The translations under genes were made by a program, and so were the position numbers. A model generated the notes under the pieces. That model was given only the letters and a program-made list of their open reading frames with translations. It ran no database searches and had not been told where the DNA came from. This document shows, piece after piece, positions 1 through 64,000 of a stretch of 64,000 nucleotides of DNA; the first letter of the stretch is position 1, and each line of letters opens with the position of its first letter. The DNA is from Gammaproteobacteria bacterium (GTDB lineage Bacteria; Pseudomonadota; Gammaproteobacteria; GCA-001735895): positions 1-64,000 of the forward strand of contig JAAEMR010000105.1 in NCBI GenBank assembly GCA_024225395.1, read 5' to 3'.

Positions 1-19
1 ATCAGTCAGTCCCAGCAAT

Positions 20-45
20 AAAAAAGCCACCTACAATTAGGTGGC
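20..45 (-). terminator. Rho-independent terminator of the PEP-CTERM gene
   Basis: A perfect 8-bp stem (GCCACCTA/TAGGTGGC, 26-45) with a 4-nt loop is followed on the minus strand by a run of T (complement of 20-25). It lies 24 bases past the stop of the PEP-CTERM gene, in the right orientation to end its transcript. Confidence 0.85.
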
Positions 46-69
46 CTTAATGATTAAAAAAGATGTTGA

Positions 70-663
70 TTATGCTCTTAGCTTACGGCGACGTGCAAAG
101 CCTAAACCCGCTAACCCAGCACCGAAGAGAACCAGAATTGAAGGTTCTGGAACATTTGAGCTGACACCGTCATTAGCAACTAATTTCATGTCAAAATAAG
201 TAAGTCCCCCATAATCGTTAGCTAGAACAGAGACTGTGTTTATACCCGAATTAAAAAGGCTACCAGATACTGTCTGAGTGTACTCCCAGATACTAGTATA
301 TCCTCCTCGATCTGAATAGAATACTTCTGTTCCATTAACGAATACTTTTGAACCGTTGTCCACAGCTAGATTTAAAGTAACATCTCCAATTACTGAGCCT
401 GAGAGATTAAATACTTGCTGTAGGGCTAGGTCAGTATGTGCAACCCATCCTGTGTTCGTTGCTCCTCCTGACGGTGGAGTCGAGTTTCCAAATCCAGCTT
501 GTCCATACTCGTTTCCAGTGTACTCACTTAGAAACCCTGCATAATCAACAGAACCTAGACCGCCACCTCCAAAATTTGTGGCTGTAACGTTGAAATTCCA
601 AAATGATTGATCTGATAAAAGGGTGATCGGGGCAGCAGATACTACACCACTGATTAACATCAA
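70..663 (-). CDS. PEP-CTERM sorting-domain secreted protein
   Basis: A 197-residue exported protein. The C-terminus carries the VPEPS motif, a hydrophobic helix and an Arg-rich tail (ARRRKLRA), the tripartite PEP-CTERM signal handled by exosortase systems and often found on exopolysaccharide-associated proteins. The rest is Gly/Asn/Ser/Thr-rich and beta-like, with no enzyme motif that I recognise. The start is uncertain. The TTG at 663 or ATG at 660 gives a signal peptide without its basic N-region, while the frame stays open upstream through a stretch reading KLLITKIRLFAITTL, which looks like the missing N-region but has no ATG, GTG or TTG in frame. No exosortase gene is in the window. It has its own terminator. 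Confidence 0.8.
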   Translation of the reverse strand: MMLISGVVSAAPITLLSDQSFWNFNVTATNFGGGGLGSVDYAGFLSEYTGNEYGQAGFGNSTPPSGGATNTGWVAHTDLALQQVFNLSGSVIGDVTLNLAVDNGSKVFVNGTEVFYSDRGGYTSIWEYTQTVSGSLFNSGINTVSVLANDYGGLTYFDMKLVANDGVSSNVPEPSILVLFGAGLAGLGFARRRKLRA

Positions 664-987
664 GGTCGTGATGGCAAATAGCCTTATCTTAGTTATTAAT
701 AACTTGTAACTAACCTTAGTTAATATAAGGTTGCTATATGTAAAAAATTATTAGAGGTTTCGGGTGAGATTGTAAAGAATCCTGACAGTGTTCTTTGTCT
801 GGAAATGGCACAGACTTACCGGTATCTACACCTGTCAGGACTGGCTGGTATAGGATCGATTGTAGTAGTTCACAATCATTCTTTATTTGAGCGCAACCTG
901 GGGAAGGGTGTTGGCATACCTGGTATTAGCGAATTTCAATCCGGTTTTACTCGATGAAAAACTAATTTATAGCATGTCCCTGCGTAA
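664..987. other. Intergenic region, 324 bp, with one inverted repeat
   Basis: No coding sequence supported. It contains the upstream part of the PEP-CTERM signal-peptide frame (to about 740) and an 8-bp inverted repeat, CCTGACAG (781-788) with CTGTCAGG (832-839), separated by 43 bases. A promoter for the PEP-CTERM gene should lie here, but I see no convincing -35/-10 pair. Confidence 0.5.
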
Positions 988-1500
988 CTAGACACCACCA
1001 GAGTGAACGACCTGGTAATATATTTTTTCTAATTCATTTTTATGTTCGGTTTCTTCATGGGCGAGGTAAGTGAATAAGTCTTTTATTGGACCGGCTCCTG
1101 CTTCTTCTGATAGGGATGTATATTGTTCCATAGCCGCCTGCTCTAGTGACAGGGCGTATTGTAGAATGGACTGATCATCAGGGCTTTCACCAAGGTCTTT
1201 TGCCTGAACTGCTTCTGAAAATCGGCCATTACTGGGGGGGGTCGTGATCATGTCTGATAACTGGCTTTCGATTTCTGGGTTGGCCAGTAAATTTGAAAAT
1301 AAATCAAAGTGCTGTTGTTCTTCTTCGGCCAGTTCTTCAACCAGGTAACGAATTTGTTTACTGACTTTTGGAATCAGGTCGGTGTAAAAGTCAAATGCTG
1401 TTTTCTCAAACTGAATAGCGACTTCAAGGATTTCACGCAGAGTGTTTTTGGATGCCAGTAAGTCTCGACTGCTGGTTTGATTTTCTGATTCTCTTCCCAT
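988..1500 (-). CDS. Rubrerythrin/ferritin-like di-iron protein
   Basis: A 170-residue four-helix-bundle protein. Two carboxylate-bridged iron half-sites are visible: EKTAFDFY with EEEQQH in the first half, and EQAAMEQY with HEETEH in the second. This is the ExxH pattern of the rubrerythrin/ferritin-like superfamily. There is no C-terminal rubredoxin CxxC domain, so it is not a classical rubrerythrin. Family members usually reduce peroxide or handle iron. It is the last gene of the mbx-like operon, 20 bp after the NuoI-GltD fusion gene, which suggests oxidative protection of an oxygen-sensitive Fe-S complex (inference). A run of eight G (1234-1241) lies inside the gene. Confidence 0.82.
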   Translation of the reverse strand: MGRESENQTSSRDLLASKNTLREILEVAIQFEKTAFDFYTDLIPKVSKQIRYLVEELAEEEQQHFDLFSNLLANPEIESQLSDMITTPPSNGRFSEAVQAKDLGESPDDQSILQYALSLEQAAMEQYTSLSEEAGAGPIKDLFTYLAHEETEHKNELEKIYYQVVHSGGV

Positions 1501-1520
1501 GCCTGTTTACCTGCTAGATT

Positions 1521-3374
1521 CTATTGAGTTTTAACTTTGAGTTGCTGCTCGATGCTTGCTGCAACTCTATGACCATCAGCAACTGCATGCACCACATCTG
1601 GGCCATTTACGCAGTCACCGGCTGACCATAACCAGTCTTCAGAAGTTTGCCCATTTTCATCTATTTGCAGTCGGCCACGATTCCACTCCAGCTGCTCGGT
1701 GAGTTCTTTACCCAGTAGAGAAGTATCAGCAAACTGACCAATTGCTTCTATGACGGCTTCACAGTTATGAACTACTTCCTGTTCTTCATCATATTGCGGA
1801 GCGAAACGATGTTGCTCATCGAAAATTGACGTGACTTTCCAGGTTTTCAGGCCTGTTAATTTACCGTCGTTATCTATTTCGCATCCCTGTGGTCCACAGC
1901 TATCTTTAATGACTATGCCTTCTTCCAGTGATTCCTTTATTTCTTCAGGATCAGCCATGAAATGCTGCTGCTCTTCCAGGGCTGTCAACGTGATTTGAAC
2001 TTTACCATACTGCTGTTTTTGTAAACGAGCCAGCGAACGTGCTATGTCCATGGCGACGTTACCGCCACCGATCACCGCGACACTGTGTGGCAGTTCAATC
2101 TCTTCTCCAGTGGATATTTTCTGTAATAAATCAACGGCGCGGTAAACATGACGATGATCAGAATTTTTAATTCGCGTCTGGCGACCTTGCGACAGGCCTA
2201 TAGCCAGAATAACGGCATCAAAGTTTTTACGTAGCGTGCTCATCCGTTTGTTTTTACCGATGATGCAGTTGTAGTGAATTTTGACTCCTAGCGATGTAAT
2301 AATGTCTATATCCTGCTGCAGCGTATCGAAAGGCAGACGATAATCGGGGATACCATAACGTGTCATGCCACCGGCGTGGGGCAGTGCTTCGAATACTTCA
2401 ACTTGATGACCGGAACGAACCAGATCGAAGGCAGCGGTTAGACCCGCAGGGCCTGCACCGATGATAGCGACCTTCTTGCCACTGGATTTAGCCGTGTTAC
2501 CTTCGTTAACAATTTCTTTGATACGTTCGTGGCTGACCGAATCCATCGCGTAACGTTTCAACCAGCGGATTGCTATGGGTTCACCACGAATACCGATGGA
2601 GCAGGCATCTTCACAGCGGTGGGTACAAACTCGACCACAGACATGTGCAAAAGGATTAGTTCGATAAATCTGGCGCACCGCTTCTTCAGCATCATTATTC
2701 CAGATGGCGCGAATGTATTCAGGCGCATGCATATTAGTAGGACAGGAGTCATGACACATGCCGCATTGCACACAGCGGGAAGCTTCCAGCACGGCCTGTT
2801 CAGGCGTAAAGCCATCGACGATTTCATCAAAATTATCGATTCTGTTTTCCGGCTCCAGTTCAGCCATGACGCTGCGTGTCAGACTGAGTAAATCGGAATG
2901 TTCAGTTTTTTGCCAGCCTTTGCCAAAATGCTCTTTATGTATGCCATTCGGGTCAGGCAGAATGAAATAACTGTCGATATGCTCCTGATCACAGGTATGC
3001 ACGTATTCACGTGATAAGGATAGTGAAGAACTGGGGCAGATATCGACACACAGCGCACACCAGCAGCAGCGACCGTAGTCGATGGCAGGGCGATGGTTGC
3101 GGATGCCTTTAACCGGATCATTCGGCAAGCCTGGAATTTCCACCATGGTTATCGCAGCGTTATCACAGATTTTCTGGCAACTTGCACAACCGACGCATTC
3201 TTCCCAGTCATTCAAGTGAAAGCCACGATAGTTCAGCGAAGCCAGCCTTGGTTTTAACGGTTCTGTAACCGGCTTACGCGCCAGAAATTGCAGGTTTTTA
3301 AGCGGGTTAAGCAATGAGCCGGAATCGCTGTGATCGATGACGGGTGCTTTTTTTGACTTCAGTTTCATTTTCAT
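1521..3374 (-). CDS. NuoI-like ferredoxin fused to GltD-type FAD/NAD(P)H oxidoreductase
   Basis: A 617-residue fusion. Residues 55-135 form a two-cluster ferredoxin (C60-C63-C66-C70 and C103-C106-C109-C113) followed by SREYVHT, which resembles the segment after the clusters in NuoI/MbhN. Residues 180-280 are the Cys-rich GltD N-domain (C201, C204, C207, C211; C246, C250, C254, C258). From 302 there is an FAD Rossmann fold (IIGAGPAG), then an NAD(P) fold (VIGGGNVAMD, about 436) and the closing SAGDCVNG FAD motif. It overlaps the NuoD-like stop by 4 bp and occupies the place of the final mbxN/nuoI-type gene. I infer that it passes electrons between NAD(P)H and the Fe-S chain of the membrane complex. 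A free-standing GltD-like enzyme is the alternative. Confidence 0.88.
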   Translation of the reverse strand: MKMKLKSKKAPVIDHSDSGSLLNPLKNLQFLARKPVTEPLKPRLASLNYRGFHLNDWEECVGCASCQKICDNAAITMVEIPGLPNDPVKGIRNHRPAIDYGRCCWCALCVDICPSSSLSLSREYVHTCDQEHIDSYFILPDPNGIHKEHFGKGWQKTEHSDLLSLTRSVMAELEPENRIDNFDEIVDGFTPEQAVLEASRCVQCGMCHDSCPTNMHAPEYIRAIWNNDAEEAVRQIYRTNPFAHVCGRVCTHRCEDACSIGIRGEPIAIRWLKRYAMDSVSHERIKEIVNEGNTAKSSGKKVAIIGAGPAGLTAAFDLVRSGHQVEVFEALPHAGGMTRYGIPDYRLPFDTLQQDIDIITSLGVKIHYNCIIGKNKRMSTLRKNFDAVILAIGLSQGRQTRIKNSDHRHVYRAVDLLQKISTGEEIELPHSVAVIGGGNVAMDIARSLARLQKQQYGKVQITLTALEEQQHFMADPEEIKESLEEGIVIKDSCGPQGCEIDNDGKLTGLKTWKVTSIFDEQHRFAPQYDEEQEVVHNCEAVIEAIGQFADTSLLGKELTEQLEWNRGRLQIDENGQTSEDWLWSAGDCVNGPDVVHAVADGHRVAASIEQQLKVKTQ

Positions 3375-4513
3375 CGATCGACCTCCGGAGGACAGGCATC
3401 CAGAGAAAACATGGTTTGAGCAACATCTTCAACACGACAGCCAACCGCTAGTTTTTCCAGCACCTGAACTGCATGCATGGCGGATGGTCCTCGAATATGA
3501 ACACGGTAGGGTTTATCACCACCGTTGGAAACGACGTAGTAAGCGAGTTCACCTTTGGATGACTCTACACGTGCGTAACTGTCTCCAGCAGGGACACGCC
3601 AGGCCAAAGGGTTTGGAATCGGGGTTCGAACGGGGCCTTTAATATCGGGTAAAGCTTTTATGACCTGACGAATGATGCTAATACTTTCAACCATTTCCAG
3701 GCGTCTAACCAGCGTACGTGCCCAGGCATCACCGCCATGTTCGGTAGGAATATCAAATTTAAGCTGGTCGTAAATCAAATAGGGATCATCGCGTCGCACA
3801 TCAAATTCGAGACCACAGGCACGCAGGTTAGGTCCGGTGACACTCCATTCGAGAGCCTGTTCCTGGCTAATAATACCGATGCCTTTTGCTCGTTTGACAA
3901 AAATTTGATTGGTGAAAAACAAATTGTCGTAATCTTTTAGGCGGCCTTCGATATAATCCAGTGTATCGCTCAATCGCTGCAGAAAACCTCGAGGAATATC
4001 CTGGCGTACTCCACCGGGCATATTGTAAATACTGTAAACTCGACCACCGGTTAATTCTTCGAATAAATCAAGTAACAGGTCACGATCGGCAACACCCCAG
4101 TACATGGGCGTGTACATACCGGTGGTTGCTGCATGGCCACCAAAGTAAAATAAATGCGCTGCAATACGGGATAGTTCGAGTTGTAACACGCGTAGCCACT
4201 GGGCTCTTTCCGGTAATTCGAGCCCTGCGAGTTCTTCGACGGCGAGTGAATAACACACTTCCATCGGTACAGGGTCGGGTACGCAGATGCGCGGAACCAG
4301 AGAGATATTCTGAATCCATAAACGATCTTCCATCAGTTTCTCGAAACCGCGATGCAGGTAACCGGCATCGGCTCGTGCTTCGACTACGGTATCGCCCTGT
4401 AGTTTTACTTTCAACGCATAGTTGCCTTCGATACCCGGATGATTGGGGCCAAAGTTGAGCTCGTATTCATTGCTTGGCGGATGGTTGACCGCCTGATAGT
4501 TTTCAGGTCTCAT
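3371..4513 (-). CDS. NuoD/MbxL-like catalytic subunit of Mrp-type respiratory complex
   Basis: 380 residues, homologous to complex I 49-kDa subunit NuoD and the group 4 [NiFe]-hydrogenase large subunit (FGPNHPGIEGNYAL and DAGYLHRGFEKL near the N-terminus). The metal site is altered. The hydrogenase RxCGxC motif reads RICVPD (C77 kept, second Cys replaced by D80), and the terminal DPCxxC reads DACPPE (C374 kept, second Cys replaced by E377). NiFe chemistry is therefore unlikely. NuoD has lost all four cysteines, so this is an intermediate pattern of the kind reported for MBX/MBS and other hydrogenase-related complexes. There is no hydrogenase-type C-terminal extension for protease processing: the protein ends three residues after E377. 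It overlaps nuoC-like and nuoI-gltD by a few bases. Confidence 0.9.
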   Translation of the reverse strand: MRPENYQAVNHPPSNEYELNFGPNHPGIEGNYALKVKLQGDTVVEARADAGYLHRGFEKLMEDRLWIQNISLVPRICVPDPVPMEVCYSLAVEELAGLELPERAQWLRVLQLELSRIAAHLFYFGGHAATTGMYTPMYWGVADRDLLLDLFEELTGGRVYSIYNMPGGVRQDIPRGFLQRLSDTLDYIEGRLKDYDNLFFTNQIFVKRAKGIGIISQEQALEWSVTGPNLRACGLEFDVRRDDPYLIYDQLKFDIPTEHGGDAWARTLVRRLEMVESISIIRQVIKALPDIKGPVRTPIPNPLAWRVPAGDSYARVESSKGELAYYVVSNGGDKPYRVHIRGPSAMHAVQVLEKLAVGCRVEDVAQTMFSLDACPPEVDR

Positions 4514-5076
4514 TATTTGTTATCCATCCTGATAGATTCAGGAGTACTCACGATGCCACCGCCCTGTTCTTCCAGGTCTTTCAACCAGTCCGGGTGATAT
4601 TCCTGCCAACTGAATGTTTCCATCACCCATTTTTCTGAATTAAAGTCTTTACGCATGGGTGGCGGGCCATTCCATTCGGTCAGAATGAACTTGCTCATGT
4701 CCGGGCTGCCTTCAAAGTAAACGCCAAACATTTCATGGATATCACGTTCAAAAAAAGCAGCAGGTGTGTAGATATCGAATACCGACAGGTAGATGCCGGG
4801 TTCACGCGGGATTCGTATGTGAGCTGAAATTAGCACGGAAGTTTCATAGGACCACAGGTGATAAACCAGCTCGAACTGGTTCTCTTCTATCCAGTCCACA
4901 CAGGATATGGCCGACAGGTGAACATAACTGGCTCGCCCTCGCAGTAATGCGAGTAAAGCGGGCAGGGCTTCGGCAGCAATATCGGCGCGTAAACGTCGTG
5001 GGTTATGATGTGTGAGATGTATGCCCTCAATTTCCTGTAACAGCACATTGAGATTTTGAGAATGAGCTGCACTCAT
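4513..5076 (-). CDS. NuoC/MbxK-like subunit
   Basis: A 187-residue homologue of the 30-kDa subunit of complex I. The C-terminal half holds the family block FFERDIHEMFGVYFEGSPDM followed by L(T)EWNGPPPMRKDF, matching the NuoC signature for ER-(E/D)-x2-(D/E)-(M/L)-(F/Y)-G and the PLRKDF-like end. It is a peripheral-arm scaffold that binds NuoD- and NuoB-type subunits and has no cofactor. Start and stop overlap both neighbours by 1-4 bp, indicating translational coupling. Confidence 0.9.
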   Translation of the reverse strand: MSAAHSQNLNVLLQEIEGIHLTHHNPRRLRADIAAEALPALLALLRGRASYVHLSAISCVDWIEENQFELVYHLWSYETSVLISAHIRIPREPGIYLSVFDIYTPAAFFERDIHEMFGVYFEGSPDMSKFILTEWNGPPPMRKDFNSEKWVMETFSWQEYHPDWLKDLEEQGGGIVSTPESIRMDNK

Positions 5077-5774
5077 AGTTTCATCTCCAGTGGTTCCAGT
5101 GGTCTTTGAACAGACTCAAGAATTTTAGTGTGTTCTCCCAAAGTATTCGGACCTTCTAATTGATAAGTCTTTGCTTCTCCAATAATATCGGTCGGTGTCT
5201 GCCAGTTATTTCCAAATAAATGCTGTTGATTGCCGAGATAATAATCGTAGTGTTCATAGTACTTTTTCCACGAGTTTGCTTCATCAGTTTTAATCTTTGC
5301 CATCAATTGTTGCAGACCTTCTATAACTGCTTCGGGCCTGGGCATACAGCCGGCAATGTATAAATCGACGGGGATGTATTCATCGAGTTTTTTAGCCGTG
5401 GCATAACTCTGCCAGTACATGCCGCCATTGACGGTGCAGGAACAGATTCCGATAACGTATTTGGGCGCACCCATTTGCTCATAAGTCAGTATGACCCGTT
5501 TTAGTGTTTTGATAGAAACATAACCGGTGATCAGCAGGATATCTGCCTGACGAGGTGTGACCATGGGCTGAATGCCAAGTCTTTCCATGTCGAATCGAGA
5601 TGTCATTGCCGGTGGTAATTCAATTGCGCCACAGCCAGTACAATAGTGCAGCATGAACATGGAACGGGATCGGCAAAAGCTGACCAGTTCATTAAATACA
5701 TTAGCGAATGGATTGCTACGCTTTGCTACCGGCTTCTGGTTTACTTCAATGTTAGAGAGGTCTGTATTACTCAT
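5073..5774 (-). CDS. NuoB/MbxJ-like [4Fe-4S] subunit
   Basis: A 233-residue small subunit carrying the proximal (N2-type) cluster. Ligand candidates are C45 and C48 (HYCTGCGAIE), C111 or C113 (IGICSCTVNGG) and C143 (AGCMPRPE). The SRFDMERLGI block after the first motif is NuoB-like. However, NuoB has two adjacent cysteines, while here they are spaced CxxC as in group 4 hydrogenase small subunits. The protein is thus between complex I and hydrogenase in type. It should be the last Fe-S centre before the NuoD-like site. It lies 25 bp after the NuoH-like gene. Confidence 0.92.
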   Translation of the reverse strand: MSNTDLSNIEVNQKPVAKRSNPFANVFNELVSFCRSRSMFMLHYCTGCGAIELPPAMTSRFDMERLGIQPMVTPRQADILLITGYVSIKTLKRVILTYEQMGAPKYVIGICSCTVNGGMYWQSYATAKKLDEYIPVDLYIAGCMPRPEAVIEGLQQLMAKIKTDEANSWKKYYEHYDYYLGNQQHLFGNNWQTPTDIIGEAKTYQLEGPNTLGEHTKILESVQRPLEPLEMKL

Positions 5775-5799
5775 TAGGTTTTCTCATCGATTGGCTTCA

Positions 5800-6708
5800 T
5801 TAATTCATCACAAATGCGATGCCGATCAGTGCCAGCATGACAGGCCACTTCCATACCAGACGAACCAGGTCATCGGTGCGATAACGAGGGAACAGGTAAG
5901 CGATAACAACGGGAATGGCCAGCACTCCAAAACTCTTCAGCAAGAAGGTGATCCAGTTTTCGCCACCTCCGAGGAATAGTGAAACGTAAAGAACGCTGGC
6001 AGTGTAGAGTTGAAAACTTTGCATCACGAACAGTCCACCCAGAAACTTTCCACCCATTTCGACCATAGGGCCAGTGGCTATTTCTGCTGGTGCGATATAA
6101 ATTTCAAAAGGTTGTTTGCCGAGCGATGCATGCATCGCAAATAAACCGGCAACAGCAAGTACTGGCATTTCACTGATACCCCAGGTGCTGAATCCACCGG
6201 CTTGCTGGGTAGCGATAATGTCGACCAGATTGGTGCTGCTGAATTGATAAGCAACACCAAATATAACGATGATAAAAGGAATATCGTAAGCCAGCATAGA
6301 TGTCAGTGCACGAGAGATACCAATTGAACCATTCGGGTTAGCACATTGGCCAACACCGAGTGCCAGACCAAGGGAAGGCACCATGGTCAGATATGCCAGT
6401 GTGATCAATCCACCTTTTGCAGCGATCCCATCCATGCCTGGAACCGGAAGTAAGGCTTCGGCAGCGACGTAACCACCAACGGCCATGATAATGCCAATAT
6501 CGTGGATCATACCGTGTGATATTTGAGTCTGTTTGCCATACAGTTTAACGATGTCAAACAGTGGTTGAAACAGGGGGGGGCCGACTCGTCGCTGTAATCT
6601 GGCCGCAAGCTTGCGCATCATCAAAACCATGAACAGGCCTATGATAAAAGCCACAATGGGCATCAATATGACTTCCATGATGGTAAGTAATGTAACTTGC
6701 ATTTCCAT
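5800..6708 (-). CDS. NuoH/MbxM-like membrane anchor subunit
   Basis: 302 residues, about eight membrane helices, NuoH family. Typical blocks are RRVGPPLFQPLFDIVKLYGK (loop facing the peripheral arm), ALTSMLAYDIPFII and the acidic E-rich PFEIYIAPAEIATGPMVEMGG loop. The subunit links the Fe-S arm to the ion-pumping arm. A run of eight G (6573-6580, eight C on the coding strand) encodes Gly-Pro-Pro in the first of these loops and is a potential slippage site. The gene begins immediately after the stop of the second antiporter-like gene. Confidence 0.92.
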   Translation of the reverse strand: MEMQVTLLTIMEVILMPIVAFIIGLFMVLMMRKLAARLQRRVGPPLFQPLFDIVKLYGKQTQISHGMIHDIGIIMAVGGYVAAEALLPVPGMDGIAAKGGLITLAYLTMVPSLGLALGVGQCANPNGSIGISRALTSMLAYDIPFIIVIFGVAYQFSSTNLVDIIATQQAGGFSTWGISEMPVLAVAGLFAMHASLGKQPFEIYIAPAEIATGPMVEMGGKFLGGLFVMQSFQLYTASVLYVSLFLGGGENWITFLLKSFGVLAIPVVIAYLFPRYRTDDLVRLVWKWPVMLALIGIAFVMN

Positions 6709-8583
6709 CTAGCCTATAAAAAAATAAAGTGAAAGTGTTGCTGTAATCAATAAAAACAGTGCCGGATGATAACTGTGGAAAAGGATCTGTGTTAAACCAC
6801 TTAACAGGCTGACTATTGATATCAGAGACGATTCGAGCCACTTAAATGTACCTCGATACCAACCACCTATGTGGTGCATCAGACCGGCATAAAAATTATT
6901 ACTGTAATGGTAGCGAGTATCTGCTGTGAGGAAATGTCCGCCTGCATAATTATCCAGTTGATGTACTCGTTTAGCCTTGTTTCCACCTCCATAAAACAAC
7001 AGGGCTCCAACACCAAACCCGCCGAACAAAACACCGCATAACCAGATCATATCAAGACTTCCCCTGGCTGTTTCAACACCACCCAGCGTATATGCCAGTG
7101 GCGTAAATCCTAATGCTGCCTGAGCCGAAGCGACCCAGTCGAGTACCAGTCCCGGCATAAAACCGGTGATGAAAATAATGGTTGCAACGACTAACATGGG
7201 TGCCAGCATGCTCCAGGGGACTTCACGAATATGTTCATGCTCAAGGCGTAACTGGCCCAGAAAAGTGTTATGAATTAATTTGTAAACTGAAAGAATGGTC
7301 CCCAGAGTGCCAATGACGGTGGCAACAAATAGCAAAGGCATGCCTTCTATGATTAACGAGCGATAAATGAGCCATTTGGATACAAAACCATTCATTGGTG
7401 GAATGCCTGCCAGACCAATAATGCCGACCAGTAATACTAGAAAAGTAAGCGGCATACGGTTAACCAGGCCACCCAGACGGTTCAGATCAGCGGTATGTGT
7501 GCGATAGACGACGGCGGTAATGGCAAGAAATAAAGCCGCCTGATTGGTGGCATAATTGAATACATGTAATAAACCACCAGCACTACCAACAGGATCAAGT
7601 AGCAATAGCCCCATCATCATATAACCACCCTGACCGATGCCGTGCCAGGCCAGTAAATATCTTGCATCATTTTGGCGCAATGCGGTATAGGTTGGAAAAA
7701 TAATGGTAAATGCTGCTACCCACATCAGCAGGTCACGCAAAGATAAAAAGGTAAAAGGAATTTCTACGGCTATCATCTTTCCCAGACCGATAAGCTGGAA
7801 TACAACGATCAGCATGGCATACAACCCCATGCGCGAAGAGATAGCACCAAGAAAAGCAGAACCGGGACCAGGTGTTTCTGCATAAGCGCCTGCCTGCCAT
7901 AAATGAAATGGCAATAAGCCCATTTTGACACCAAAGCCAGCGATGAAAAGCAGGCTGAGCACAACGACATGTGTGGTACTGAATGTTGATGCTGCCGCCG
8001 CTAGGTCGGCATAGGCGAAAGAACCGGTTAAGTGGTAAATAATACCGATGCCTGCCAGTATCGACATTGCGCCAGCCGTTGCATAAACGATATAACGTAA
8101 TCCCCATTGGGTGGCTATTCCTCCAGCCAGAACCATCAATAACAGACTGGCCCAGCTGACCAGTTCCCAACCGATAAATAAGGATAGTAAATCGCCACTG
8201 GCCAGTAATACCAGCATGGTAAAAACATTGAGCGACATGGCGAACTGTAATAACCCGGGATTGCCACCGTGCTTTTTATATTTTTTAGCCCATATTCCTG
8301 CTGCGAAAAATGAGCTGGCCATGGCTGCACCGATAGTGATCAGAGCAAAAAACCAGGAAAGTCCGTCAAAGCGCCAGCTAAGGGGTTGACCAAGAATGGT
8401 CAGGTTGACTGCAGACTCGATGACTGTGCCCCCATAACCCAGGCTGCTGATGCTTAATAAAGCAAGAAACTGAACGGTCAATAAGATAGCAGTAGCCCAG
8501 CCGATCAGCTGATGTCGTCGGCCAAGTCCTGAAATCAGGGCGGTTATCAAAGAGATTAGTAGTAAGGTATCAAGCTGATTCAT
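6709..8583 (-). CDS. Second antiporter-like subunit (NuoL/NuoM/MbxH'-type)
   Basis: 624 residues with about 14 to 16 hydrophobic helices and the proton-conducting membrane transporter fold shared by NuoL/M/N and MrpA/D. Recognisable blocks are GDLLSLFIGWELVSWASLLL, the histidine-containing GLLPFHLWQAGAYAETPGPGSAFLG, and LAGIPPMNGFVSKW. In the loop after the Pro-rich segment the usual K is not obvious (SSRMGLYAML), while the neighbour at 8580 reads SKLAVL. Having two such subunits, as in MBX, differs from single-antiporter MBH hydrogenases. It overlaps the upstream antiporter-like gene by 4 bp. Confidence 0.88.
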   Translation of the reverse strand: MNQLDTLLLISLITALISGLGRRHQLIGWATAILLTVQFLALLSISSLGYGGTVIESAVNLTILGQPLSWRFDGLSWFFALITIGAAMASSFFAAGIWAKKYKKHGGNPGLLQFAMSLNVFTMLVLLASGDLLSLFIGWELVSWASLLLMVLAGGIATQWGLRYIVYATAGAMSILAGIGIIYHLTGSFAYADLAAAASTFSTTHVVVLSLLFIAGFGVKMGLLPFHLWQAGAYAETPGPGSAFLGAISSRMGLYAMLIVVFQLIGLGKMIAVEIPFTFLSLRDLLMWVAAFTIIFPTYTALRQNDARYLLAWHGIGQGGYMMMGLLLLDPVGSAGGLLHVFNYATNQAALFLAITAVVYRTHTADLNRLGGLVNRMPLTFLVLLVGIIGLAGIPPMNGFVSKWLIYRSLIIEGMPLLFVATVIGTLGTILSVYKLIHNTFLGQLRLEHEHIREVPWSMLAPMLVVATIIFITGFMPGLVLDWVASAQAALGFTPLAYTLGGVETARGSLDMIWLCGVLFGGFGVGALLFYGGGNKAKRVHQLDNYAGGHFLTADTRYHYSNNFYAGLMHHIGGWYRGTFKWLESSLISIVSLLSGLTQILFHSYHPALFLLITATLSLYFFIG

Positions 8584-10076
8584 TGAACTTTACTCTGTTG
8601 TTTGATGAGGCTGATTTGTTTTCTCACCGGAGTGTGCCTGGCTGCAAATGTGGTGTTAATGTACAAAGCCCTGTCGCTACTTTCTGCAGCGATATGTTGA
8701 AGTTTGTTGCCTAATGGCGCCATGGTAATCAGGGCCGTAATCAGGACAACGGCGAACACCGAAATAATGGTTAAAGTAAACGGCGTTTGATGTAATTTTT
8801 TGACCTGTTTCTTTTTACCTTTGGAATACATCCGGATAGCCGTGTGCATCAGATAATGTGCTTCAATAACGGTAGCACTTAATAGAACGGCCAGAGCAGT
8901 AAGATACAGCGGTGTATTGGCTTCAACCAGACCGGTTACCAGTAATAATTTTGCCCAGAAACCGGGGAAAGGAGGCACGCCAATCAGTGACAATGCAAAT
9001 AACATAAATAAAACAGCCGCTAAAGGTGAACTTTTTGCTGCACCGGCCAGTTTGTTTAACGATCCATTCCAGTGTTCAGTGAGCATGAATAAACCGGGTT
9101 TAACCACAAGATGATGTAACATCATAGCGATACCTGCGACCATGCCTGCTTCGCCGGGGATAGAAAAAGCCACCAGTACCATGCCCAGTTGTCCGATAGA
9201 TGAAAATGAAAGCATGCGTTTCAGGTCTTTCGAGCGCCAGGCAGACAATTCACCCCAGATGATACCGAGCATACCCAGTACCAGTAATAAGGTTAAAGCT
9301 TCGGGTCCCTGATAGGCCACTACCAGTAGCCTGACAATAACCAGAACCGCCAGTTTTGAAATGAGTCCTGCGAGTAAGGCACTGATACGGGGGCTGGCGG
9401 TAGAATAAACTTCTGGAACCCAGCCGTTTACTGGAAAGATTTCAGCTTTGACACCAATTCCGATAACGATTAGAGCAAATGCCGACAGTCCAGCAGGGTT
9501 ATTAAGCTGTGAAGCCAGCAAACCTATATGAGCTAAATTGAGTGTGCCGGTCTGGGTGTATATAAGACCGATACCGGTTAAAGCCAAAACCGTGCCCAGT
9601 CCACTCATGACCAGGTAACGAAAAGTGGCTGCAAAAGCAGCACCTGTACGATTGGCTGCAGCGAGTCCAAAGGAAGCAACAGAAAGTAGTTCATAGAAAA
9701 CGTAGATGTTAAACAGGTCACCGGATAAAGCCAGTCCACTCGCTGAACCGGCCAGCAGTAATAACAAAGATTCTTCACGATAGCCTTCTATGTTGGCGTA
9801 GGGCCATAGCACTAACATGATTAACGGAATAATGCTGGCCATTAATAATGAAAGATTATCCAGATGAAATGTTATGCCAAGCGGTGGACGGAACCCACCC
9901 AGGGCAATGGCTACAGGATGTTCCAGCATATTAAAGTAAGCCAGTGAGAACCCAAGCATTGCCAGCAGAACGAAGGGGCCGATAAAGCGAGCCGCTGACT
10001 TTGAGCTATTACTTATGATGGGTAGTAGAAATGCAGCGAGCAAAGGTAGCGCGACAGTGAAAGCAATGTTATTCAT
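8580..10076 (-). CDS. mrpD: MrpD/MbxH-like antiporter subunit
   Basis: A 498-residue MrpD/NuoN-type membrane protein with about 14 helices. Visible motifs are SGDLFNIYVFYELLSVASFGL (helix with the conserved Glu), VNGWVPEVYSTASPRISALLAGLISKLAVL (broken helix with the conserved Lys) and GVPPFPGFWAKL. In Mrp systems and MBX this subunit carries a Na+/H+ translocation path. It overlaps the MrpC-like gene by 4 bp. Confidence 0.9.
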   Translation of the reverse strand: MNNIAFTVALPLLAAFLLPIISNSSKSAARFIGPFVLLAMLGFSLAYFNMLEHPVAIALGGFRPPLGITFHLDNLSLLMASIIPLIMLVLWPYANIEGYREESLLLLLAGSASGLALSGDLFNIYVFYELLSVASFGLAAANRTGAAFAATFRYLVMSGLGTVLALTGIGLIYTQTGTLNLAHIGLLASQLNNPAGLSAFALIVIGIGVKAEIFPVNGWVPEVYSTASPRISALLAGLISKLAVLVIVRLLVVAYQGPEALTLLLVLGMLGIIWGELSAWRSKDLKRMLSFSSIGQLGMVLVAFSIPGEAGMVAGIAMMLHHLVVKPGLFMLTEHWNGSLNKLAGAAKSSPLAAVLFMLFALSLIGVPPFPGFWAKLLLVTGLVEANTPLYLTALAVLLSATVIEAHYLMHTAIRMYSKGKKKQVKKLHQTPFTLTIISVFAVVLITALITMAPLGNKLQHIAAESSDRALYINTTFAARHTPVRKQISLIKQQSKVQ

Positions 10077-10558
10077 TTGTCACCGCCCTGATTTAGCTGA
10101 GCAGTTTCATGTTGTGCTGATGGCTCAGGCAGAGGGCGTTCACCCGCAGGTTGCTCGCTGCTTAACAGAGAAATCACGCCGCTACTGTTGTCGATGTCAG
10201 TCGATAGTTGTTGGTGAATTTCACCTATATCGAGAGTTTTGTAGTTTTGATAAACTTTAACAACCAACGCCAGCGCCAGAGCCTGAATACCGACACCGAT
10301 GACAATAGAAGTTAATACCATAGCCTGTGGAACGGGATCGACCATCAACTGGTTAGCTGATGATCCAGTTAAAATGGGCGCAATTGCATCGAAGCGATAA
10401 CCGGCAATCACCAGTAACAGGTTAGCTCCCGCTTCAGCGATGGCCAGAGCCAGGACGATGCGGAAGATATTGTTCAGTGTAACCACTCCGACAATACCTA
10501 TAACGATTAAACCCATAGCTCCGCCGTAGAGTAACCAGTGAATCAGGTCTGTAGTCAT
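10073..10558 (-). CDS. mrpC: MrpC/NuoK-like subunit
   Basis: 161 residues. The first about 100 form three membrane helices of the MrpC/NuoK fold (GGAMGLIVIGIVGVVTLNN..., AGANLLLV, DPVPQAMVLTSIVIGVGIQALALALVVKVY). The DPVPQAMVLTSIVIG block is diagnostic of MrpC. A hydrophilic tail of about 50 residues follows with no recognised domain. It overlaps both neighbouring genes by 4 bp. Confidence 0.9.
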   Translation of the reverse strand: MTTDLIHWLLYGGAMGLIVIGIVGVVTLNNIFRIVLALAIAEAGANLLLVIAGYRFDAIAPILTGSSANQLMVDPVPQAMVLTSIVIGVGIQALALALVVKVYQNYKTLDIGEIHQQLSTDIDNSSGVISLLSSEQPAGERPLPEPSAQHETAQLNQGGDK

Positions 10559-11313
10559 GATCCGTTACTCTCCGTTTGCATTGATGATGCCTGTAGATCA
10601 GTTGATTCCGGCACTATTTCACCAATCTCTGCTAAATTAGCCAGTAAGCCAGAAAGTTCTGCGCCCACTTTCAAACCAACAGCGGTGTAAAGTAATGGCA
10701 ATGTACCGGCTGAAACTAGTGACCCCATTTCCCCGTGACCAAAGAAAGGCTGTAGAAAAGCATTGCCCTGGAATAACGCGATAATGCCAATTATGATGAA
10801 TGATGCGCCGGCAAAACCTTCGACCAGAGCAAGACCGCTGTGATTGACCCCGCGTCCGGGTACTGCTAGCAGGGGTAGAAAGAAGGCTGCTGCCAGGATA
10901 ACACCGCCCTGGAAACCACCGCCCGGTGTTAAATGGCCGTGTAGAATAATGTACATACCCAGGGTGATGAGTAGAGGGAAAAACAAACTGGCACTACTGG
11001 CCAGGATAGTGCCGTCATCTCTGATGACTACCTTTTTGCTGGAAGATGTTTTAGCAGATAATGAGCTTAAAACCAGTGACGTTGCGGTAGATGCGGTAAA
11101 AAGAATGGCAATTTCTCCCAGAGTATCTATACCCCTGTAACCCAGAACCACTGAAGTGACCAGGTTTGCACTACCGATTTTGTCGGCTCCCTGTTGTAAT
11201 ATTGCTTCACCGATTAACATCGGAGCACCACCAACCACGAATTGCCAGGTGATGACCAGCAGTAAAAAGGCAAGGCCTGAAGCAAAAACTAAAGCACTGA
11301 CATTACGCATCAT
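10555..11313 (-). CDS. mrpB: MrpB-type subunit with MbhE-like N-terminal half (MbxF-like)
   Basis: 252 residues. The N-terminal part ends in NLVTSVVLGYRGIDTLGEIAILFTA, the hallmark of MbhE or the C-terminal part of MrpA. The C-terminal half is the MnhB/MrpB domain with ILHGHLTPGGGFQGGVILAAAF. MbhE-like and MrpB-like modules are therefore joined in one polypeptide. Four to six helices in total. It overlaps the MbhD-like gene by 11 bp. Confidence 0.85.
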   Translation of the reverse strand: MMRNVSALVFASGLAFLLLVITWQFVVGGAPMLIGEAILQQGADKIGSANLVTSVVLGYRGIDTLGEIAILFTASTATSLVLSSLSAKTSSSKKVVIRDDGTILASSASLFFPLLITLGMYIILHGHLTPGGGFQGGVILAAAFFLPLLAVPGRGVNHSGLALVEGFAGASFIIIGIIALFQGNAFLQPFFGHGEMGSLVSAGTLPLLYTAVGLKVGAELSGLLANLAEIGEIVPESTDLQASSMQTESNGS

Positions 11314-11569
11314 TTTGCTCCGACGGTTGTTTACCGTGCTTTTTATTAATTCGGAATAAAGCCAGTGCCAGAATAACAGTGCTTAAACCAGAACCAACTA
11401 CGGCTTCGGTCATCGCTACATCAGGAGCTTGCAGGATGACGAATAATACCGACAGGGCGAGTGATACTGCCGATGTGGCTGCAATGGCAGAGACATGGCT
11501 CTCTACAAATAAAACGGTGATAGCCCCGGCTAACATTATGATAACCATCAATGCGATAACCCAGATCAT
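11303..11569 (-). CDS. MbhD/DUF4040-like membrane subunit
   Basis: 88 residues with three hydrophobic helices. The block FVILQAPDVAMTEAVVGSGLSTVI matches the QAPDVAxTEAxVG signature of the MbhD/DUF4040 part of MrpA. With the MbhE-like half of the next gene it reconstitutes what is the C-terminal region of MrpA in Bacillus-type antiporters. It overlaps mrpG by 4 bp. Confidence 0.85.
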   Translation of the reverse strand: MIWVIALMVIIMLAGAITVLFVESHVSAIAATSAVSLALSVLFVILQAPDVAMTEAVVGSGLSTVILALALFRINKKHGKQPSEQNDA

Positions 11570-11895
11570 GATTTTTCACCAGAGGTGTTTAATGGTTTCT
11601 GCTGTCTGGAAGGTTTAACCCAGGGTTTAATACCTGACAGGTACACAGCGCGGGAAAGCACAGAAGAGCTGACCGGGCTGGTAAATAATAGAAAGCCGAT
11701 AATGCAGAGTAACTTTGTCCACCAGTCAGGGTAAAGTAGACCCACGCCTAAAATGATCGCTATTGAACCTAATGTTGCCGCCTTGGTGCCTGCTTGAATT
11801 CGGTTGTAAATATCGGGCATACGAATCAGCCCCAATGCGCCTAAAAAGCAAAATATTGCCCCTAGAAGCAGTATGACATCGGCAATAAGTCTCAT
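11566..11895 (-). CDS. mrpG: MrpG subunit
   Basis: 109 residues and three helices. The block LGLIRMPDIYNRIQAGTKAATLGSIAIILGVGL is the classical MrpG/MnhG signature (RxPDxYxRxHAxTKxxTLG, with Gln in place of the usual His). The C-terminal tail is polar. Overlaps with mrpF and the MbhD-like gene indicate translational coupling. Confidence 0.92.
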   Translation of the reverse strand: MRLIADVILLLGAIFCFLGALGLIRMPDIYNRIQAGTKAATLGSIAIILGVGLLYPDWWTKLLCIIGFLLFTSPVSSSVLSRAVYLSGIKPWVKPSRQQKPLNTSGEKS

Positions 11896-12158
11896 GATTT
11901 TCCTCCCTCAATAACTCGGGAGATTGCAATTATTCCGATAAAGGAGATAGCGCCATAAACCAGTGCTACATCGAGAAAAAGAGCACTATTAAAATAGGCT
12001 GCAAATACGGTCAGTCCGGCTGTAATAATGACAGACATGGTGTCAGCACTGATAACCCGGTCAGGAGCATCAGGTCCGATAATGAGTCGAATGAGACCCA
12101 GTAGCAAGGCGGCTCCGATAAAGCCAGCCGCAATTTGTTCCAGCAGGTTAAAGGTCAC
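11892..12158 (-). CDS. mrpF: MrpF subunit
   Basis: 88 residues and three helices. The central block RLIIGPDAPDRVISADTMSVIITAGL is the MrpF/MnhF signature (GPxxxDRVxAxD). It overlaps both flanking genes by 4 bp. Confidence 0.92.
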   Translation of the reverse strand: MTFNLLEQIAAGFIGAALLLGLIRLIIGPDAPDRVISADTMSVIITAGLTVFAAYFNSALFLDVALVYGAISFIGIIAISRVIEGGKS

Positions 12159-12664
12159 TTGAGGAATCCTGAAATATGTTTTTCGAAGCCGGTGGCTATA
12201 TCTTTAGTTGCCTGTTCCAGGCTAATACCTTCGGGGGCGGCTATCCAGTGTACTAATATTTTGTTATGCCTTAACTCGACAGCTAAAGTGCCCGGTGTCA
12301 GAGTGATGCTATTCGCCAGCAGCATCTGGCCAAGCCTGGATTCAAGTTTTGTTTCGATTTCGAGCAGATCAGGACTGATGGGTAAGGAAGGAGAAAGAAC
12401 CCGTCGAGCCATGTCCAAATTAGCTTTAATCAGTGCAATAAAAAAATAGCCCAGATAGGTAAGTAATGAAACTATTGCGGTCGGAGTGTATCGAATTCCA
12501 TCAAAAATATTGATATAGGGAGCAGAGATCATTGAAACCACGGCTGCAACGATGACACCTGCAATCAGTTCATCCAGCGCCACAGAACCTGTTAATAAAA
12601 TCCATAGCAACAGCATGGTCGCGAATAGAAAAAGATGGTGATGTAAATTGAGACGGTTAAGCAT
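12155..12664 (-). CDS. mrpE: MrpE subunit, first gene of the mbx-like operon
   Basis: 169 residues: two N-terminal hydrophobic helices (LFLFATMLLLWILLTGS), a third (LGYFFIALIKANLDMARRVLSP) and a cytoplasmic domain with the family block ANSITLTPGTLAVEL. This is the MrpE/MnhE fold. It opens a run of 14 minus-strand genes to 988 with overlaps or gaps of at most 25 bp. A possible FNR-type promoter lies about 90-130 bp upstream. Confidence 0.9.
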   Translation of the reverse strand: MLNRLNLHHHLFLFATMLLLWILLTGSVALDELIAGVIVAAVVSMISAPYINIFDGIRYTPTAIVSLLTYLGYFFIALIKANLDMARRVLSPSLPISPDLLEIETKLESRLGQMLLANSITLTPGTLAVELRHNKILVHWIAAPEGISLEQATKDIATGFEKHISGFLK

Positions 12665-12754
12665 TCAATCAGGTTTTCCAGTAGTGTGGCGAACTAACTA
12701 TCAATGTATTGTTTAATTGGTGGGTATTATCTATTTTTTTGCATGATTTACTAC

Positions 12755-12794
12755 ATTAGAATCTGCTAGAGTAGCTTATTATGATATAGGTCAA
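12755..12794 (-). promoter_or_regulatory. Putative FNR/ANR-type promoter of the mbx-like operon
   Basis: On the minus strand TTGAC-CTAT-ATCAT (12794-12781) matches the FNR consensus TTGAT-N4-ATCAA in 8 of 10 bases. TCTAAT (12760-12755, 5 of 6 to TATAAT) is centred about 30 bases downstream, the spacing expected when FNR binds near -41.5. The distance to mrpE ATG is about 90 bases. The same half-sites occur upstream of the POR operon. No binding data exist, so this rests on pattern only. Confidence 0.42.
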
Positions 12795-12946
12795 ATGCGC
12801 TATGACAGCGAGTGATTTTGCAGATATAAATCATGCTACAGGATCTAAATAAAGAGTAGGGACTTCCCTTGCGGATGCCCTTTGCAATCAGTGCCTGAAA
12901 CCGATAAAACTTTCGCTTGCAAGATTATTTTTACTATTCATTTAAT

Positions 12947-14227
12947 CTAATCTAACAGGTCATCATCTGGTAACTCGAGTAATGGAACTGATTGTAGCGC
13001 ATTGCCCGCAATACCTTTGATTGACCCGTACATCCCGGTTGTATTCAACAGAACTTTTTCGATTTGTTTTTCTCTTTTTTTCCATATTCCCCTCATTGAA
13101 CGTTGCTCTGACTCAAGGTCTGTTTTCATTTGAGTGAAACCTTCAACGATTGCTTCAATTTGCAATTTAAATTCATTGCTGGTGAGAAAATCATACAGCA
13201 TGCCCATTTTGTCTCCCCGATTATCCTGAGCAACAATTGCCGTACTGATTTGAATAATTGATTCACGGAGGACGGTGCATAAGCCCTTAAATTCTTCAAA
13301 TGAACATATCCATATACCATCTTTCATGCCAAGACGTTGCAAATCCTGAGGCATAACCTCGGTGACCAGGACACCGATATTTGCATTTTTATCGCGGATA
13401 TCAGCTTTGAATTTTTCTATCCAGTTAGGTTGAAATGCTTTTGTGCGTTTACTTTCATAGTAAATAGAACCACAGTTCTGATGTGTTCGAGTGTGTACGA
13501 TTTGCAAACAATCTGCCCCACGCTCACCTTTTTTAATTTCCTGAATAGTGTCTAATGGAAATTTATCGGATAACCATTCTTCTATGCCTAGCTCCTGCAC
13601 TTCTCCCTGAGTTTGCATTGAACCCTGTTCCTGCTTGCGTTTCATTTCTTCCGTTAATTTTTTCTGATCTTCTAACTGCTTTTCAAGTTCTTTAAATTTA
13701 AATTCATTTTTTTCATTTTCCTGCTGTTGAATTTTAGCCTTTTCCCTGGTCAACTTATGACTTAACTCTTTTTCAGCTTCTGCTTTAAGTGAATCTGCAA
13801 GCTCATTTTTTTCTCTTTTAAGCTTTTCAAGCTCAATGGTTGTTTTATTAAGTAGTTTTATTTTTCCTGATTTTTCCTCAAGTTCATCGCGTAGAGAACT
13901 GATAGCTTCGGATTGTTCTTCCGCAGCTTCAGCCTTGAATTTTTTCTTCAGGTTGGTTTCTCTGTCTTTTAGTTCATCTTTAACCTGTTTTTCAATTTCC
14001 TGCTGTTGATTTTTCTTTTCCTCAACAAATTTTTCCCGTTCCCTGGTTAATTTCGAAGACTCGGCTTGATACTTTTCTTTTTCCCTGGATAGCTCATCGT
14101 TGTACTGTTTTTTTAATTGCTGATCTACCTGATGGTATAAAATATCATTCACATCTATTTCTTCACCGCAATTCGGACAATTTATTTTACTTTTTTCTGT
14201 GCTCATAATTGTATATAAATTCTTCAT
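12947..14227 (-). CDS. DUF2130 coiled-coil protein
   Basis: 426 residues. The N-terminus has a CPNCGEEI zinc-knuckle-like motif (CxxC), followed by about 170 residues of charged Lys/Glu/Gln coiled coil. The C-terminal domain (about 220-420) has GERGADCLQIV, YYESKRTKAF, WIEKFKADIR and GVLVTEVMP, as in the DUF2130 family, which resembles a restriction-endonuclease-like fold (D-x-ESK). Its function is not established. The start may be the ATG at 14227 or the internal ATG at 14206. It is separated from the mbx-like operon by about 280 bp. Confidence 0.85.
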   Translation of the reverse strand: MKNLYTIMSTEKSKINCPNCGEEIDVNDILYHQVDQQLKKQYNDELSREKEKYQAESSKLTREREKFVEEKKNQQQEIEKQVKDELKDRETNLKKKFKAEAAEEQSEAISSLRDELEEKSGKIKLLNKTTIELEKLKREKNELADSLKAEAEKELSHKLTREKAKIQQQENEKNEFKFKELEKQLEDQKKLTEEMKRKQEQGSMQTQGEVQELGIEEWLSDKFPLDTIQEIKKGERGADCLQIVHTRTHQNCGSIYYESKRTKAFQPNWIEKFKADIRDKNANIGVLVTEVMPQDLQRLGMKDGIWICSFEEFKGLCTVLRESIIQISTAIVAQDNRGDKMGMLYDFLTSNEFKLQIEAIVEGFTQMKTDLESEQRSMRGIWKKREKQIEKVLLNTTGMYGSIKGIAGNALQSVPLLELPDDDLLD

Positions 14228-14419
14228 TTATTCTGCCAGCTCCGGAAATCTAAAATGGCAGATGATGACTGACAGGGGTATTATTTCTCATGTTACAGAA
14301 TTTAAGCTACAAAAGCTTTTAAGACTGTCCATTCTTGGCGAAAACCGGATAGTCGAGTTCATCTAATAGAGTCATAATACTCCTGTATTATATTTTCTAA
14401 AATTAATCCTAAACTCGCT

Positions 14420-16426
14420 ATGCCATTTTTAAATTCGTTAATCACAATTGTTGTCCTGTTAATATCCGGTTGTATCAATATGACCGGGAAACAGTCACCA
14501 GCAGCATCTTCTCTAAAAGGTATTGATATTTCAGGAATAAAATCTGATTTCAGTGGTAAGGAATATACGCTTCATTGTGATGCTGTGTTAAAACAGGCTA
14601 ATGAGCAATTTACTCTTCTGGAGATGGATACTTCAGTGGCTACACTGGATTCCGTGATGGGGAAATACGACGAGTTGAGTATAGGATTACAAAGGATTGA
14701 TCAAACCAGTTATTTAAAATCCGTACATCCGGATACCGGGCTACGTGAGTCAGCGATAAAATGTTCCGAAAAATATTCTGAGTTTTATTCCCGGGTCGGT
14801 ATGTCTCGACTTTTCTATGATCGACTTGCAGCCATAGATTTATCAGAGGTCACTGATGAAGAGAAGTTTATGGTTGAAAATTCGTTGCAGAGTTTTAGAC
14901 GGGCAGGGGTTAATAAAGATGAGCCGACCCGTGAAAAAATTCGCCTGTTAAGAAAAGAAATCAGTGTTACTGGTAACAAGTTTTCCAATAATATTCAGCA
15001 GGATGTGCGCTCGGTAAAAACGACCCTGGCAGGCTTAAAAGGTTTACCGGATGACTTCATAAAGTCACATCCTGCTGATGACCAGGGCGTTATTAGCATA
15101 ACTACCAATTACCCGGATTACAGCCCTGTGATGAAATATGCAGAAGATGAAGATTTGCGCTTTAGATTACGTAAGGCTTTTCGCTCACGCGCTTACCCTG
15201 AAAATGAAAGTATATTAAAAGAGCTGTTAACCAAACGTTATCAACTGGCTCAATTACTCGGTTTTGATAACTGGGCCGAATACTCTATGAGTAACAAGAT
15301 GATTGGTAACCCGGAGCAGGCGCGTGATTTTTTAACCACACTCGGTCAGGCACTCAAAGAGCCGGTGAAAAGAGAGCTAGAAGTAGAGTTGACTCAGCTT
15401 CAAAAAATTAAACCAGGTGCTGAGGTTGTTCAGATTTGGCAGGTTGGTTATTTGGATAACCTTATTCGAAAGCAGCAGTACCAACTGGATGCAAAAGAAG
15501 TCCGTGAGTATTTTTCATATCAGAATGTTCGTGATGGAATTTTTAAACTGACTGGAAGTTTGTTCGATGTTGAAATAAGACCCTGGAAAACACAAACCTG
15601 GCATGAAGATGTAGAGTCCTATGAAATTCTGGAGCAGGGTGAATTACTGGGCAGGTTCTACCTCGATAGCCACCCACGTGAAGGTAAATATAAACATGCT
15701 GCACATTTCACCTTACGTTCCGGAATTAAAGACCTGCAAATTCCTCTATCTGCCCTGGCACAAAATTTTCCTCAAGGGTTAATGGAACATGGCCAGGTAG
15801 AAACCTTCCTGCATGAGTTTGGACATTTGCTGCATAACATGTTTGCTGGAAAGCAGAAGTGGCTCGGGCAATCGGGTATGGGTGTCGAAAGAGATTTTGT
15901 AGAGGCTCCGTCGCAAATGCTGGAAGAGTGGGTGTGGGACTATGACACCTTAAAAACATTTGCTAAAAATCAACAAGGTGAAGTTATCCCGAAAACGCTG
16001 GTCGTAAAAATGAATAAAGCACGGAATTTTGGAAAAGCTACAAGTACTGCCTCTCAGTTGTATCTTGCCAATTTGTCATTGAGTTTTTATGACCGCGATC
16101 CTGATAGTTTTGACCTAAAGACATTAACTCAACAATTATCTGCTGAGTTCAGTCCTTACCCTTTTATGGAAGGCAGTTGTTTTTATTGTAACTTTGGGCA
16201 CTTGAGAGGATACACCTCGAACTATTATACATACCAGTGGTCACTGGCTATTGCTACGGATATGTTTTCCAGGTTTCAGAAAGAAGGCATGCACAATTCA
16301 CAGGTTGCCAGGGAGTATAGAGAAAAAGTGTTGGCACCGGGAAGCAGTAAATCCGCGCGACTCACGGTCACTGATTTTCTGGGTAGAGAGTTTTCTACGG
16401 AAGCCTATATAGCCAGCTTAAAATAA
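14420..16426 (+). CDS. M3-family zinc metallopeptidase, lipoprotein
   Basis: 668 residues. A lipoprotein signal (LLISGC, acylated Cys18) precedes a helical M3 oligopeptidase domain. The zinc motif is H465-E-F-G-H469 (ETFLHEFGHLLH), followed by the third-ligand Glu region (EAPSQMLEEW), and a substrate-loop block GHLRGYTSNYYTYQWS lies near the C-terminus. The length matches thimet oligopeptidase/oligopeptidase A/Dcp. Most bacterial M3 enzymes are cytoplasmic or periplasmic without a lipid anchor. Here the anchor suggests peptide turnover in the periplasm. It stands alone and converges with the POR operon. Confidence 0.92.
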   Translation: MPFLNSLITIVVLLISGCINMTGKQSPAASSLKGIDISGIKSDFSGKEYTLHCDAVLKQANEQFTLLEMDTSVATLDSVMGKYDELSIGLQRIDQTSYLKSVHPDTGLRESAIKCSEKYSEFYSRVGMSRLFYDRLAAIDLSEVTDEEKFMVENSLQSFRRAGVNKDEPTREKIRLLRKEISVTGNKFSNNIQQDVRSVKTTLAGLKGLPDDFIKSHPADDQGVISITTNYPDYSPVMKYAEDEDLRFRLRKAFRSRAYPENESILKELLTKRYQLAQLLGFDNWAEYSMSNKMIGNPEQARDFLTTLGQALKEPVKRELEVELTQLQKIKPGAEVVQIWQVGYLDNLIRKQQYQLDAKEVREYFSYQNVRDGIFKLTGSLFDVEIRPWKTQTWHEDVESYEILEQGELLGRFYLDSHPREGKYKHAAHFTLRSGIKDLQIPLSALAQNFPQGLMEHGQVETFLHEFGHLLHNMFAGKQKWLGQSGMGVERDFVEAPSQMLEEWVWDYDTLKTFAKNQQGEVIPKTLVVKMNKARNFGKATSTASQLYLANLSLSFYDRDPDSFDLKTLTQQLSAEFSPYPFMEGSCFYCNFGHLRGYTSNYYTYQWSLAIATDMFSRFQKEGMHNSQVAREYREKVLAPGSSKSARLTVTDFLGREFSTEAYIASLK

Positions 16427-16915
16427 ACTTAGAAAGGGCTTTAATGAGTGAATTTAGAAGAATTGAAGGTGGTTACATCGTAATTATGGTGTGATTTTAA
16501 CTCTTGCCAGACAGATTCTGAACTGATGATCCTGTCATGATCCCGCTCTTTTGGTCTCTTAATTGTTTTTGTTTGTTGAGTGTTATGCAGCTATAACTGA
16601 GAAGTAATCTGGCCTTCTGCCCATTTGGGTGCAACCCGGTTCCAGATTAAACGGAATTTGCTAAACAGTGATAAATTTCCAGTTTTAAAGATTGACATGA
16701 CCCGTACAGACTAACTGTATATTTATGCGTAAATTTAATTATTTGGATCTGCATAAAACTCATGTTGAGTAGGATTTTGCTGTCATTTCAACCCCTGGTT
16801 TTCTAACGGTGCGTCCCTGCATCACTTCTCCATCTAAATACATGACGGAATGATGTTTGATTTGTTAAATGATTTGACGTTAAAAGCTTCACTAAATGCT
16901 TCAAACAAGTGATTA
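16427..16915. other. Intergenic region, 489 bp, between convergent genes
   Basis: It lies between the 3' ends of the M3 peptidase and POR operons. I see no coding sequence with a family signature, no strong terminator hairpin and no repeat. A TTGACA at 16692-16697 has no good -10 partner and no gene to serve. Confidence 0.5.
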
Positions 16916-18562
16916 TTAGATTTCTTCAGCAATCATTGTAATTGCACCACAGGGGCATTCTGCCTCACACATGCCACAGCCTTTACAGTAGTCATATTTG
17001 AATTCAAAACCTTTTCCAACACCCAGTTTAGTGATGGCATTGTCCGGACAAATTCCATAGCAGTTATCACATTCAAAACAGTTGCCACAGGACATACAGC
17101 GCCTGGCTTCAAATTTGGCACTGTCCAGATCCAGGTCACCCACGACTTCTGAAAAACCGCTTTTGCGTCTGACGGATTCCAGGTAGGGTTGAACGGTTCT
17201 CGGAGCATCACTGTAGTACCAGGGTTCCATTTTATCGAAACTGGCGACTTCATTCTGTGGGACGGGCTGCCAGGTTTGGTCATGTAACCAGGCATTGATG
17301 GTTCTGGCTGCTTTTTTACCGTGACCCAGAGCAGTGGTAACCGATCGTTGAGAGGGTACTGCATCACCGGCTGCGAAAATGCCTTGCTGAGCCGTTTGCA
17401 TAATTTCGTCTATCTGTATGCTGTTGTTTTCAAAGTTAATCTGCGGGTTATTGTTTAATATCTGCGCATCCACCAACTGACCAATGGCGAGCACGACCAC
17501 ATCGGCTTCTATGGTTTCATGTTCGCCTGTTTCTACGACTCTGGCTCTGCCAGAATAATATTCTTCACTGGCCTTCAATAGTTCGAGAGTAATTTGATTG
17601 CCATTGATTGCTTTAATGGAGCGTAAACTGAGAATACTGGTGCCTTCTTCCAATGCTTCTTTTATTTCAAACTGGTGAGCTGACATATTATCCTGTTCGT
17701 AGCGACTAACCACGACGACATCCTGCGCACCCATGCGAACAGCGGTTCGAGCAACGTCCATAGCCGAGTTACCACCACCATAGACTACAACCCTGCCAAT
17801 TAACTGGTTACGCTTTTCTTCTTCGGTATCGCGTAATACTTTCAAGGCATCAAGAACAGGAATAGTGGATTCACCTTCAAATTCTATATGATTGGATTTT
17901 TGCGCGCCGATACTGATTAAAACCGCGTTAAAGTTACCTTCTTCACGAGTTTTATCAATATCGTTGATGCGATGCCTGAATTTGAATTCCACACCCATTT
18001 GTTCAATACGATAAATTTCGGCATTGAGTTTTTCTCTCGGAAGGCGATATTTTGGAATGCCATAACGCAACATGCCGCCGGGTTTTTCTGATGCTTCGAA
18101 AACAGTGACCTGATGCCCGAACAAACGCAAATGATAGGCAGCAGCTAATCCGGCAGGGCCAGCGCCGATAATCATTACTTTTTTACCCGTGTCTGCGCCA
18201 GCGGTAAATTGCCAGTTGTTCACCAGACCCTGTTCACCGATAAAACGTTCAACGGAGTTAATGCCGACGGGTAGATCGAGCTCACCACGATTGCATATAT
18301 TTTCACAGGGGTGGTAGCAAACCCGTCCCATAATGGCAGGGAAGGGATTATCTTTAGTGAGTAATTCCCAGGCGGCTTTATAATTTTCTTCTTCGGTCAG
18401 GCTTAACCAGCCCTGGATATTTTCTCCACAGGGGCAGGCCTTATTGCAAGGTGGCATGCGGTTCACATACAGTGGCTTCATGCTACGCCAGCTACCGGTT
18501 TTATTCAGGTGGCTGGTACCTACATCCAGGGTGATGGCAAAGGGTTTATTTTGTTCAGTCAT
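16916..18562 (-). CDS. GltD-type FAD/NAD(P)H oxidoreductase with C-terminal ferredoxin (PorD-like)
   Basis: 548 residues. The Cys-rich GltD N-domain comes first (PPCNKACPCGENIQG, then CYHPCENICNRGELD), then FAD motif IIGAGPAGLAAAYHL, GGMLRYGIPKYRLP, NAD(P) motif VYGGGNSAMDVARTA and FAAGDAVPSQRSV. The last 60 residues form a dicluster ferredoxin (CMSCGNCFECDNCYGICP and CKGCGMCEAECPCGAI) like the POR delta subunit. It is the last gene of the por operon, 9 bp after porB, so it probably couples ferredoxin/POR electrons to NAD(P)(H). The domain order is the reverse of the paralogue at 1521, where the ferredoxin is N-terminal. Confidence 0.9.
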   Translation of the reverse strand: MTEQNKPFAITLDVGTSHLNKTGSWRSMKPLYVNRMPPCNKACPCGENIQGWLSLTEEENYKAAWELLTKDNPFPAIMGRVCYHPCENICNRGELDLPVGINSVERFIGEQGLVNNWQFTAGADTGKKVMIIGAGPAGLAAAYHLRLFGHQVTVFEASEKPGGMLRYGIPKYRLPREKLNAEIYRIEQMGVEFKFRHRINDIDKTREEGNFNAVLISIGAQKSNHIEFEGESTIPVLDALKVLRDTEEEKRNQLIGRVVVYGGGNSAMDVARTAVRMGAQDVVVVSRYEQDNMSAHQFEIKEALEEGTSILSLRSIKAINGNQITLELLKASEEYYSGRARVVETGEHETIEADVVVLAIGQLVDAQILNNNPQINFENNSIQIDEIMQTAQQGIFAAGDAVPSQRSVTTALGHGKKAARTINAWLHDQTWQPVPQNEVASFDKMEPWYYSDAPRTVQPYLESVRRKSGFSEVVGDLDLDSAKFEARRCMSCGNCFECDNCYGICPDNAITKLGVGKGFEFKYDYCKGCGMCEAECPCGAITMIAEEI

Positions 18563-18571
18563 GATGTGTCC

Positions 18572-19570
18572 CTAAAGCAGGTTGTAGCGTTTGATGTTTC
18601 TTTTGGCCAGCGCTCGAATAGAGGCCAGCTGGTGCTGATTCGCCGGTTTCAAGATATGTGAATAACGACGTTGTAATTGCAGGTAATCCTCTACCGGTAT
18701 TCGATAACGTATTTTTGTGGAGTCGGTTAAATCACCATTTTCTGCTTCAAATAATGGAATCAGGCCACACTCAACACCCATGCGAGCCAGCTTAATGGTT
18801 AGCGCCGGTTCACTGCCCCAGCCAAGAGGGCAGGGCACATTAATTTGAATGTAGCGTGCTCCACGATAAGTCATTGCCTTTTCAACTTTACGCTCAAGGT
18901 CGTGTAAGTCATGAACTGAAGCGGTAGCGACATAAGGAATTTCATGTGCCATTGCGATGGCAGGTAAAAATTTACCCGTATTAAATGAGCTGCCGGGGTT
19001 ATCACCTACCGGCATGGTGGTGGATGTTCTGGCACCGCCAGGTGTAGCACTGGATCGCTGCACGCCGGTATTCATGTATCCGCCGTTGTCATAACAGATA
19101 TAAAGTACATCATCGTTGCGATCGAACATGCCGGACAGCGTAGCAAAACCGATATCGGTCGACCCTCCGTCACCGCCCTGGGCTATGACCCGGGTTTCTG
19201 TATCGCCCTTGGCTTTAAGCGAAGCGGCAATGCCCGAGGCGACCGAAGCGACATTACCAAATAAAGAATGTATCCACGGAATGTTCCAGGCAGTTTCCGG
19301 GTAAGGGGTGGTAAAAACTTCCAGGCAACCGGTTGCATTTGCGGCGATGATTTTATTGTTTGAAGCTCGCATTGCGGCATCCAGCGCATAACGTGCACCC
19401 AGTGCCTGACCACAACCCTGACATGCCCGATGACCGGAATCTATGGTGTTGCAACGTTCCTGAGTGGCCTGAACGGTACGGAAATCTTCTTCTAATAAAC
19501 GGTTACCGACGGTGAAAGTTCCGGTTTGATAAAACTTTACCGTTTGATGGTTGGAATCCTGTTTAGCCAT
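18572..19570 (-). CDS. porB: Pyruvate:ferredoxin oxidoreductase beta subunit (TPP-binding)
   Basis: 332 residues. The TPP/Mg2+ block is GGDGGSTDIGFATLSG followed by DNGGYMNTGVQRS, and the substrate-side block is TGCLEVFTTPYPETAW. [4Fe-4S] ligands are likely CQGCG near residue 53, the TGC and VPCPLGW. The TTPYPETAWNIPW and MNTGVQRSSATP blocks fit pyruvate rather than 2-oxoglutarate enzymes. It works with PorA and PorG to interconvert pyruvate + CoA and acetyl-CoA + CO2 with ferredoxin as electron carrier. Confidence 0.92.
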   Translation of the reverse strand: MAKQDSNHQTVKFYQTGTFTVGNRLLEEDFRTVQATQERCNTIDSGHRACQGCGQALGARYALDAAMRASNNKIIAANATGCLEVFTTPYPETAWNIPWIHSLFGNVASVASGIAASLKAKGDTETRVIAQGGDGGSTDIGFATLSGMFDRNDDVLYICYDNGGYMNTGVQRSSATPGGARTSTTMPVGDNPGSSFNTGKFLPAIAMAHEIPYVATASVHDLHDLERKVEKAMTYRGARYIQINVPCPLGWGSEPALTIKLARMGVECGLIPLFEAENGDLTDSTKIRYRIPVEDYLQLQRRYSHILKPANQHQLASIRALAKRNIKRYNLL

Positions 19571-19605
19571 TTTTATAACTCTTTCATTGTCGTATTAGGA
19601 TAGCT

Positions 19606-20862
19606 TTAATGTGTTTTAGATGCGGAAACCACACCCATGTCGCGTAGAATATTTTCAGCGGTTGATCCCGATGATGGCTCTGTTTGCTGTCGTTTTATTT
19701 CCTTCTCTACCGTTTCAAGATCCAGATCCATAAAGGTTTCATGTTCCAGTTCACCTTTTTTTGCCATTTCAACAATTTTCTTCAGTGATTTAACGGTTAT
19801 GGTTCGACCACCCAGGCCTCCAATGATGGAGTTGATTTTTATGTGTAAACCATGGGTTGCCATGTGAACTTCACTGGCCAGAATGCCACCCATACCGACC
19901 GCAAAACTTTTTTCAAATACGATAATCTGTTGTGCCGATTTTAATGCGTTGCGTATGGCTTTAATCGGAAAAGGTCGAAAAGAACGTAGGCTCAAGATGC
20001 CGATTGACTGTCCCTGTTCACGTAACTCTGATGTTAATGCCTGTAAGGTTCCAACGACAGAACCCATGGCGACAAAAACGATATCAGAGTTTTCAGCATC
20101 GTAAGATTTAACCAGTCCACCAGAATCTCGATCGAATATCTTTTCAAACTGTTTAGCCTGTTTTTCGATTACGGTTAGTGCCTGTTGCTGTTTTTCATGC
20201 GCCAGGTAACGTACTTCGGTAAAGGCGTCAGGGCCGACCATCGCGCCTATGGTTAAAGCTGCCGAAGTGTCGAGTAATTGACGTGGAACAAAGGAGGGCA
20301 AAAACTCATCGACCTGTTGTTGATCGGGCATATCAACACGAGTGATTGCATGGGTCAGGATAAATCCATCCATGTTGACCATCACCGGCAGGCTCAAAGC
20401 CTCGGCCAGTTTAAATGCCTGAATATGCACATCGATAGCCTGCTGATTATTCTCTACAAACAACTGTATCCAGCCGGCATCACGCACCGACATGGCATCG
20501 GAATGATCATTCCAGATATTGATCGGCGCACCGATGGCTCTGTTTCCCAATGTCATGACGATAGGTAGCCCCAGGCCGGATGCGTTATAAACGGCTTCCA
20601 TCATATATAACAAACCCTGACTGGCGGTTGCGGTATAGCTGCGAGCACCGGCAGCTGAAGAGCCGATGCAAACACTCATGGCAGCAAATTCTGATTCTAC
20701 ATTCTCGTAGGTACATTTTTTTAATTCGCCACTTTTTACCAGCGTACTAAGGTGTTCAACAATGTGTGTTTGTGGCGTTATCGGGTAACAAGGCACCACT
20801 TCGGGTCGGCACAGGGCAACGGCTTTGGCAACGGCTATGGAGCCACTAATTTGCATTAACAT
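19606..20862 (-). CDS. porA: Pyruvate:ferredoxin oxidoreductase alpha subunit
   Basis: 418 residues. The N-terminal pyrimidine-binding domain has AVALCRPEVVPCYPITPQTHIVE and SEFAAMSVCIGSSAAGARSYTATASQGLLYMMEA. The central domain III starts near residue 265 (DIVFVAMGSVVGTL) and contains SLRSFRPFPIKAI, and FEKSFAVGMGG precedes the glycine-rich GGLGGRTIT. Typical of four-subunit POR alpha chains. It starts 2 bp after porG. Confidence 0.92.
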   Translation of the reverse strand: MLMQISGSIAVAKAVALCRPEVVPCYPITPQTHIVEHLSTLVKSGELKKCTYENVESEFAAMSVCIGSSAAGARSYTATASQGLLYMMEAVYNASGLGLPIVMTLGNRAIGAPINIWNDHSDAMSVRDAGWIQLFVENNQQAIDVHIQAFKLAEALSLPVMVNMDGFILTHAITRVDMPDQQQVDEFLPSFVPRQLLDTSAALTIGAMVGPDAFTEVRYLAHEKQQQALTVIEKQAKQFEKIFDRDSGGLVKSYDAENSDIVFVAMGSVVGTLQALTSELREQGQSIGILSLRSFRPFPIKAIRNALKSAQQIIVFEKSFAVGMGGILASEVHMATHGLHIKINSIIGGLGGRTITVKSLKKIVEMAKKGELEHETFMDLDLETVEKEIKRQQTEPSSGSTAENILRDMGVVSASKTH

Positions 20863-20864
20863 GT

Positions 20865-21446
20865 CTAAACTCCCCTTGCCTCTTGTAGTTTTTGCATAAT
20901 CAAATTGTATCCGGCAGTGGTTGCGGTGATATTAGGTTTGGCGATTCGGCTGGGAAACTTACCCATTATGGCTTTCTCCAGTGCAGGGATTTGAACCATT
21001 TGACTCATTGCAGCGAAGGCTCCGAGCAGTACGGTATTGGGCTTAGGTTGTTTGATGTATTTAAGTGCCAGTTCGGTTGCAGGGATAGCCATGACATGAT
21101 GTGATGGAAATTGAGAAGTTACGTCTTCAATACCCAGCTCTTCAGCTGTTTTAGAGCTATTAATCAGCAGATATCCGTCGGTTTTAGCGCCTTCAAATAC
21201 ATCAATAGCATTAAACAGTGTCGGATCCTGAATGATCAACATATCCGGTTCCATCACGGGTTCGCGAATGGTGATAGCCCGGTCGCTGATTCGTGCAAAA
21301 GCCTGAACAGGTGCTCCCATGCGCTCAGAGCCAAAACTCGGAAATGACTGTGAATATTTGCCCTCTTCAAATGCAGCAACTGAAAGCAGTTCTGATGCAG
21401 AGACAACGCCCTGACCACCGCGCCCATGAATTCGGATCTGGAACAT
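20865..21446 (-). CDS. porG: Pyruvate:ferredoxin oxidoreductase gamma subunit
   Basis: 193 residues. It begins IRIHGRGGQGVVSASELLSVAAF, the hallmark of the gamma domain of 2-oxoacid:ferredoxin oxidoreductases, and continues with SFPSFGSERMGAPVQAFARIS. It is the first gene of the porG-porA-porB-gltD/porD operon and is divergent from the NapF-like gene across a 246-bp control region. Confidence 0.92.
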   Translation of the reverse strand: MFQIRIHGRGGQGVVSASELLSVAAFEEGKYSQSFPSFGSERMGAPVQAFARISDRAITIREPVMEPDMLIIQDPTLFNAIDVFEGAKTDGYLLINSSKTAEELGIEDVTSQFPSHHVMAIPATELALKYIKQPKPNTVLLGAFAAMSQMVQIPALEKAIMGKFPSRIAKPNITATTAGYNLIMQKLQEARGV

Positions 21447-21585
21447 GATTTAGCCTGTTAATTAGATGTTTTAGACTTTTATTTGATGACTGAAGTTTAG
21501 CAAAAAATAACTAGAGTACCTGACTATTTCACAGGATTCCTGATCGTTACAGTCACTAAGGTATTACAATTGTATTTGAATGATT

Positions 21586-21656
21586 AGTTTAAGCTGTAGA
21601 ACTGGTCTTTAGAAATGATTTAAGTCAATGGCTAGTGAACACAATTTGTTTAATAT
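21586..21656. promoter_or_regulatory. Putative FNR/ANR-type box in the por-napF divergent region
   Basis: ATGAT-TTAA-GTCAA (21615-21628) has exactly the same ten half-site bases as the box upstream of the mbx-like operon (8 of 10 to FNR consensus). A minus-strand -10-like TAAACT (21591-21586) and a plus-strand TAATAT (21651-21656) both lie about 32 bases from its centre. One box could therefore serve porG and the napF-like gene as an activator site. Pattern-based only. Confidence 0.42.
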
Positions 21657-21692
21657 TCCTGTTCCATTCTATTTTTCTTACAGGTTTATATT

Positions 21693-22178
21693 TTGGTCTC
21701 TAGAAGACAAATATTGCAGGGCGTTTTATCGGGACATCGCGAACAGTTTTATCCGCCATGGTCAATAGCATCAGAAAAGTTTACTGAAAAATGTACTCGT
21801 TGTGATGACTGTATTAAAACTTGTCCGCAGAAAATTTTGCAAAGGAATGATGAGGGGTATCCCGTTGTTGATTACTCTTTGGCCGGGTGTACGTTTTGTA
21901 CTGAATGTGCCAACGCCTGCAAAACAGGAAGCCTTTCCATGATGGAGTTCATCGGTGCTGAACCATGGAATGTAAAGGCCGTTATTACCAAATTTTGTGT
22001 GAATTACAGTGGCACGATTTGCCAGATGTGTTCGTCTGGCTGTCAGTATAATGCAATAAAATTTCGAGTTCATAGCGGTAATATGACACTGCCTGAAATT
22101 GACCTGGATGAGTGCAATGGCTGTGGTGATTGTTATCGAAGCTGCCCTAAACTGGCGATTGATATAAAACCACATTAA
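21693..22178 (+). CDS. napF: NapF-like multi-cluster ferredoxin
   Basis: 161 residues with four Cys-rich segments: CTRCDDCIKTCP, CTFCTECANACKTG, a variant CQMCSSGCQYNAI and CNGCGDCYRSCP. The arrangement matches NapF, a cytoplasmic [4Fe-4S] protein of periplasmic nitrate reductase operons. No napA/B/D is present, so the family name is safer than the nitrate role. The start is TTG at 21693 with a weak ribosome site. Upstream of a nine-haem cytochrome and a dihaem cytochrome, it may act on their partner enzyme (inference). Confidence 0.78.
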   Translation: MVSRRQILQGVLSGHREQFYPPWSIASEKFTEKCTRCDDCIKTCPQKILQRNDEGYPVVDYSLAGCTFCTECANACKTGSLSMMEFIGAEPWNVKAVITKFCVNYSGTICQMCSSGCQYNAIKFRVHSGNMTLPEIDLDECNGCGDCYRSCPKLAIDIKPH

Positions 22179-22304
22179 GTTTGAAATTTTATTGCTGGGG
22201 AAACTTGAACTACTGGCATTCGATAATCTGGAATTATTATTAAATATATCATGGGTATAATCCTCGACAATAACCACATTACTATAAAATCTAAGGGTGC
22301 TGGT

Positions 22305-24269
22305 ATGCGTTTTCACCTTAAGGCTATTTCGGCCTTTCTCATCTATTTAATTCTGGGGTGCTTTATTTCTGCACCTGTCGTTGCTGAATCGGGCTCGAGT
22401 TCATCAGTACATAAGGTATTTAAATCTATTCCCAGTAAAAAATGTAACAAGTGTCATGATGATGAAGACGATACAACATGGGAGTACGATGAAGGACCTT
22501 TAGCTGGTACCGAAAAAAATATCTATGTACCCTCTGAAATTATTGAAAACAGTGTACATGGCGAGCTAAATTGTAATGATTGTCACACCAATGTTTCTCT
22601 TAAAAGAAAGGAACATGCCGAGTACACTCCGGTCACAGTCAGTTGTATCAAGTGTCACAAGGAAAAGGTCGAAGCACAAAAAGACAATCCTGACCCGGAG
22701 TTTAAGCGTCTAAAAGTTGTCATGGAGCAGGTCGATAGCTATATGCATTCAGTGCATGCTCAACCCAGCATAAACGACCAGTCCAAAACTAATGCCAGCT
22801 GTTATGACTGCCATGAAGCGCATAATATAGGTACGCTTGGAAGTGAAGCTCGAGCTGAATACCGTCTTAAAAATCCCGAAGTTTGTGGTCAATGTCATGA
22901 GGAGCAAAAACAGGCGTATGTGAGCTCGATTCATGGTAAAGAAGTGCTGGAAAAGAAAAACAGCGAGGCGGCAGTTTGTTCTGATTGTCACACAGCACAT
23001 AATATTGCAGCAACAGAAAAAGACAACACAAAGCTGAATATCACTCAAAACTGTGGAACTTGTCATGAAAAATCACTGGAGACTTATTTAACCTCCTATC
23101 ACGGTCAGGTCAGTCGTTTGGGTTATGCGCACACTGCCAAGTGCTTTGATTGTCATGGTGGTCATGAAGTACAAAAAGTAGACGACCCTTCCTCTCAAAT
23201 TCATAAAGATAACCGGCTCGAAACCTGTAACCGGTGTCATGAAGATGCGACGGAAGGATTTCTCAGTTTTAATGCGCATGGTGATGCCAATAATTTTGAA
23301 GCCTATCCATTTATTTATGTCACTACCAAGTTCATGCAGGCATTGATTATTGGTGTTTTCCTGTTCTTCTGGACCCACGTTATTTTATGGGGTTATCGAG
23401 AGTTTAGAGATCGTCAACAGGGTAAGGGCTATGTTCCTCCACTGACTGAGGATACGGTTTATTTCAGGCGTTTTAGTCGAACATGGCGTGTACTGCACCT
23501 GTTGTTCGCGGTGAGTACAATGATATTGGCATTATCAGGTTCAACTTTGCTGTTCTCTCATACGGCCTGGGCACCTTTTATCATCGGCTTAATGGGCGGA
23601 CCGGAAGTTGAGGCTATTATCCACCGCACTGCAGGTGTTACCTGGTTAAGTGTATTTATAATTCACTTTGGCACGGTCATGTACAATATTGCATCGAACT
23701 ATAAGTCTTTCCGCTGGTTTGGCCCCACATCCATGGTTCCGAACTGGCAGGATCTACGTGATGTCGGTGCCATGTTTAGATGGTTCTTTGGCAAAAGTGA
23801 AAGACCGACTTTTGATCGTTGGTCCTACTGGCAGAAGTTTGATTACTGGGCGCCATTCTGGGGTGCTGGTATCATAGGCTTTAGCGGTATTATGTTGTTT
23901 GCACCCACGATAACAGCCGCTATATTACCTGGTTATGTGTTTAATATTGCGACCATTATTCATCAGGAAGAGGCATTACTTGCCACCATATTCCTGTTCA
24001 CTGTGCATTTCTTTAATGCGCATTTCAGGCCTGATAAATTTCCAATGAGTACAACAATATTTACCGGCTCGATACCTCTGGATGAATTTAAACATGAACA
24101 TCAGTTGGAGTATGAACGACTTAAAGCCAGTGGTGAGCTTGAGAAGCATCTGGTGAAGAAGCCATCAAGACTGGTTAGAACAGGTTCTAACATGCTGGGC
24201 ATTCTGCTAATTATGGCCGGCCTGACACTGTTGACGCTTGTTCTTATTGGTTATACAACTATGCATTAG
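22305..24269 (+). CDS. Nine-haem cytochrome c fused to membrane cytochrome b561-type domain
   Basis: About 654 residues from the ATG at 22305, preferred because AAGGGTG precedes it and a clean signal peptide follows (MRFHLKAISAFLIYLILGCF). The periplasmic half has nine CxxCH haem-c motifs (CNKCH, CNDCH, CIKCH, CYDCH, CGQCH, CSDCH, CGTCH, CFDCH, CNRCH). The second half has about five membrane helices with paired histidines (VLHLLFAVS, IIHRTAGVTW, IIHFG, TVHFFNAHF) typical of the cytochrome b561/thiosulfate reductase cytochrome b family. It would pass electrons between the quinone pool and periplasm in either direction. The partner enzyme is unknown. It is followed by a c4-type dihaem cytochrome. 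Confidence 0.88.
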   Translation: MRFHLKAISAFLIYLILGCFISAPVVAESGSSSSVHKVFKSIPSKKCNKCHDDEDDTTWEYDEGPLAGTEKNIYVPSEIIENSVHGELNCNDCHTNVSLKRKEHAEYTPVTVSCIKCHKEKVEAQKDNPDPEFKRLKVVMEQVDSYMHSVHAQPSINDQSKTNASCYDCHEAHNIGTLGSEARAEYRLKNPEVCGQCHEEQKQAYVSSIHGKEVLEKKNSEAAVCSDCHTAHNIAATEKDNTKLNITQNCGTCHEKSLETYLTSYHGQVSRLGYAHTAKCFDCHGGHEVQKVDDPSSQIHKDNRLETCNRCHEDATEGFLSFNAHGDANNFEAYPFIYVTTKFMQALIIGVFLFFWTHVILWGYREFRDRQQGKGYVPPLTEDTVYFRRFSRTWRVLHLLFAVSTMILALSGSTLLFSHTAWAPFIIGLMGGPEVEAIIHRTAGVTWLSVFIIHFGTVMYNIASNYKSFRWFGPTSMVPNWQDLRDVGAMFRWFFGKSERPTFDRWSYWQKFDYWAPFWGAGIIGFSGIMLFAPTITAAILPGYVFNIATIIHQEEALLATIFLFTVHFFNAHFRPDKFPMSTTIFTGSIPLDEFKHEHQLEYERLKASGELEKHLVKKPSRLVRTGSNMLGILLIMAGLTLLTLVLIGYTTMH

Positions 24270-24299
24270 GGCAGTATGCACAACAGCAGCGGTGAGGTT

Positions 24300-25052
24300 A
24301 TGAATAATTATTTAAAAAGATTGATGAATGTGAAAATGAAATTCTTTTTTAGCACCGTTGGCATGGTCCTGGCTTTTAATGTTAATGCGGCTCAATTAGC
24401 CGACCTGGATGTGACTATCCAGCAGGCAATAAGCGCTACGCCCAATATTGAAAAAGGTAAAGCACTTTATCGTAACTGTGCGGTATGCCATTCGCCTGAA
24501 GGCTGGGGAACATCTTCGGGGCATTTCCCGCAAATTGCGGGGCAGCATAAAAGCGTGATAATCAAGCAGCTCGAAGACATTCAATTAGGTAATCGCGATA
24601 ACCCGACTATGCGCCCTTTTGCAGACCCGGTGATTAAACTGGGAAGTCAGGCTGTCGCCGATGTAGCGGCCTATATCAGCCAGCTACCGATGGTACCGGA
24701 GAATAGCGTAGGTTATGGTGCGCAACTCGATAGAGGAAAAGAACTCTACGAAGAAAACTGTAAGCAATGTCATAAAGAAAATGGAGAGGGAAAAGCTGAT
24801 AAATTTTACCCCAGAATTCAGGGACAACATTTTAACTATTTAAAACGGCAGCTACACTGGATAAAAACAGGCAAGCGAAGAAATGCAGATATTAAAATGG
24901 TAAAGCAGCTACGTGATTTTAGCCTTCAGGATATCGATTTAGTCTCAGATTATGTGTCCCGGTTAAGACCGGATAAATCATTGACAGCTAAAAGTATACA
25001 CTGGAAAAATCCTGATTTTAGAAAGGGCTTCCGTGCAGCTCCCAGAAACTAA
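24300..25052 (+). CDS. Dihaem cytochrome c (c4-like), periplasmic
   Basis: 250 residues from the ATG at 24300, chosen for the GGTGAGG ribosome site just upstream and the signal peptide ending FNVNA-AQ. Two tandem cytochrome c domains each carry one haem (CAVCH and CKQCH) with the c4-like FPQIAGQH and YPRIQGQHFNYLKRQL blocks and candidate Met ligands (TMRPFADP; IKMVKQL). It is the probable electron partner of the preceding nine-haem protein, 30 bp upstream. Confidence 0.88.
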   Translation: MNNYLKRLMNVKMKFFFSTVGMVLAFNVNAAQLADLDVTIQQAISATPNIEKGKALYRNCAVCHSPEGWGTSSGHFPQIAGQHKSVIIKQLEDIQLGNRDNPTMRPFADPVIKLGSQAVADVAAYISQLPMVPENSVGYGAQLDRGKELYEENCKQCHKENGEGKADKFYPRIQGQHFNYLKRQLHWIKTGKRRNADIKMVKQLRDFSLQDIDLVSDYVSRLRPDKSLTAKSIHWKNPDFRKGFRAAPRN

Positions 25053-25072
25053 TTTATAGTAAGGAAATAAGT

Positions 25073-26014
25073 ATGTTACACGTTAAAATAATATTATTTT
25101 TTATAGCACCCATTATTGTAACTCTTTCGAGTGTTGTTAATGCTGATGTAGAGCTGGATAAACAACTTAGAGAGGTTGCTGCAGGAGGTACGACCAATCA
25201 GCTGACAGGTTTAATCAGTAAAGGAGCCGGTGTAAATGCGCCGGGTAAATATGGTAAACGCCCCATTATGTTTGCTGCCGAGTCAGGCAATATTAATATT
25301 ATCGCAGTGCTGCTTTCTTATGGTGCAGAAGTTAATGCCAGAACCAGAAAGGGTGATACCGCACTCACCATAGCCACAGAAAACAATAACGCACAGATAA
25401 CAGCGCTACTGATAGAATTTGGTGCTAATATTCATGATCGAACACGTACCGGTCTGGATTCACTAATGATTGCCTCGAAAAAAGGTAATGCATTAATTGT
25501 TAAGCAGTTACTGCAATTTGGAGCCGATGCACGTTCCTCTGACAGCCTGGGAAATACAGCTTTAATGCATGCAATAAAAGCAGGTCATACCGATGTTGTG
25601 AAAGCTCTGCTGGGCAACAGTCAGGTTATGCCATGCACTCCGAATAATATTGGCGTAACACCGCTTATGACAGCAATTATTAAAGGCAATAAAGATATTC
25701 TGGAAATTATTTTGCCGGGTATAAACTGTATCAACTTCCAGGATAACTTTGGAACCATTGCGCTCCATTATGCTGCAGAAAATAATAATCTTGAGGTGGT
25801 TAAATACCTGGTTGAAAATCAAGCACTGGTTAACCAGGAAGATTTAGACAATGAAACGCCTTTGTTTTACGCTGTAAAAGCAGAGAATGAGGAAATTGTT
25901 AAATACCTTTTGGAAAATAATGCCAATAAATCACATAAAAACAGTTCCGGTTTAACACCCTACCAGCTAGCATCCGAGAAGAACAACCGGGTAATAATGG
26001 ATTTATTAAAGTAA
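25073..26014 (+). CDS. Exported ankyrin-repeat protein
   Basis: 313 residues. A signal peptide (MLHVKIILFFIAPIIVTLSSVVNA) is followed by about eight ankyrin repeats (for example GKRPIMFAAESGNINIIAVLLSYGAEV-type units and a last GLTPYQLASEKNNRVIMDLLK). These are protein-binding scaffolds. It is 20 bp downstream of the dihaem cytochrome and probably cotranscribed, so it may help to assemble or protect the periplasmic cytochromes. Ankyrin proteins near cytochrome/peroxidase genes are known, but no specific function can be assigned. Confidence 0.85.
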   Translation: MLHVKIILFFIAPIIVTLSSVVNADVELDKQLREVAAGGTTNQLTGLISKGAGVNAPGKYGKRPIMFAAESGNINIIAVLLSYGAEVNARTRKGDTALTIATENNNAQITALLIEFGANIHDRTRTGLDSLMIASKKGNALIVKQLLQFGADARSSDSLGNTALMHAIKAGHTDVVKALLGNSQVMPCTPNNIGVTPLMTAIIKGNKDILEIILPGINCINFQDNFGTIALHYAAENNNLEVVKYLVENQALVNQEDLDNETPLFYAVKAENEEIVKYLLENNANKSHKNSSGLTPYQLASEKNNRVIMDLLK

Positions 26015-26121
26015 GGAATCTATGACCAATTCATGTACTCATATTATGTACCCAGGAAACTCAGCTTCTGTGTTGCCGACAAGGATGTAGGTGAGGGGCA
26101 GGAGCAGGAAGCGATAAGCTT

Positions 26122-26137
26122 TTGCGAATCTTCGCAA
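26122..26137. repeat. Short palindrome after the ankyrin and activator genes
   Basis: TTGCGAA-TC-TTCGCAA forms a compact dyad in the 237-bp gap between the convergent ankyrin and sigma-54 activator genes. There is no T-tract on either side, so a terminator role is uncertain. Confidence 0.3.
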
Positions 26138-26251
26138 TAGCCCGCTATAACGTGCGATTTGACGCCTTAAATGGGAATTTATGAGCACAATCTATTTCGT
26201 CCAGAATTAATCTGAGGCTCCTTAAGACTGTTTTTATGAGCAGTAAAGTTT

Positions 26252-27679
26252 TTAACCTGAGTGTTCCAGTGGCTCTGTTTCCATAAAATCTTCGATATCT
26301 ACTTCTTCATTTTCAGTTCCGCAGGGATCAACCATATTATGTTGCTTGATGATTCGTCGTAGACGGGGACGGGATATACCAAGAATCTTGCAACTTTCCC
26401 CTTTGTGCCAGTTGGTGAAATTTAATACCCTGGCCACATGAATTTTCTCCATTTCTTCCAGGCTGGTTTGAACGGGTATACCCGGATCACTATTAATGAC
26501 GTGTTTTTCACTGATAAATTCAGGAATTAAATCCAGTGTTATGGTGTCGGTGGGTGACAGTGCAACGGCCTTGGTTAAAACATTTTCCAGCTCACGTACA
26601 TTGCCCGGCCAGCGATAGCCGTTGAATGAATTAATAACTTCCATAGATAAGCGGCACACTGAATTGGACATTTCCCGGTTAATTCGTCCCAGTAGATTCT
26701 GGATCAGGTCCATAAGATCTTCTTTGCGTTCGCGAAGAGGCGGAATGTTAATATTGACGACTTGCAGTCTATAAAACAGGTCTTCTCTGAATAAACCCAG
26801 TTTTACCTTTTCCTGAAGATCATTATTGGTTGCCGCGATAATACGGGCATTTGATTTGATGACATTTGTGCCACCGACTGGAATGTATTCCTTTTCCTGG
26901 ATTACGCGTAACAATTTTGCCTGTATGGCGGGTGATAGTTCGCCCACTTCATCCAGAAAAAGTGTGCCATTTTCAGCTATCGAAAACTTGCCCGGGTGTT
27001 TGTTGATGGCTCCGGTAAAGGCTCCTTTTTCATGCCCAAATAAATCGGATTCAAGCAAGCTTTCTACCAGTGCAGCGCAGTTTACCGCAACATAGGGTCC
27101 TTCTGAGCGATTGCTGGATTCATGGATTGCCTTGGCGACCAGTTCCTTACCTGTTCCACTTTCCCCGGTAATCAGTACATTGATCGGTTTGTTTGCGATC
27201 AGACCAATGGTTTTATAAATTTCCCGCATGGCTGTGCTGTGACCTGCCATGCGATTATTGTTTTTCTGGACTTTGTTGCTGTCTTCTTCGGGTATTGAAA
27301 GCTTGGTGTTTTCTTCGTTAGATCTGATTAAAGTGCGTTCTACCGCCTGATCCAGTTCGTTGATATCGACTGGTTTATGAATGTAATCATCTGCACCATT
27401 TTGCATGGCGGCAATGGTGGTTTCCATATCATGATAGGCAGTAATCATGATGATGGGTATATTAGGAACAACTTCACGAAAATCAGGCAAACTTTCAAGC
27501 CCCGATTTAATTGGCATCTGGTTATCGAGTATGATCAGGTCAATTTCATTTGATGCAGCCGCCAGCAGTCCATCATTCACACTATGGGCTGTGATGACCT
27601 GGTGCGACAGACTGGTGTAGTGCAATTGCAAGGTTCGACAAATTGCAATGTCATCATCAATAATCAGCAGTGAACTCAT
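26252..27679 (-). CDS. NtrC-family sigma-54-dependent response regulator
   Basis: 475 residues. The receiver domain (1-120) has D9/D10 and phospho-acceptor D52 (LIILDNQMPIKSG). The AAA+ domain has Walker A GESGTGKE, the sigma-54 contact loop GAFTGA, Walker B (GTLFLDEVGEL) and the R-finger region. The C-terminal Fis-type helix-turn-helix is around LGISRPRLRRIIKQHNM. It is encoded 76 bp after the histidine kinase. Two sigma-54-type promoters with dyads between them lie at the other end of this gene run (39493-39860), so this protein is the natural candidate to activate them. Confidence 0.93.
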   Translation of the reverse strand: MSSLLIIDDDIAICRTLQLHYTSLSHQVITAHSVNDGLLAAASNEIDLIILDNQMPIKSGLESLPDFREVVPNIPIIMITAYHDMETTIAAMQNGADDYIHKPVDINELDQAVERTLIRSNEENTKLSIPEEDSNKVQKNNNRMAGHSTAMREIYKTIGLIANKPINVLITGESGTGKELVAKAIHESSNRSEGPYVAVNCAALVESLLESDLFGHEKGAFTGAINKHPGKFSIAENGTLFLDEVGELSPAIQAKLLRVIQEKEYIPVGGTNVIKSNARIIAATNNDLQEKVKLGLFREDLFYRLQVVNINIPPLRERKEDLMDLIQNLLGRINREMSNSVCRLSMEVINSFNGYRWPGNVRELENVLTKAVALSPTDTITLDLIPEFISEKHVINSDPGIPVQTSLEEMEKIHVARVLNFTNWHKGESCKILGISRPRLRRIIKQHNMVDPCGTENEEVDIEDFMETEPLEHSG

Positions 27680-27755
27680 AACTTAAATAAATCTCGGTAA
27701 TGTTGGGCATCTGACAGGCTCCCCTGAATATCATACGCTTTGTTGAGGAAATTAC

Positions 27756-30698
27756 TCATTGCGCTGGGTCAATATTTAATTTAACAGTAGCTGTAGTTCC
27801 GTCGTTTTCTGCTGACTGTAATTGCAGGGTGCCATGTTGTAACTCTATAAATCGTCTGGCGATGGCCAGTCCAAGCCCTGTTCCTTTGGCCCGGCTGGTG
27901 TAAAACGGTTCGAATAAATCTTCAACTTTATCATTATCAATCCCGCAACCATTATCCTGAATAGTTATTTTAATGTAAGAACTGGTTTCAGTGAGGTCTA
28001 GCTGAACGGTAAGATTAATAACAGGTGTTACATCCTGCAGCGATTCTACTGATTGCATGGCATTGGTCAGTAGATTGGATATGACCTGGCGTAGTTTTCT
28101 TGAATCTGCGTTGATAACGGGTAAACCTTTTTCATACCAGGTATTGATTTTAGCCTTAAATAAATCAATGTCTTTCTGCACCAGTCCGATACTGTGCTCA
28201 ACTACTTTCTGGATATCAATCCATTCGAGCTTAATGGCATCGGGTCGAGAATAACTCATTAAATCTTCCAGAATCTCTTCCATGTACAGCACCTGTTCAA
28301 GTGCAATCTGATTCAGTTCAATGGCATCTTCCTGGCTGATTTTATTGGATTGTTTTTGAAAAATCTGTAATCCCATTTTGATTGAGGAAAGTGGGTTACG
28401 TAAATCATGGGCAATCATGTTGGCCATTTTTCCGACCGTATTCAGTGCCTGATTACGACTTATTTCATCATTACGTTGTAGCAATTTGTTTTCCAGTTCG
28501 ATGCGTGCGGTGAGGTCTATAACGGCTGAAATATTTAATTTTCCTTCCAGGGTAGGGGCTGAGCTATAGCCTATTTCCACCGGAAAAATTTCCCCAGATT
28601 TTTTATGTGCCAGGAAGTCCATGCGATTACCTGATGATTTATCAGTTTCTACCAGGGTGGTAAGTTGCTGGGATATTAATTGTTTCGCTTCGCTTTTTTC
28701 AGGGATGACCAGGCTGATGGACTGCCCTACCAGATCCTCTTCTTCATAACCGTACAGGTTCTGTAAAGTTTCATTGGTGAGTAAAATTTCACCGTTGGAG
28801 TCTGTCATGACCATTGCAACGGGTGCCGAGTTAAAACAATGTTTAAAACGTTCTTCAAGCATTTTTTGTTCTGTAATATCTTCTTTTACGGCGAGAAAAT
28901 GGGTGATTTCACCTTCAGGGTTTTTAATGCCTGAAATAGAAGCAGATTCCCAGTACAGTTCCCCATTCTTTTTTCGATTATGTAAAATACCACGCCAGAT
29001 TTCACCCTTTTTGACCTTATTCCATAATTGGGAATAATCTTCTTTACTCATTTCACCAGATTTCAGAACACTTGGGTTTAACCCTTTAATATCATCCAGT
29101 TTGTAACCGGTTAAATGTTCAAACTTTGGGTTGATATATTCAATTTTACCGTATTGATCAGTTAACATGACAGAAGCCGGGCTCTGCTCAACTGCTTCTG
29201 AAAGATGACGAATTTTTATTTCATTCTCACGATATTGAGTGATGTCTTCGCCCATAAAGATCAGACCAATCAGGTTGCCCTCGGTATCTGTCATGGATGT
29301 ATCATGCCAGCGAATCAGGTATTCATTTCCAATTCGATCCTGTAACCAGCTTTCGTGAGTGGTGGTGCATTTATTATCATCTTTAGATTGCTGGAAAATT
29401 TTGCTACAGATATTTTTATAGCGGTTAACCACCAGCGTTTCTATCCAGTTTTTACCGATAAGCTGAGCTCTATTCCAGCCCAGTAAATTCAACAGAGAAT
29501 CATTACAGAAGGAAATATTTCCGTCCAGGTCGACGGCTAAAACATTAAGTTCTATCGATTCGAGCACTTTTCTGAAGTGTTGTTCAAACTCTACCTGTAT
29601 TTCAGTAATTTGCTGATTGACTCTTAGACGGGCAATAATATGCGTGCCGAGAAGAAACAGTGCAAAAATAATCAGGTAGAAAAACAGGTTGTTTCTAATA
29701 AAAGCTTTAGGCAGGCTATTGAGTTCTTCGGGTGTAATAAGTGCTATCAAATTCCATGGTTGATTGTAAGTTTTCGGGTTGGACTGACCACTGTTATATT
29801 CTTTACTTAAACCGGTTATTTCCAGCCCTGGATATATTGTAGAGTAACTGAATAAGCCATTTTGAGTTTCAAATTGGCCAGACTGAGAGCTTGATATCTG
29901 TTTCCATTCAGTATTGAAATCAGTAGCAAAACTTTGCTCAAGATCAAGCATAAAACCCCATTCAAGATTCCGGTTATGATGACTTAACCAGTAACCTTCA
30001 TGGTTAAGCAGCATTACATTTTTAGAGATATTTGAGGTGGCAGTACGAAAGTTATTGAGTAACCGGTTGCCCAGATAATTCAGAATGAGAACTCCGACTT
30101 TGATACCTTTTGAATTAAAAACCGGTGTGCCAAATCGAATAACCGGTTTTAACGGTAATTGTATCTTTCCATGCTCTATGTTCAGGTCAAAGGGTGAAAT
30201 ATAAATTTCATTACGATTAAGTAACAGGCTTTCTATAAAATAGTACCGGCTTTTTTTATTTTGTAAATTCTCTTTGTCGACTATTGTTGATTTTCCATTC
30301 TGATTATTTATTCGAATGACTTCCATGCCATTTATTCCGATTAATCGTATTTGGTCATAGATAATTTTTTTATCTGAAAATAACTGGAAGTCATGGGCCA
30401 TAATTGCCAGAGTTTTGGCATTCAGATTATCAAAGTAGCCATGTAATTCAGCCTGACGCGCAAGAAAATTGACGTCTGACTGTATATTCGAAAGCTCGGT
30501 GACAATGGTTGTTTTACCAAGTTTTAAATTCAATGTCTGCTGGTTATTGCGCTGAGTGCTTTCTGATGAGATATAAATGTTGTAGTGGATAGTAATGATG
30601 GTTATTAATATGACCATACAGATGAGGGCGTACCACAGGCTCTGCTGTAATATTCGCTGATTTTTACTCACATTGTGGTCGTGGTTATGGCTAATCAT
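27756..30698 (-). CDS. Cache-PAS hybrid sensor histidine kinase
   Basis: 980 residues. Membrane helix 1 is at about 15-38; a periplasmic dCache-like sensor region follows to about 335; helix 2 is FFYLIIFALFLLGTHII. Three PAS/PAC units follow (for example NVLAVDLDGNISFCNDSLLNLLGW; EYINPKFEHLTGY; GEILLTNETLQNLYGYEEEDLVG), then HisKA with the phospho-acceptor in MIAHDLRNPLSS (about residue 765), and HATPase_c with N, G1 and G2 boxes (NLLTNAMQS, DNGCGID, GTGLGLAIARR). It starts 8 bp after the 115-residue gene and is partnered with the activator at 26252. The ligand is unknown. Confidence 0.92.
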   Translation of the reverse strand: MISHNHDHNVSKNQRILQQSLWYALICMVILITIITIHYNIYISSESTQRNNQQTLNLKLGKTTIVTELSNIQSDVNFLARQAELHGYFDNLNAKTLAIMAHDFQLFSDKKIIYDQIRLIGINGMEVIRINNQNGKSTIVDKENLQNKKSRYYFIESLLLNRNEIYISPFDLNIEHGKIQLPLKPVIRFGTPVFNSKGIKVGVLILNYLGNRLLNNFRTATSNISKNVMLLNHEGYWLSHHNRNLEWGFMLDLEQSFATDFNTEWKQISSSQSGQFETQNGLFSYSTIYPGLEITGLSKEYNSGQSNPKTYNQPWNLIALITPEELNSLPKAFIRNNLFFYLIIFALFLLGTHIIARLRVNQQITEIQVEFEQHFRKVLESIELNVLAVDLDGNISFCNDSLLNLLGWNRAQLIGKNWIETLVVNRYKNICSKIFQQSKDDNKCTTTHESWLQDRIGNEYLIRWHDTSMTDTEGNLIGLIFMGEDITQYRENEIKIRHLSEAVEQSPASVMLTDQYGKIEYINPKFEHLTGYKLDDIKGLNPSVLKSGEMSKEDYSQLWNKVKKGEIWRGILHNRKKNGELYWESASISGIKNPEGEITHFLAVKEDITEQKMLEERFKHCFNSAPVAMVMTDSNGEILLTNETLQNLYGYEEEDLVGQSISLVIPEKSEAKQLISQQLTTLVETDKSSGNRMDFLAHKKSGEIFPVEIGYSSAPTLEGKLNISAVIDLTARIELENKLLQRNDEISRNQALNTVGKMANMIAHDLRNPLSSIKMGLQIFQKQSNKISQEDAIELNQIALEQVLYMEEILEDLMSYSRPDAIKLEWIDIQKVVEHSIGLVQKDIDLFKAKINTWYEKGLPVINADSRKLRQVISNLLTNAMQSVESLQDVTPVINLTVQLDLTETSSYIKITIQDNGCGIDNDKVEDLFEPFYTSRAKGTGLGLAIARRFIELQHGTLQLQSAENDGTTATVKLNIDPAQ

Positions 30699-30706
30699 AA
30701 TAAAAT

Positions 30707-31054
30707 CTAGTTACATTGATTAAGCATGAAATAATTTAAACGACGAAGATAATCCGGCTTACTTTCATCCTGATGCATGGGGTTTAGAAATAATAGTTTA
30801 GCCGCAATCATCGTTTGTCTTCTTTGCTCGGTATGTATACTGGCTTCGTCATCTAGTAATTTAGACAGTTGATGTAAAGTTTGTTGCGGATCTTTGCAAA
30901 AACGTGGCAGAGTCACATTACTGGCATACCATTGAGCCATCAGCGATACGGATAACAGGGCGATTAATACAGGCAGTATGACTTTAAGCGGATTAAAGGG
31001 AGCTTTAATTAAACCCTGGGTATGATCTTCTGTCTGTAAAGTCGGTTGGTTCAT
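30707..31054 (-). CDS. Small single-pass membrane protein, unknown
   Basis: 115 residues. A polar N-terminus, one hydrophobic helix (about 28-47, VILPVLIALLSVSLMAQWYA) and a helical extracytoplasmic tail with two cysteines (RFCKDPQQ and the C-terminal NQCN). No family recognised. It overlaps the HemY-type gene by 4 bp and precedes the kinase by 8 bp, so it belongs to the same transcript and may be an accessory factor for the sensor or the haem-modifying enzymes. Confidence 0.7.
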   Translation of the reverse strand: MNQPTLQTEDHTQGLIKAPFNPLKVILPVLIALLSVSLMAQWYASNVTLPRFCKDPQQTLHQLSKLLDDEASIHTEQRRQTMIAAKLLFLNPMHQDESKPDYLRRLNYFMLNQCN

Positions 31055-32469
31055 GGCGTGACTCGCTGAACATTAATAGAAACAGTGGTTGTTGATTGAT
31101 GCGAGTGTTGTCTGAGGGTTGAGTAAACCTGATCTGATACTGATTTAGCCTGAATTATTCTGTCTCGAATTGAAATACCATGAAGGTAATTAGCCACAAA
31201 GTGCAGTCCGTTTGATTGATGTGCCCGGTGTTGTATGGCTTTCGTTAAATCTGAATATTTACCATGATATAAAGGCAAGCCCTGCTGATGGCGGTTTATC
31301 CTGACCATTTCAGGAGATTGCCTGATACCTGTTAATTTCTGTAAAGATGAAAGAGTCTGATCGATGAGCACAGCATCTGATTTTTTTAGCGCGTCCATCT
31401 GGCAGCCTCCACCCACAAAATTACTGGTGAGTAATTTATTTTCAGGTGCTCGATGTTTGACCAGGTTACTCATCCAGAGGCTACCACGCAAGTCCATGTT
31501 TTCCCGACTGGGTATCAGGAAGCCATTTCCATCCAGAGATTTATTTAAGCCTGATTTATCAAAGCCCATGTGAATTTGGGCGATAGGCGCATATTCAATT
31601 TTATTGAGTAGTTCGGCAAGTTTTGACTTTACTGGTTGTAGTAAAGCAGCCGCAATGTTGGCAGGAGTAGAGAATATTAGCTGTTTAGTTAAATATTGAT
31701 ACTCCTGATTATCTGCTTTACTGGTAACTCTCCATCCTGATTTAGTGGGTTCTACGGCCAATACCTTTTGCCCGTTGTGAATATCGGTTAACGGGTTTTG
31801 AGAAAGAGTCTGAGTTAATGTTTTCATGCCGCCGGAAAAAGAAAATGCTTCCTGTGGTAATCCTTTTTTACCCGGTAATAATTTTTTAGCGATAATGCCA
31901 GCCGTGAAACTTCCAAAATTTCTTTCCAGAGAAGTCAGTCGGGGCAGGGTACTACGAGCACAGGCTTTTTCAGGGTCACAGGCGAGTACCGCAGAAACAT
32001 AAGGGTCAATTGCCAGATCCAGAATTTCCTGTCCCAGTCGTCGTCTGATAAATTCTGCGACCGTCTCATGATCAGTCATGGAGTGAGACCTGAATGGCTC
32101 TGACATTAATTTCAGACGGGTTTTAAGTGAAAATAAATCTGAATATAAAATGCCCCTGATGTTTTCTGGAACCTGCTTAAGTTGATTGTTTTTTAATACG
32201 TATCGCCTGGAAATTTTATTACGATTTACCCTGTAATCCTGCAAGCCAGAACGGCTAATAAATTGTGTGACCTGTGTATTGAAATTAAGCACCATGGATG
32301 CAGCATGATCGGTGACATAGCCGTCCTGCTGTGTCGTGTCGATCAAACCGCCTGTTCTATCAGATTGTTCGAGAATTGTTGAGCGAATACCTTTTTGTGC
32401 TAACCACCAGGCCGAAGCCAAACCTGATACTCCACCACCAATAATCAATACATCGGTATGTTTGATCAT
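31051..32469 (-). CDS. hemY: HemY/protoporphyrinogen oxidase-type FAD protein
   Basis: 472 residues from the ATG at 32469, which overlaps the radical SAM stop as ATGA. The alternative GTG at 32499 lies within the upstream gene. The N-terminal FAD motif is DVLIIGGGVSGLASAWWLA with an Arg/Gly block (DRTGGLI). The overall pattern, ending with GLHFVANYLHGISIRDRI, is that of oxygen-dependent coproporphyrinogen/protoporphyrinogen oxidases. Their usual reaction is six-electron oxidation of the porphyrinogen. Its place between a radical SAM protein and a sensor system, rather than with other hem genes, suggests a dedicated tetrapyrrole role. Other amine-oxidase-fold activities cannot be excluded. Confidence 0.82.
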   Translation of the reverse strand: MIKHTDVLIIGGGVSGLASAWWLAQKGIRSTILEQSDRTGGLIDTTQQDGYVTDHAASMVLNFNTQVTQFISRSGLQDYRVNRNKISRRYVLKNNQLKQVPENIRGILYSDLFSLKTRLKLMSEPFRSHSMTDHETVAEFIRRRLGQEILDLAIDPYVSAVLACDPEKACARSTLPRLTSLERNFGSFTAGIIAKKLLPGKKGLPQEAFSFSGGMKTLTQTLSQNPLTDIHNGQKVLAVEPTKSGWRVTSKADNQEYQYLTKQLIFSTPANIAAALLQPVKSKLAELLNKIEYAPIAQIHMGFDKSGLNKSLDGNGFLIPSRENMDLRGSLWMSNLVKHRAPENKLLTSNFVGGGCQMDALKKSDAVLIDQTLSSLQKLTGIRQSPEMVRINRHQQGLPLYHGKYSDLTKAIQHRAHQSNGLHFVANYLHGISIRDRIIQAKSVSDQVYSTLRQHSHQSTTTVSINVQRVTP

Positions 32470-33740
32470 GGCTTTTGTCCAGTGTCTGGACGTTTCCACG
32501 GCAGTTTATTACCAAAACGTCTGGCTGATAACTGCTGCATATGCTCGACAGTTATTAACTCTTCACCCAGGTCTAAAACATAACTTTCCGTTCTCTTTTT
32601 CACCATATTACGGATGAAGCCGGGAATGCGGTTGAGTTTTTCACTGGCGTCCTGTGACCAGCTTAAGTTGCTGGTTTCAAATTGAGTGACCGGTTCGATG
32701 ACCTTGCCATTTTGAGGAATATAACCACAGGAAGCATCTTCATTCATCAATTGTTGACCCGCTGCCAGGGGTCTTGCGCGACAGCCTCCGCACAGTTTAC
32801 GAAACTCACATTCTCCACACTTGCCGTTAAGTTGAGGGTTTCTCAGAGATTTAAAATCTTCTGCAGATTGCCAGATTTGATTTAAGCTCTGTTGTTTAAT
32901 ATTACCGACACTTTTTTCGATGTAAGGGCAGGCGGTAACATCACCTTCCGGGGTTATGCGACAATAGTGAGTCCCTGCAATACATCCATCACCTTCCTGC
33001 CCGCTGATGCGGTTAAGTGCAGATTCCGGAGCCATCTGCCACGCGATCCTTTTAAAGTAGGGTGCACAGCGAGGCCGAATAATCAGTTTTTCATATTTTT
33101 TCTGACACTCGATTATTTTCTTAATACCTGCTTCGTAATTAACAGCAGAAATATTTCCAACAGATTCAGCGCGCCCCGTGCAAATGATGAAAAAGAAATT
33201 GATCACTCTGGCCCCTGACATTTCAGCAAAATTAATAATGTCTTCAATTTCGTGATGGTTGTCGTCGGTAATAGAAAAATGAATTTGAAAATCGAATTGA
33301 TGTTTTCGGCAATGTTCGATGCCGGTCATGGTCTTTACCCAGCTACCGGTTTGGCCTCTGAAAGCATCATGAAGAGCAGGATTGAGTGAATCGACGCTAA
33401 TGCCGATGCCCATAGCACCTGCAGTTTTCAATGATATAACTCGACGTTCAGTCAGTAAAGCGCCGTTACTACCGATAACAACCATCAGTCCAAGCTCTTT
33501 ACCATGACTGCAAAGCTCTTCAAGATCGGTTCTGATTAGAGGTTCACCACCGGTTAACACAACCATAGCGCCATCATGATCTTGTGCAACTTGATCCAGA
33601 AGTGCTTTAACATTCTCTGTCGTTAATTCATTCGGGGAGGGAGTGTTTAATTCATCAGCGTTCAGGTAACAATGCTCGCAGGCAAGGTTACACCGCCTTG
33701 TCAGGTTGATTGCAATAATCTGGAGCTGATGATTATCCAT
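32466..33740 (-). CDS. Radical SAM/SPASM protein with C-terminal PCP_red-like module (AhbD/NirJ-type)
   Basis: 424 residues. The radical SAM motif is CNLACEHC (CxxxCxxC) near residue 17, with GGEP and ISVDS blocks. The SPASM Cys cluster spans about 275-350 (CRITPEGDVTACPY ... CGECEFRKLCGGC). The last 75 residues (starting NLSWSQDASEKLNRIPGFIR) match the small PCP_red module otherwise found at the end of dark-operative protochlorophyllide reductase B subunits. The closest functional analogues are AhbC/AhbD and NirJ, radical SAM enzymes that modify haem side chains. With the HemY-type gene next to it, a tetrapyrrole-tailoring role is plausible; this is inference from family and context. Confidence 0.8.
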   Translation of the reverse strand: MDNHQLQIIAINLTRRCNLACEHCYLNADELNTPSPNELTTENVKALLDQVAQDHDGAMVVLTGGEPLIRTDLEELCSHGKELGLMVVIGSNGALLTERRVISLKTAGAMGIGISVDSLNPALHDAFRGQTGSWVKTMTGIEHCRKHQFDFQIHFSITDDNHHEIEDIINFAEMSGARVINFFFIICTGRAESVGNISAVNYEAGIKKIIECQKKYEKLIIRPRCAPYFKRIAWQMAPESALNRISGQEGDGCIAGTHYCRITPEGDVTACPYIEKSVGNIKQQSLNQIWQSAEDFKSLRNPQLNGKCGECEFRKLCGGCRARPLAAGQQLMNEDASCGYIPQNGKVIEPVTQFETSNLSWSQDASEKLNRIPGFIRNMVKKRTESYVLDLGEELITVEHMQQLSARRFGNKLPWKRPDTGQKP

Positions 33741-33751
33741 AAGAATATTTA

Positions 33752-33845
33752 TTCACTACAGAGCACACAGAGACTTAACTGGGTAGTGCATAAAATACTT
33801 ACATTCTTTAGCTCAGTGTCCCTCTGAGTCCTCTGAGGTGCAAAA
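33752..33845. repeat. Inverted-repeat element A (CACAGAG-type), 5' side of the radical SAM gene
   Basis: Imperfect terminal inverted repeats, about 24-33 bp (left about 33752-33775, right about 33811-33845), built from CACAGAG/CTCTGAG-like units. They are the same kind as element B at 36171-36296. Together they flank the USP-PCP_red gene. They are reminiscent of dispersed, non-coding CACAGAGGACACAGAG elements seen in many proteobacteria. Confidence 0.6.
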
Positions 33846-33857
33846 GGTTTTTTAATG

Positions 33858-35984
33858 TTATGCATTATTCCTCGGATCATCTGGATCGAGGTGGAATTGC
33901 TTGCTCTGGCTCCATTTAGATTTAATGGCTTCTACAATTTTCAGAGTGATTTCAGATTTATCATTCTGGTTTGCCCAGGTTTCTATTTCATGCACCAGCA
34001 TGCCTCTGACCATATCCGGTGCACTGGCTATGCTGTCTCTGGCGTCTTGTTGCCAGTCCAGAGTTTCTACGACTTTTGCAGAGCCTTTGTGGAAAGTTTC
34101 CAGGGTGGATTTAACAAATTCCTTATCGATGGAAACTAAACCCATTTTGCCGGCGATAGTTATCATCGCATTGGCAGTCATGTCGCGGCAGTAACCTTCA
34201 GGTACATTGGCCAGTAATTCTTGACTGCCAGCCAGCCATTCAAGTTTAGTCTCAGGTTTATCCTGTTGCAGAGTCATTCCGGCAAAGGGGCATTTACTGG
34301 CTTTTTTAGGGGCGGGCTTTTCTCCACTTTTAACCTGTTGTTCCATGGCCTGTCGTGATATCTCCAGACCTTTTTCAGCAACTTCGAGAGATATGCTGGA
34401 AATGTTGTTATCGGTAGCGTAAGTTTCAATGTTTCTTTTAGCGGCATCTCGCATGAAACCTTCGGGTGCTCGCATCAAACGAGCTATGGCTGCTGTTTCC
34501 CAGCGTAGCTCTTCAGTATCCTGTTGTTGAAGGAAAGCCTGTATATGCTGGATATCGACCTGCCAGGTTTTATCGGCACGTGCTTTTTTTTCAGCTCGAC
34601 CTTTTATATTTTCTCGAAGTGAAGGTTCTTCGATGGACTGTAGTAACTGATCAGCCCGGTCAGTCCAGATCATTGGTTTTGTCGTTACGTATGTTTTCAA
34701 TTCACCACGGTCGGCTGCTTCGATGATTTCCTGTATGGCATTCTCAGCATGTCCCGGCATTAGCTCAGCGGTTGCCGCTTCTACAATACTTTCAGTGATG
34801 ACGGTATGACCTTTTTCCTGTGCGTAACGCAAAATAGCCATTTTGGCCATAGGACGGACGAAAACCGGTACTTTTAACATGCGTTTTTCTGCTTCGACAG
34901 ACCAGGATGTGGTGGCTGCAGCAATTCTTTCTATACGAGGCTGGTGTTCCTGCATGCCCAGTAAGATGGAACAGTTAATATTGCGTAACAGGTTTTCGGC
35001 ATTGCCCCCTATATCCAGTTCCGGGTCGGCATGAATGCCCAGTTTGCCAATGATTAACAGGGATGCATCGACGCTGGATACGTATTTTTCAATAGCATCG
35101 TAGGCTTTTCCGTCGAGCAATTTTGTTTCTATGTTGATGCCATAGTCTTCGGCTATGGATTCGGCCACGTCAAGATGCCCCTGGTAAATTTTAGCAAGAC
35201 CCGAATCGATAATATCTTCGTGTAATTTTTCCTGCTCTTTAAATTTGAAAACTTTACCGGCTTCTTCTGATAAAACATCGGCAATTTTATTAAAAGCGAC
35301 ATAGTGATAATAAGGATCAAAGGTTGAGATAACCTTGAGTTCTACTTCCCATTGATGGGATAGTGAAAAAGCAGTGAGAAGAGCGCCATAAGATTTTCTG
35401 GAACCGTCGATGGCCACAACGATGGGGCCTTTGTTAATCATTTTTTGAGGTTGTTTGATAACCAGGGTATCAATATTAGTTCGACGTACAGTTCGGTCAC
35501 AAACAGTTCCTATACGGCTGCCTTCTATAGCACCGACACCGATGGAACCCAGGACCAGTAAGTCATAATCACTTTTGTTGGCTTCATTCACCAGAGCGCG
35601 GTAATTCTTACCTTCGAGTGAGGAGCGCTGAAATTCAATTTTTTCCTGCTGGCATTGTTTGTCAATTTGATCGAGATAAGACTCTGTAATAATCGACAGG
35701 CCTCGAGTGATCAAATCATCATGCACTTCGCGTTGATGTTCGAGCTCCTGTTCAACCCGATATTGTTCGGGTAAACCACCTTCCATCTGGCGGAAGCGGA
35801 TATCATGCATTTTGGCGGCGTAGGCATGAGTACCTGTTATTTTACTGCCCCAGGCTTTAGCCAGTTGGACAGATTCTAAAATTGCCTGGTTTGAATGATC
35901 GGATGAATCCACTGCCACCAGAATAGACCGGTACCGGGTTAAAGGGTCGAGAGATTCATTTGTTTGTGGAGCAATAGCCGTCAT
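33858..35984 (-). CDS. Double universal-stress-protein domain followed by five PCP_red-like repeats
   Basis: About 708 residues from the ATG at 35984; an in-frame TTG at 36005 is less likely. Two UspA domains (about 18-178 and 187-343) come first. The first keeps the nucleotide-binding pattern G-x2-G-x9-G-T (GSIGVGAIEGSRIGT) and the second has a similar GKLGIHADPELDIGGN. The rest holds about five tandem helical units of about 50 residues (near 361-408, 439-487, 494-543, 583-633, 643-691), each of the form W-x4-A-x2-L-x3-P-x-x-x-R..., matching the PCP_red module at the end of the radical SAM protein downstream. I know no characterised protein with this layout. Regulation of a tetrapyrrole or cytochrome assembly is one guess. 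Confidence 0.8.
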   Translation of the reverse strand: MTAIAPQTNESLDPLTRYRSILVAVDSSDHSNQAILESVQLAKAWGSKITGTHAYAAKMHDIRFRQMEGGLPEQYRVEQELEHQREVHDDLITRGLSIITESYLDQIDKQCQQEKIEFQRSSLEGKNYRALVNEANKSDYDLLVLGSIGVGAIEGSRIGTVCDRTVRRTNIDTLVIKQPQKMINKGPIVVAIDGSRKSYGALLTAFSLSHQWEVELKVISTFDPYYHYVAFNKIADVLSEEAGKVFKFKEQEKLHEDIIDSGLAKIYQGHLDVAESIAEDYGINIETKLLDGKAYDAIEKYVSSVDASLLIIGKLGIHADPELDIGGNAENLLRNINCSILLGMQEHQPRIERIAAATTSWSVEAEKRMLKVPVFVRPMAKMAILRYAQEKGHTVITESIVEAATAELMPGHAENAIQEIIEAADRGELKTYVTTKPMIWTDRADQLLQSIEEPSLRENIKGRAEKKARADKTWQVDIQHIQAFLQQQDTEELRWETAAIARLMRAPEGFMRDAAKRNIETYATDNNISSISLEVAEKGLEISRQAMEQQVKSGEKPAPKKASKCPFAGMTLQQDKPETKLEWLAGSQELLANVPEGYCRDMTANAMITIAGKMGLVSIDKEFVKSTLETFHKGSAKVVETLDWQQDARDSIASAPDMVRGMLVHEIETWANQNDKSEITLKIVEAIKSKWSQSKQFHLDPDDPRNNA

Positions 35985-36033
35985 AGGTGCTTTTATCCAG
36001 TTCAAGAAATGTGTTATTGATTAAACCAGGCTA

Positions 36034-36162
36034 TTAACCAAATAAAACCCAGTATCCAAAAAGATAGCTAATTACCAGAATATTAATTGCTGCACCGGCA
36101 AAAACGAAATAATCAAAACCTGTCAGGTTCTGGTACCATTTATTTGTTACTACTGTTTTCAT
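36034..36162 (-). CDS. 42-residue single-pass membrane peptide
   Basis: ATG at 36162 to TAA at 36034, 42 residues. A short polar N-terminus (MKTVVTNKWYQNLTGFDYF) is followed by one helix (VFAGAAINILVISYLFGYWV). A weak GGTGA ribosome-site-like sequence precedes it. It is the same sort of one-helix protein as the two small plus-strand genes beside the CydA-like gene, and sits between the cupredoxin and USP-PCP_red genes. Coding is supported by the coherent hydrophobic helix and context; homologues were not checked. Confidence 0.6.
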   Translation of the reverse strand: MKTVVTNKWYQNLTGFDYFVFAGAAINILVISYLFGYWVLFG

Positions 36163-36170
36163 ATTTTTTA

Positions 36171-36296
36171 TTCACCACAGAGGACACGGAGGACATAGAA
36201 ATTATCAGGCTAGAGCTATTCTCAAGCTAGAGCTATTCTCAAGGAGCCTGTATCAACAGGTTTACCTCTGTGCTCTCTATGACCTCTGTGGTGCAA
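36171..36296. repeat. Inverted-repeat element B (CACAGAG-type) with internal 17-bp tandem repeat
   Basis: The left end (36171-36199) and right end (36264-36296) are inverted copies rich in CACAGAGGACA/ACCTCTGTGGTG. The interior holds two exact tandem copies of CTAGAGCTATTCTCAAG (36210-36226 and 36227-36243). It lies between the cupredoxin and the 42-residue peptide genes, and the long dyad could fold in mRNA. It is a relative of element A. Confidence 0.7.
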
Positions 36297-36301
36297 TGTC
36301 T

Positions 36302-37042
36302 TTATTTTTTCTTAAACATGAAATCGACGGTTTGAGTATCTCCACCGGCTAAGGTTGCTTTACCTTTTTGAGTTCCCAGAGTTCCGTGGAAAGCCCTTAC
36401 TTTATATTTTCCGGCTGGAATATTGTCGATAGTATAGGTACCGTCTTCGGCAACTTTTGCGTAGTAAGGATTTTTAGCGACAAACACAAAACCATGCATG
36501 AAGTCATGAGCGTCACATTCGATCTTCATGCCTACACCACGCTTGAGTTTGATCTTTTTATTGATGGTGCCTTTATCAGGTTGACTGATGTTCATCACGG
36601 TCTTTTTTGCTCTACCGATAATTTCGTAACTGTGGATGTTATGTAATACAGGGTCATCGTTAATGATTTCAGCATTGCCTTCGTTGTGCATGATTTGCAT
36701 ATAAGGCATGAATTCACAGCCTTTCTGTAAAATTTTAGAGTCTTTATTTGTGTCGTCAAATGCCTTGCCCTGTTTTACTTTGTCCAGGTAAACCACAACC
36801 TCTGTCAGTGCGTCACCGTTAACTCTGACGTAATCAATTTCGCGGTTACCGACTCCGCATACATCATTATCTTTTGAAATCTTGAAGACCAGCGGAGAGG
36901 GGTCTTTACCGGTAAATGAAACCTTACCGGAGATACTTCCCCCATTGGCAACATCAACTGTTTTATATTTTGCAGCCATGATTGCCGGGCTAGCACTTAT
37001 GGCCAGAGTCAGGCCTGCAATTATTGATAGTTTTTTAAACAT
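36302..37042 (-). CDS. Exported cupredoxin-like protein with Cna-B/carboxypeptidase-regulatory-like domain
   Basis: 246 residues from the ATG at 37042, preceded by AAGGTGA; a GTG three codons earlier overlaps this ribosome site and is unlikely. The signal peptide ends near SPAIMAA. A beta-sandwich follows with a type-1 copper-like set: HNIHSY in mid-protein and C-D-A-H-D-F-M (C-x2-H-x2-M), the loop seen in cupredoxin-like 'methylamine utilisation' proteins. The C-terminal YTIDNIPAGKYKVRAFH block is the carboxypeptidase regulatory-like fold. A periplasmic electron carrier or copper donor is plausible. It lies 31 bp after the HEAT-repeat gene and should be cotranscribed. Confidence 0.8.
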   Translation of the reverse strand: MFKKLSIIAGLTLAISASPAIMAAKYKTVDVANGGSISGKVSFTGKDPSPLVFKISKDNDVCGVGNREIDYVRVNGDALTEVVVYLDKVKQGKAFDDTNKDSKILQKGCEFMPYMQIMHNEGNAEIINDDPVLHNIHSYEIIGRAKKTVMNISQPDKGTINKKIKLKRGVGMKIECDAHDFMHGFVFVAKNPYYAKVAEDGTYTIDNIPAGKYKVRAFHGTLGTQKGKATLAGGDTQTVDFMFKKK

Positions 37043-37073
37043 ATATTTCACCTTAGGATTTTCATTTATAGTT

Positions 37074-39458
37074 TTATGATACTTCCGCTAATGGAGCTGT
37101 ACGGTACATTTCTTCAAGCATTTCAATAGCAAATCGTCTTTCATAACTTGTGGGCAGGTCTGACAGTAATTCAACAAGCCTTGCTGTACCCTGAACAGGT
37201 TCTATCGCTTTCAATACGAGTGCCATATCACGAGTTCTTCCACCAGCATTTTTGAATGGACTTTGCACAATTTGTTCGATGGCTTTTGCCATTAACTCCT
37301 GTTGCTGATTAATTTCTTCCACCATCAGGCAGCGTTTCAGATTACTTACAGCGCTATAACGAACACCGGCTTCCTTGTCCTGCAGCATGTCGATTAATAA
37401 ATTCACCCAGTCAGTCAGGGTGATGGGCGTTTCGGGTATGTGGGCGTTTTTAAGCAGTTCGTCACCATTTAATTCAAGTTCGGTGATGGATTCAATAGCC
37501 TGGATACGCAAAGCAGCACGTCTATGTTCTAAAGCCGTCATTAAAATTGGGATGGCAGCACGATTATGAATGGCACCAAGGGCCTTGATACAAGCTAGTT
37601 TCAAGTCCCACTGTTCATTATGGAACTGGGTAATCAAACCGCCATAGGCGTATTCAATGCCACCGATCGTTGGGTTATTCCTGGCTATTTCGGAGATTGA
37701 GTCGGCAGCATAAGTACTGAGTTTTATATCTGCTGAATGTAACGCCGTTATCAAGCTATCAATCGTTTTCTTTGCTTTCTCTTCTGACAACTGTTCAGGC
37801 AGTTTAGCCAGTATTCTGGCAGCCAGATGTTGAACATCCTGGGCCACGGAAATTTCTTCATTTTTGTTTTTAAATAACCACTCACCTTTGGTGACGTTAT
37901 CCTGCACCAGGTTATGAAACTCTTCCATATCAGGGTCCTGTTCGGTTTCACTGTCGTGCTGATTATCCGCTTGTTGCAGTTTTTGCTCGACAACAAGGCT
38001 ATCCTGCATGATAGATTCCAGTGTGGACAAAACTTCTGCAGGCTGGGCTTCTTCGATGGGCTCTTCCTCGATCTCTTCGGTGATATTTTCAGCTTGCTTG
38101 GGCACTAATGATGCAACTTCAATTTCAAGTACCACGCGGCCATTGAGTGTTTCGTTGATGATATCCAGCGGTGTTTTTACCTGGGAAGAATCAAATTCTG
38201 CCTGATCGATATTTTTCTCAATAGTCATCAAAGCCTGCATGGTAATCAGCCTGATGGGTTGGTCATTATGGTTGATCAAACGTGTCATTATTCTGGAGAT
38301 ATTGACATTCCATCTGGATATCTGAGCCAGTGTATCGATACAGGTCCTAAGAATTTTATCAGCAAGTTTGGGTCTTGAAATGAGTTGAATTAAACGAGCT
38401 TCAGAGGCTTCCTTATCCGCCAACTTCAGCAATAAGGGTATGGCGGCCAGGATAACAATCTCATTTTTATCATTAAAGGCTGTGGAAATATGCTCCAGTA
38501 ACTGTTCATCGCTGAGGTTTACATTTTCTGCCTGTAGAGATTGTAAATAGGTTGCTCTGACTTCTGCATCCGGATCATTCAGTAAATGATCATTTGCTTT
38601 GTGTTTCGGATTTTTAGAATTAATACCGGCACTGAGTGTGTCATAAGCAGTGATGGCTGCCTGGCGTACTTTTTCAGAGCGATCCTTTTTTAATAATTCA
38701 ATGGCTGACAGGTACTTTGTTGCATTTCGACTCACTAATGCCTGTAATGCGTTTAAACGAACATCATCTGAGGAATCTGTAAAAGCGGAAGTTAACGCCT
38801 TCAGTGATTGTTTTGTGGATGAAAAAGATAACGCATGTGCAGATCTTCTACGGGTAAGAGCAGATGCATCTTTCAACAGTCCAATCACGCGTTCTTCACC
38901 TTCATTGCCGATGGATACCAGGGCATCAAGAATGACATGTTCAATGTCGAGAACATCTTCACTATCCAGTAAATTCATTAATACCTGTGTCGCTGGTTGG
39001 GCTTTCATTTTTCCCAGTGCAACGATTGCCTCCTTCTGCATGTCCCACCAGTCATCCCAGTCTTCATTACTATCAATGATCATATTTTGCGGATGATGTT
39101 CAGCTATTTCCAGTAAGACTGGAATGCTGGATGGATTTTTAATATCACCCAGTGCTCTTACGATGGCTGTTTTTAATTCGCCGTCGGGGTCATTTTTTAA
39201 TGATTCGATCAATTGAGGTACAACCTTGGTAGCATTCAATTTTCCTAATGCTTCGGCGGCATCGATACAAACGTCGATATCTTCATCTCGAAGTTTTATG
39301 ACCAGATCATTAATGGCCTCAGTAGCACCTATAGTGCCTAATGCCCGACTGGCATTACATTTATCAACCTCATCACCACTATTCAATAAACCGCGCAGGC
39401 TATGCACAACGTTAGTTCTGGGCTCAGTTGAAGGTTTGTCTGTATTTGTTGATAGCAC
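37074..39458 (-). CDS. HEAT-repeat protein, large scaffold
   Basis: About 794 residues from the GTG at 39458. Upstream ATGs at 39509 and 39497 overlap the sigma-54-type promoter element and precede the inferred transcription start, so GTG with AAGG 8 bases before it is preferred. Many alpha-alpha repeats of HEAT/PBS-lyase type are visible (for example ASRALGTIGATEAINDLV, AAEALGKLNATKVVPQLI, IVRALGDIKNPSSIPVLL, IKALGAIHNRAAIPILM). An acidic linker (EEIEEEPIEEAQPAEV) separates N- and C-terminal arrays. There is no signal peptide. PBS-lyase HEAT domains attach bilins in phycobiliprotein systems, but here a binding scaffold is all that can be said. It is the first gene of the leftward unit. Confidence 0.82.
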   Translation of the reverse strand: MLSTNTDKPSTEPRTNVVHSLRGLLNSGDEVDKCNASRALGTIGATEAINDLVIKLRDEDIDVCIDAAEALGKLNATKVVPQLIESLKNDPDGELKTAIVRALGDIKNPSSIPVLLEIAEHHPQNMIIDSNEDWDDWWDMQKEAIVALGKMKAQPATQVLMNLLDSEDVLDIEHVILDALVSIGNEGEERVIGLLKDASALTRRRSAHALSFSSTKQSLKALTSAFTDSSDDVRLNALQALVSRNATKYLSAIELLKKDRSEKVRQAAITAYDTLSAGINSKNPKHKANDHLLNDPDAEVRATYLQSLQAENVNLSDEQLLEHISTAFNDKNEIVILAAIPLLLKLADKEASEARLIQLISRPKLADKILRTCIDTLAQISRWNVNISRIMTRLINHNDQPIRLITMQALMTIEKNIDQAEFDSSQVKTPLDIINETLNGRVVLEIEVASLVPKQAENITEEIEEEPIEEAQPAEVLSTLESIMQDSLVVEQKLQQADNQHDSETEQDPDMEEFHNLVQDNVTKGEWLFKNKNEEISVAQDVQHLAARILAKLPEQLSEEKAKKTIDSLITALHSADIKLSTYAADSISEIARNNPTIGGIEYAYGGLITQFHNEQWDLKLACIKALGAIHNRAAIPILMTALEHRRAALRIQAIESITELELNGDELLKNAHIPETPITLTDWVNLLIDMLQDKEAGVRYSAVSNLKRCLMVEEINQQQELMAKAIEQIVQSPFKNAGGRTRDMALVLKAIEPVQGTARLVELLSDLPTSYERRFAIEMLEEMYRTAPLAEVS

Positions 39459-39492
39459 AATGTAATACCTTATGTAGATTTCCAGCTTGTTA

Positions 39493-39509
39493 TGCATGAA
39501 TAGTGCCAA
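39493..39509 (-). promoter_or_regulatory. Sigma-54-type promoter of the HEAT-repeat gene (leftward)
   Basis: On the minus strand TTGGCACTATTCATGCA (39509-39493) gives TTGGCAC at -24, then GC at -12 with exactly 10 bases between GG and GC (consensus TGGCAC-N5-TTGC; one mismatch in the -12 half). The transcript would start near 39483, about 25 bases before the GTG start. Confidence 0.62.
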
Positions 39510-39576
39510 AAGGAATCTGTCTTTATCTAAGTTATTGATTAATTGCGGTTTAAACTTATTTTATCTGTTTGATATG

Positions 39577-39666
39577 GGAGCACTATCATGCTCCGATTGA
39601 ATGATTCGTTACATTCAATTTGAACAAAAAAAGCAGTTGAACGAATCGTTCAACTACCGAGAGTAG
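39577..39666. promoter_or_regulatory. Cluster of dyads, candidate enhancers for the divergent sigma-54 promoters
   Basis: Four inverted repeats lie in 90 bp: GGAGCA-n6-TGCTCC (39577-39594), TTGAATG-n8-CATTCAA (39597-39618), the 19-bp GTTGAACGAATCGTTCAAC (39636-39654, perfect except for its central base) and CTAC-n5-GTAG (39654-39666). The second and third share TTGAA...GA.TCGTT elements. NtrC-type activators bind such dyads 70-300 bp upstream. The cluster lies about 70-160 bp from the leftward -12 element and 200-280 bp from the rightward one. Confidence 0.5.
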
Positions 39667-39843
39667 CATGATTTGATCAGGCAAAATTAAAGTTTTGAAC
39701 ATTTCGTTAATTTTTTCAGGGCTTAGATTTTTGCTTTTTTATCTGAAGTTAAATACTGGCGGAATCATTTTATTTTTCTAAGTAATTGATTTAAAAAGCA
39801 AAGATTTTCAAGTTCTTTTTGAAAGAGTCAGTTGGTCCACAAT

Positions 39844-39860
39844 TTGGCAGGAAAATTGCA
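39844..39860 (+). promoter_or_regulatory. Sigma-54-type promoter of the small-protein/CydA-like cluster (rightward)
   Basis: TTGGCAGGAAAATTGCA: TTGGCAG at -24 and TTGCA at -12 with the required 10 bases between GG and GC. It matches TGGCAC-N5-TTGC at all but one base in the core. Expected start near 39871, about 23 bases before the ATG of the 53-residue gene, which has an AGGATAAG ribosome site. Confidence 0.68.
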
Positions 39861-39893
39861 TTTGGCTGTTTTAAAGTAATCATAGGATAAGTT

Positions 39894-40055
39894 ATGTCTG
39901 ATAAAGAGAACGAAGCACAACAAGATGCAATGGAATCAGCACACGATGAGTCAACCACCTGGGGACCGAAACTATTTTACGGCGTATTAATTGCCGTTTT
40001 AGTCTTTTTCTGGTGGATGGTTATTTATCCTCATGGCGTAGCGCCTACTCATTAA
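39894..40055 (+). CDS. 53-residue single-pass membrane protein
   Basis: ATG at 39894 to TAA at 40053-40055. An acidic, polar N-terminus (MSDKENEAQQDAMESAHDES) leads to one helix (LFYGVLIAVLVFFWWMVIY) and a short tail (PHGVAPTH). Ribosome site AGGATAAG is 4 bases upstream. It lies directly downstream of the sigma-54-type promoter. It resembles, in size and topology, small accessory subunits of terminal oxidases (CydX/CcoQ-like), but no homology is claimed. Confidence 0.72.
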   Translation: MSDKENEAQQDAMESAHDESTTWGPKLFYGVLIAVLVFFWWMVIYPHGVAPTH

Positions 40056-40121
40056 ACTCGTCAGAAATACAGATTAACGACATTATTTCGCGTGAATGGG
40101 GAAACCTTAAGGTAACAAAAT

Positions 40122-40256
40122 ATGAATATGAAGAATCCACTGATTAACTGGGTACTTGCTATTGTGATAGTCGTAGCGATTTTTTACGGGCTTAACCACG
40201 GGGTGATGTCGATGCAGGGTTTGCCATTAAACATAGATTTAACGCCAGCTCAATAA
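40122..40256 (+). CDS. 44-residue single-pass membrane protein
   Basis: ATG at 40122 to TAA at 40254-40256, preceded by AAGGTAA. One helix (LINWVLAIVIVVAIFYGLNHG) and a short tail (VMSMQGLPLNIDLTPAQ). It lies between the 53-residue gene and the CydA-like gene, which follows 21 bp later. A likely accessory subunit of the cytochrome complex; no family recognised. Confidence 0.7.
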   Translation: MNMKNPLINWVLAIVIVVAIFYGLNHGVMSMQGLPLNIDLTPAQ

Positions 40257-40277
40257 GTGCTCACTGAAGGTATTATT

Positions 40278-42164
40278 ATGAATCCAGGTTTATCAATTAA
40301 TAACAATTTCAGGGTTGTTCTTAGTTTACTTTTTGCCTTGATGCTGGCGACAGTGTTTTCCCTGTCATTTTCGGACAGTGTTTATGCTGCAACTGGAACA
40401 TCCAGTATTGAGGACAGGATTCGCTCGGTGGATACCGGTGGCCTGACAGCTGAACAATTTCAGGTCGAACCGAAAGAAGTCGGCTTTCCTCCTTTTTCAG
40501 CACCAAAATTAAAAACTAAAGATTATCCCAAGATTATGGGTGTGAGCAGTCGTTCGATTGTCTGGGTAGTTGCCCAGATGCATCTGTTTTTTGCAGCCTT
40601 TGTTCTGGCCGTTCCATTGTTTGTGCTGGTTATCGAATGGATTGGGGTTAAGTCCGGCGATGAACGTTATGACGACATGGCGCATGAGTGTATGAAAATC
40701 AGTATGACTGCCTTTTCCATTACAGCTATTTTTGGTGGTTTACTGGCGTTTGCGTTATTCATTTTATATCCACAGTTTATGGGTTACATGATGAATGTGT
40801 TTAACACCCAGGTGCTGCTGTATGCGCTGTTATTTTTTGCAGAAAGCTTTTTTCTGTATCTCTATTACTACAGCTGGTATGCCTACCGTTGGGGTAATAA
40901 GAAATGGGTACACCTGACTTTAGGTCTTATGCTCAATGTGGTTGGAACGACTATCCTTTTACTGGCAAATGCCTGGGTCACTTTCATGATGGCACCTTCC
41001 GGTGTGGATGATACTGGAGCTGTTACCGGTGGAATCTGGGAAATCATCCGTGGCCCTTTATGGAACCCTATTAACTTACACCGCTTCATCGCCAACATTG
41101 CTTTTGGTGGAGCTGTTATTGGTGCTTATGCGGCCTATAAATTTCTGTCGGCTACCGACTTAAGAGCCAGGGCACATTACGACTGGATGGGTTACACCGC
41201 TAATTTTATCGCGATTCTGGCATTCTTACCGTTGCCGTTTGCAGGTTACTGGTTGATGGCTGAAATCTATGCCTATTCTCAGCAAATGGGCATTACCGCG
41301 ATGGGTGGAATTCTGGCCTGGCTGTTTATTGTTCAGGCCGTGTTGATTGGTACCATTTTACTGGCGGGTAATTATTATTTGTGGTCCGGTATGTCGCGGA
41401 CTCAAGGTTCATCACGATATACCTGGATGATTAAATATATTGCGATGGTGCTGGTGACCTGTTTCCTGATCTGGGTAACACCCCATACGTTAATTTTAAG
41501 TGCTTCAGAGATGAAGTTGCTGGGCGGTAGTCATCATCATTTACTTGGGCCTCTGGGCATCATGCCGGCCAAGAATATCGCAGTAAATCTGATGCTGATC
41601 TTTACCTTCCTGTCTTTTCAGTTATATAGACGATCGGATAAAGAGGTCACTGTTGGCTGGGCAGGCTTTGGTAATGCGTTGATGGTTAGTATTTATGTGG
41701 TCGCCATTGTTAACGTAATTTTTGCTGGAGTGTATTACGGCTATTTTACCAATACTGTTTATAAAGTAGGTTCCAGTGTGACTCAGGTGGTTTCAACGCT
41801 GGTGGTTATTGTTTCCGGTGTCATCATCGATACCTATATGTTTAAAGGTGCGAAAACATTGCCATCGGAATGGGGAAAAGTTTCTAACCGGGCACAATAT
41901 GCCTTGTTTGCATTACCCGTCGCATTTACCTGGTTGATGGCGTTGATGGGTTATGTTCGTTCATCGGTCAGAACCAACTGGCATGTGTACACGGTGATGA
42001 AAGATAACTCGCCGGATAATTATATTCCTGCCATTGGATTTGCCGGAAACATGATGACGATTGTGACTGTATTATTCCTGATCTGTGTGTTATTTATTTT
42101 CTGGGTAGCGTCTTTGAGTGAGACAAAACAGTCCAGACCCGCTTTTCTGACGGGAGATAAATAA
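40278..42164 (+). CDS. CydA-like (cytochrome bd subunit I-related) multi-helix haem protein
   Basis: 628 residues from the ATG at 40278 (AAGG upstream; a GTG at 40257 overlaps the previous stop). After a hydrophobic N-terminal segment there are about 12 to 14 helices. The CydA pattern is seen in H102 (VAQMHLFFAAF, like the first haem His), the ANAWVTFMMAPSG block (cf. NSWM in CydA) and H268 (NPINLHRFIANIAFGGA, like H186 of E. coli CydA). No cydB gene is present, and the classical Q-loop is not obvious. It is followed at once by two c-type cytochromes, so it may be a quinol:cytochrome c module rather than an oxidase. Confidence 0.78.
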   Translation: MNPGLSINNNFRVVLSLLFALMLATVFSLSFSDSVYAATGTSSIEDRIRSVDTGGLTAEQFQVEPKEVGFPPFSAPKLKTKDYPKIMGVSSRSIVWVVAQMHLFFAAFVLAVPLFVLVIEWIGVKSGDERYDDMAHECMKISMTAFSITAIFGGLLAFALFILYPQFMGYMMNVFNTQVLLYALLFFAESFFLYLYYYSWYAYRWGNKKWVHLTLGLMLNVVGTTILLLANAWVTFMMAPSGVDDTGAVTGGIWEIIRGPLWNPINLHRFIANIAFGGAVIGAYAAYKFLSATDLRARAHYDWMGYTANFIAILAFLPLPFAGYWLMAEIYAYSQQMGITAMGGILAWLFIVQAVLIGTILLAGNYYLWSGMSRTQGSSRYTWMIKYIAMVLVTCFLIWVTPHTLILSASEMKLLGGSHHHLLGPLGIMPAKNIAVNLMLIFTFLSFQLYRRSDKEVTVGWAGFGNALMVSIYVVAIVNVIFAGVYYGYFTNTVYKVGSSVTQVVSTLVVIVSGVIIDTYMFKGAKTLPSEWGKVSNRAQYALFALPVAFTWLMALMGYVRSSVRTNWHVYTVMKDNSPDNYIPAIGFAGNMMTIVTVLFLICVLFIFWVASLSETKQSRPAFLTGDK

Positions 42165-43036
42165 TGAATTTACCTGTCAGAAAGTTACGTAAAACTCAAT
42201 CCGGTACGGTTTTATTTAATATTTTACTATTCAGTTTTTCTTTAACTCTGGTGTTTACACTGGTAGCTAATTTATTACCCCAGGTGGAAGGCGAAGCACC
42301 GCTAGAAGTGGAAATTGATTTGAGCGCGATGACGATGGATAGTTTTGTTTCCCTGGGAGAAAACATCTTTTCCGGTAAAGGCACCTGCACACTGTGTCAT
42401 AACAACATGGGACGTGCACCGGATATTTTACAGCTCAGTATGGTGGAAACCGCGAAACAACGGTTGGCAGATGAACGTTATAAAGGTGTTGCCACAACAG
42501 TTGAAGATTATTTTCGTGAATCGATGGTAGACCCGAGTCTTTACGTGGTTGCAGGTTTTGGCCAGAAAGGTAGCAACGATACAGTTTCGCCCATGCCTGT
42601 TGCTAATAAAGCACCCATTTTATTAACAGATATTGAAATGGATGCAGTGATTGCATTTATGCAGGCTAAAGATGGAAATGATGTCACCGTTTCTCTACCG
42701 GAAGGATTACCTGAAACTGTGGCAGAAGAGCAGGGTGGAGCTACCGCCGTGGCAGCTGTACAGGGACCGGCTGAAACAGCAGAACAAGCGTTGGCTAAAT
42801 TTACCTGCACCGCCTGTCATGCTGTTGCGGGCAGTGAATCGATGGTAGGACCTGAGTTGAACACAGTCGGTAGTCGACTGGACAAAGATCAAATTCGCGA
42901 GAGTATTTTGAACCCTGAAGCTGTCATTACCGAGGGCTTTGATGGTGGCATGATGCCAGCCGATTTTGCAAAGAAAATGACCATCAGTGAGTTGGACATG
43001 GTGACTGAGTACTTACTCAAACAGGGAGGACAGTAA
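42164..43036 (+). CDS. Membrane-anchored dihaem cytochrome c
   Basis: 290 residues. A single N-terminal anchor helix (about 15-38) precedes two cytochrome c domains: CTLCH at C75 and CTACH at C215. The domains are joined by a Glu/Ala-rich linker. The second is class I-like (MMPADFAKKMTISELDMVTEYLL, with candidate Met ligands). The start overlaps the CydA-like stop by one base (TAATG), so translation is coupled. Confidence 0.85.
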   Translation: MNLPVRKLRKTQSGTVLFNILLFSFSLTLVFTLVANLLPQVEGEAPLEVEIDLSAMTMDSFVSLGENIFSGKGTCTLCHNNMGRAPDILQLSMVETAKQRLADERYKGVATTVEDYFRESMVDPSLYVVAGFGQKGSNDTVSPMPVANKAPILLTDIEMDAVIAFMQAKDGNDVTVSLPEGLPETVAEEQGGATAVAAVQGPAETAEQALAKFTCTACHAVAGSESMVGPELNTVGSRLDKDQIRESILNPEAVITEGFDGGMMPADFAKKMTISELDMVTEYLLKQGGQ

Positions 43037-43038
43037 TC

Positions 43039-45441
43039 ATGAGAATCCCTGTTTTATTACAGGCCGTTCTGGTCATAGTTATTGCTTACCTGGTTTTAGA
43101 TAATGCTTTTCCACCAGTATTGCCTCAAACCCTGATGATTCAGTACATGCTGATCACGGTGGTCGGCGTATTACTGTATTTTTCTTTTGATGATGAGCGC
43201 TGGGCAGAGTTTTTATCACCCATTCAGGCTGTTTTACGCAATGACAATCAATGGCTGTTACGTGGATTTTTCCTTATTGCAATTCCGGTTTTAGTAGGCT
43301 GGGTCACTTTTCAGATCGTTAGACCTTCACTCGATTCTCCCATCGAGCTGCGCCAGGTGCATCCGGCACCGCCATCCAGTCTTAATGTTTTTAACAAAAA
43401 GTATGATCTAACCAGTCTTGAAAATCCGATTCGAGCGGAAGTTATTGAAAAATATCCAACTGATAAAGATGCCGCGATGCAGGTTTATAACGATGGTGTG
43501 TTAGCGGGCAGGGACGTTTATTACCAGAACTGTTTTTATTGTCATGGTGATTTACTCGATGGCACCGGACCTTTTGCCGATGGTTTTACCAATCCACTGC
43601 CCATCAACTTTCAGGATGTAGGCACGATTGCGCAGTTACAGGAAGCCTTTTTGTTCTGGCGTATTTCTACCGGTGGTCCCGGGTTACCTAAAGAAGGCAC
43701 ACCGTGGAATTCAGCCATGCCCGTCTGGCATGAATTTTTGAATGAGAATGACGTGTGGAATGTGATTACTTTTTTATACGATTATGTCGGGCAGGTTCCG
43801 AGAATCTGGGATCAGAATCAGTCCAAAATTGCTTCGGCAATCAAAGATGAGCTGGTATCCGAACGTGCCTCCATGATGGGAAAGGAGCTGTACGAATTTC
43901 GTTGTACCGTTTGTCACGGTGAGCAGGGTATGGCCGATGGGGTTGCTGCAGAACGAATGTATCCTAGACCACGTGATTTTACGCTGGGACTGTTTAAATA
44001 TAAAACCACTCCAGGTTCTTTACCCCCGAGTGATGATGACCTGTTGAATACTATTAAACATGGTCTGACGGAAACGGGAATGCCTGGCTGGAGTAGTTTA
44101 TTATCGGATGCACAGATTAAAAGTTTGGTCCCGGTGATTAAAGGTTTTGATATTGCCGCTACCTGGCCACCTGAGGATGCGGATGATGACGCTTTTGATG
44201 ATGATGGGCGTTATATCAAAGATGATTTTATATCTATAACTGAACGTGAACCTTTTGAAGGTGCTATCGATTACACCCCCGAATCACTGGTGCGTGGTAA
44301 AGAAGTGTTTGATAAAGCCTGTAAGGAATGTCATGGGGCGGAAGGCCGTGGCAATATCACGTCAGGCAAACGACTGGAAGATGACTGGGGCTATAGAATC
44401 TGGCCACGTGATTTGACCAAAGCCTGGACATATCGTGTGTCTGAAATTGAAAATGCAGACCCTGTCGTAGCGCGTAGTCAGACGATCCAGCGTATTTATG
44501 AACGTTTATCCATAGGTATTACCGGAACGCCGATGCCTGCTCACCGGGCAGTGGAAGAGGGTAATAAGGACCCCATCAGTCTGGATGATCGCTGGCATGT
44601 GTCGAACTATGTTTACTCCCTAAGAGAAACAGCAGCTCCGGTGCCGGGAGAATCCAATGTTTTATCTGCCAGTAAAGTAAGCAGTTTACCAACTGATGTG
44701 AATTCCGAGCAATGGGACCAGGCAAAGCCTGTTAGTTTCCGCCTGGTGCCAAATATCATCAAAGGTGAGCGTCATTTCACCCCGTTGTCGGATTCAGTCA
44801 CGGTACGCTCGGTTTATAGTAAAGATAAAATAGCCTTCTTACTGGAAGTGGATGATCGAACTGACAGCCGTCCGGGTGAACCCGTATCAGATGGCATTCA
44901 GGATGAAAATTTAACGATGTACTCTGATGCTTTAGCGGTTCAATTTCCTAAGCAGAATGCCTTTGAAACTTCACCGGTGGTGGTTAAACCTTTATACCGT
45001 CACGGTGATAAAAAGCATGAAACGACCATCTGGTACTGGAATGCAGGCAGCATACAACCTGAAAAGAAATCGATGTCAGCGCTGATAGATGCAAGTGGTC
45101 CGGATCAAAAACTGAAATTTCGTGAAGCCGGTGATTTGAATGCAGCGGGTTCATGGACTCATGGTAAGTGGAAAGTGATGTTTACCCGACCTCGATTGAG
45201 CAGTGAAGGTAATGACGTGATTTTCGATGAAGGTCAGTTCATTCCAGTTTCATTCGCAAACTGGGATGGCAGCAATGGCGAAGTGGGCTCTAAACATACC
45301 CTGACCACCTGGTACTGGCTGGTATTACCTCCTGAAACCAACTGGATGAAAGTTGCAGGTATCCCACTAGGAATCGCTCTGTTTATCTTTCTGGCAGGAT
45401 TAATGTTAGTCAACTCGCAACGCAAACTGGCTAAACAATAA
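43039..45441 (+). CDS. Trihaem cytochrome c fused to an ethylbenzene-dehydrogenase-type haem-b domain
   Basis: 800 residues. Three N-terminal helices (to about 105), then CxxCH motifs at C165 (CFYCH), C289 (CTVCH) and C428 (CKECH), then from about 558 a beta-rich domain (WDQAKPVSFRLVPN ... TMYSDALAVQFP ... KWKVMFTRPR ... ISFANWDGSNGE-like) typical of the EB_dh/DdhC gamma-subunit family that binds one haem b. A C-terminal helix (GIPLGIALFIFLAGLML) closes it. The EB_dh domain normally takes electrons from a molybdenum enzyme, but none is encoded here. It is coupled to the upstream genes by a 2-bp gap and ends in a strong terminator. Confidence 0.84.
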   Translation: MRIPVLLQAVLVIVIAYLVLDNAFPPVLPQTLMIQYMLITVVGVLLYFSFDDERWAEFLSPIQAVLRNDNQWLLRGFFLIAIPVLVGWVTFQIVRPSLDSPIELRQVHPAPPSSLNVFNKKYDLTSLENPIRAEVIEKYPTDKDAAMQVYNDGVLAGRDVYYQNCFYCHGDLLDGTGPFADGFTNPLPINFQDVGTIAQLQEAFLFWRISTGGPGLPKEGTPWNSAMPVWHEFLNENDVWNVITFLYDYVGQVPRIWDQNQSKIASAIKDELVSERASMMGKELYEFRCTVCHGEQGMADGVAAERMYPRPRDFTLGLFKYKTTPGSLPPSDDDLLNTIKHGLTETGMPGWSSLLSDAQIKSLVPVIKGFDIAATWPPEDADDDAFDDDGRYIKDDFISITEREPFEGAIDYTPESLVRGKEVFDKACKECHGAEGRGNITSGKRLEDDWGYRIWPRDLTKAWTYRVSEIENADPVVARSQTIQRIYERLSIGITGTPMPAHRAVEEGNKDPISLDDRWHVSNYVYSLRETAAPVPGESNVLSASKVSSLPTDVNSEQWDQAKPVSFRLVPNIIKGERHFTPLSDSVTVRSVYSKDKIAFLLEVDDRTDSRPGEPVSDGIQDENLTMYSDALAVQFPKQNAFETSPVVVKPLYRHGDKKHETTIWYWNAGSIQPEKKSMSALIDASGPDQKLKFREAGDLNAAGSWTHGKWKVMFTRPRLSSEGNDVIFDEGQFIPVSFANWDGSNGEVGSKHTLTTWYWLVLPPETNWMKVAGIPLGIALFIFLAGLMLVNSQRKLAKQ

Positions 45442-45519
45442 GCTGTTGTCTCCCAAATGTCGGGTGAAGCCGTGAAAGCGGGTTTACCAGTCATGCTTTG
45501 TTTTGAAATTAAGCATTTT

Positions 45520-45546
45520 AACTGGCCTTTTGGCCAGTTTTTTTTT
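45520..45546 (+). terminator. Rho-independent terminator of the CydA-like/cytochrome cluster
   Basis: AACTGGCC-TTTT-GGCCAGTT forms a perfect 8-bp stem and is followed by a run of T. It lies about 80 bases past the end of the 800-residue gene and closes the rightward unit. Confidence 0.92.
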
Positions 45547-45664
45547 GCCCTGGAATATGCCTCACTTTGATGTGGATATGATTATCAACTGTAGTATCAA
45601 AATACAATCGTGGCACAGATTAAGTGTTCTTGCTATTTTAAAGCTATAAATTTGGAGGAATTCT

Positions 45665-46033
45665 ATGAATACTGCTTTTTTGTTAATTTTGCTGACAACC
45701 AATGCAAATGCTATGCCTTCAGTTTCTTTTGTAAATGCAGAATCAGAAGCTCAATGCAAAGCCAGACAAACTATGATTACAGCTATTTTCAGGAATGGAA
45801 ATATTACTATTGATCAAAGTCGTTGTATTGCCAGTGATTTACGCTTTACTAAATATAGCCATAACCCCTCTTCAAATGCATCACGATATTTCTGGCTGGT
45901 AGATATGACAGAAAATGCTGAACAACTGACGTCTATGCCTGACATGAGCAGCTGCCGCTCTCATTTGAAAAAAATAGAAAACAACAAAAAATCTGCTATT
46001 TGTGCGGTAACGGACCAGGCTCGATTATATTGA
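45665..46033 (+). CDS. Small secreted protein, unknown
   Basis: 122 residues. A short signal peptide (MNTAFLLILLTTNANA) and a mature chain with five cysteines (EAQCKA, QSRCIAS, SSCRS, AICAV and no haem motif), which could pair as disulfides. The ribosome site is strong (TTGGAGGAATTCT before the ATG). No family recognised. It is a monocistronic gene after the strong terminator. Confidence 0.7.
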   Translation: MNTAFLLILLTTNANAMPSVSFVNAESEAQCKARQTMITAIFRNGNITIDQSRCIASDLRFTKYSHNPSSNASRYFWLVDMTENAEQLTSMPDMSSCRSHLKKIENNKKSAICAVTDQARLY

Positions 46034-46044
46034 GCAAAGGCTAT

Positions 46045-46494
46045 CTAATTAAAACGTGGACGAGTAACTGGTTTACCATCACGTAGCCAGTCAGTGATGC
46101 CATACTGAACATTATAAACCTGGGAGTATCCCATCTTTTCAACCAGATGACGTGCCAGTACATCGGTGCGGTTACCGGTGCGACAGATCAAAATTACTTT
46201 ATCATCCTTTCCCACTGCAGAAGTAAATCGCGGTAAAAAGTCAGGTAATACACGCCCGCCAGCATCAACAAATGTGAGTAACTTACTATTGGCAATAACT
46301 CCTGTTTCTCGCCACTCTTCAGGCCGGCGAATGTCAAAAATTTGAGTTTTCTGTTGCAGCATAGAGTCCAGTTGCTGATTGTCCAGGTTGTTATATGGAG
46401 GTGGCTCGAAACAGCCTGATAATGTAATTGCCACAATCAGTATGCCTGCTATACGTAGCATGAAATGTTGTTTAAGCTTGTTCATTTGTACCAT
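46045..46494 (-). CDS. Rhodanese-domain lipoprotein
   Basis: 149 residues. The lipobox is ITLSGCF, so the protein is anchored on the periplasmic side. A rhodanese domain follows with QIFDIRRPEEW and the catalytic Cys in ILICRTGNRT, ending in the GITDWLRDGKPV block. Likely a sulfur transferase or sulfur-binding protein. It converges with the small secreted protein. The start may be the ATG four codons in (46485). Confidence 0.88.
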   Translation of the reverse strand: MVQMNKLKQHFMLRIAGILIVAITLSGCFEPPPYNNLDNQQLDSMLQQKTQIFDIRRPEEWRETGVIANSKLLTFVDAGGRVLPDFLPRFTSAVGKDDKVILICRTGNRTDVLARHLVEKMGYSQVYNVQYGITDWLRDGKPVTRPRFN

Positions 46495-46886
46495 GTTTAT
46501 TCCTGTTTACAGTTTTGTCGAAGTATATTTGACAGTATCATTTTCAATAATTATCACTTTTTGGCTAAAGTGACTTTCAGTAACAATCAATAAGTTCTAT
46601 TGTTAAGCCTGTCCAGACGAATTACTGCATATAAATGATAAGGTTTTTCAATTTGGTTACACGGAATATTGGGTGAAGAACGATACTTTGTTGGGTTGAA
46701 AGTTTTAGACGGGGCTGTTGCTTAGTATTCCGTGATATCACTTGCTACTGGCTGGTTTAAAAAACCTGTACCGGTGATGCAGTTTTTACCTTGTTTGACA
46801 TGTCCGTGGCGGTGATTGTGTATTTCTATAAAAGATTTCACATTTTAACTCTGACTGAATAAGCTGGTACTTTTAAGGAGTGAAAG
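46495..46886. other. Intergenic region, 392 bp
   Basis: It lies upstream of the rhodanese gene and downstream of the aldolase gene (both minus strand). I found no supported coding sequence, hairpin terminator or repeat. A promoter for the rhodanese gene is expected but not identified. Confidence 0.5.
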
Positions 46887-48065
46887 TTAAAAACTTGACT
46901 TAAAATTAATGATAATTGATTCACAGGCAAAAGACTGGAAGAGTTTATTCTTAAAACTGATAAAATCAGGGTGTTCAGAAAAATTCTTAATTACCAGATG
47001 GTTAGCAAAACCTATAGTCCAGCAGAATTGATACTTTCCCCCATCATTAATAGCTTCTCTTATATTCACCTCACGTATTCCTGGTATCCGTGATAACAGC
47101 AGTTTACTTTCTTCCATCATTTGAGAAATTTTATGCTTTTCTATACTGTAAACATTATGCAAAATGAGTTGTTCAACCATTACCCAGGGTTCACATTGGG
47201 TAAGAACTTCAGCGGCTCGTCCTGCACAACCCCATAGTTTCATACAACGATTCACTTCAGTAGATATTGCTTCTTTCACACCTTTTTTTAAATCGGTGAA
47301 ACTCCCCGAGGAATTTTGCCTTGCCTGCAACCTCATAGTTTTAGCTGCCACATCTGACAGAGCCGTATAGTAGTTTATTTTTACTACACCCATCGTTGGT
47401 AGTTTTCGAAACTGATCATCATTCAAACCACTTCCACCGTGGATTACCAGAGGGATATTCACTGCTTCATTGAGTTTTTTTAAACGCTGGAAATCCAGCT
47501 TTGCACGGCCCTTCACTCGCCCCTGTACAGTACCTATAGAGACCGCGAGAAAGTCAACACCGGTTTGCTCAACATAGCTTTTAGCTTCAGCAGGATGGGT
47601 CAGTGATATTTCGCCTGGATGCATTTCTGCGCCTTCGCCTTCACTGCCGGCAACGTAACCCACTTCCCCAACAACAGGTATTCCACAGCTATGTGCCATT
47701 GCAACAACAGCTTGCGTAGCTTTAACATTTTCTCGTAAATCACGATCTGAAGCATCTATCATCACACTGTTACAGCCTTTATTAATGGCTATGATTGCAG
47801 ATTCCAGGCTATGACCATGATCAAGTTGAATTGCAACTGGAATCGATGCACGTTTTGCTGCCGCTTCTACTGCCGGCATCATCAAGTTAAAATCAAAGTG
47901 ACTAAAATGAGGTTCGGCGATACTCAAAATGACTGGTGCACGACAACTTTCAGCTGCTTCAATAACAGCTTCAAGAAAATCCAGGCTCACCAGGTCAAAC
48001 GCACCCACGGCATAATTATTTTCATAAGCGTGATAAAGCATATCGCGCATATTGACCAGTGCCAT
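46887..48065 (-). CDS. Class II fructose-bisphosphate aldolase fused to a C-terminal Dabb domain
   Basis: 392 residues. Residues 1-290 form the class II aldolase barrel: zinc-binding LDHGHS (H83, H85), VGEVGYVAGSEGEG with the Glu/Gly block, and the phosphate-binding VIHGGSGL and KINYYTAL. Residues 297-392 (VEQLILHNVYS ... GIREVNIREA ... GFANHLVIKNFSEHPDF) resemble the stress-responsive A/B-barrel (Dabb) domain, normally a free protein. Aldolase works in the Calvin cycle and gluconeogenesis. It is 31 bp after the 122-residue gene, in the cbb operon. Confidence 0.88.
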   Translation of the reverse strand: MALVNMRDMLYHAYENNYAVGAFDLVSLDFLEAVIEAAESCRAPVILSIAEPHFSHFDFNLMMPAVEAAAKRASIPVAIQLDHGHSLESAIIAINKGCNSVMIDASDRDLRENVKATQAVVAMAHSCGIPVVGEVGYVAGSEGEGAEMHPGEISLTHPAEAKSYVEQTGVDFLAVSIGTVQGRVKGRAKLDFQRLKKLNEAVNIPLVIHGGSGLNDDQFRKLPTMGVVKINYYTALSDVAAKTMRLQARQNSSGSFTDLKKGVKEAISTEVNRCMKLWGCAGRAAEVLTQCEPWVMVEQLILHNVYSIEKHKISQMMEESKLLLSRIPGIREVNIREAINDGGKYQFCWTIGFANHLVIKNFSEHPDFISFKNKLFQSFACESIIINFKSSF

Positions 48066-48096
48066 TACTCCTCCTGAAGTTTAATAGTAAATTTAA

Positions 48097-48465
48097 TTAT
48101 GGAGCTGGATACAGTTTATGTAACCTGTGCTCGAGTTCCTGTTGCATGAGATCAAGCACCCGGTCACGAATTTTTTCAGCTGCAAAATGATAATAATTCA
48201 TATTGCATTTAACCGGTGTGTGCAAGGTAGCACGCCCGTAATCATCAAACTCATTCCAGCAGATAACCGGTAAATCATTCAGGCTCTCATCCGCACACAA
48301 CCATTCATGCTTATCCAGAATCATCACCAGACCACGCAATCCACTCAGCGAAAACCTCAGCGGAAAGTTCAAATGAGACTTTGCCCGGCGCCATAAATTA
48401 TAGTGTGTGGCTGACACTTCCCAGTTCTGTCGCTGATAAACCAGCGTAGTATCGACCCGGCTCAT
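48097..48465 (-). CDS. Unknown protein of the cbb operon, 122 residues
   Basis: It lies between cbbO (19 bp) and the aldolase gene (31 bp). It is soluble, Trp/Tyr/His-rich, with a VMILDKHEWLCADESLNDL and a FDDYGRATLHTPVKCNMNYYHFAAE block, and a helical C-terminal tail (RDRVLDLMQQELEHRLHKLY). No family recognised. The position suggests a role in carbon fixation or activase assembly. Confidence 0.7.
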   Translation of the reverse strand: MSRVDTTLVYQRQNWEVSATHYNLWRRAKSHLNFPLRFSLSGLRGLVMILDKHEWLCADESLNDLPVICWNEFDDYGRATLHTPVKCNMNYYHFAAEKIRDRVLDLMQQELEHRLHKLYPAP

Positions 48466-48484
48466 AACAAATTCACGTCGTCGG

Positions 48485-50827
48485 TTAACTGGTCAGATTG
48501 GCAAACAGAGTCGGTAACTGTTCCGGCAATCGATCCACATTATCGATAACGGTGTAGTTATTCTGGCCAAAGATGCGTTTTACATAGTCATCAGCATTCG
48601 GGTCAAGCGTCAGACAATAAGTCAGAACACCGGTTGAATATAACTCTTCTACCGCCTTCCTGGTATCGTGACGTAAATGTTGCGGGTCACGTTCATCGAT
48701 ATCTGCCGGTTCACCATCAGTAACCAGTAAGATCAGTTTTCGTTTCTCGGCCTGTTTCAAAAGGTGGTTGCCAGCATGTCTTAATGCAGCTCCCATACGT
48801 GTAGATAGACCACCTTTCATGCCGGCGAGTCGTGACTTGGCATCATCATCAAAATGCTGACTGAAATCCTTGAAACGATAATACTGCACATCATGCCGAC
48901 CATCAGATGCAAAACCATGTAAAGCGTAAGGGTCACCAATACCTTCAATCGCTGTAGATACCAGTGTTGCAGCTTCACGAGTTAACTGCAGTACTGTTTT
49001 ATCAGAACCCTGCATGGTTTCATTGGTTGATTCGGATAAATCAAGTAGTACCACTACCGACAGATCACGATTCTTTAACACGTTACGCATGGTGATACGG
49101 GTATTGGGCTGTTCCCCCATGCGAATAGAAACCATTGCGTCAATAGCCGCATTAATATCAATTTCATCACCATCTTCCATGTTGCGTACGCGTTGAACCC
49201 CTTCCGGAGTCAACAGGTCAATGATCTGCTTGATGCGATGCGCGACCGGGCGATACTCGGTGATAATATCATGAATATCTTCCGGATCACCCTTCGGTTG
49301 GCGACGTTCGTATACGGTAACCCAGTCGGGTCGGTGTAACTGGATCTGGTAATCCCATTCCTGGTAATGGAATGGATCAGAGACTGGTTCCTTGCCCCAC
49401 ATGTCGTTAAAGCTGATCTGTTCTTCGGTCAAATCATCTTCATAGGGTCGCATGTTGGTGGAACAGGTCCAAATTTCCTGAGCATCATCACCCGCCAGCT
49501 CGCAATCGACTTCGTTGGCCATCTCTATAACGCTGACCTGACGGCGTACCTGTCGCTGACTGGCCGGTACATATTCAATTTCGGTATCCCAGGAAAATTC
49601 CTCGAATTCCCACACATAACGATTGTCATCGCGGTAGGGGATATCGATACGTTCCAGGATACGCAAACTCGGTACTTCCTTGCGCGTAGTAAACAGGTTG
49701 AACACTTCCAGACCCAGATGCCAACTGAACTGGTTGTCATCCTGCTTTTCTTCAATCTGGTCGTGAAACTTCTGTGCCAGCGTATTCAGCTCGGCATCAC
49801 CACATGTGATCGAATCATCAATGAGCATCTGTGCAAATCGCTCCAGTATCGGCATGGTGCGATGCTCAGGCTGCTCTTCATGAGGCACCTGCATAATAGC
49901 CAGCCACAGTCTCTTCAGGCCGGGAAATTCTTTGGTCGCCTTATATTCAATACGGGCATCTTCGATCAGGCCGACAAAAAACATCTGGGCCGGACTTAAA
50001 CCTTCTGCAGAAATGGGCTCGGAAGAATAAATCATGTGTGCAGCCATGTGCGCAGCTGTGGCACGATACACTTCCAGACCGGCTATATCTGCATAGTCAT
50101 CAAGCGCATCCGGTAAATGCAGAATACGGTGTTCAATATAAGGCCGGAAATCGGCAAAATCGGCACCGGTCGGACGCAGGAAGAAATCCCGTCCCCATAA
50201 TGCGCGCAAATAAAAATTCAGTTTTCGCTGCACTTTGATAAACAGTACACCACGACGCTCTTTCTGCAGCATCGCACGACTATCAGCCGATTCAAGATTG
50301 AAGTAGGACGTCAGGTTATTGTAATCACGGCGATATGCCTTAGCGCCAAAATTGGCCCAGCGACGTAACCCACTCAGTGTTAACTTACCCAGCAATTCAT
50401 CGATATGATTCAGCATCGGGCGTACGCCACGTGAAGCGGTGGATGCCAGTTGATGAATCAGCGTCAGGTATCCGCGAAACAGCTCAGCATCACCCAGGTT
50501 TCTGGCTGCAGATGGCATACTGCCGAACAACAAAGCTACTACTGCGCCAGAGGTCATGGAGGACAGTTTCATTGCGGCCGTGATACAGTCATCGACCACA
50601 TCTTCACCACATTCTTTCGCCACCAGGGGCATTTCCTGAAGGTAGGAAGTAACGACATCGGAGCCACGGCCTAGTTTGCACAGGCTGCTGGCACCATCCA
50701 GGTAATCCTGTAATCCATTGGGAGACATCACACGGGATGCTTCCTGAAAGGTTCCCTCCAGCACATCACGTATTTCTGGTGCAACGTCTTCCAGGAACTC
50801 TTCGTAATCTTCGAGTTTTATCGACAT
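48485..50827 (-). CDS. cbbO: CbbO, RuBisCO activase accessory VWA protein
   Basis: 780 residues. The C-terminal von Willebrand A domain has the metal-site motif DLSES in VVLLDLSESTNE and LILLVTDGEPADID. The long N-terminal region has helical repeats. CbbO binds RuBisCO through its VWA domain and, with the CbbQ AAA+ hexamer, removes inhibitory sugar phosphates from form I enzyme (established for Acidithiobacillus). It lies about 90 bp after cbbQ. Confidence 0.93.
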   Translation of the reverse strand: MSIKLEDYEEFLEDVAPEIRDVLEGTFQEASRVMSPNGLQDYLDGASSLCKLGRGSDVVTSYLQEMPLVAKECGEDVVDDCITAAMKLSSMTSGAVVALLFGSMPSAARNLGDAELFRGYLTLIHQLASTASRGVRPMLNHIDELLGKLTLSGLRRWANFGAKAYRRDYNNLTSYFNLESADSRAMLQKERRGVLFIKVQRKLNFYLRALWGRDFFLRPTGADFADFRPYIEHRILHLPDALDDYADIAGLEVYRATAAHMAAHMIYSSEPISAEGLSPAQMFFVGLIEDARIEYKATKEFPGLKRLWLAIMQVPHEEQPEHRTMPILERFAQMLIDDSITCGDAELNTLAQKFHDQIEEKQDDNQFSWHLGLEVFNLFTTRKEVPSLRILERIDIPYRDDNRYVWEFEEFSWDTEIEYVPASQRQVRRQVSVIEMANEVDCELAGDDAQEIWTCSTNMRPYEDDLTEEQISFNDMWGKEPVSDPFHYQEWDYQIQLHRPDWVTVYERRQPKGDPEDIHDIITEYRPVAHRIKQIIDLLTPEGVQRVRNMEDGDEIDINAAIDAMVSIRMGEQPNTRITMRNVLKNRDLSVVVLLDLSESTNETMQGSDKTVLQLTREAATLVSTAIEGIGDPYALHGFASDGRHDVQYYRFKDFSQHFDDDAKSRLAGMKGGLSTRMGAALRHAGNHLLKQAEKRKLILLVTDGEPADIDERDPQHLRHDTRKAVEELYSTGVLTYCLTLDPNADDYVKRIFGQNNYTVIDNVDRLPEQLPTLFANLTS

Positions 50828-50915
50828 ATCGGGCTTCTATATTTTTCAGAACAAGGGTTATATGAAAACCGGATTAGTATTCAGTCCTCATGCTCAAACT
50901 TACTCTTTAAATGCC

Positions 50916-51737
50916 TTAGCCAAAAAAGGTCTCTACTGCAGCATTCAGGGTATCACGCATATCAGGGTCATCCGTCAACGGAGTCACCATTGTCATGATG
51001 CAGGCATCTTTGGCATCCACACCTTTGGCAATCAACTGACCGGAGTAAACCAGCAGACGGGTTGAAATACCTTCATCCAGACCGTGACCTTTCAGGTTAC
51101 GTGCACGTTGAGCAATATGCACCAGCTTTTCTGCGGCATCACGGTCTACACCGGATTCTTTGGATACGATATCAATTTCAATATTTTCTTCCGGGTAATC
51201 AAAATCCATCGCGCCAAAACGCTGCTTGGTCGATTGTTTGAGGTCCTTCATCAAAGATTGATAACCAGGGTTATAAGAGATAACCAGTTGAAAGTCTGGA
51301 TGCGCATCGATCAGCTCACCTTTTTTATCGAGCGGTAAAGTACGACGATGATCGGTCAATGGGTGTATCACAACCGTGGTATCCTGGCGTGCTTCGACGA
51401 TTTCATCGAGATAACAGATTGCACCGATACGGGCCGCAGTGGTTAAAGGACCGTCCTGCCACTTGGTGCCGTCCTTATCCAGCAGGAATCGCCCCACCAG
51501 ATCAGAAGCAGTCATATCTTCGTTACAGGCGACAGTAATTAGAGGCCTGCCGAGTTTCCACGCCATGTGTTCTACAAAGCGGGATTTACCACAGCCGGTT
51601 GGCCCCTTGATCATCATCGGCATACGCACATCGTAAGCAGATTCGTATAAAGTTAACTCATTGCCTACTGGCTCATAATAAGGTTCTCTGGTAATTTTAT
51701 ATTGAACGGGGTCTACAACATTCTCGGTAACAGACAT
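50916..51737 (-). CDS. cbbQ: CbbQ, MoxR-family AAA+ RuBisCO activase
   Basis: 273 residues. Walker A is GPTGCGKS (45-52), Walker B is ICYLDEIVEA, sensor 1 includes FQLVISYNPGYQ and the Arg-finger region is GISTRLLVYSG. It forms a hexamer that acts with CbbO. Together with form IA RuBisCO genes and no carboxysome genes this is the IAq-type arrangement. Confidence 0.95.
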   Translation of the reverse strand: MSVTENVVDPVQYKITREPYYEPVGNELTLYESAYDVRMPMMIKGPTGCGKSRFVEHMAWKLGRPLITVACNEDMTASDLVGRFLLDKDGTKWQDGPLTTAARIGAICYLDEIVEARQDTTVVIHPLTDHRRTLPLDKKGELIDAHPDFQLVISYNPGYQSLMKDLKQSTKQRFGAMDFDYPEENIEIDIVSKESGVDRDAAEKLVHIAQRARNLKGHGLDEGISTRLLVYSGQLIAKGVDAKDACIMTMVTPLTDDPDMRDTLNAAVETFFG

Positions 51738-51856
51738 AGTAAGTCTCTCTCGTTTGATTAACTGTATTAAAAGGTTTTATATATGCCGTGCGTAATGCGT
51801 AGCCCGTGGCTGCACTCACTATATAAAAGCTTTACGGTTTAAAAATTAAATTCGAA

Positions 51857-52168
51857 CTATTTTTCGTCTTCGGTTTCAACTTCTCCGGACCAGCCTGAGG
51901 CACGTGCTTTTTCCATTGCTTCACCATGAAACTTTTGATGACGTTCAAACAATTCATGCGGCAGGTGACTCACCAGGCAACCGTACTTATCCCACTCTTT
52001 ATTGACCTTATCGAGTAAAGCATCGACACCAGCAAAGTTCCAGCCTTCACAGGTTTCTGTTTCATCGATCAAGTCAAATACCCAGGCATCACGAATGATT
52101 TTTCCTATTGTGGTCATACCACCATTAACATCGTTATCAATGCCAACGTATTTATCAGGTCTAGCCAT
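51857..52168 (-). CDS. Unknown protein of the cbb operon, 103 residues
   Basis: It lies between cbbS and cbbQ, in the same direction. It has an N-terminal KYVGIDNDVNGGMTTIGKIIRDAWVFDLIDETE segment, a helical VDALLDKVNKEWDKYGCLVSHLPHELFERHQKFH core, and an acidic tail. No domain is recognised. Conserved small proteins at this place are known from other cbbLSQO operons, so a RuBisCO-related role is likely, but I cannot name one. A terminator-like hairpin separates it from cbbS. Confidence 0.72.
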   Translation of the reverse strand: MARPDKYVGIDNDVNGGMTTIGKIIRDAWVFDLIDETETCEGWNFAGVDALLDKVNKEWDKYGCLVSHLPHELFERHQKFHGEAMEKARASGWSGEVETEDEK

Positions 52169-52257
52169 TTTGAATACTCAATACAGTAAAAATTATGATT
52201 CTATTAACGCCGATCCGACTTCCTGTCTCTCTCGGCATACAGTATATCCCTATACAT

Positions 52258-52297
52258 AAAAAGCCCCTGACCAATAAAATCAGGGCAGAGGCTTTTA
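52258..52297 (-). terminator. Terminator/attenuator hairpin after cbbS
   Basis: On the minus strand AAAAGCC-TCTG-CCCTGA ... TCAGGG-GCTTTTT forms an inner 6-bp stem (CCCTGA/TCAGGG) extended by AAAAGCC/GGCTTTT, and ends in T-rich sequence. It lies about 25 bases past the cbbS stop, before the 103-residue gene. Partial termination would make cbbLS more abundant than cbbQO. Confidence 0.7.
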
Positions 52298-52321
52298 AGC
52301 GATACCGATTATCCCGTGTGC

Positions 52322-52681
52322 TTAAACAGCAACACCACGGTAGATAACCATCGCTGCACCAGCAGACTGGGCAAAGTTATCAAAACCCATTAAACGGATA
52401 TGATTGTTCGGATGGGCTTTCTTACAGTTGTCCAGCTCTTCCAGAATAGTGTCAACATTGTCTTCACCAAACATAGGCAGTTTCCACATGTACCAGAAGT
52501 TGCCAGACGCATTATCAGGTTCTGTGTGCTCAATACCCGGGTTCCAGCCTTTATCAACAATATACTGAATTTGAGCGCGAGTAGACTCTGCTGTCAGTGG
52601 CGGCAGGTATGAAAAAGTTTCGAACTTACGGCTTGCATCCGCATCGCTCAGACTTGATTTGTAATCTTGTACATCACTCAT
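52322..52681 (-). CDS. cbbS: RuBisCO small subunit, form IA
   Basis: 119 residues. The N-terminal [28 protein letters not shown] is the standard small-subunit start, followed by [12 protein letters not shown] and [22 protein letters not shown] near the end. Together with CbbL it makes the L8S8 enzyme. GGAG ribosome site before the ATG. It is separated from cbbL by a long hairpin. Confidence 0.96.
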
Positions 52682-52719
52682 GTGATTTACTCCTGTTTAA
52701 ATTTAATTTAGTAATCATG

Positions 52720-52820
52720 AAGTGTTAAATAGTGCGATCTGGCAAGGCGCGAAAAGGTGAGTGTATTAGAAATACACGATCCTTTTCAGCAACGCCGCCA
52801 GAGCGCGCTAAATGACACTT
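52720..52820 (-). repeat. Long imperfect hairpin between cbbL and cbbS
   Basis: About 100 bases fold on themselves from AAGTGT (52720-52725) to ACACTT (52815-52820), with TCTGGC/GCCAGA, GGCG/CGCC and GAAAAGG/CCTTTTC arms inside and a perfect 7-bp tip (GTGTATT-AGA-AATACAC, 52761-52777). It begins at the cbbL stop and ends 38 bases before cbbS ATG. Probably an mRNA stabilising or processing structure that sets the cbbL:cbbS ratio, or a REP-like element. Confidence 0.78.
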
Positions 52821-54238
52821 TATTTGTGAGCAACGTCGATTTTATCGACTGTATCGAATTCGAACTTGATCTCTTTCCAGGTGTCCATAGCAGCACCCAG
52901 TTCCGGGCTATGCCTGGCAGCGGCAGTCAGAATGTCCTTACCTTCTTTCTCAAGCTCACGACCCTGGTTACGAGCCTCAACACAGGCTTCAACCGCAACA
53001 CGGTTAGCAGCAGCGCCAGCAGCGTTACCCCAGGGATGACCCAGCGTACCACCACCGAACTGCAGTACAGAATCGTCACCGAAAATGCTAACCAGAGCAG
53101 GCATGTGCCATACGTGGATACCACCAGAAGCAACAGGGATTACGCCAGGCATTGAACCCCAGTCCTGATCGAAGAAGATACCGCGTGAACGATCTTCTTT
53201 AATGTATGAATCACGCATGATGTCGATCCAGCCCAGAGTCGCGTCACGGTCGCCTTCCAGCTTACCCACAACCGTACCAGAGTGCAGATGATCACCACCA
53301 GACAGACGTAATACCTTAGTCAGTACGCGGAAGTGAATACCGTGGTGCGGGTTACGATCAAGAACCGCATGCATGGCGCGGTGAATGTGTAACAGCATAC
53401 CGTTATCCTGGCACCATTGGGCCAGCTGAGTATTTGCTGATAAACCACCGGTCAGGTAATCATGCATGATGATAGGTGCACCGATTTCTTTTGCATATTC
53501 AGCACGCTTCATCATTTCGTCAGAAGTAGGGGCTGTAACGTTCAGGTAGTGACCTTTACGCTCACCCGTTTCAGCTTCAGCCTTCTGGATAGCTTCCATA
53601 ACGAAATCAAAGCGATGTCTCCAACGCATGAATGGCTGAGAGTTAACATTCTCATCATCTTTAGTGAAGTCTAAACCACCGCGTAGACCTTCGTAGCAGG
53701 CACGACCGTAGTTCTTGGCAGACAGACCCAGCTTAGGCTTGATAGTACAACCCAGCATAGGACGGCCATATTTATTCATGATGTCACGCTCAACCTGGAT
53801 ACCTTGCGGTGGTCCATTACAGGTCATAACATAAGCAACCGGGAAACGAATATCTTCTAAACGCAGTGCACGTAATGCTTTGAAACCAAATACATTACCC
53901 ACCAGTGAAGTCAGTACGTTTACCACTGAACCTTCTTCAAACAGATCAATCGGGTAAGCAACAAAAGCATAGAAACATGTGTCATCGCCGGGTACGTCTT
54001 CGATCGCATAAGCACGACCTTTGTAGTAATCCAGATCAGTCAGCAGGTCAGTCCATACTGTTGTCCAGGTACCCGTTGAAGATTCTGCGGCAACCGCTGC
54101 TGCAACTTCTTCACGTGGAACGCCTTCCTGTGGAGTAATTTTAAAACAGGCCAGAAGATCTGTATCTTTCGGAGTGTATTCCGGCATCCAATAAGTTTCG
54201 CGGTATTCTTTTACACCCGCATCATAGACTTTTGCCAT
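52820..54238 (-). CDS. cbbL: RuBisCO large subunit, form IA
   Basis: 472 residues. It starts [21 protein letters not shown], form IA-like. The active-site lysines are in [15 protein letters not shown] (K167, K169, K175), K193 in [13 protein letters not shown] is the carbamylated Mg2+ site, and the C-terminal [13 protein letters not shown] block provides loop-7-type residues. First gene of cbbL-S-[103]-Q-O-[122]-aldolase, divergent from cbbR. It fixes CO2 in the Calvin cycle. Confidence 0.97.
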
Positions 54239-54290
54239 TTTCTTAGCACCTCTATAGGTTTATTTATGAGCCGAAGCTCGCTTAATTTCA

Positions 54291-54460
54291 GACTGTTAAA
54301 CAGTCCATTACTGAAGTTATCTTCAATTCGACTCACACATATCATCTATCCATAAGTCAAAAAAAATGAAACTTTTCACCCCGATTAGATGTGGTTTTAC
54401 AACCGGCTAATCAGGAAAGACCCGCACTATAATCATGAAAAATCATTTATAATAATTATA
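54291..54460. promoter_or_regulatory. cbbR-cbbL divergent control region with palindromes
   Basis: Between cbbL (start 54238) and cbbR (start 54503). It contains GACTGTTAAACAGTC (54291-54305, 7-bp arms) in the cbbL leader and TATAATAATTATA (54448-54460, 6-bp arms). LysR-type CbbR normally binds T-N11-A dyads in such regions; the second palindrome near cbbR could be such a site. Exact -35/-10 elements not assigned. Confidence 0.4.
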
Positions 54461-54502
54461 TTTTGTTATAAAATTCATTTACTTTTGTTTATGGTTGAAG
54501 CA

Positions 54503-55423
54503 ATGCATCTGACATTACAGCAATTGAAACTCTTCGAAGCAGTCTCAAGAAACAGAAGCTACACTAAAGCAGCTGAAGAATTACACCTGACCCAACCAGC
54601 TGTTTCGATACAGATAAAACGCCTGGAAGATCAGGCCGGCCTACCCCTGTTTGAACAGGTTGGAAAAAAAATTTTTTCTACTGCTGCTGGTGAAATCATG
54701 TATCGGGCCAGTAGGGACATCCTGTCCAGAGTGGAGGAATTAAAAATTTCACTGGATGAAATAGAGGGTGTAGTGAAAGGGCCTTTACAGGTAGCAGTGG
54801 TTACCACCACTAAATATTTTATGCCGCACCTGTTAGGGAAATTCCTGCTAGATTATCCTGACGTAGAACCCAAATTTAAATTCACCAACAGGGCTCGCGT
54901 AGTAGATCGTTTAATGAATAACGAAGATGACTTTGTCGTTATGGGACAAATACCAAAAGATAAAAACCTTGAAACTTATCCATTTTTAAATAATGTTTTA
55001 TGCATGGTCGCGCCCCCCTCCCACGCTCTTGCCAACAAAAAAAACATTACTCTCAAGGAATTGACTGGTGAGCGCTTCCTGGGAAGAGAAGCAGGATCGG
55101 GTACGCGACTGGTTTTTAATAGATTACTGGCTGCCAATGATCTTCACATTGAACCCTACATGGAACTTGGTAGTAGTGAAGCGATAAAACAGGGCGTCAT
55201 GGCTGGCCTTGGAGTAGCTGTTTTATCCATGCATGCTATTCAGCTAGAACTGAATGCAGGTAAAATATGCATTTTGAATGTTAATGATTTTCCAATTAAA
55301 CGTCGTTGGTATGCAGTTCATTTAAAAGGCAAAAAACTTTCCCTGGTCGCAAGAACATTCCTCGACTATATTCTTGCCAGAAGTCCAGAAATTCTTAGTC
55401 TGGATAGTGAAAAAGTAAAGTGA
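54503..55423 (+). CDS. cbbR: CbbR, LysR-type regulator of the cbb operon
   Basis: 306 residues from the ATG at 54503 (MHLTLQQLKLFEAV), a standard LysR N-terminus; the ATG at 54491 is also possible, and longer starts are hydrophobic and unlikely. The winged helix-turn-helix covers FEAVSRNRSYTKAAEELHLTQPAVSIQIKRLE, and the rest is the LysR effector domain. It is divergent from cbbL, the usual CbbR arrangement. CbbR senses metabolites of carbon fixation and redox state. Confidence 0.93.
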   Translation: MHLTLQQLKLFEAVSRNRSYTKAAEELHLTQPAVSIQIKRLEDQAGLPLFEQVGKKIFSTAAGEIMYRASRDILSRVEELKISLDEIEGVVKGPLQVAVVTTTKYFMPHLLGKFLLDYPDVEPKFKFTNRARVVDRLMNNEDDFVVMGQIPKDKNLETYPFLNNVLCMVAPPSHALANKKNITLKELTGERFLGREAGSGTRLVFNRLLAANDLHIEPYMELGSSEAIKQGVMAGLGVAVLSMHAIQLELNAGKICILNVNDFPIKRRWYAVHLKGKKLSLVARTFLDYILARSPEILSLDSEKVK

Positions 55424-55795
55424 CCATCAGCCTGGATTAGAGATTGCTGATTAGATTGGCAGAATATCCAGATACTAGTCATTAATATTTCGGAGCTATC
55501 AGGCAAGTCAGTGCAAATAAAAAAGTCCCCGCCGCAAGCGGACGGAGTATTTAGTAGAATACGCTGCTTCGCTTAACTACATGTTTATTCGCAGTATGTA
55601 GCTCATTAATCGATTGATAGAATGATTTTATAGGGAAATGCAGCTGGTTTCCTCCTCCAGCTATTTTAATCATCAAATTATTAATCTGGATTAAGACGAG
55701 GGTTACATTTCGTTACATTTCGTTACGCTGTTGAAAAGCTTGTTACAGGCTTAAGTCTTACAGTTTCTCCTGTAAACATTAACTGGAGAAACAAC
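55424..55795. other. Intergenic region, 372 bp
   Basis: A hairpin at about 55514-55545 (GTCCGC...GCGGGGAC on the minus strand, then TTTTTT) may stop leftward transcription; no minus-strand gene ends immediately upstream, so it may be bidirectional. Near 55702 there are direct repeats in front of the Spy/CpxP-like gene. No coding sequence supported. Confidence 0.5.
55702..55726 (+). promoter_or_regulatory. Direct repeats, candidate OmpR/CpxR-type operator
   Basis: GTTACATTTC twice (55702-55711, 55712-55721) and a third GTTAC (55722-55726), a 10-bp period. CpxR-type regulators bind tandem direct half-sites with this spacing (GTAAA-N5-GTAAA). It lies about 70-95 bases upstream of the Spy/CpxP-like start. 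The regulator encoded at 56333 is the likely binder. Confidence 0.55.
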
Positions 55796-56266
55796 ATGAA
55801 AAAGTTTAGTAAAATTATTATCGTGAGCGCTTTAACCCTGGGTTTAGCCGGTGGAGCTTTTGCATTCGGTTCACACCATTATTTTTTATCAATGAGCATG
55901 CAGGAAAAAGCTGATATGTTTAGTGATCATGTTTCTAAACGGCTTGATTTAAATGTCGTCCAGGAAGACAAACTTGATCAATTGACAGGTCGTGTCGCTA
56001 CTATCATGCAGCAGGTAAAACAAAATCGTGAATCTCATCAGCAGTTTCTGGATCAGTTGATTACTGATCAGCCACTGGATCAGGCTGAACTGTTAGCTAA
56101 AATCAATCAAAAAACAGCCGTGGTTAATGATAATGCTCCTGAAATGGTAGGTTTGCTGGCAGAGTTTGTGGACTCTCTAAATGCGGACCAGAAAGCAGAG
56201 ATTAAGGCCATGATCGAAAAGAGAAGAGGGCATCGTTCTGGCCGCAATGGTGGCTGGTCAGATTAA
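55796..56266 (+). CDS. Spy/CpxP-like periplasmic stress protein
   Basis: 156 residues. A signal peptide (MKKFSKIIIVSALTLGLAGGAFA) is followed by a helical domain of Spy/CpxP type, with a degenerate LTxxQ-like block (LNADQKAEIKAMIEKRRG) near the end. CpxP-type proteins bind misfolded envelope proteins and feed back on the sensor. It precedes the OmpR-type pair, and a terminator separates the two. Confidence 0.78.
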   Translation: MKKFSKIIIVSALTLGLAGGAFAFGSHHYFLSMSMQEKADMFSDHVSKRLDLNVVQEDKLDQLTGRVATIMQQVKQNRESHQQFLDQLITDQPLDQAELLAKINQKTAVVNDNAPEMVGLLAEFVDSLNADQKAEIKAMIEKRRGHRSGRNGGWSD

Positions 56267-56280
56267 AGCTATGTGTATAG

Positions 56281-56313
56281 CACTTGCCAGTTAATTCTGG
56301 CGAGTGTTTCGTT
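56281..56313 (+). terminator. Rho-independent terminator after the Spy/CpxP-like gene
   Basis: CACTTGCCAG (56281-56290), a 6-base loop and CTGGCGAGTG (56297-56306) form a stem with one G-T mismatch, then TTTCGTTTT. It lies 14 bases past the stop and may leak into the regulator gene. Confidence 0.82.
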
Positions 56314-56332
56314 TTATCTTTAAAATGTCACC

Positions 56333-57010
56333 ATGAAGAAGCTATTTCTTATCGATGATGATGAACGTCTGGCAGAGCCACTCAAAACTTTTTTCAAGCA
56401 ATATGACTTTGAATTATTGAGTGAGACCCATCCACTGAAGGCTATTGAATTTCTGCGTAGCCAGAGCGTTGAGCTGGTTATTCTGGATGTCATGCTGCCC
56501 GACATAGACGGATTTGAAACTTGCCGTCGTATTCGGCACTTTTCTAATATCCCGATTCTGATGTTGACTGCCCGGGGTGATGTGATGGACAGGGTGGTAG
56601 GTCTTGAACTGGGTGCGGATGATTACCTGCCTAAACCCTTTGAGCCACGTGAGCTGGTGGCAAGAATTCAGAATATTCTTAAACGCTCAAACTGTCAGTC
56701 AGTAATAACTGATGAACTATTGTTTGACGGACTGACTATTCATCAGCCATCACAGTCAGTGAAAAAAGATAACCAGCTGGTTGATTTAACGTCTGCTGAA
56801 TATCGGCTATTACTTTTGTTAGCGAATCAGCCTGACAGGGTGTTTAGTCGGGACGATATCATGCTGGAGCTTAATGGTATCGATGCTGATATTTATAGTC
56901 GGGCTATTGATATTTTGATTAGCCGGTTGCGGCAGAAATTGAAACCACTCGACGTTATCAAAACGATTCGATCTCGAGGCTATCAATTTGTTTTACAGCC
57001 AGGAGCGTAG
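56333..57010 (+). CDS. OmpR-family response regulator (CpxR-like)
   Basis: 225 residues. The receiver domain has D8-D10, phospho-acceptor D52 (LVILDVMLPDIDG) and the K in LPKPFEPREL. The winged-helix DNA-binding domain ends RAIDILISRLRQKLKP ... IRSRGYQF, OmpR/PhoB type. Cotranscribed with the kinase 4 bp downstream. Confidence 0.93.
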   Translation: MKKLFLIDDDERLAEPLKTFFKQYDFELLSETHPLKAIEFLRSQSVELVILDVMLPDIDGFETCRRIRHFSNIPILMLTARGDVMDRVVGLELGADDYLPKPFEPRELVARIQNILKRSNCQSVITDELLFDGLTIHQPSQSVKKDNQLVDLTSAEYRLLLLLANQPDRVFSRDDIMLELNGIDADIYSRAIDILISRLRQKLKPLDVIKTIRSRGYQFVLQPGA

Positions 57011-57013
57011 GGC

Positions 57014-58306
57014 ATGTTAAAACAATTTAGAAAATCCCTGATTACCCGGTTGATAATGTATTTCCTGATAGCCGGATTTTTGTTTGTGCTGTTATTTGCG
57101 GTGAATATTTCACATGGCCTTAAGGTGCATTTCAAACAGGAAATTTTACCAAATATTGCTCAGTATCTGGAGTATGTGACTGAGGATATTGGCTCACCAC
57201 CGAATTTGCATAAAGCCGGTCAGCTTACTCAAAACCTGTCTTTTGAATTGAGTATTCGTGGTGCTGATTTGAACTGGAAATCCAGCAGCAATATACCCGA
57301 AATCAATCAATTACAGCTGGAACAGGGGCCTGAACCCTATCAAAAATATAAAATCGCGCATTATCTCGAGCATAACTATGTATTGCTTCAGTTTGGTGAT
57401 TATGAGTATTTGTATGTCATTGGAAAACCCTTTAAAGGTTCAAGGCATATACGAAGTCTGGGTTTGATTTTGATCATAATCTTTTCCCTGCTGGTTCTAT
57501 TTTATTTAATTAGATCAAGCCTGAAACCGTTGAAGGTGATTGGGACCGGGGTCAAAAATATTGCCGCTGGTGACCTCGACAGCCCGATAGTGGTCAATCA
57601 GACGACTGAATTTGATCGGCTGGCTAAAGGCATCAATGACATGGCCTTTCAAATAAAATCCATGCTGGAAGGCAAACAACAATTGCTGCTGGCAATTAGC
57701 CATGAGTTACGTTCACCATTAACTCGAGCTAAGGTGAATCTGGCTTTACTGGAAGAAAGCCCGGGCACACTGGCTTTACAGGAAGATATTAATGAAATGG
57801 AAGCGTTAATCAGTCAGATTCTGGAATCTGAGAGGCTTAACCAGCGTCATGCGGTATTGAATAAATCTGAGTTTTATCTGGATAAGCTGGTTGAAGAAGT
57901 GATCAATTTATATTTTCCTGAAGCTGGAATTAGCTGTGAACTTGAACCGCTGAAACTTACAGCTGATAAAACTCGAATTATTCTGCTGATCAAGAACCTG
58001 GTAGATAACGCGATTAAATATACAGAGCAGGGAGGTCAACCTCCAGTGGTGCGGGTTTATGCCAAAAATTCTATCATTATCGTTGAAGTCAAAGATTACG
58101 GTTGTGGTATAGAGACTTCTGAGCTTGAAAAAATTACCCAGGCTTTTTACCGTATTGATAAAGCCCGTCAGCGTAGCACCGGTGGTTTTGGTCTGGGTCT
58201 TTACCTGTGCCAGCTCATCGTATCGGTTCACCATGCAACCATGAATATCAGTTCCGGGCAGCAGGCCGGAACCCTGGTTAAAGTCGGATTTCCGCAAATT
58301 AATTAA
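57014..58306 (+). CDS. Sensor histidine kinase (CpxA-like)
   Basis: 430 residues. Helix 1 (about 17-37), a short periplasmic sensor of about 110 residues, helix 2 (SLGLILIIIFSLLVLFYLI), HAMP (SSLKPLKVIGTGVKNIAAGDLDSPI), HisKA with AISHELRSPLTRAKVN and HATPase_c with DNAIKYT, VKDYGCGI and GFGLGLYLC. It pairs with the upstream regulator. Its stop overlaps the first IscR-type box of the next operon. Confidence 0.93.
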   Translation: MLKQFRKSLITRLIMYFLIAGFLFVLLFAVNISHGLKVHFKQEILPNIAQYLEYVTEDIGSPPNLHKAGQLTQNLSFELSIRGADLNWKSSSNIPEINQLQLEQGPEPYQKYKIAHYLEHNYVLLQFGDYEYLYVIGKPFKGSRHIRSLGLILIIIFSLLVLFYLIRSSLKPLKVIGTGVKNIAAGDLDSPIVVNQTTEFDRLAKGINDMAFQIKSMLEGKQQLLLAISHELRSPLTRAKVNLALLEESPGTLALQEDINEMEALISQILESERLNQRHAVLNKSEFYLDKLVEEVINLYFPEAGISCELEPLKLTADKTRIILLIKNLVDNAIKYTEQGGQPPVVRVYAKNSIIIVEVKDYGCGIETSELEKITQAFYRIDKARQRSTGGFGLGLYLCQLIVSVHHATMNISSGQQAGTLVKVGFPQIN

Positions 58307-58363
58307 TACCTGAGTATATTAGTCAGGAATAATACTTGACCAAAATAGTCGGAATTGTATACT
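58306..58363 (+). promoter_or_regulatory. isc promoter with two type-1 IscR-like boxes
   Basis: Two 24-bp sequences (58306-58329 and 58332-58355, 26 bp apart) each match the E. coli type-1 IscR consensus ATASYYGACTRWWWYAGTCRRSTA at about 20-22 of 24 positions. The second overlaps TTGACC (-35, 58336-58341) which is followed after 16 bases by TATACT (-10). This is how IscR autoregulates in E. coli. Confidence 0.7.
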
Positions 58364-58395
58364 GACCCTACTTTAAACAAGCTTATGGTTTTATT

Positions 58396-58824
58396 ATGCG
58401 TTTATCGACAAAAAGTAGATACGCCGTGACTTCTCTTCTCGATATGGTTATGAATTCAGATAAAGGTCCTGTTTCACTAGCTGAAATTTCAAAGCGGCAG
58501 GGTATATCACTGTCTTACCTGGAACAGTTGTTTGCAAAAATGAGACGTAATAACCTGGTGGTCAGTACACGAGGTCCGGGTGGTGGCTATAGTTTAAGTG
58601 CAGCTCCTGAAGAAGTTAGTATTTCGGATATTATTTGTGCCGTCGATGAAAAAGTGGAAGTGACGAACAAAGATGCACTGGTTGGAAGCGCTGCCTACGA
58701 ACCCTGCCTGACGGAACAGTTATGGGAAGAATTAAGTGATCAGATTTCAACCTATCTAACCAATATATCGCTGGCAGACATGATAAAAAATCAGCCGGAA
58801 ACCGCAGTGATTGTGAAGCATTAA
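58396..58824 (+). CDS. iscR: IscR-like Rrf2 regulator lacking most [2Fe-2S] ligands
   Basis: 142 residues, close to E. coli IscR through the helix-turn-helix (LSTKSRYAVTSLLDM ... LEQLFAKMRRNNLV ... RGPGGGYSL), with E43 kept. The cluster loop aligns without gaps to E. coli, but C92 is K, C98 is S and H107 is E; only C104 remains. It therefore should not bind the [2Fe-2S] cluster in the usual way. First gene of the isc operon, with type-1-like boxes upstream. A functional apo-regulator or a non-cluster sensor is possible. Confidence 0.88.
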   Translation: MRLSTKSRYAVTSLLDMVMNSDKGPVSLAEISKRQGISLSYLEQLFAKMRRNNLVVSTRGPGGGYSLSAAPEEVSISDIICAVDEKVEVTNKDALVGSAAYEPCLTEQLWEELSDQISTYLTNISLADMIKNQPETAVIVKH

Positions 58825-58845
58825 TTTTTAAAAGCTGAATTCAAC

Positions 58846-60000
58846 ATGTCTATTTACCTGGATCATAATTCATCAGCTCCGTTGCACCCCGAGGTGCTTG
58901 AAGAGATGCTGCCTTTTCTTAAATCGACTCATGGCAATGCATCGAGTTTACATCAACGCGGTCGATTTTTACGCAGTGCCATTGAAACAGCGCGCTCCAG
59001 GGTGGCTGAACTGGTCAATTGCAGTCCTGAAAATATCATCTTTACCAGTGGTGGTACCGAGGCTAATAATTTTGCCTTGAAGGGATTTCTGGAAATGGGG
59101 CAGCAAAGCTCGCTAATGAGTAGTCAAATTGAACATGCCAGTGTGCTGCATCCGCTGCAACAGGTTAAACAGGCTGGATGTGCCACTCAACTTCTACCAT
59201 GTACCAATGATGGAAAAATAGATGTTGAGGAAAGTTTGGCGCTGATACAGCAGCACTCTCCTGACCTTCTTTCACTTCAACTGGCTAATAATGAAACGGG
59301 TGTTATTCAACCTGTTGAGCAATTAGCTCGATTTGCTCATAAAAGTGGTGTGAAAATTGTACATACCGATGCGACTCAGGCCGTTGGAAAAGTAAAGGTT
59401 GATATGCAACAGTTAGATGTCGATATGATGACATTATCCGGGCATAAATTTCAGGGGCCGCAATCCGTTGGAGCGCTAATCGTTAAGTCGGCAGGTGTGA
59501 AATCGCCGTTACTCAGTGGTGGATTTCAGGAGTCTGCAAACCGTGCAGGAACTGAAAGCGTGGCTAATTTGGCAGGATTAGGCAAGGCAGCTCAACTGGC
59601 TGCAATAAAATTACAGGAAAGACATTCATATCTGCTAGAATTGCGCCGCTATTTTGAGCAGCAACTAGCAGAGATAACTGGAGTGGAGATTTTTGGAGCG
59701 AATTCTGAAAGACTTCCGAATACCAGTTTTTTTGCGATTCCCTATTACCACGGGGAAACATTGCTGATGCAACTGGACAAAGCTGGTTTTGAATTAGCCA
59801 GTGGTTCAGCATGCCATAGCGAAGTGACTTTACCCAGTCATGTTCTTTCTGCCATGGGCATAGATGAAGATCTGGCGTTAAATGCGGTGAGAGTGAGCTT
59901 TGGTATGGACAATACGCGACAGCAAGTCGATCAGCTGATCGCTACTTTAAATGATTTGATTAATCAGTTACCCGCTGTCATGAGACAGGTCGCTATATAA
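58846..60000 (+). CDS. iscS: Cysteine desulfurase, short IscS/NifS type
   Basis: 384 residues. PLP lysine is in the LSGHKFQGPQ block; catalytic Cys lies in the loop ELASGSACHSEVTLPSHVL. It is about 20 residues shorter than E. coli IscS at the C-terminus, and the GGGQERxxRxGT motif reads GGFQESANRAGT. It transfers sulfur from cysteine as persulfide. It is 21 bp after iscR and 43 bp before iscA; no iscU lies between. Confidence 0.92.
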   Translation: MSIYLDHNSSAPLHPEVLEEMLPFLKSTHGNASSLHQRGRFLRSAIETARSRVAELVNCSPENIIFTSGGTEANNFALKGFLEMGQQSSLMSSQIEHASVLHPLQQVKQAGCATQLLPCTNDGKIDVEESLALIQQHSPDLLSLQLANNETGVIQPVEQLARFAHKSGVKIVHTDATQAVGKVKVDMQQLDVDMMTLSGHKFQGPQSVGALIVKSAGVKSPLLSGGFQESANRAGTESVANLAGLGKAAQLAAIKLQERHSYLLELRRYFEQQLAEITGVEIFGANSERLPNTSFFAIPYYHGETLLMQLDKAGFELASGSACHSEVTLPSHVLSAMGIDEDLALNAVRVSFGMDNTRQQVDQLIATLNDLINQLPAVMRQVAI

Positions 60001-60043
60001 ATCCGGGATTTGGATTTATATACTAATTGAGGAGTTTTAGATT

Positions 60044-60367
60044 ATGGCTATTAACTTAACTGAAAAAGCAGCAGAAAGAGTAAAAGGTTTTTTGCACAGT
60101 AGAGGCAAAGGTCTGGGCCTGAGAATTGGCATTAAAACGACCGGCTGTTCCGGCATGGCTTACGTGCTTGAGTTTGTTGACGATGTCAATGATGACGATG
60201 AAGTGTTCGAAAGCCAGGGTGTGAAGGTTATTATCGACCCCAAGAGCATGGTTTACCTGGATGGAACAAAAGTAGACTTTGCTAAAGAAGGGCTGAATGA
60301 AGGTTTTCAATTTATTAATCCGAATGCCAAAGACGAGTGTGGCTGTGGTGAGAGTTTTACCGTTTAG
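60044..60367 (+). CDS. iscA: IscA, A-type Fe-S carrier
   Basis: 107 residues. The three conserved cysteines are in TGCSGMAY and DECGCGESF. It is an Fe-S carrier/insertion protein. RBS GGAGTTTT before the ATG. Between iscS and hscB, where iscU-iscA are normally found; only iscA is here. Confidence 0.95.
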
Positions 60368-60378
60368 ACGTTATTATT

Positions 60379-60921
60379 ATGCAAGTTGATATCACCCAAA
60401 ATTATTTTGAGCTTTTCGGAGTTCCGGTTGATTTTCATCTGGACAAAGATGTTTTACATGCTGCTCATCTGAAGTTACAGGCTGCCTTTCATCCTGATCG
60501 ATTTATTAATGGTACTGAACAGGAAAAACGTCTGGCGGTTCAAAAGGCTGCGTGGATCAATGAAGCCTACGAAGTGTTAAAAAACCCGGTTAAACGAGCT
60601 CGATATATGCTGGAAGTGAGTGGTCTTGAAATGAATGATGACCATGAAACAACATCTGATACTGCATTTTTGATAGAACAAATTGAATTACGCGAAGAAA
60701 TGGACGAATGTCGTAGTTGCAAGGATCCCATGCGTTGTTGTGATCATATCACCGGTAAACTGGATCAACGTTCTAAGGAGTTTTCAACCAGTTTCATCTC
60801 TCTTTATCAACAGGGTTACCTGGAACAGGCTCGTCAGGTCAGCAAGAAAATGCAATTTGTTGAACGCATACTTGAGCAGATTGATGAGTACCAGTTAGAA
60901 CTCGAAGACGATATTCTCTAA
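60379..60921 (+). CDS. hscB: HscB J-domain co-chaperone with extra cysteine cluster
   Basis: 180 residues. J-domain with HPD in AAFHPDRF, followed by the helical HscB C-domain. Four cysteines sit in one helix, DECRSCKDPMRCCDH (pattern C-x2-C-x5-C-C, about residues 110-120), at positions that are I/A/L/E in E. coli HscB. They could bind a metal. HscB presents IscU to HscA in canonical systems. Confidence 0.93.
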   Translation: MQVDITQNYFELFGVPVDFHLDKDVLHAAHLKLQAAFHPDRFINGTEQEKRLAVQKAAWINEAYEVLKNPVKRARYMLEVSGLEMNDDHETTSDTAFLIEQIELREEMDECRSCKDPMRCCDHITGKLDQRSKEFSTSFISLYQQGYLEQARQVSKKMQFVERILEQIDEYQLELEDDIL

Positions 60922-60958
60922 AAGTCACTCTCAAAGACCTTTAATTTAGATTTAGTTT

Positions 60959-62824
60959 ATGGCATTACTTCAAATTTCAGAACCGGGGCAAACAACGGCT
61001 CCTCATCAGCGCAACTACGCCGCAGGTATAGATCTAGGTACAACTAATTCACTGGTTGCTATTAACCGCAGTGGACAGGTAGAAACCCTTCCAGATAATG
61101 ATAATAACCACTTATTACCTTCGGTTGTTCATTATGCTGAAAATGACATTATTGTGGGCCATGCTGCCCAGAATTTACAGGCTGCTGACCCGCTGAACAC
61201 CTTATCTTCGGTCAAAAGAATTATGGGTCGTGGCATTGAAGACGTAAAAAGCCTGGGAAATGTACTTCCCTATGAATTTGATGGTAACAATGATTCGGCT
61301 GTACCACGCATTATGACTCGCCAGAAAAGTGTCAGTGCTATTGAAGTTTCAGCAGAAATTTTGAGTGTTTTATCCAATCGAGCTGAACAGACCATGGGTG
61401 AAGCTTTATCCGGTGTGGTAATTACCGTTCCTGCCTATTTTGATGATGCCCAACGTCAGGCTACCCGTGATGCCGCGAAACTTGCGGACTTAAATGTCTA
61501 CCGATTATTAAATGAACCCACTGCCGCTGCAGTTGCTTACGGACTCGATCAGCAGGCTGAGGGCATGATTGCAGTTTATGACCTGGGTGGCGGTACGTTT
61601 GATATTTCTATTCTTAATTTAACCAGGGGCGTTTTCGAAGTTTTAGCGACTGGTGGTAACAGTTCTCTGGGCGGTGATGATATGGATCATGCCATTGCCG
61701 AGTGGCTTATTGAGCAGGCTGAAATAAAGGCTATTGATGCTAAGGTGATACGAAACCTTCTTATCGCTTCGCGCAAAGCCAAAGAAGATCTGACACAGCA
61801 GGAATCAACACTAATTGATCTTCCACAGCTGGGTTTTTCATTGACGCTGGATAGAACTCAGTTTAATCATTTAGTTGAAGATCTGGTTAATAAAACCCTG
61901 ATGTCCTGCCGACGTGCTTTACGCGATGCAAAAATTGAGAAAGAAGAGATCAATAATGTCGTGATGGTGGGTGGATCAACTCGCGTACCGCTGGTGGTTG
62001 ATCAGGTGGGTAAGTTTTTTAATTGCACTCCGCTGACCGACCTGGATCCAGATCGTGTTGTCGCTATCGGAGCCGCCTTGCAGGCCGATGTGCTTGCCGG
62101 TAATAAACCCGATCAGGAATTGCTACTACTTGATGTGCTGCCACTTTCATTATGCATTGAAACCATGGGTGGTTTAAGCGAAAAAATTATCTCGCGTAAT
62201 ACTCCTATACCCGTTGCCAGGGCGCAGGAATTTACCACCTTCAAAGATGGCCAGACAGCGATGGCAATTCATGTGGTTCAGGGTGAAAGAGAGCTGGTTT
62301 CAGATTGTCGTTCACTGGCGCACTTCGAACTGCGTGGCATTCCTCCGATGACTGCTGGCGCTGCACGCATCAAGGTGACTTATCAGGTGGATGCGGACGG
62401 ATTGATGTCTGTCATGGCAGAAGAGTTAAGCAGCGGGGTCAAAGCCGATATTGTGATCAAGCCTTCTTATGGTTTGACCGATGGTGAAATAGAAACCATG
62501 TTGCGTGATTCGATGAGTCATGCAAAAGAGGATATTGATGCCAGGATGCGGGCGGAACAGCAGGTTGAAGCTCAAAGAGTTATTGAAGCTATCGATTCAG
62601 CACTGACTAAAGATGGTCATGATCTGCTGAATGACAATGAGTTTAAGGCGATTACTGTCGCCAGAAACGAGTTGGAGAAAGTGCTTCAGTCAGCCACTAC
62701 GGAAGAGTTAAAGGTTGCGATTAAATCTATTGAAGTCATTAGTGAAGAATACGTGGCTAAACGAATGAATGCGAGTGTGCAAAAAGTACTCTCGGGTAAA
62801 AATATTAACGAGGTAGAGGTTTAA
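60959..62824 (+). CDS. hscA: HscA, Hsp70 chaperone of Fe-S assembly
   Basis: 621 residues, HscA branch of Hsp70. ATPase motifs [25 protein letters not shown] and [11 protein letters not shown]; substrate domain with [14 protein letters not shown]. Works with HscB and releases clusters from IscU in canonical systems. It lies 37 bp after hscB and 1 bp before fdx. Confidence 0.95.
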
Positions 62825-62825
62825 C

Positions 62826-63164
62826 ATGCCCCAGATAATTGTTCTTCCCCATGAAGAAATTTGCCCGGAAGGGGCTGTCTTAAATGCAGAGCAGGGAATC
62901 AGCATTTGTGATGCTTTGTTGGAAAACGGTATTGAAATTGAACATGCCTGCGAAAAATCCTGCGCCTGTACCACCTGTCACGTTATTGTTCGTGAGGGAT
63001 TCGACTCTTTGGAAGAGTCGGATGAAAATGAAGATGATTACCTGGACAAAGCCTGGGGACTGGAGCCTGAATCAAGACTAAGTTGTCAGGCCATGCTCGC
63101 TGCAGAAGATCTGGTTATTGAAATACCGAAATATACGATCAATATGGTGTCTGAGCACCACTAG
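62826..63164 (+). CDS. fdx: [2Fe-2S] ferredoxin of the isc operon
   Basis: 112 residues, adrenodoxin/Isc type. Ligand cysteines: C-E-K-S-C-A-C-T-T-C pattern (ACEKSCACTTCHVIV) and the distal SRLSCQAML. Donates electrons for cluster assembly. No iscX follows; its 3' end overlaps the convergent EAL gene by 26 bp. Confidence 0.95.
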   Translation: MPQIIVLPHEEICPEGAVLNAEQGISICDALLENGIEIEHACEKSCACTTCHVIVREGFDSLEESDENEDDYLDKAWGLEPESRLSCQAMLAAEDLVIEIPKYTINMVSEHH

Positions 63165-64000
63165 GTTGCTGCTGACTATAGGGTTTATTATAATCAGACG
63201 GACTCTTCAAAGATGTCATATAACTGGAGCAATATTGCTCCAGCTCAGAATATTGAATGCCTTTTGAATAAAAATATCCCTGCTGGATATCACAGTTAAA
63301 ATCTGAAAGTAGCTCCCCTTGCTCCAGTGATTCAATTCCTTCAGCCACTATTTTTAATCCAAGATTTTTGGCAATATTCAAGATGTTTATAACCATTGAT
63401 CTATCCTGGTGGTTATCCACTATGTGATCAATAAAGCTCTTGTCAATTTTCAGCTCGTCGATGGGCAGTTTCTTTAACATACTTAAGGATGAGAAACCGG
63501 TACCAAAATCATCCAGAGAAATTTTAATTCCTAAGGCTCTTATTTCCTGAAACAGAGGCAGCATATATTCAAAATCATCGATGAAAATGCTTTCTGTGAT
63601 TTCCAGGGTTAGCTGTTTCGATGGAAATTTATGAGTGACTAGCGAAGATTTCAACCTGTCGAGAAAACCTAGCTCCAGGAATTGTCTTACAGAAATATTG
63701 ATAGAAAGCTGAAGATCGTAATTGTCATTCGTGTTGCTAAGCCGGGCAATGTCCTGAATTGACTGGTCGATAATAAAATGTCCCAGTTCGAGAATGAAAC
63801 CGCTATCTTCAGCGATGGGAATGAATTTATCCGGAGGAATGAAACCCTGTTCAGGATTATTCCAGCGTATCAGGGATTCAACGCCATACAGGGCTCCTTT
63901 ACTGGCAATTTGTGGTTGATAAACCATGTGAAACTCATGTTGTCTTAGCCCGGTATGTAATGCCTGCTCGATTTGGGATTTAAAGGAAATTTGATCCTTG
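63139..64000 (-). CDS. EAL-domain c-di-GMP phosphodiesterase, 5' end beyond window
   Basis: Partial. Coding extends past 64000: the frame is open up to the end and reads QIEQALHTGLRQHEFHMVYQP before the internal ATG at 63927. Motifs: ESLIRW (E-x-L-x-R), NIS, EITES, LDDFGTGFSSL, KIDKSFI, AEGIES and QGYFYSKG, all present, so the phosphodiesterase is likely active. Such domains usually follow GGDEF/PAS domains, which would lie outside. Ends with a polar tail. Confidence 0.9.
   Translation of the reverse strand, partial: KDQISFKSQIEQALHTGLRQHEFHMVYQPQIASKGALYGVESLIRWNNPEQGFIPPDKFIPIAEDSGFILELGHFIIDQSIQDIARLSNTNDNYDLQLSINISVRQFLELGFLDRLKSSLVTHKFPSKQLTLEITESIFIDDFEYMLPLFQEIRALGIKISLDDFGTGFSSLSMLKKLPIDELKIDKSFIDHIVDNHQDRSMVINILNIAKNLGLKIVAEGIESLEQGELLSDFNCDIQQGYFYSKGIQYSELEQYCSSYMTSLKSPSDYNKPYSQQQPSGAQTPY

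Follow-up and report, generated by a model that had tools for sequence, protein, structure and literature searches.

An MBX/MBS-type operon with a putative NAD(H)-linked flavoprotein extension in sulfur-oxidising Gammaproteobacteria

The closest described system is the MBS of Pyrococcus furiosus, whose structure has been solved (6u8y) and in whose gene order the fusion of MbhE with MbhF is a hallmark of MbsE (PMC8415708). In bacteria, a 13-subunit MBX has been reported from Thermotoga maritima (PMC9431562), and a "putative Mrp-Mbx complex" receives a bare mention in the accessible text of a co-expression study on Endoriftia, the Riftia symbiont (PMC11636981). The NAD-linked form proposed here is a variant of this previously known bacterial MBX (Thermotoga; mention in the Riftia symbiont). 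Neither a description of the MbxN-GltD fusion presented below (in the searched literature on TM1217 and MbxN/MbsN) nor a biochemical study of an NAD-linked MBX form (in the literature searched) was found. In sulfur-oxidising autotrophs, animal symbionts included, NADH must be supplied from donors of similar potential, and the usual answer to this problem is only reversed complex I. A testable alternative would be an MBS that is linked to NAD and confined to rDsr organisms.

The window analysed, a stretch of 64,000 nucleotides (contig JAAEMR010000105.1), carries 14 genes between positions 988 and 12664, all on the minus strand. Thirteen are Mbx-type ORFs running from 12664 to 1521, all intact and coupled, with junctions consisting of overlaps of 1-11 bp or gaps of 0-25 bp. 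The series begins with mbxA (MrpE-like, 12155-12664; Pfam MNHE, 4e-35), mbxB (MrpF-like, 11892-12158; Pfam MrpF), mbxC (MrpG-like, 11566-11895; Pfam PhaG_MnhG), mbxD (MbhD-like, 11303-11569; Pfam MbhD, 6e-19), mbxE/F, in which MbhE and MnhB/MbhF are fused as in MbsE (10555-11313; Pfam MbhE and MnhB), and mbxG (MrpC-like, 10073-10558; Oxidored_q2). It continues with the antiporter-like mbxH (MrpD-like, 8580-10076) and mbxH' (6709-8583), each with a Proton_antipo_M domain, the membrane anchor mbxM (NuoH-like, 5800-6708; NADHdh), mbxJ (NuoB-like, 5073-5774; Oxidored_q6), mbxK (NuoC-like, 4513-5076; Complex1_30kDa, 4e-26), mbxL (NuoD-like, 3371-4513; Complex1_49kDa) and the mbxN-gltD fusion (1521-3374; NuoI-like ferredoxin domain). 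This is the MBX/MBS order A-B-C-D-E(F)-G-H-H'-M-J-K-L-N with the MbhE+F fusion, and the Pyrococcus mbx order that a sequence-only reading had claimed from mrpE to nuoI is borne out by the 13 ORFs, their Pfam domains and more than 20 syntenic loci. Since the order is kept in more than 20 independent loci, a chance arrangement is ruled out. No gene outside the 14 was common to more than 5 of the 29 loci compared, and the operon is therefore self-contained; in loci of type B, the search of the J-K gap for an extra gene gave no clear ORF, and one of them (L013) has tandem repeats there. That reading recognised the 13 Mbx genes and left the fourteenth, a ferritin-like gene at 988-1500, unnamed.

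Subunits B, E/F, G, H, H', M, J and L were searched, and each had its best match, within its own domain, in the solved P. furiosus MBS. Matches include 6u8y_B and 6u8y_G for MbxB and MbxG, 6u8y_E at 152 bits for MbxE/F (6cfw_F, 54), 6u8y_H at 226 bits for MbxH (next 151), 6u8y_M at 183 bits for MbxM (next 67), 6u8y_J at 222 bits for MbxJ (next 123) and 6u8y_L at 400 bits for MbxL (Thermus Nqo4, 270; MBH, 131). Two of the four hydrogenase NiFe ligands are left in MbxL (in RICVP and DACPP), as in P. furiosus MbsL (C85 and C385), so that the "degenerate NiFe site" noted earlier was an exact description. The cysteines of the proximal 4Fe-4S cluster in MbxJ (CTGC, within YCTGCG, SC and AGC) are conserved and match, in sequence, MbsJ C25-x-x-C28, C93 and C123, and the cluster is predicted to be site-differentiated, with three ligands, as in MBS. 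In the NuoD tree that had been proposed as a check, MbxL is split from ordinary complex I at 100/100 and groups with PfMbsL (a single archaeal reference, on a long branch), and the genome's own NuoD (C66) falls with complex I. Two antiporter-like subunits are present, H aligning with MbsH and H' with MbsH' (6u8y_X; residues 2-599 to 2-591), and MbxH' is predicted to carry the C-terminal TM15-16 extension of the MbsH' type. MbxH retains E138, K250 and K393 and has H330 substituted, and MbxH' retains E128, K217 and K399, with K248 being R in type A; because one antiporter histidine is missing in MbxH and one Lys is replaced by Arg in MbxH', the pumping stoichiometry may differ. The 6u8y matches, the ligands and the tree all uphold the earlier view that a complex of the MBX type, having two antiporter-like subunits, is encoded here and not a hydrogenase. 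At the level of sequence, the operon is confirmed as the complete set for an MBX/MBS-type complex, which is related to mitochondrial complex I and belongs to the sulfur-handling kind found in hot-spring archaea.

The gene at 1521-3374 had been named nuoI, which describes its NuoI-like part but overlooks the fusion to a flavoprotein. Its 617-aa product joins a NuoI-type module with two [4Fe-4S] clusters to a complete GltD/NfnB-like flavoprotein with two further [4Fe-4S] clusters, FAD and NAD(P)H domains. The match to NCBIfam PRK13984 spans the entire protein (E=1.3e-237, with 790 bits, below the 946-bit cut-off), and its only NuoI-type PDB match, 6u8y_N, covers the N-terminal part. All 16 cluster cysteines are invariant among 27 fusion sequences and the Rossmann motif is intact; AlphaFold gave a good model of the GltD half and one of low confidence for the NuoI half. 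A genome scan with the fusion protein returned matches from Pseudomonadota only. The motif YRR, a mark of NADP(H) use in DsrL, is present in type C and replaced by TALEEQQ in types A and B, that is, in the window type. The protein thus lacks the mark of an NADP(H)-linked GltD/Nfn flavoprotein, and NAD(H) is predicted as the partner. Identity with DsrL was rejected, as the order is ferredoxin-GltD without a C-terminal ferredoxin, and dsrA lies on a separate contig of this genome (C199).

The last gene of the operon (988-1500; Pfam Rubrerythrin, 9e-16) encodes a ferritin-like diiron protein of the rubrerythrin type without a rubredoxin domain. It is conserved in this final position, and E32, E61, H64, E120, E150 and H153 are invariant among 26 ferritin-like sequences. 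Its role is probably to protect the open cluster from destruction by scavenging O2 or peroxide.

The search for the operon in other sulfur oxidisers, suggested in the sequence-only reading, was successful: 17 of 369 genomes of the class carry the complex, and dsrA is present in all 17, compared with 118 of the 369 overall (P=1.7e-9; by genus 15/15, P=1.6e-8), and the same holds for five of five additional carriers from other parts of the phylum (P=3e-5). Among the genomes surveyed, carriers are confined to rDsr sulfur oxidisers, of which the complex is a marker. The objection that the sequence-only reading had raised against itself, an operon widespread and already characterised, holds by half, the operon being widespread in rDsr sulfur oxidisers and bacterial MBX having been reported before. 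All 22 carriers also have an ordinary complex I (canonical NuoD), 14 of 17 have RuBisCO (counted among carriers only; the association is weak), and 18 of 20 tested have an RnfC homologue, which likely represents Rnf.

The best explanation, to which we assign a probability of about 0.5, is an MBS-type respiratory complex with an NAD(P)H flavoprotein extension, in which electron exchange between NAD(H) and sulfane sulfur would be coupled to movement of H+ or Na+. The electron acceptor, previously declared unknown, is now less open, since the site of the proximal cluster, being of the MBS type, suggests that the redox partner is sulfane sulfur; the earlier suggestion of NAD(P)H/ferredoxin-linked pumping or sulfur chemistry stands in outline for NAD(P)H-linked sulfur chemistry, but had missed the covalent NAD(P)H module. 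Electrons from NAD(H) would pass through FAD, the two GltD-type and the two NuoI-type clusters to the site-differentiated proximal cluster of MbxJ, which would exchange them with polysulfide or persulfide in a pocket among MbxJ, MbxL and MbxM, and conformational coupling would link this pocket to MbxH, MbxH' and the Mrp module. In the uphill mode, ion inflow would power electrons from reduced sulfur to NAD+, yielding NADH for CO2 fixation at lower cost than reversed complex I. We think that the complex probably runs mostly in this direction in rDsr sulfur oxidisers. We propose, more tentatively, that the ion gradient drives direct electron transfer to NAD+ from sulfide, polysulfide or persulfide, bypassing quinone and complex I, with a dedicated diiron protein guarding against oxygen. 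To our knowledge, reverse operation has been demonstrated for no MBS. The proposed mechanism, if true, would make the complex a dedicated low-cost enzyme of reverse electron transport. An NAD-linked MBS in rDsr organisms would also carry the MBS lineage within complex I evolution beyond hot anaerobes to common bacteria that live exposed to oxygen.

A less probable alternative, though one to be taken seriously, is that the same NAD(H)-linked complex works forward, oxidising NADH and reducing polysulfide, either stored or from the environment, to sulfide for a slight energy gain or anoxic redox balance, as MBS does with ferredoxin. The standard potentials of NAD (about -320/-280 mV) and polysulfide (about -260 mV) are close, and NADH would give almost no pumping energy unless sulfide were very low; moreover, types A and B lack the NADP(H) motif of reductive DsrL, and the tie to oxidative rDsr genomes is strict. 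Nevertheless, polysulfide reduction with ferredoxin is the characterised direction of P. furiosus MBS, Thermotoga mbxA is sulfur-induced, and [NiFe] hydrogenase large-subunit genes present in this genome could supply NADH. In the Riftia symbiont, the co-expression partner of Mrp-Mbx is the rTCA cycle, as opposed to sulfide oxidation and the Calvin cycle (PMC11636981), which does not favour the simple view that it turns sulfide into NADH for growth by the Calvin cycle; the clustering of Mrp-Mbx, and likewise of sulfur-globule protein genes, with rTCA genes also suits forward operation.

It is unlikely that the complex works as an ion-coupled ferredoxin:NAD(P)+ oxidoreductase in which ferredoxin docks at MbxN and the sulfur site stays idle. 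This was the older proposal for Pyrococcus MBX (PMC6349859), MbxN retains ferredoxin-type clusters, and the GltD/NfnB domain carries electrons between ferredoxin and NADPH in Nfn. However, the probable Rnf of most carriers would do the same job, the open proximal site would be conserved though useless, and the strict link with dsrA would be left unexplained. Still more improbable is a second form of complex I that reduces quinone and takes in NAD(P)H through another module, for which overall homology and an expectedly conserved hydrophobic chamber could be adduced: both quinone-head residues of Nqo4 are changed in the MbxL alignment (H38 to E, Y87 to V) whereas H and Y are both present at the corresponding motifs of the genome's true NuoD, MbxL branches with MBS outside the complex I clade, and canonical NuoD accompanies it in every carrier tested. 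A group 4 [NiFe] hydrogenase (MBH/Ech type), distantly homologous through 6cfw_L (131 bits), can be dismissed, being already refuted by the absence of two of the four NiFe cysteines and contradicted by the 400-bit MBS match, the tree and the presence of two antiporter-like subunits rather than one.

Compared with known systems, the preferred NAD(H)-sulfane sulfur complex shares with P. furiosus MBS/MBX the gene order, the MbhE+F fusion, the H/H' pair, the MbxJ CTGC, the two residual MbxL cysteines and the absence of quinone residues. Only the NuoI part of the fusion, however, is matched by P. furiosus MbsN (208 aa in 6u8y); the published donor of that MBS is ferredoxin, whereas the added NAD(P)H domain suggests a partner other than ferredoxin here. 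The operon also adds a ferritin-like gene, and its hosts carry rDsr, ordinary complex I and often RuBisCO. T. maritima MBX is likewise a sulfur-responsive bacterial operon, but in a thermophilic fermenter with ferredoxin as presumed donor and no reported rDsr link or ferritin-like gene; since PRK13984 exceeds its cut-off in 1 of 14 control genomes, a set including T. maritima, the fusion probably occurs there too. Endoriftia is also a gammaproteobacterial sulfur oxidiser and its Mrp-Mbx probably belongs to the same operon family, although the accessible text names it without analysis of subunits, fusion or mechanism (PMC11636981). DsrL similarly places a GltD/Nfn-type flavoprotein between sulfur metabolism and NAD(P), with NAD-linked forms lacking YRR, but is itself a soluble partner of DsrAB, with a C-terminal ferredoxin and no membrane coupling. 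Finally, NfnB/NfnL has the same fold and the same set of cofactors as the C-terminal half of MbxN-GltD and differs in bifurcating with NfnS, in having YRR and in lacking the NuoI fusion.

The mbx operon of the window comprises 14 intact open reading frames running from 12664 to 988 on the (-) strand, with neighbours overlapping by 1-11 bp or separated by gaps of at most 25 bp. By Pfam and NCBIfam, these encode MrpE, MrpF, MrpG, MbhD, an MbhE+MnhB fusion, MrpC, two antiporter-like subunits, NuoH, NuoB, NuoC, NuoD, a NuoI-like protein and a rubrerythrin/ferritin-like protein. The mbx-like gene order proposed by the sequence-only reading was borne out, being that of the Pyrococcus furiosus membrane-bound sulfane-sulfur oxidoreductase (MBS), including the MbhE+F fusion described for MbsE (PMC8415708). 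When eight subunits were queried singly against all PDB sequences, the best match was in every case the P. furiosus MBS (6u8y), often by a wide margin: 400 bits for MbxL (Thermus Nqo4, 270; MBH, 131), 222 for MbxJ (next, 123), 183 for MbxM (next, 67) and 152 for MbxE/F (6cfw_F, 54). The segment spanning mbxH' and the end of mbxH (~6700-9200) shares only 72-82% identity with the locus of the close relative SI039_bin4 (L008), against mostly 88-94% for the genes upstream and 84-90% downstream, and is recombined or fast-evolving. Past the operon, at 70-663 (-), the encoded protein bears a PEP-CTERM sorting signal.

Two features of the operon had escaped the sequence-only reading, which correctly listed 13 Mbx-type genes but overlooked the last one (988-1500). 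This gene encodes a diiron protein whose six expected ligands are all invariant in 26 sequences, and it follows mbxN in nearly all loci complete enough to show that position; none was found in the short or divergent loci L012, L054 and L067. Likewise, the supposed nuoI does contain a NuoI part (residues ~20-130, matching NuoI and MbsN), but its 617-aa product, MbxN-GltD, also carries a GltD/NfnB-type module (residues ~165-615), where FAD and another two iron-sulfur clusters are joined by a Rossmann domain for nucleotide binding. Across 27 sequences, none of the 16 cluster cysteines varies. NCBIfam PRK13984 aligned with the protein end to end at 790 bits, below the model cut-off of 946, which was passed in one of 14 control genomes, a set including T. 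maritima; together with TM1217 of that species, which we take to be a gene of this fusion type, this suggests that the fusion is probably older than Proteobacteria.

In the P. furiosus structure, sulfane reduction was tied to lost quinone residues and to a proximal [4Fe-4S] cluster with only three MbsJ cysteines as ligands, MbsJ C25 and MbsL C85/C385 being dispensable (PMC7684303). The window MbxJ has the CTGC motif and both other proximal-cluster ligands, and the quinone positions of MbxL are occupied by E and V, where the ordinary NuoD of the same genome (contig C66) carries complex I residues. MbxL also keeps both residual cysteines, as in MbsL, which upholds the degenerate NiFe site proposed by the sequence-only reading. 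In the type B lineage (L010, L011, L013-L016, L063-L066), MbxJ lacks C25 (GTGC instead of CTGC), and the C385 position is a tyrosine in the members aligned; this natural loss of cysteines dispensable by mutagenesis independently supports the three-cysteine site. Type B also has MbxH and MbxH' as one fused protein of ~1050 aa, and type C (L054, L055; genomes G233, G264) has them in one fused ORF, with MbxN-GltD identity of only about 40%. The MbxL tree, a check suggested at the outset, separated complex I, type A (the window subtype), type B and type C, and placed P. furiosus MbsL on the Mbx side with 100/100 support, although as a single archaeal reference on a long branch, with branching within that side unsettled. 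In the membrane arm, type A retains key charged positions of both MbsH (E138, K250, K393) and MbsH' (E128, K217, K399); H330 of MbsH is replaced in every type A sequence and K248 of MbsH' is arginine. From these residues, ion pumping is plausible, and its stoichiometry may differ.

MbxN-GltD was found in 17 of 369 genomes sampled across Gammaproteobacteria and in five further genomes of a phylum-wide sample of 398. Carriage coincided with dsrA, the rDsr marker of sulfur oxidisers, in 17/17 carriers versus 118/369 class genomes (P=1.7e-9), in 15/15 carrier genera versus 87/271 (P=1.6e-8) and in 5/5 versus 52/397 in the phylum sample (P=3e-5), values computed as if genomes were independent, an assumption that holds only in part. 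Canonical NuoD is present in all 22 carriers, and thus the MBX complex does not replace complex I; an RnfC homologue occurs in 18 of the 20 carriers tested. RuBisCO was detected in 14/17 carriers (P=0.003 versus the class), and in the window's genome its gene lies inside the window, on the contig of the mbx operon. There, a Calvin-cycle cluster (46887-55423) encodes the RuBisCO large subunit, CbbQ, a CbbO-like VWA-domain protein, an aldolase and a divergent CbbR-like regulator. Other redox genes of the window include those for a 672-aa multihaem protein resembling MtrC/cytochrome c7 and, next in line, a dihaem-type cytochrome c (22251-25052, +), and a cytochrome bd oxidase I-like gene co-stranded with one for a protein joining cytochrome c and ethylbenzene-dehydrogenase-like domains (40257-45441, +). 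PCP_red (protochlorophyllide reductase 57 kD) domains occur both in a radical SAM/SPASM protein and in a universal stress protein (32466-36005, -), in a genome not known as phototrophic.

DsrL-2 enzymes, whose nucleotide domain bears a YRR motif, use NADP(H), whereas DsrL-1 of sulfur oxidisers prefers NAD(H) (PMC7596348). Among MbxN-GltD proteins, YRR occurs in type C only, suggesting that this complex is probably NADP(H)-linked; in types A and B, TALE-type residues take its place, and by analogy with DsrL, NAD(H) use is predicted for the window complex. At 16916-21446 (-), genes for PorC-PorA-PorB, a 2-oxoacid (pyruvate-type) oxidoreductase, precede one for another GltD-like flavoprotein, which has a two-cluster ferredoxin at its C-terminus (PRK12771); together they likely encode an NAD(P)-linked POR, with 4 kb separating them from the mbx operon.

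Electrons would move along a path linking NAD(H), FAD, the clusters, the proximal cluster and sulfane sulfur, in a transfer that would be coupled to H+/Na+ movement. NADH and polysulfide have similar redox potentials, so that gradient-driven reduction of NAD+ would be easy, whereas forward pumping, with NADH oxidised and polysulfide reduced, would be barely feasible unless sulfide were very low. Like the potentials, the lack of YRR and the association with rDsr argue for the gradient-driven direction. We favour, with a probability of about 0.5, an ion gradient driving electrons from reduced sulfur to NAD+, and give the forward direction roughly half that probability. The sole expression evidence counts against this uphill transfer: in the Riftia symbiont, Mrp-Mbx has expression neighbours in common with the rTCA cycle, rather than with the Calvin cycle and the majority of genes for sulfur oxidation (PMC11636981).

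The literature searched, which covered few subscription journals, yielded no earlier account of the NAD-linked fusion, of the ferritin-like protein that accompanies it, of the confinement to rDsr organisms or of the subtypes. Bacterial MBX itself is already known, from Thermotoga, where mbxA is up-regulated with sulfur (PMC9431562), and from strain 3DAC (PMC10356935), and a Mrp-Mbx is named for Endoriftia (PMC11636981).
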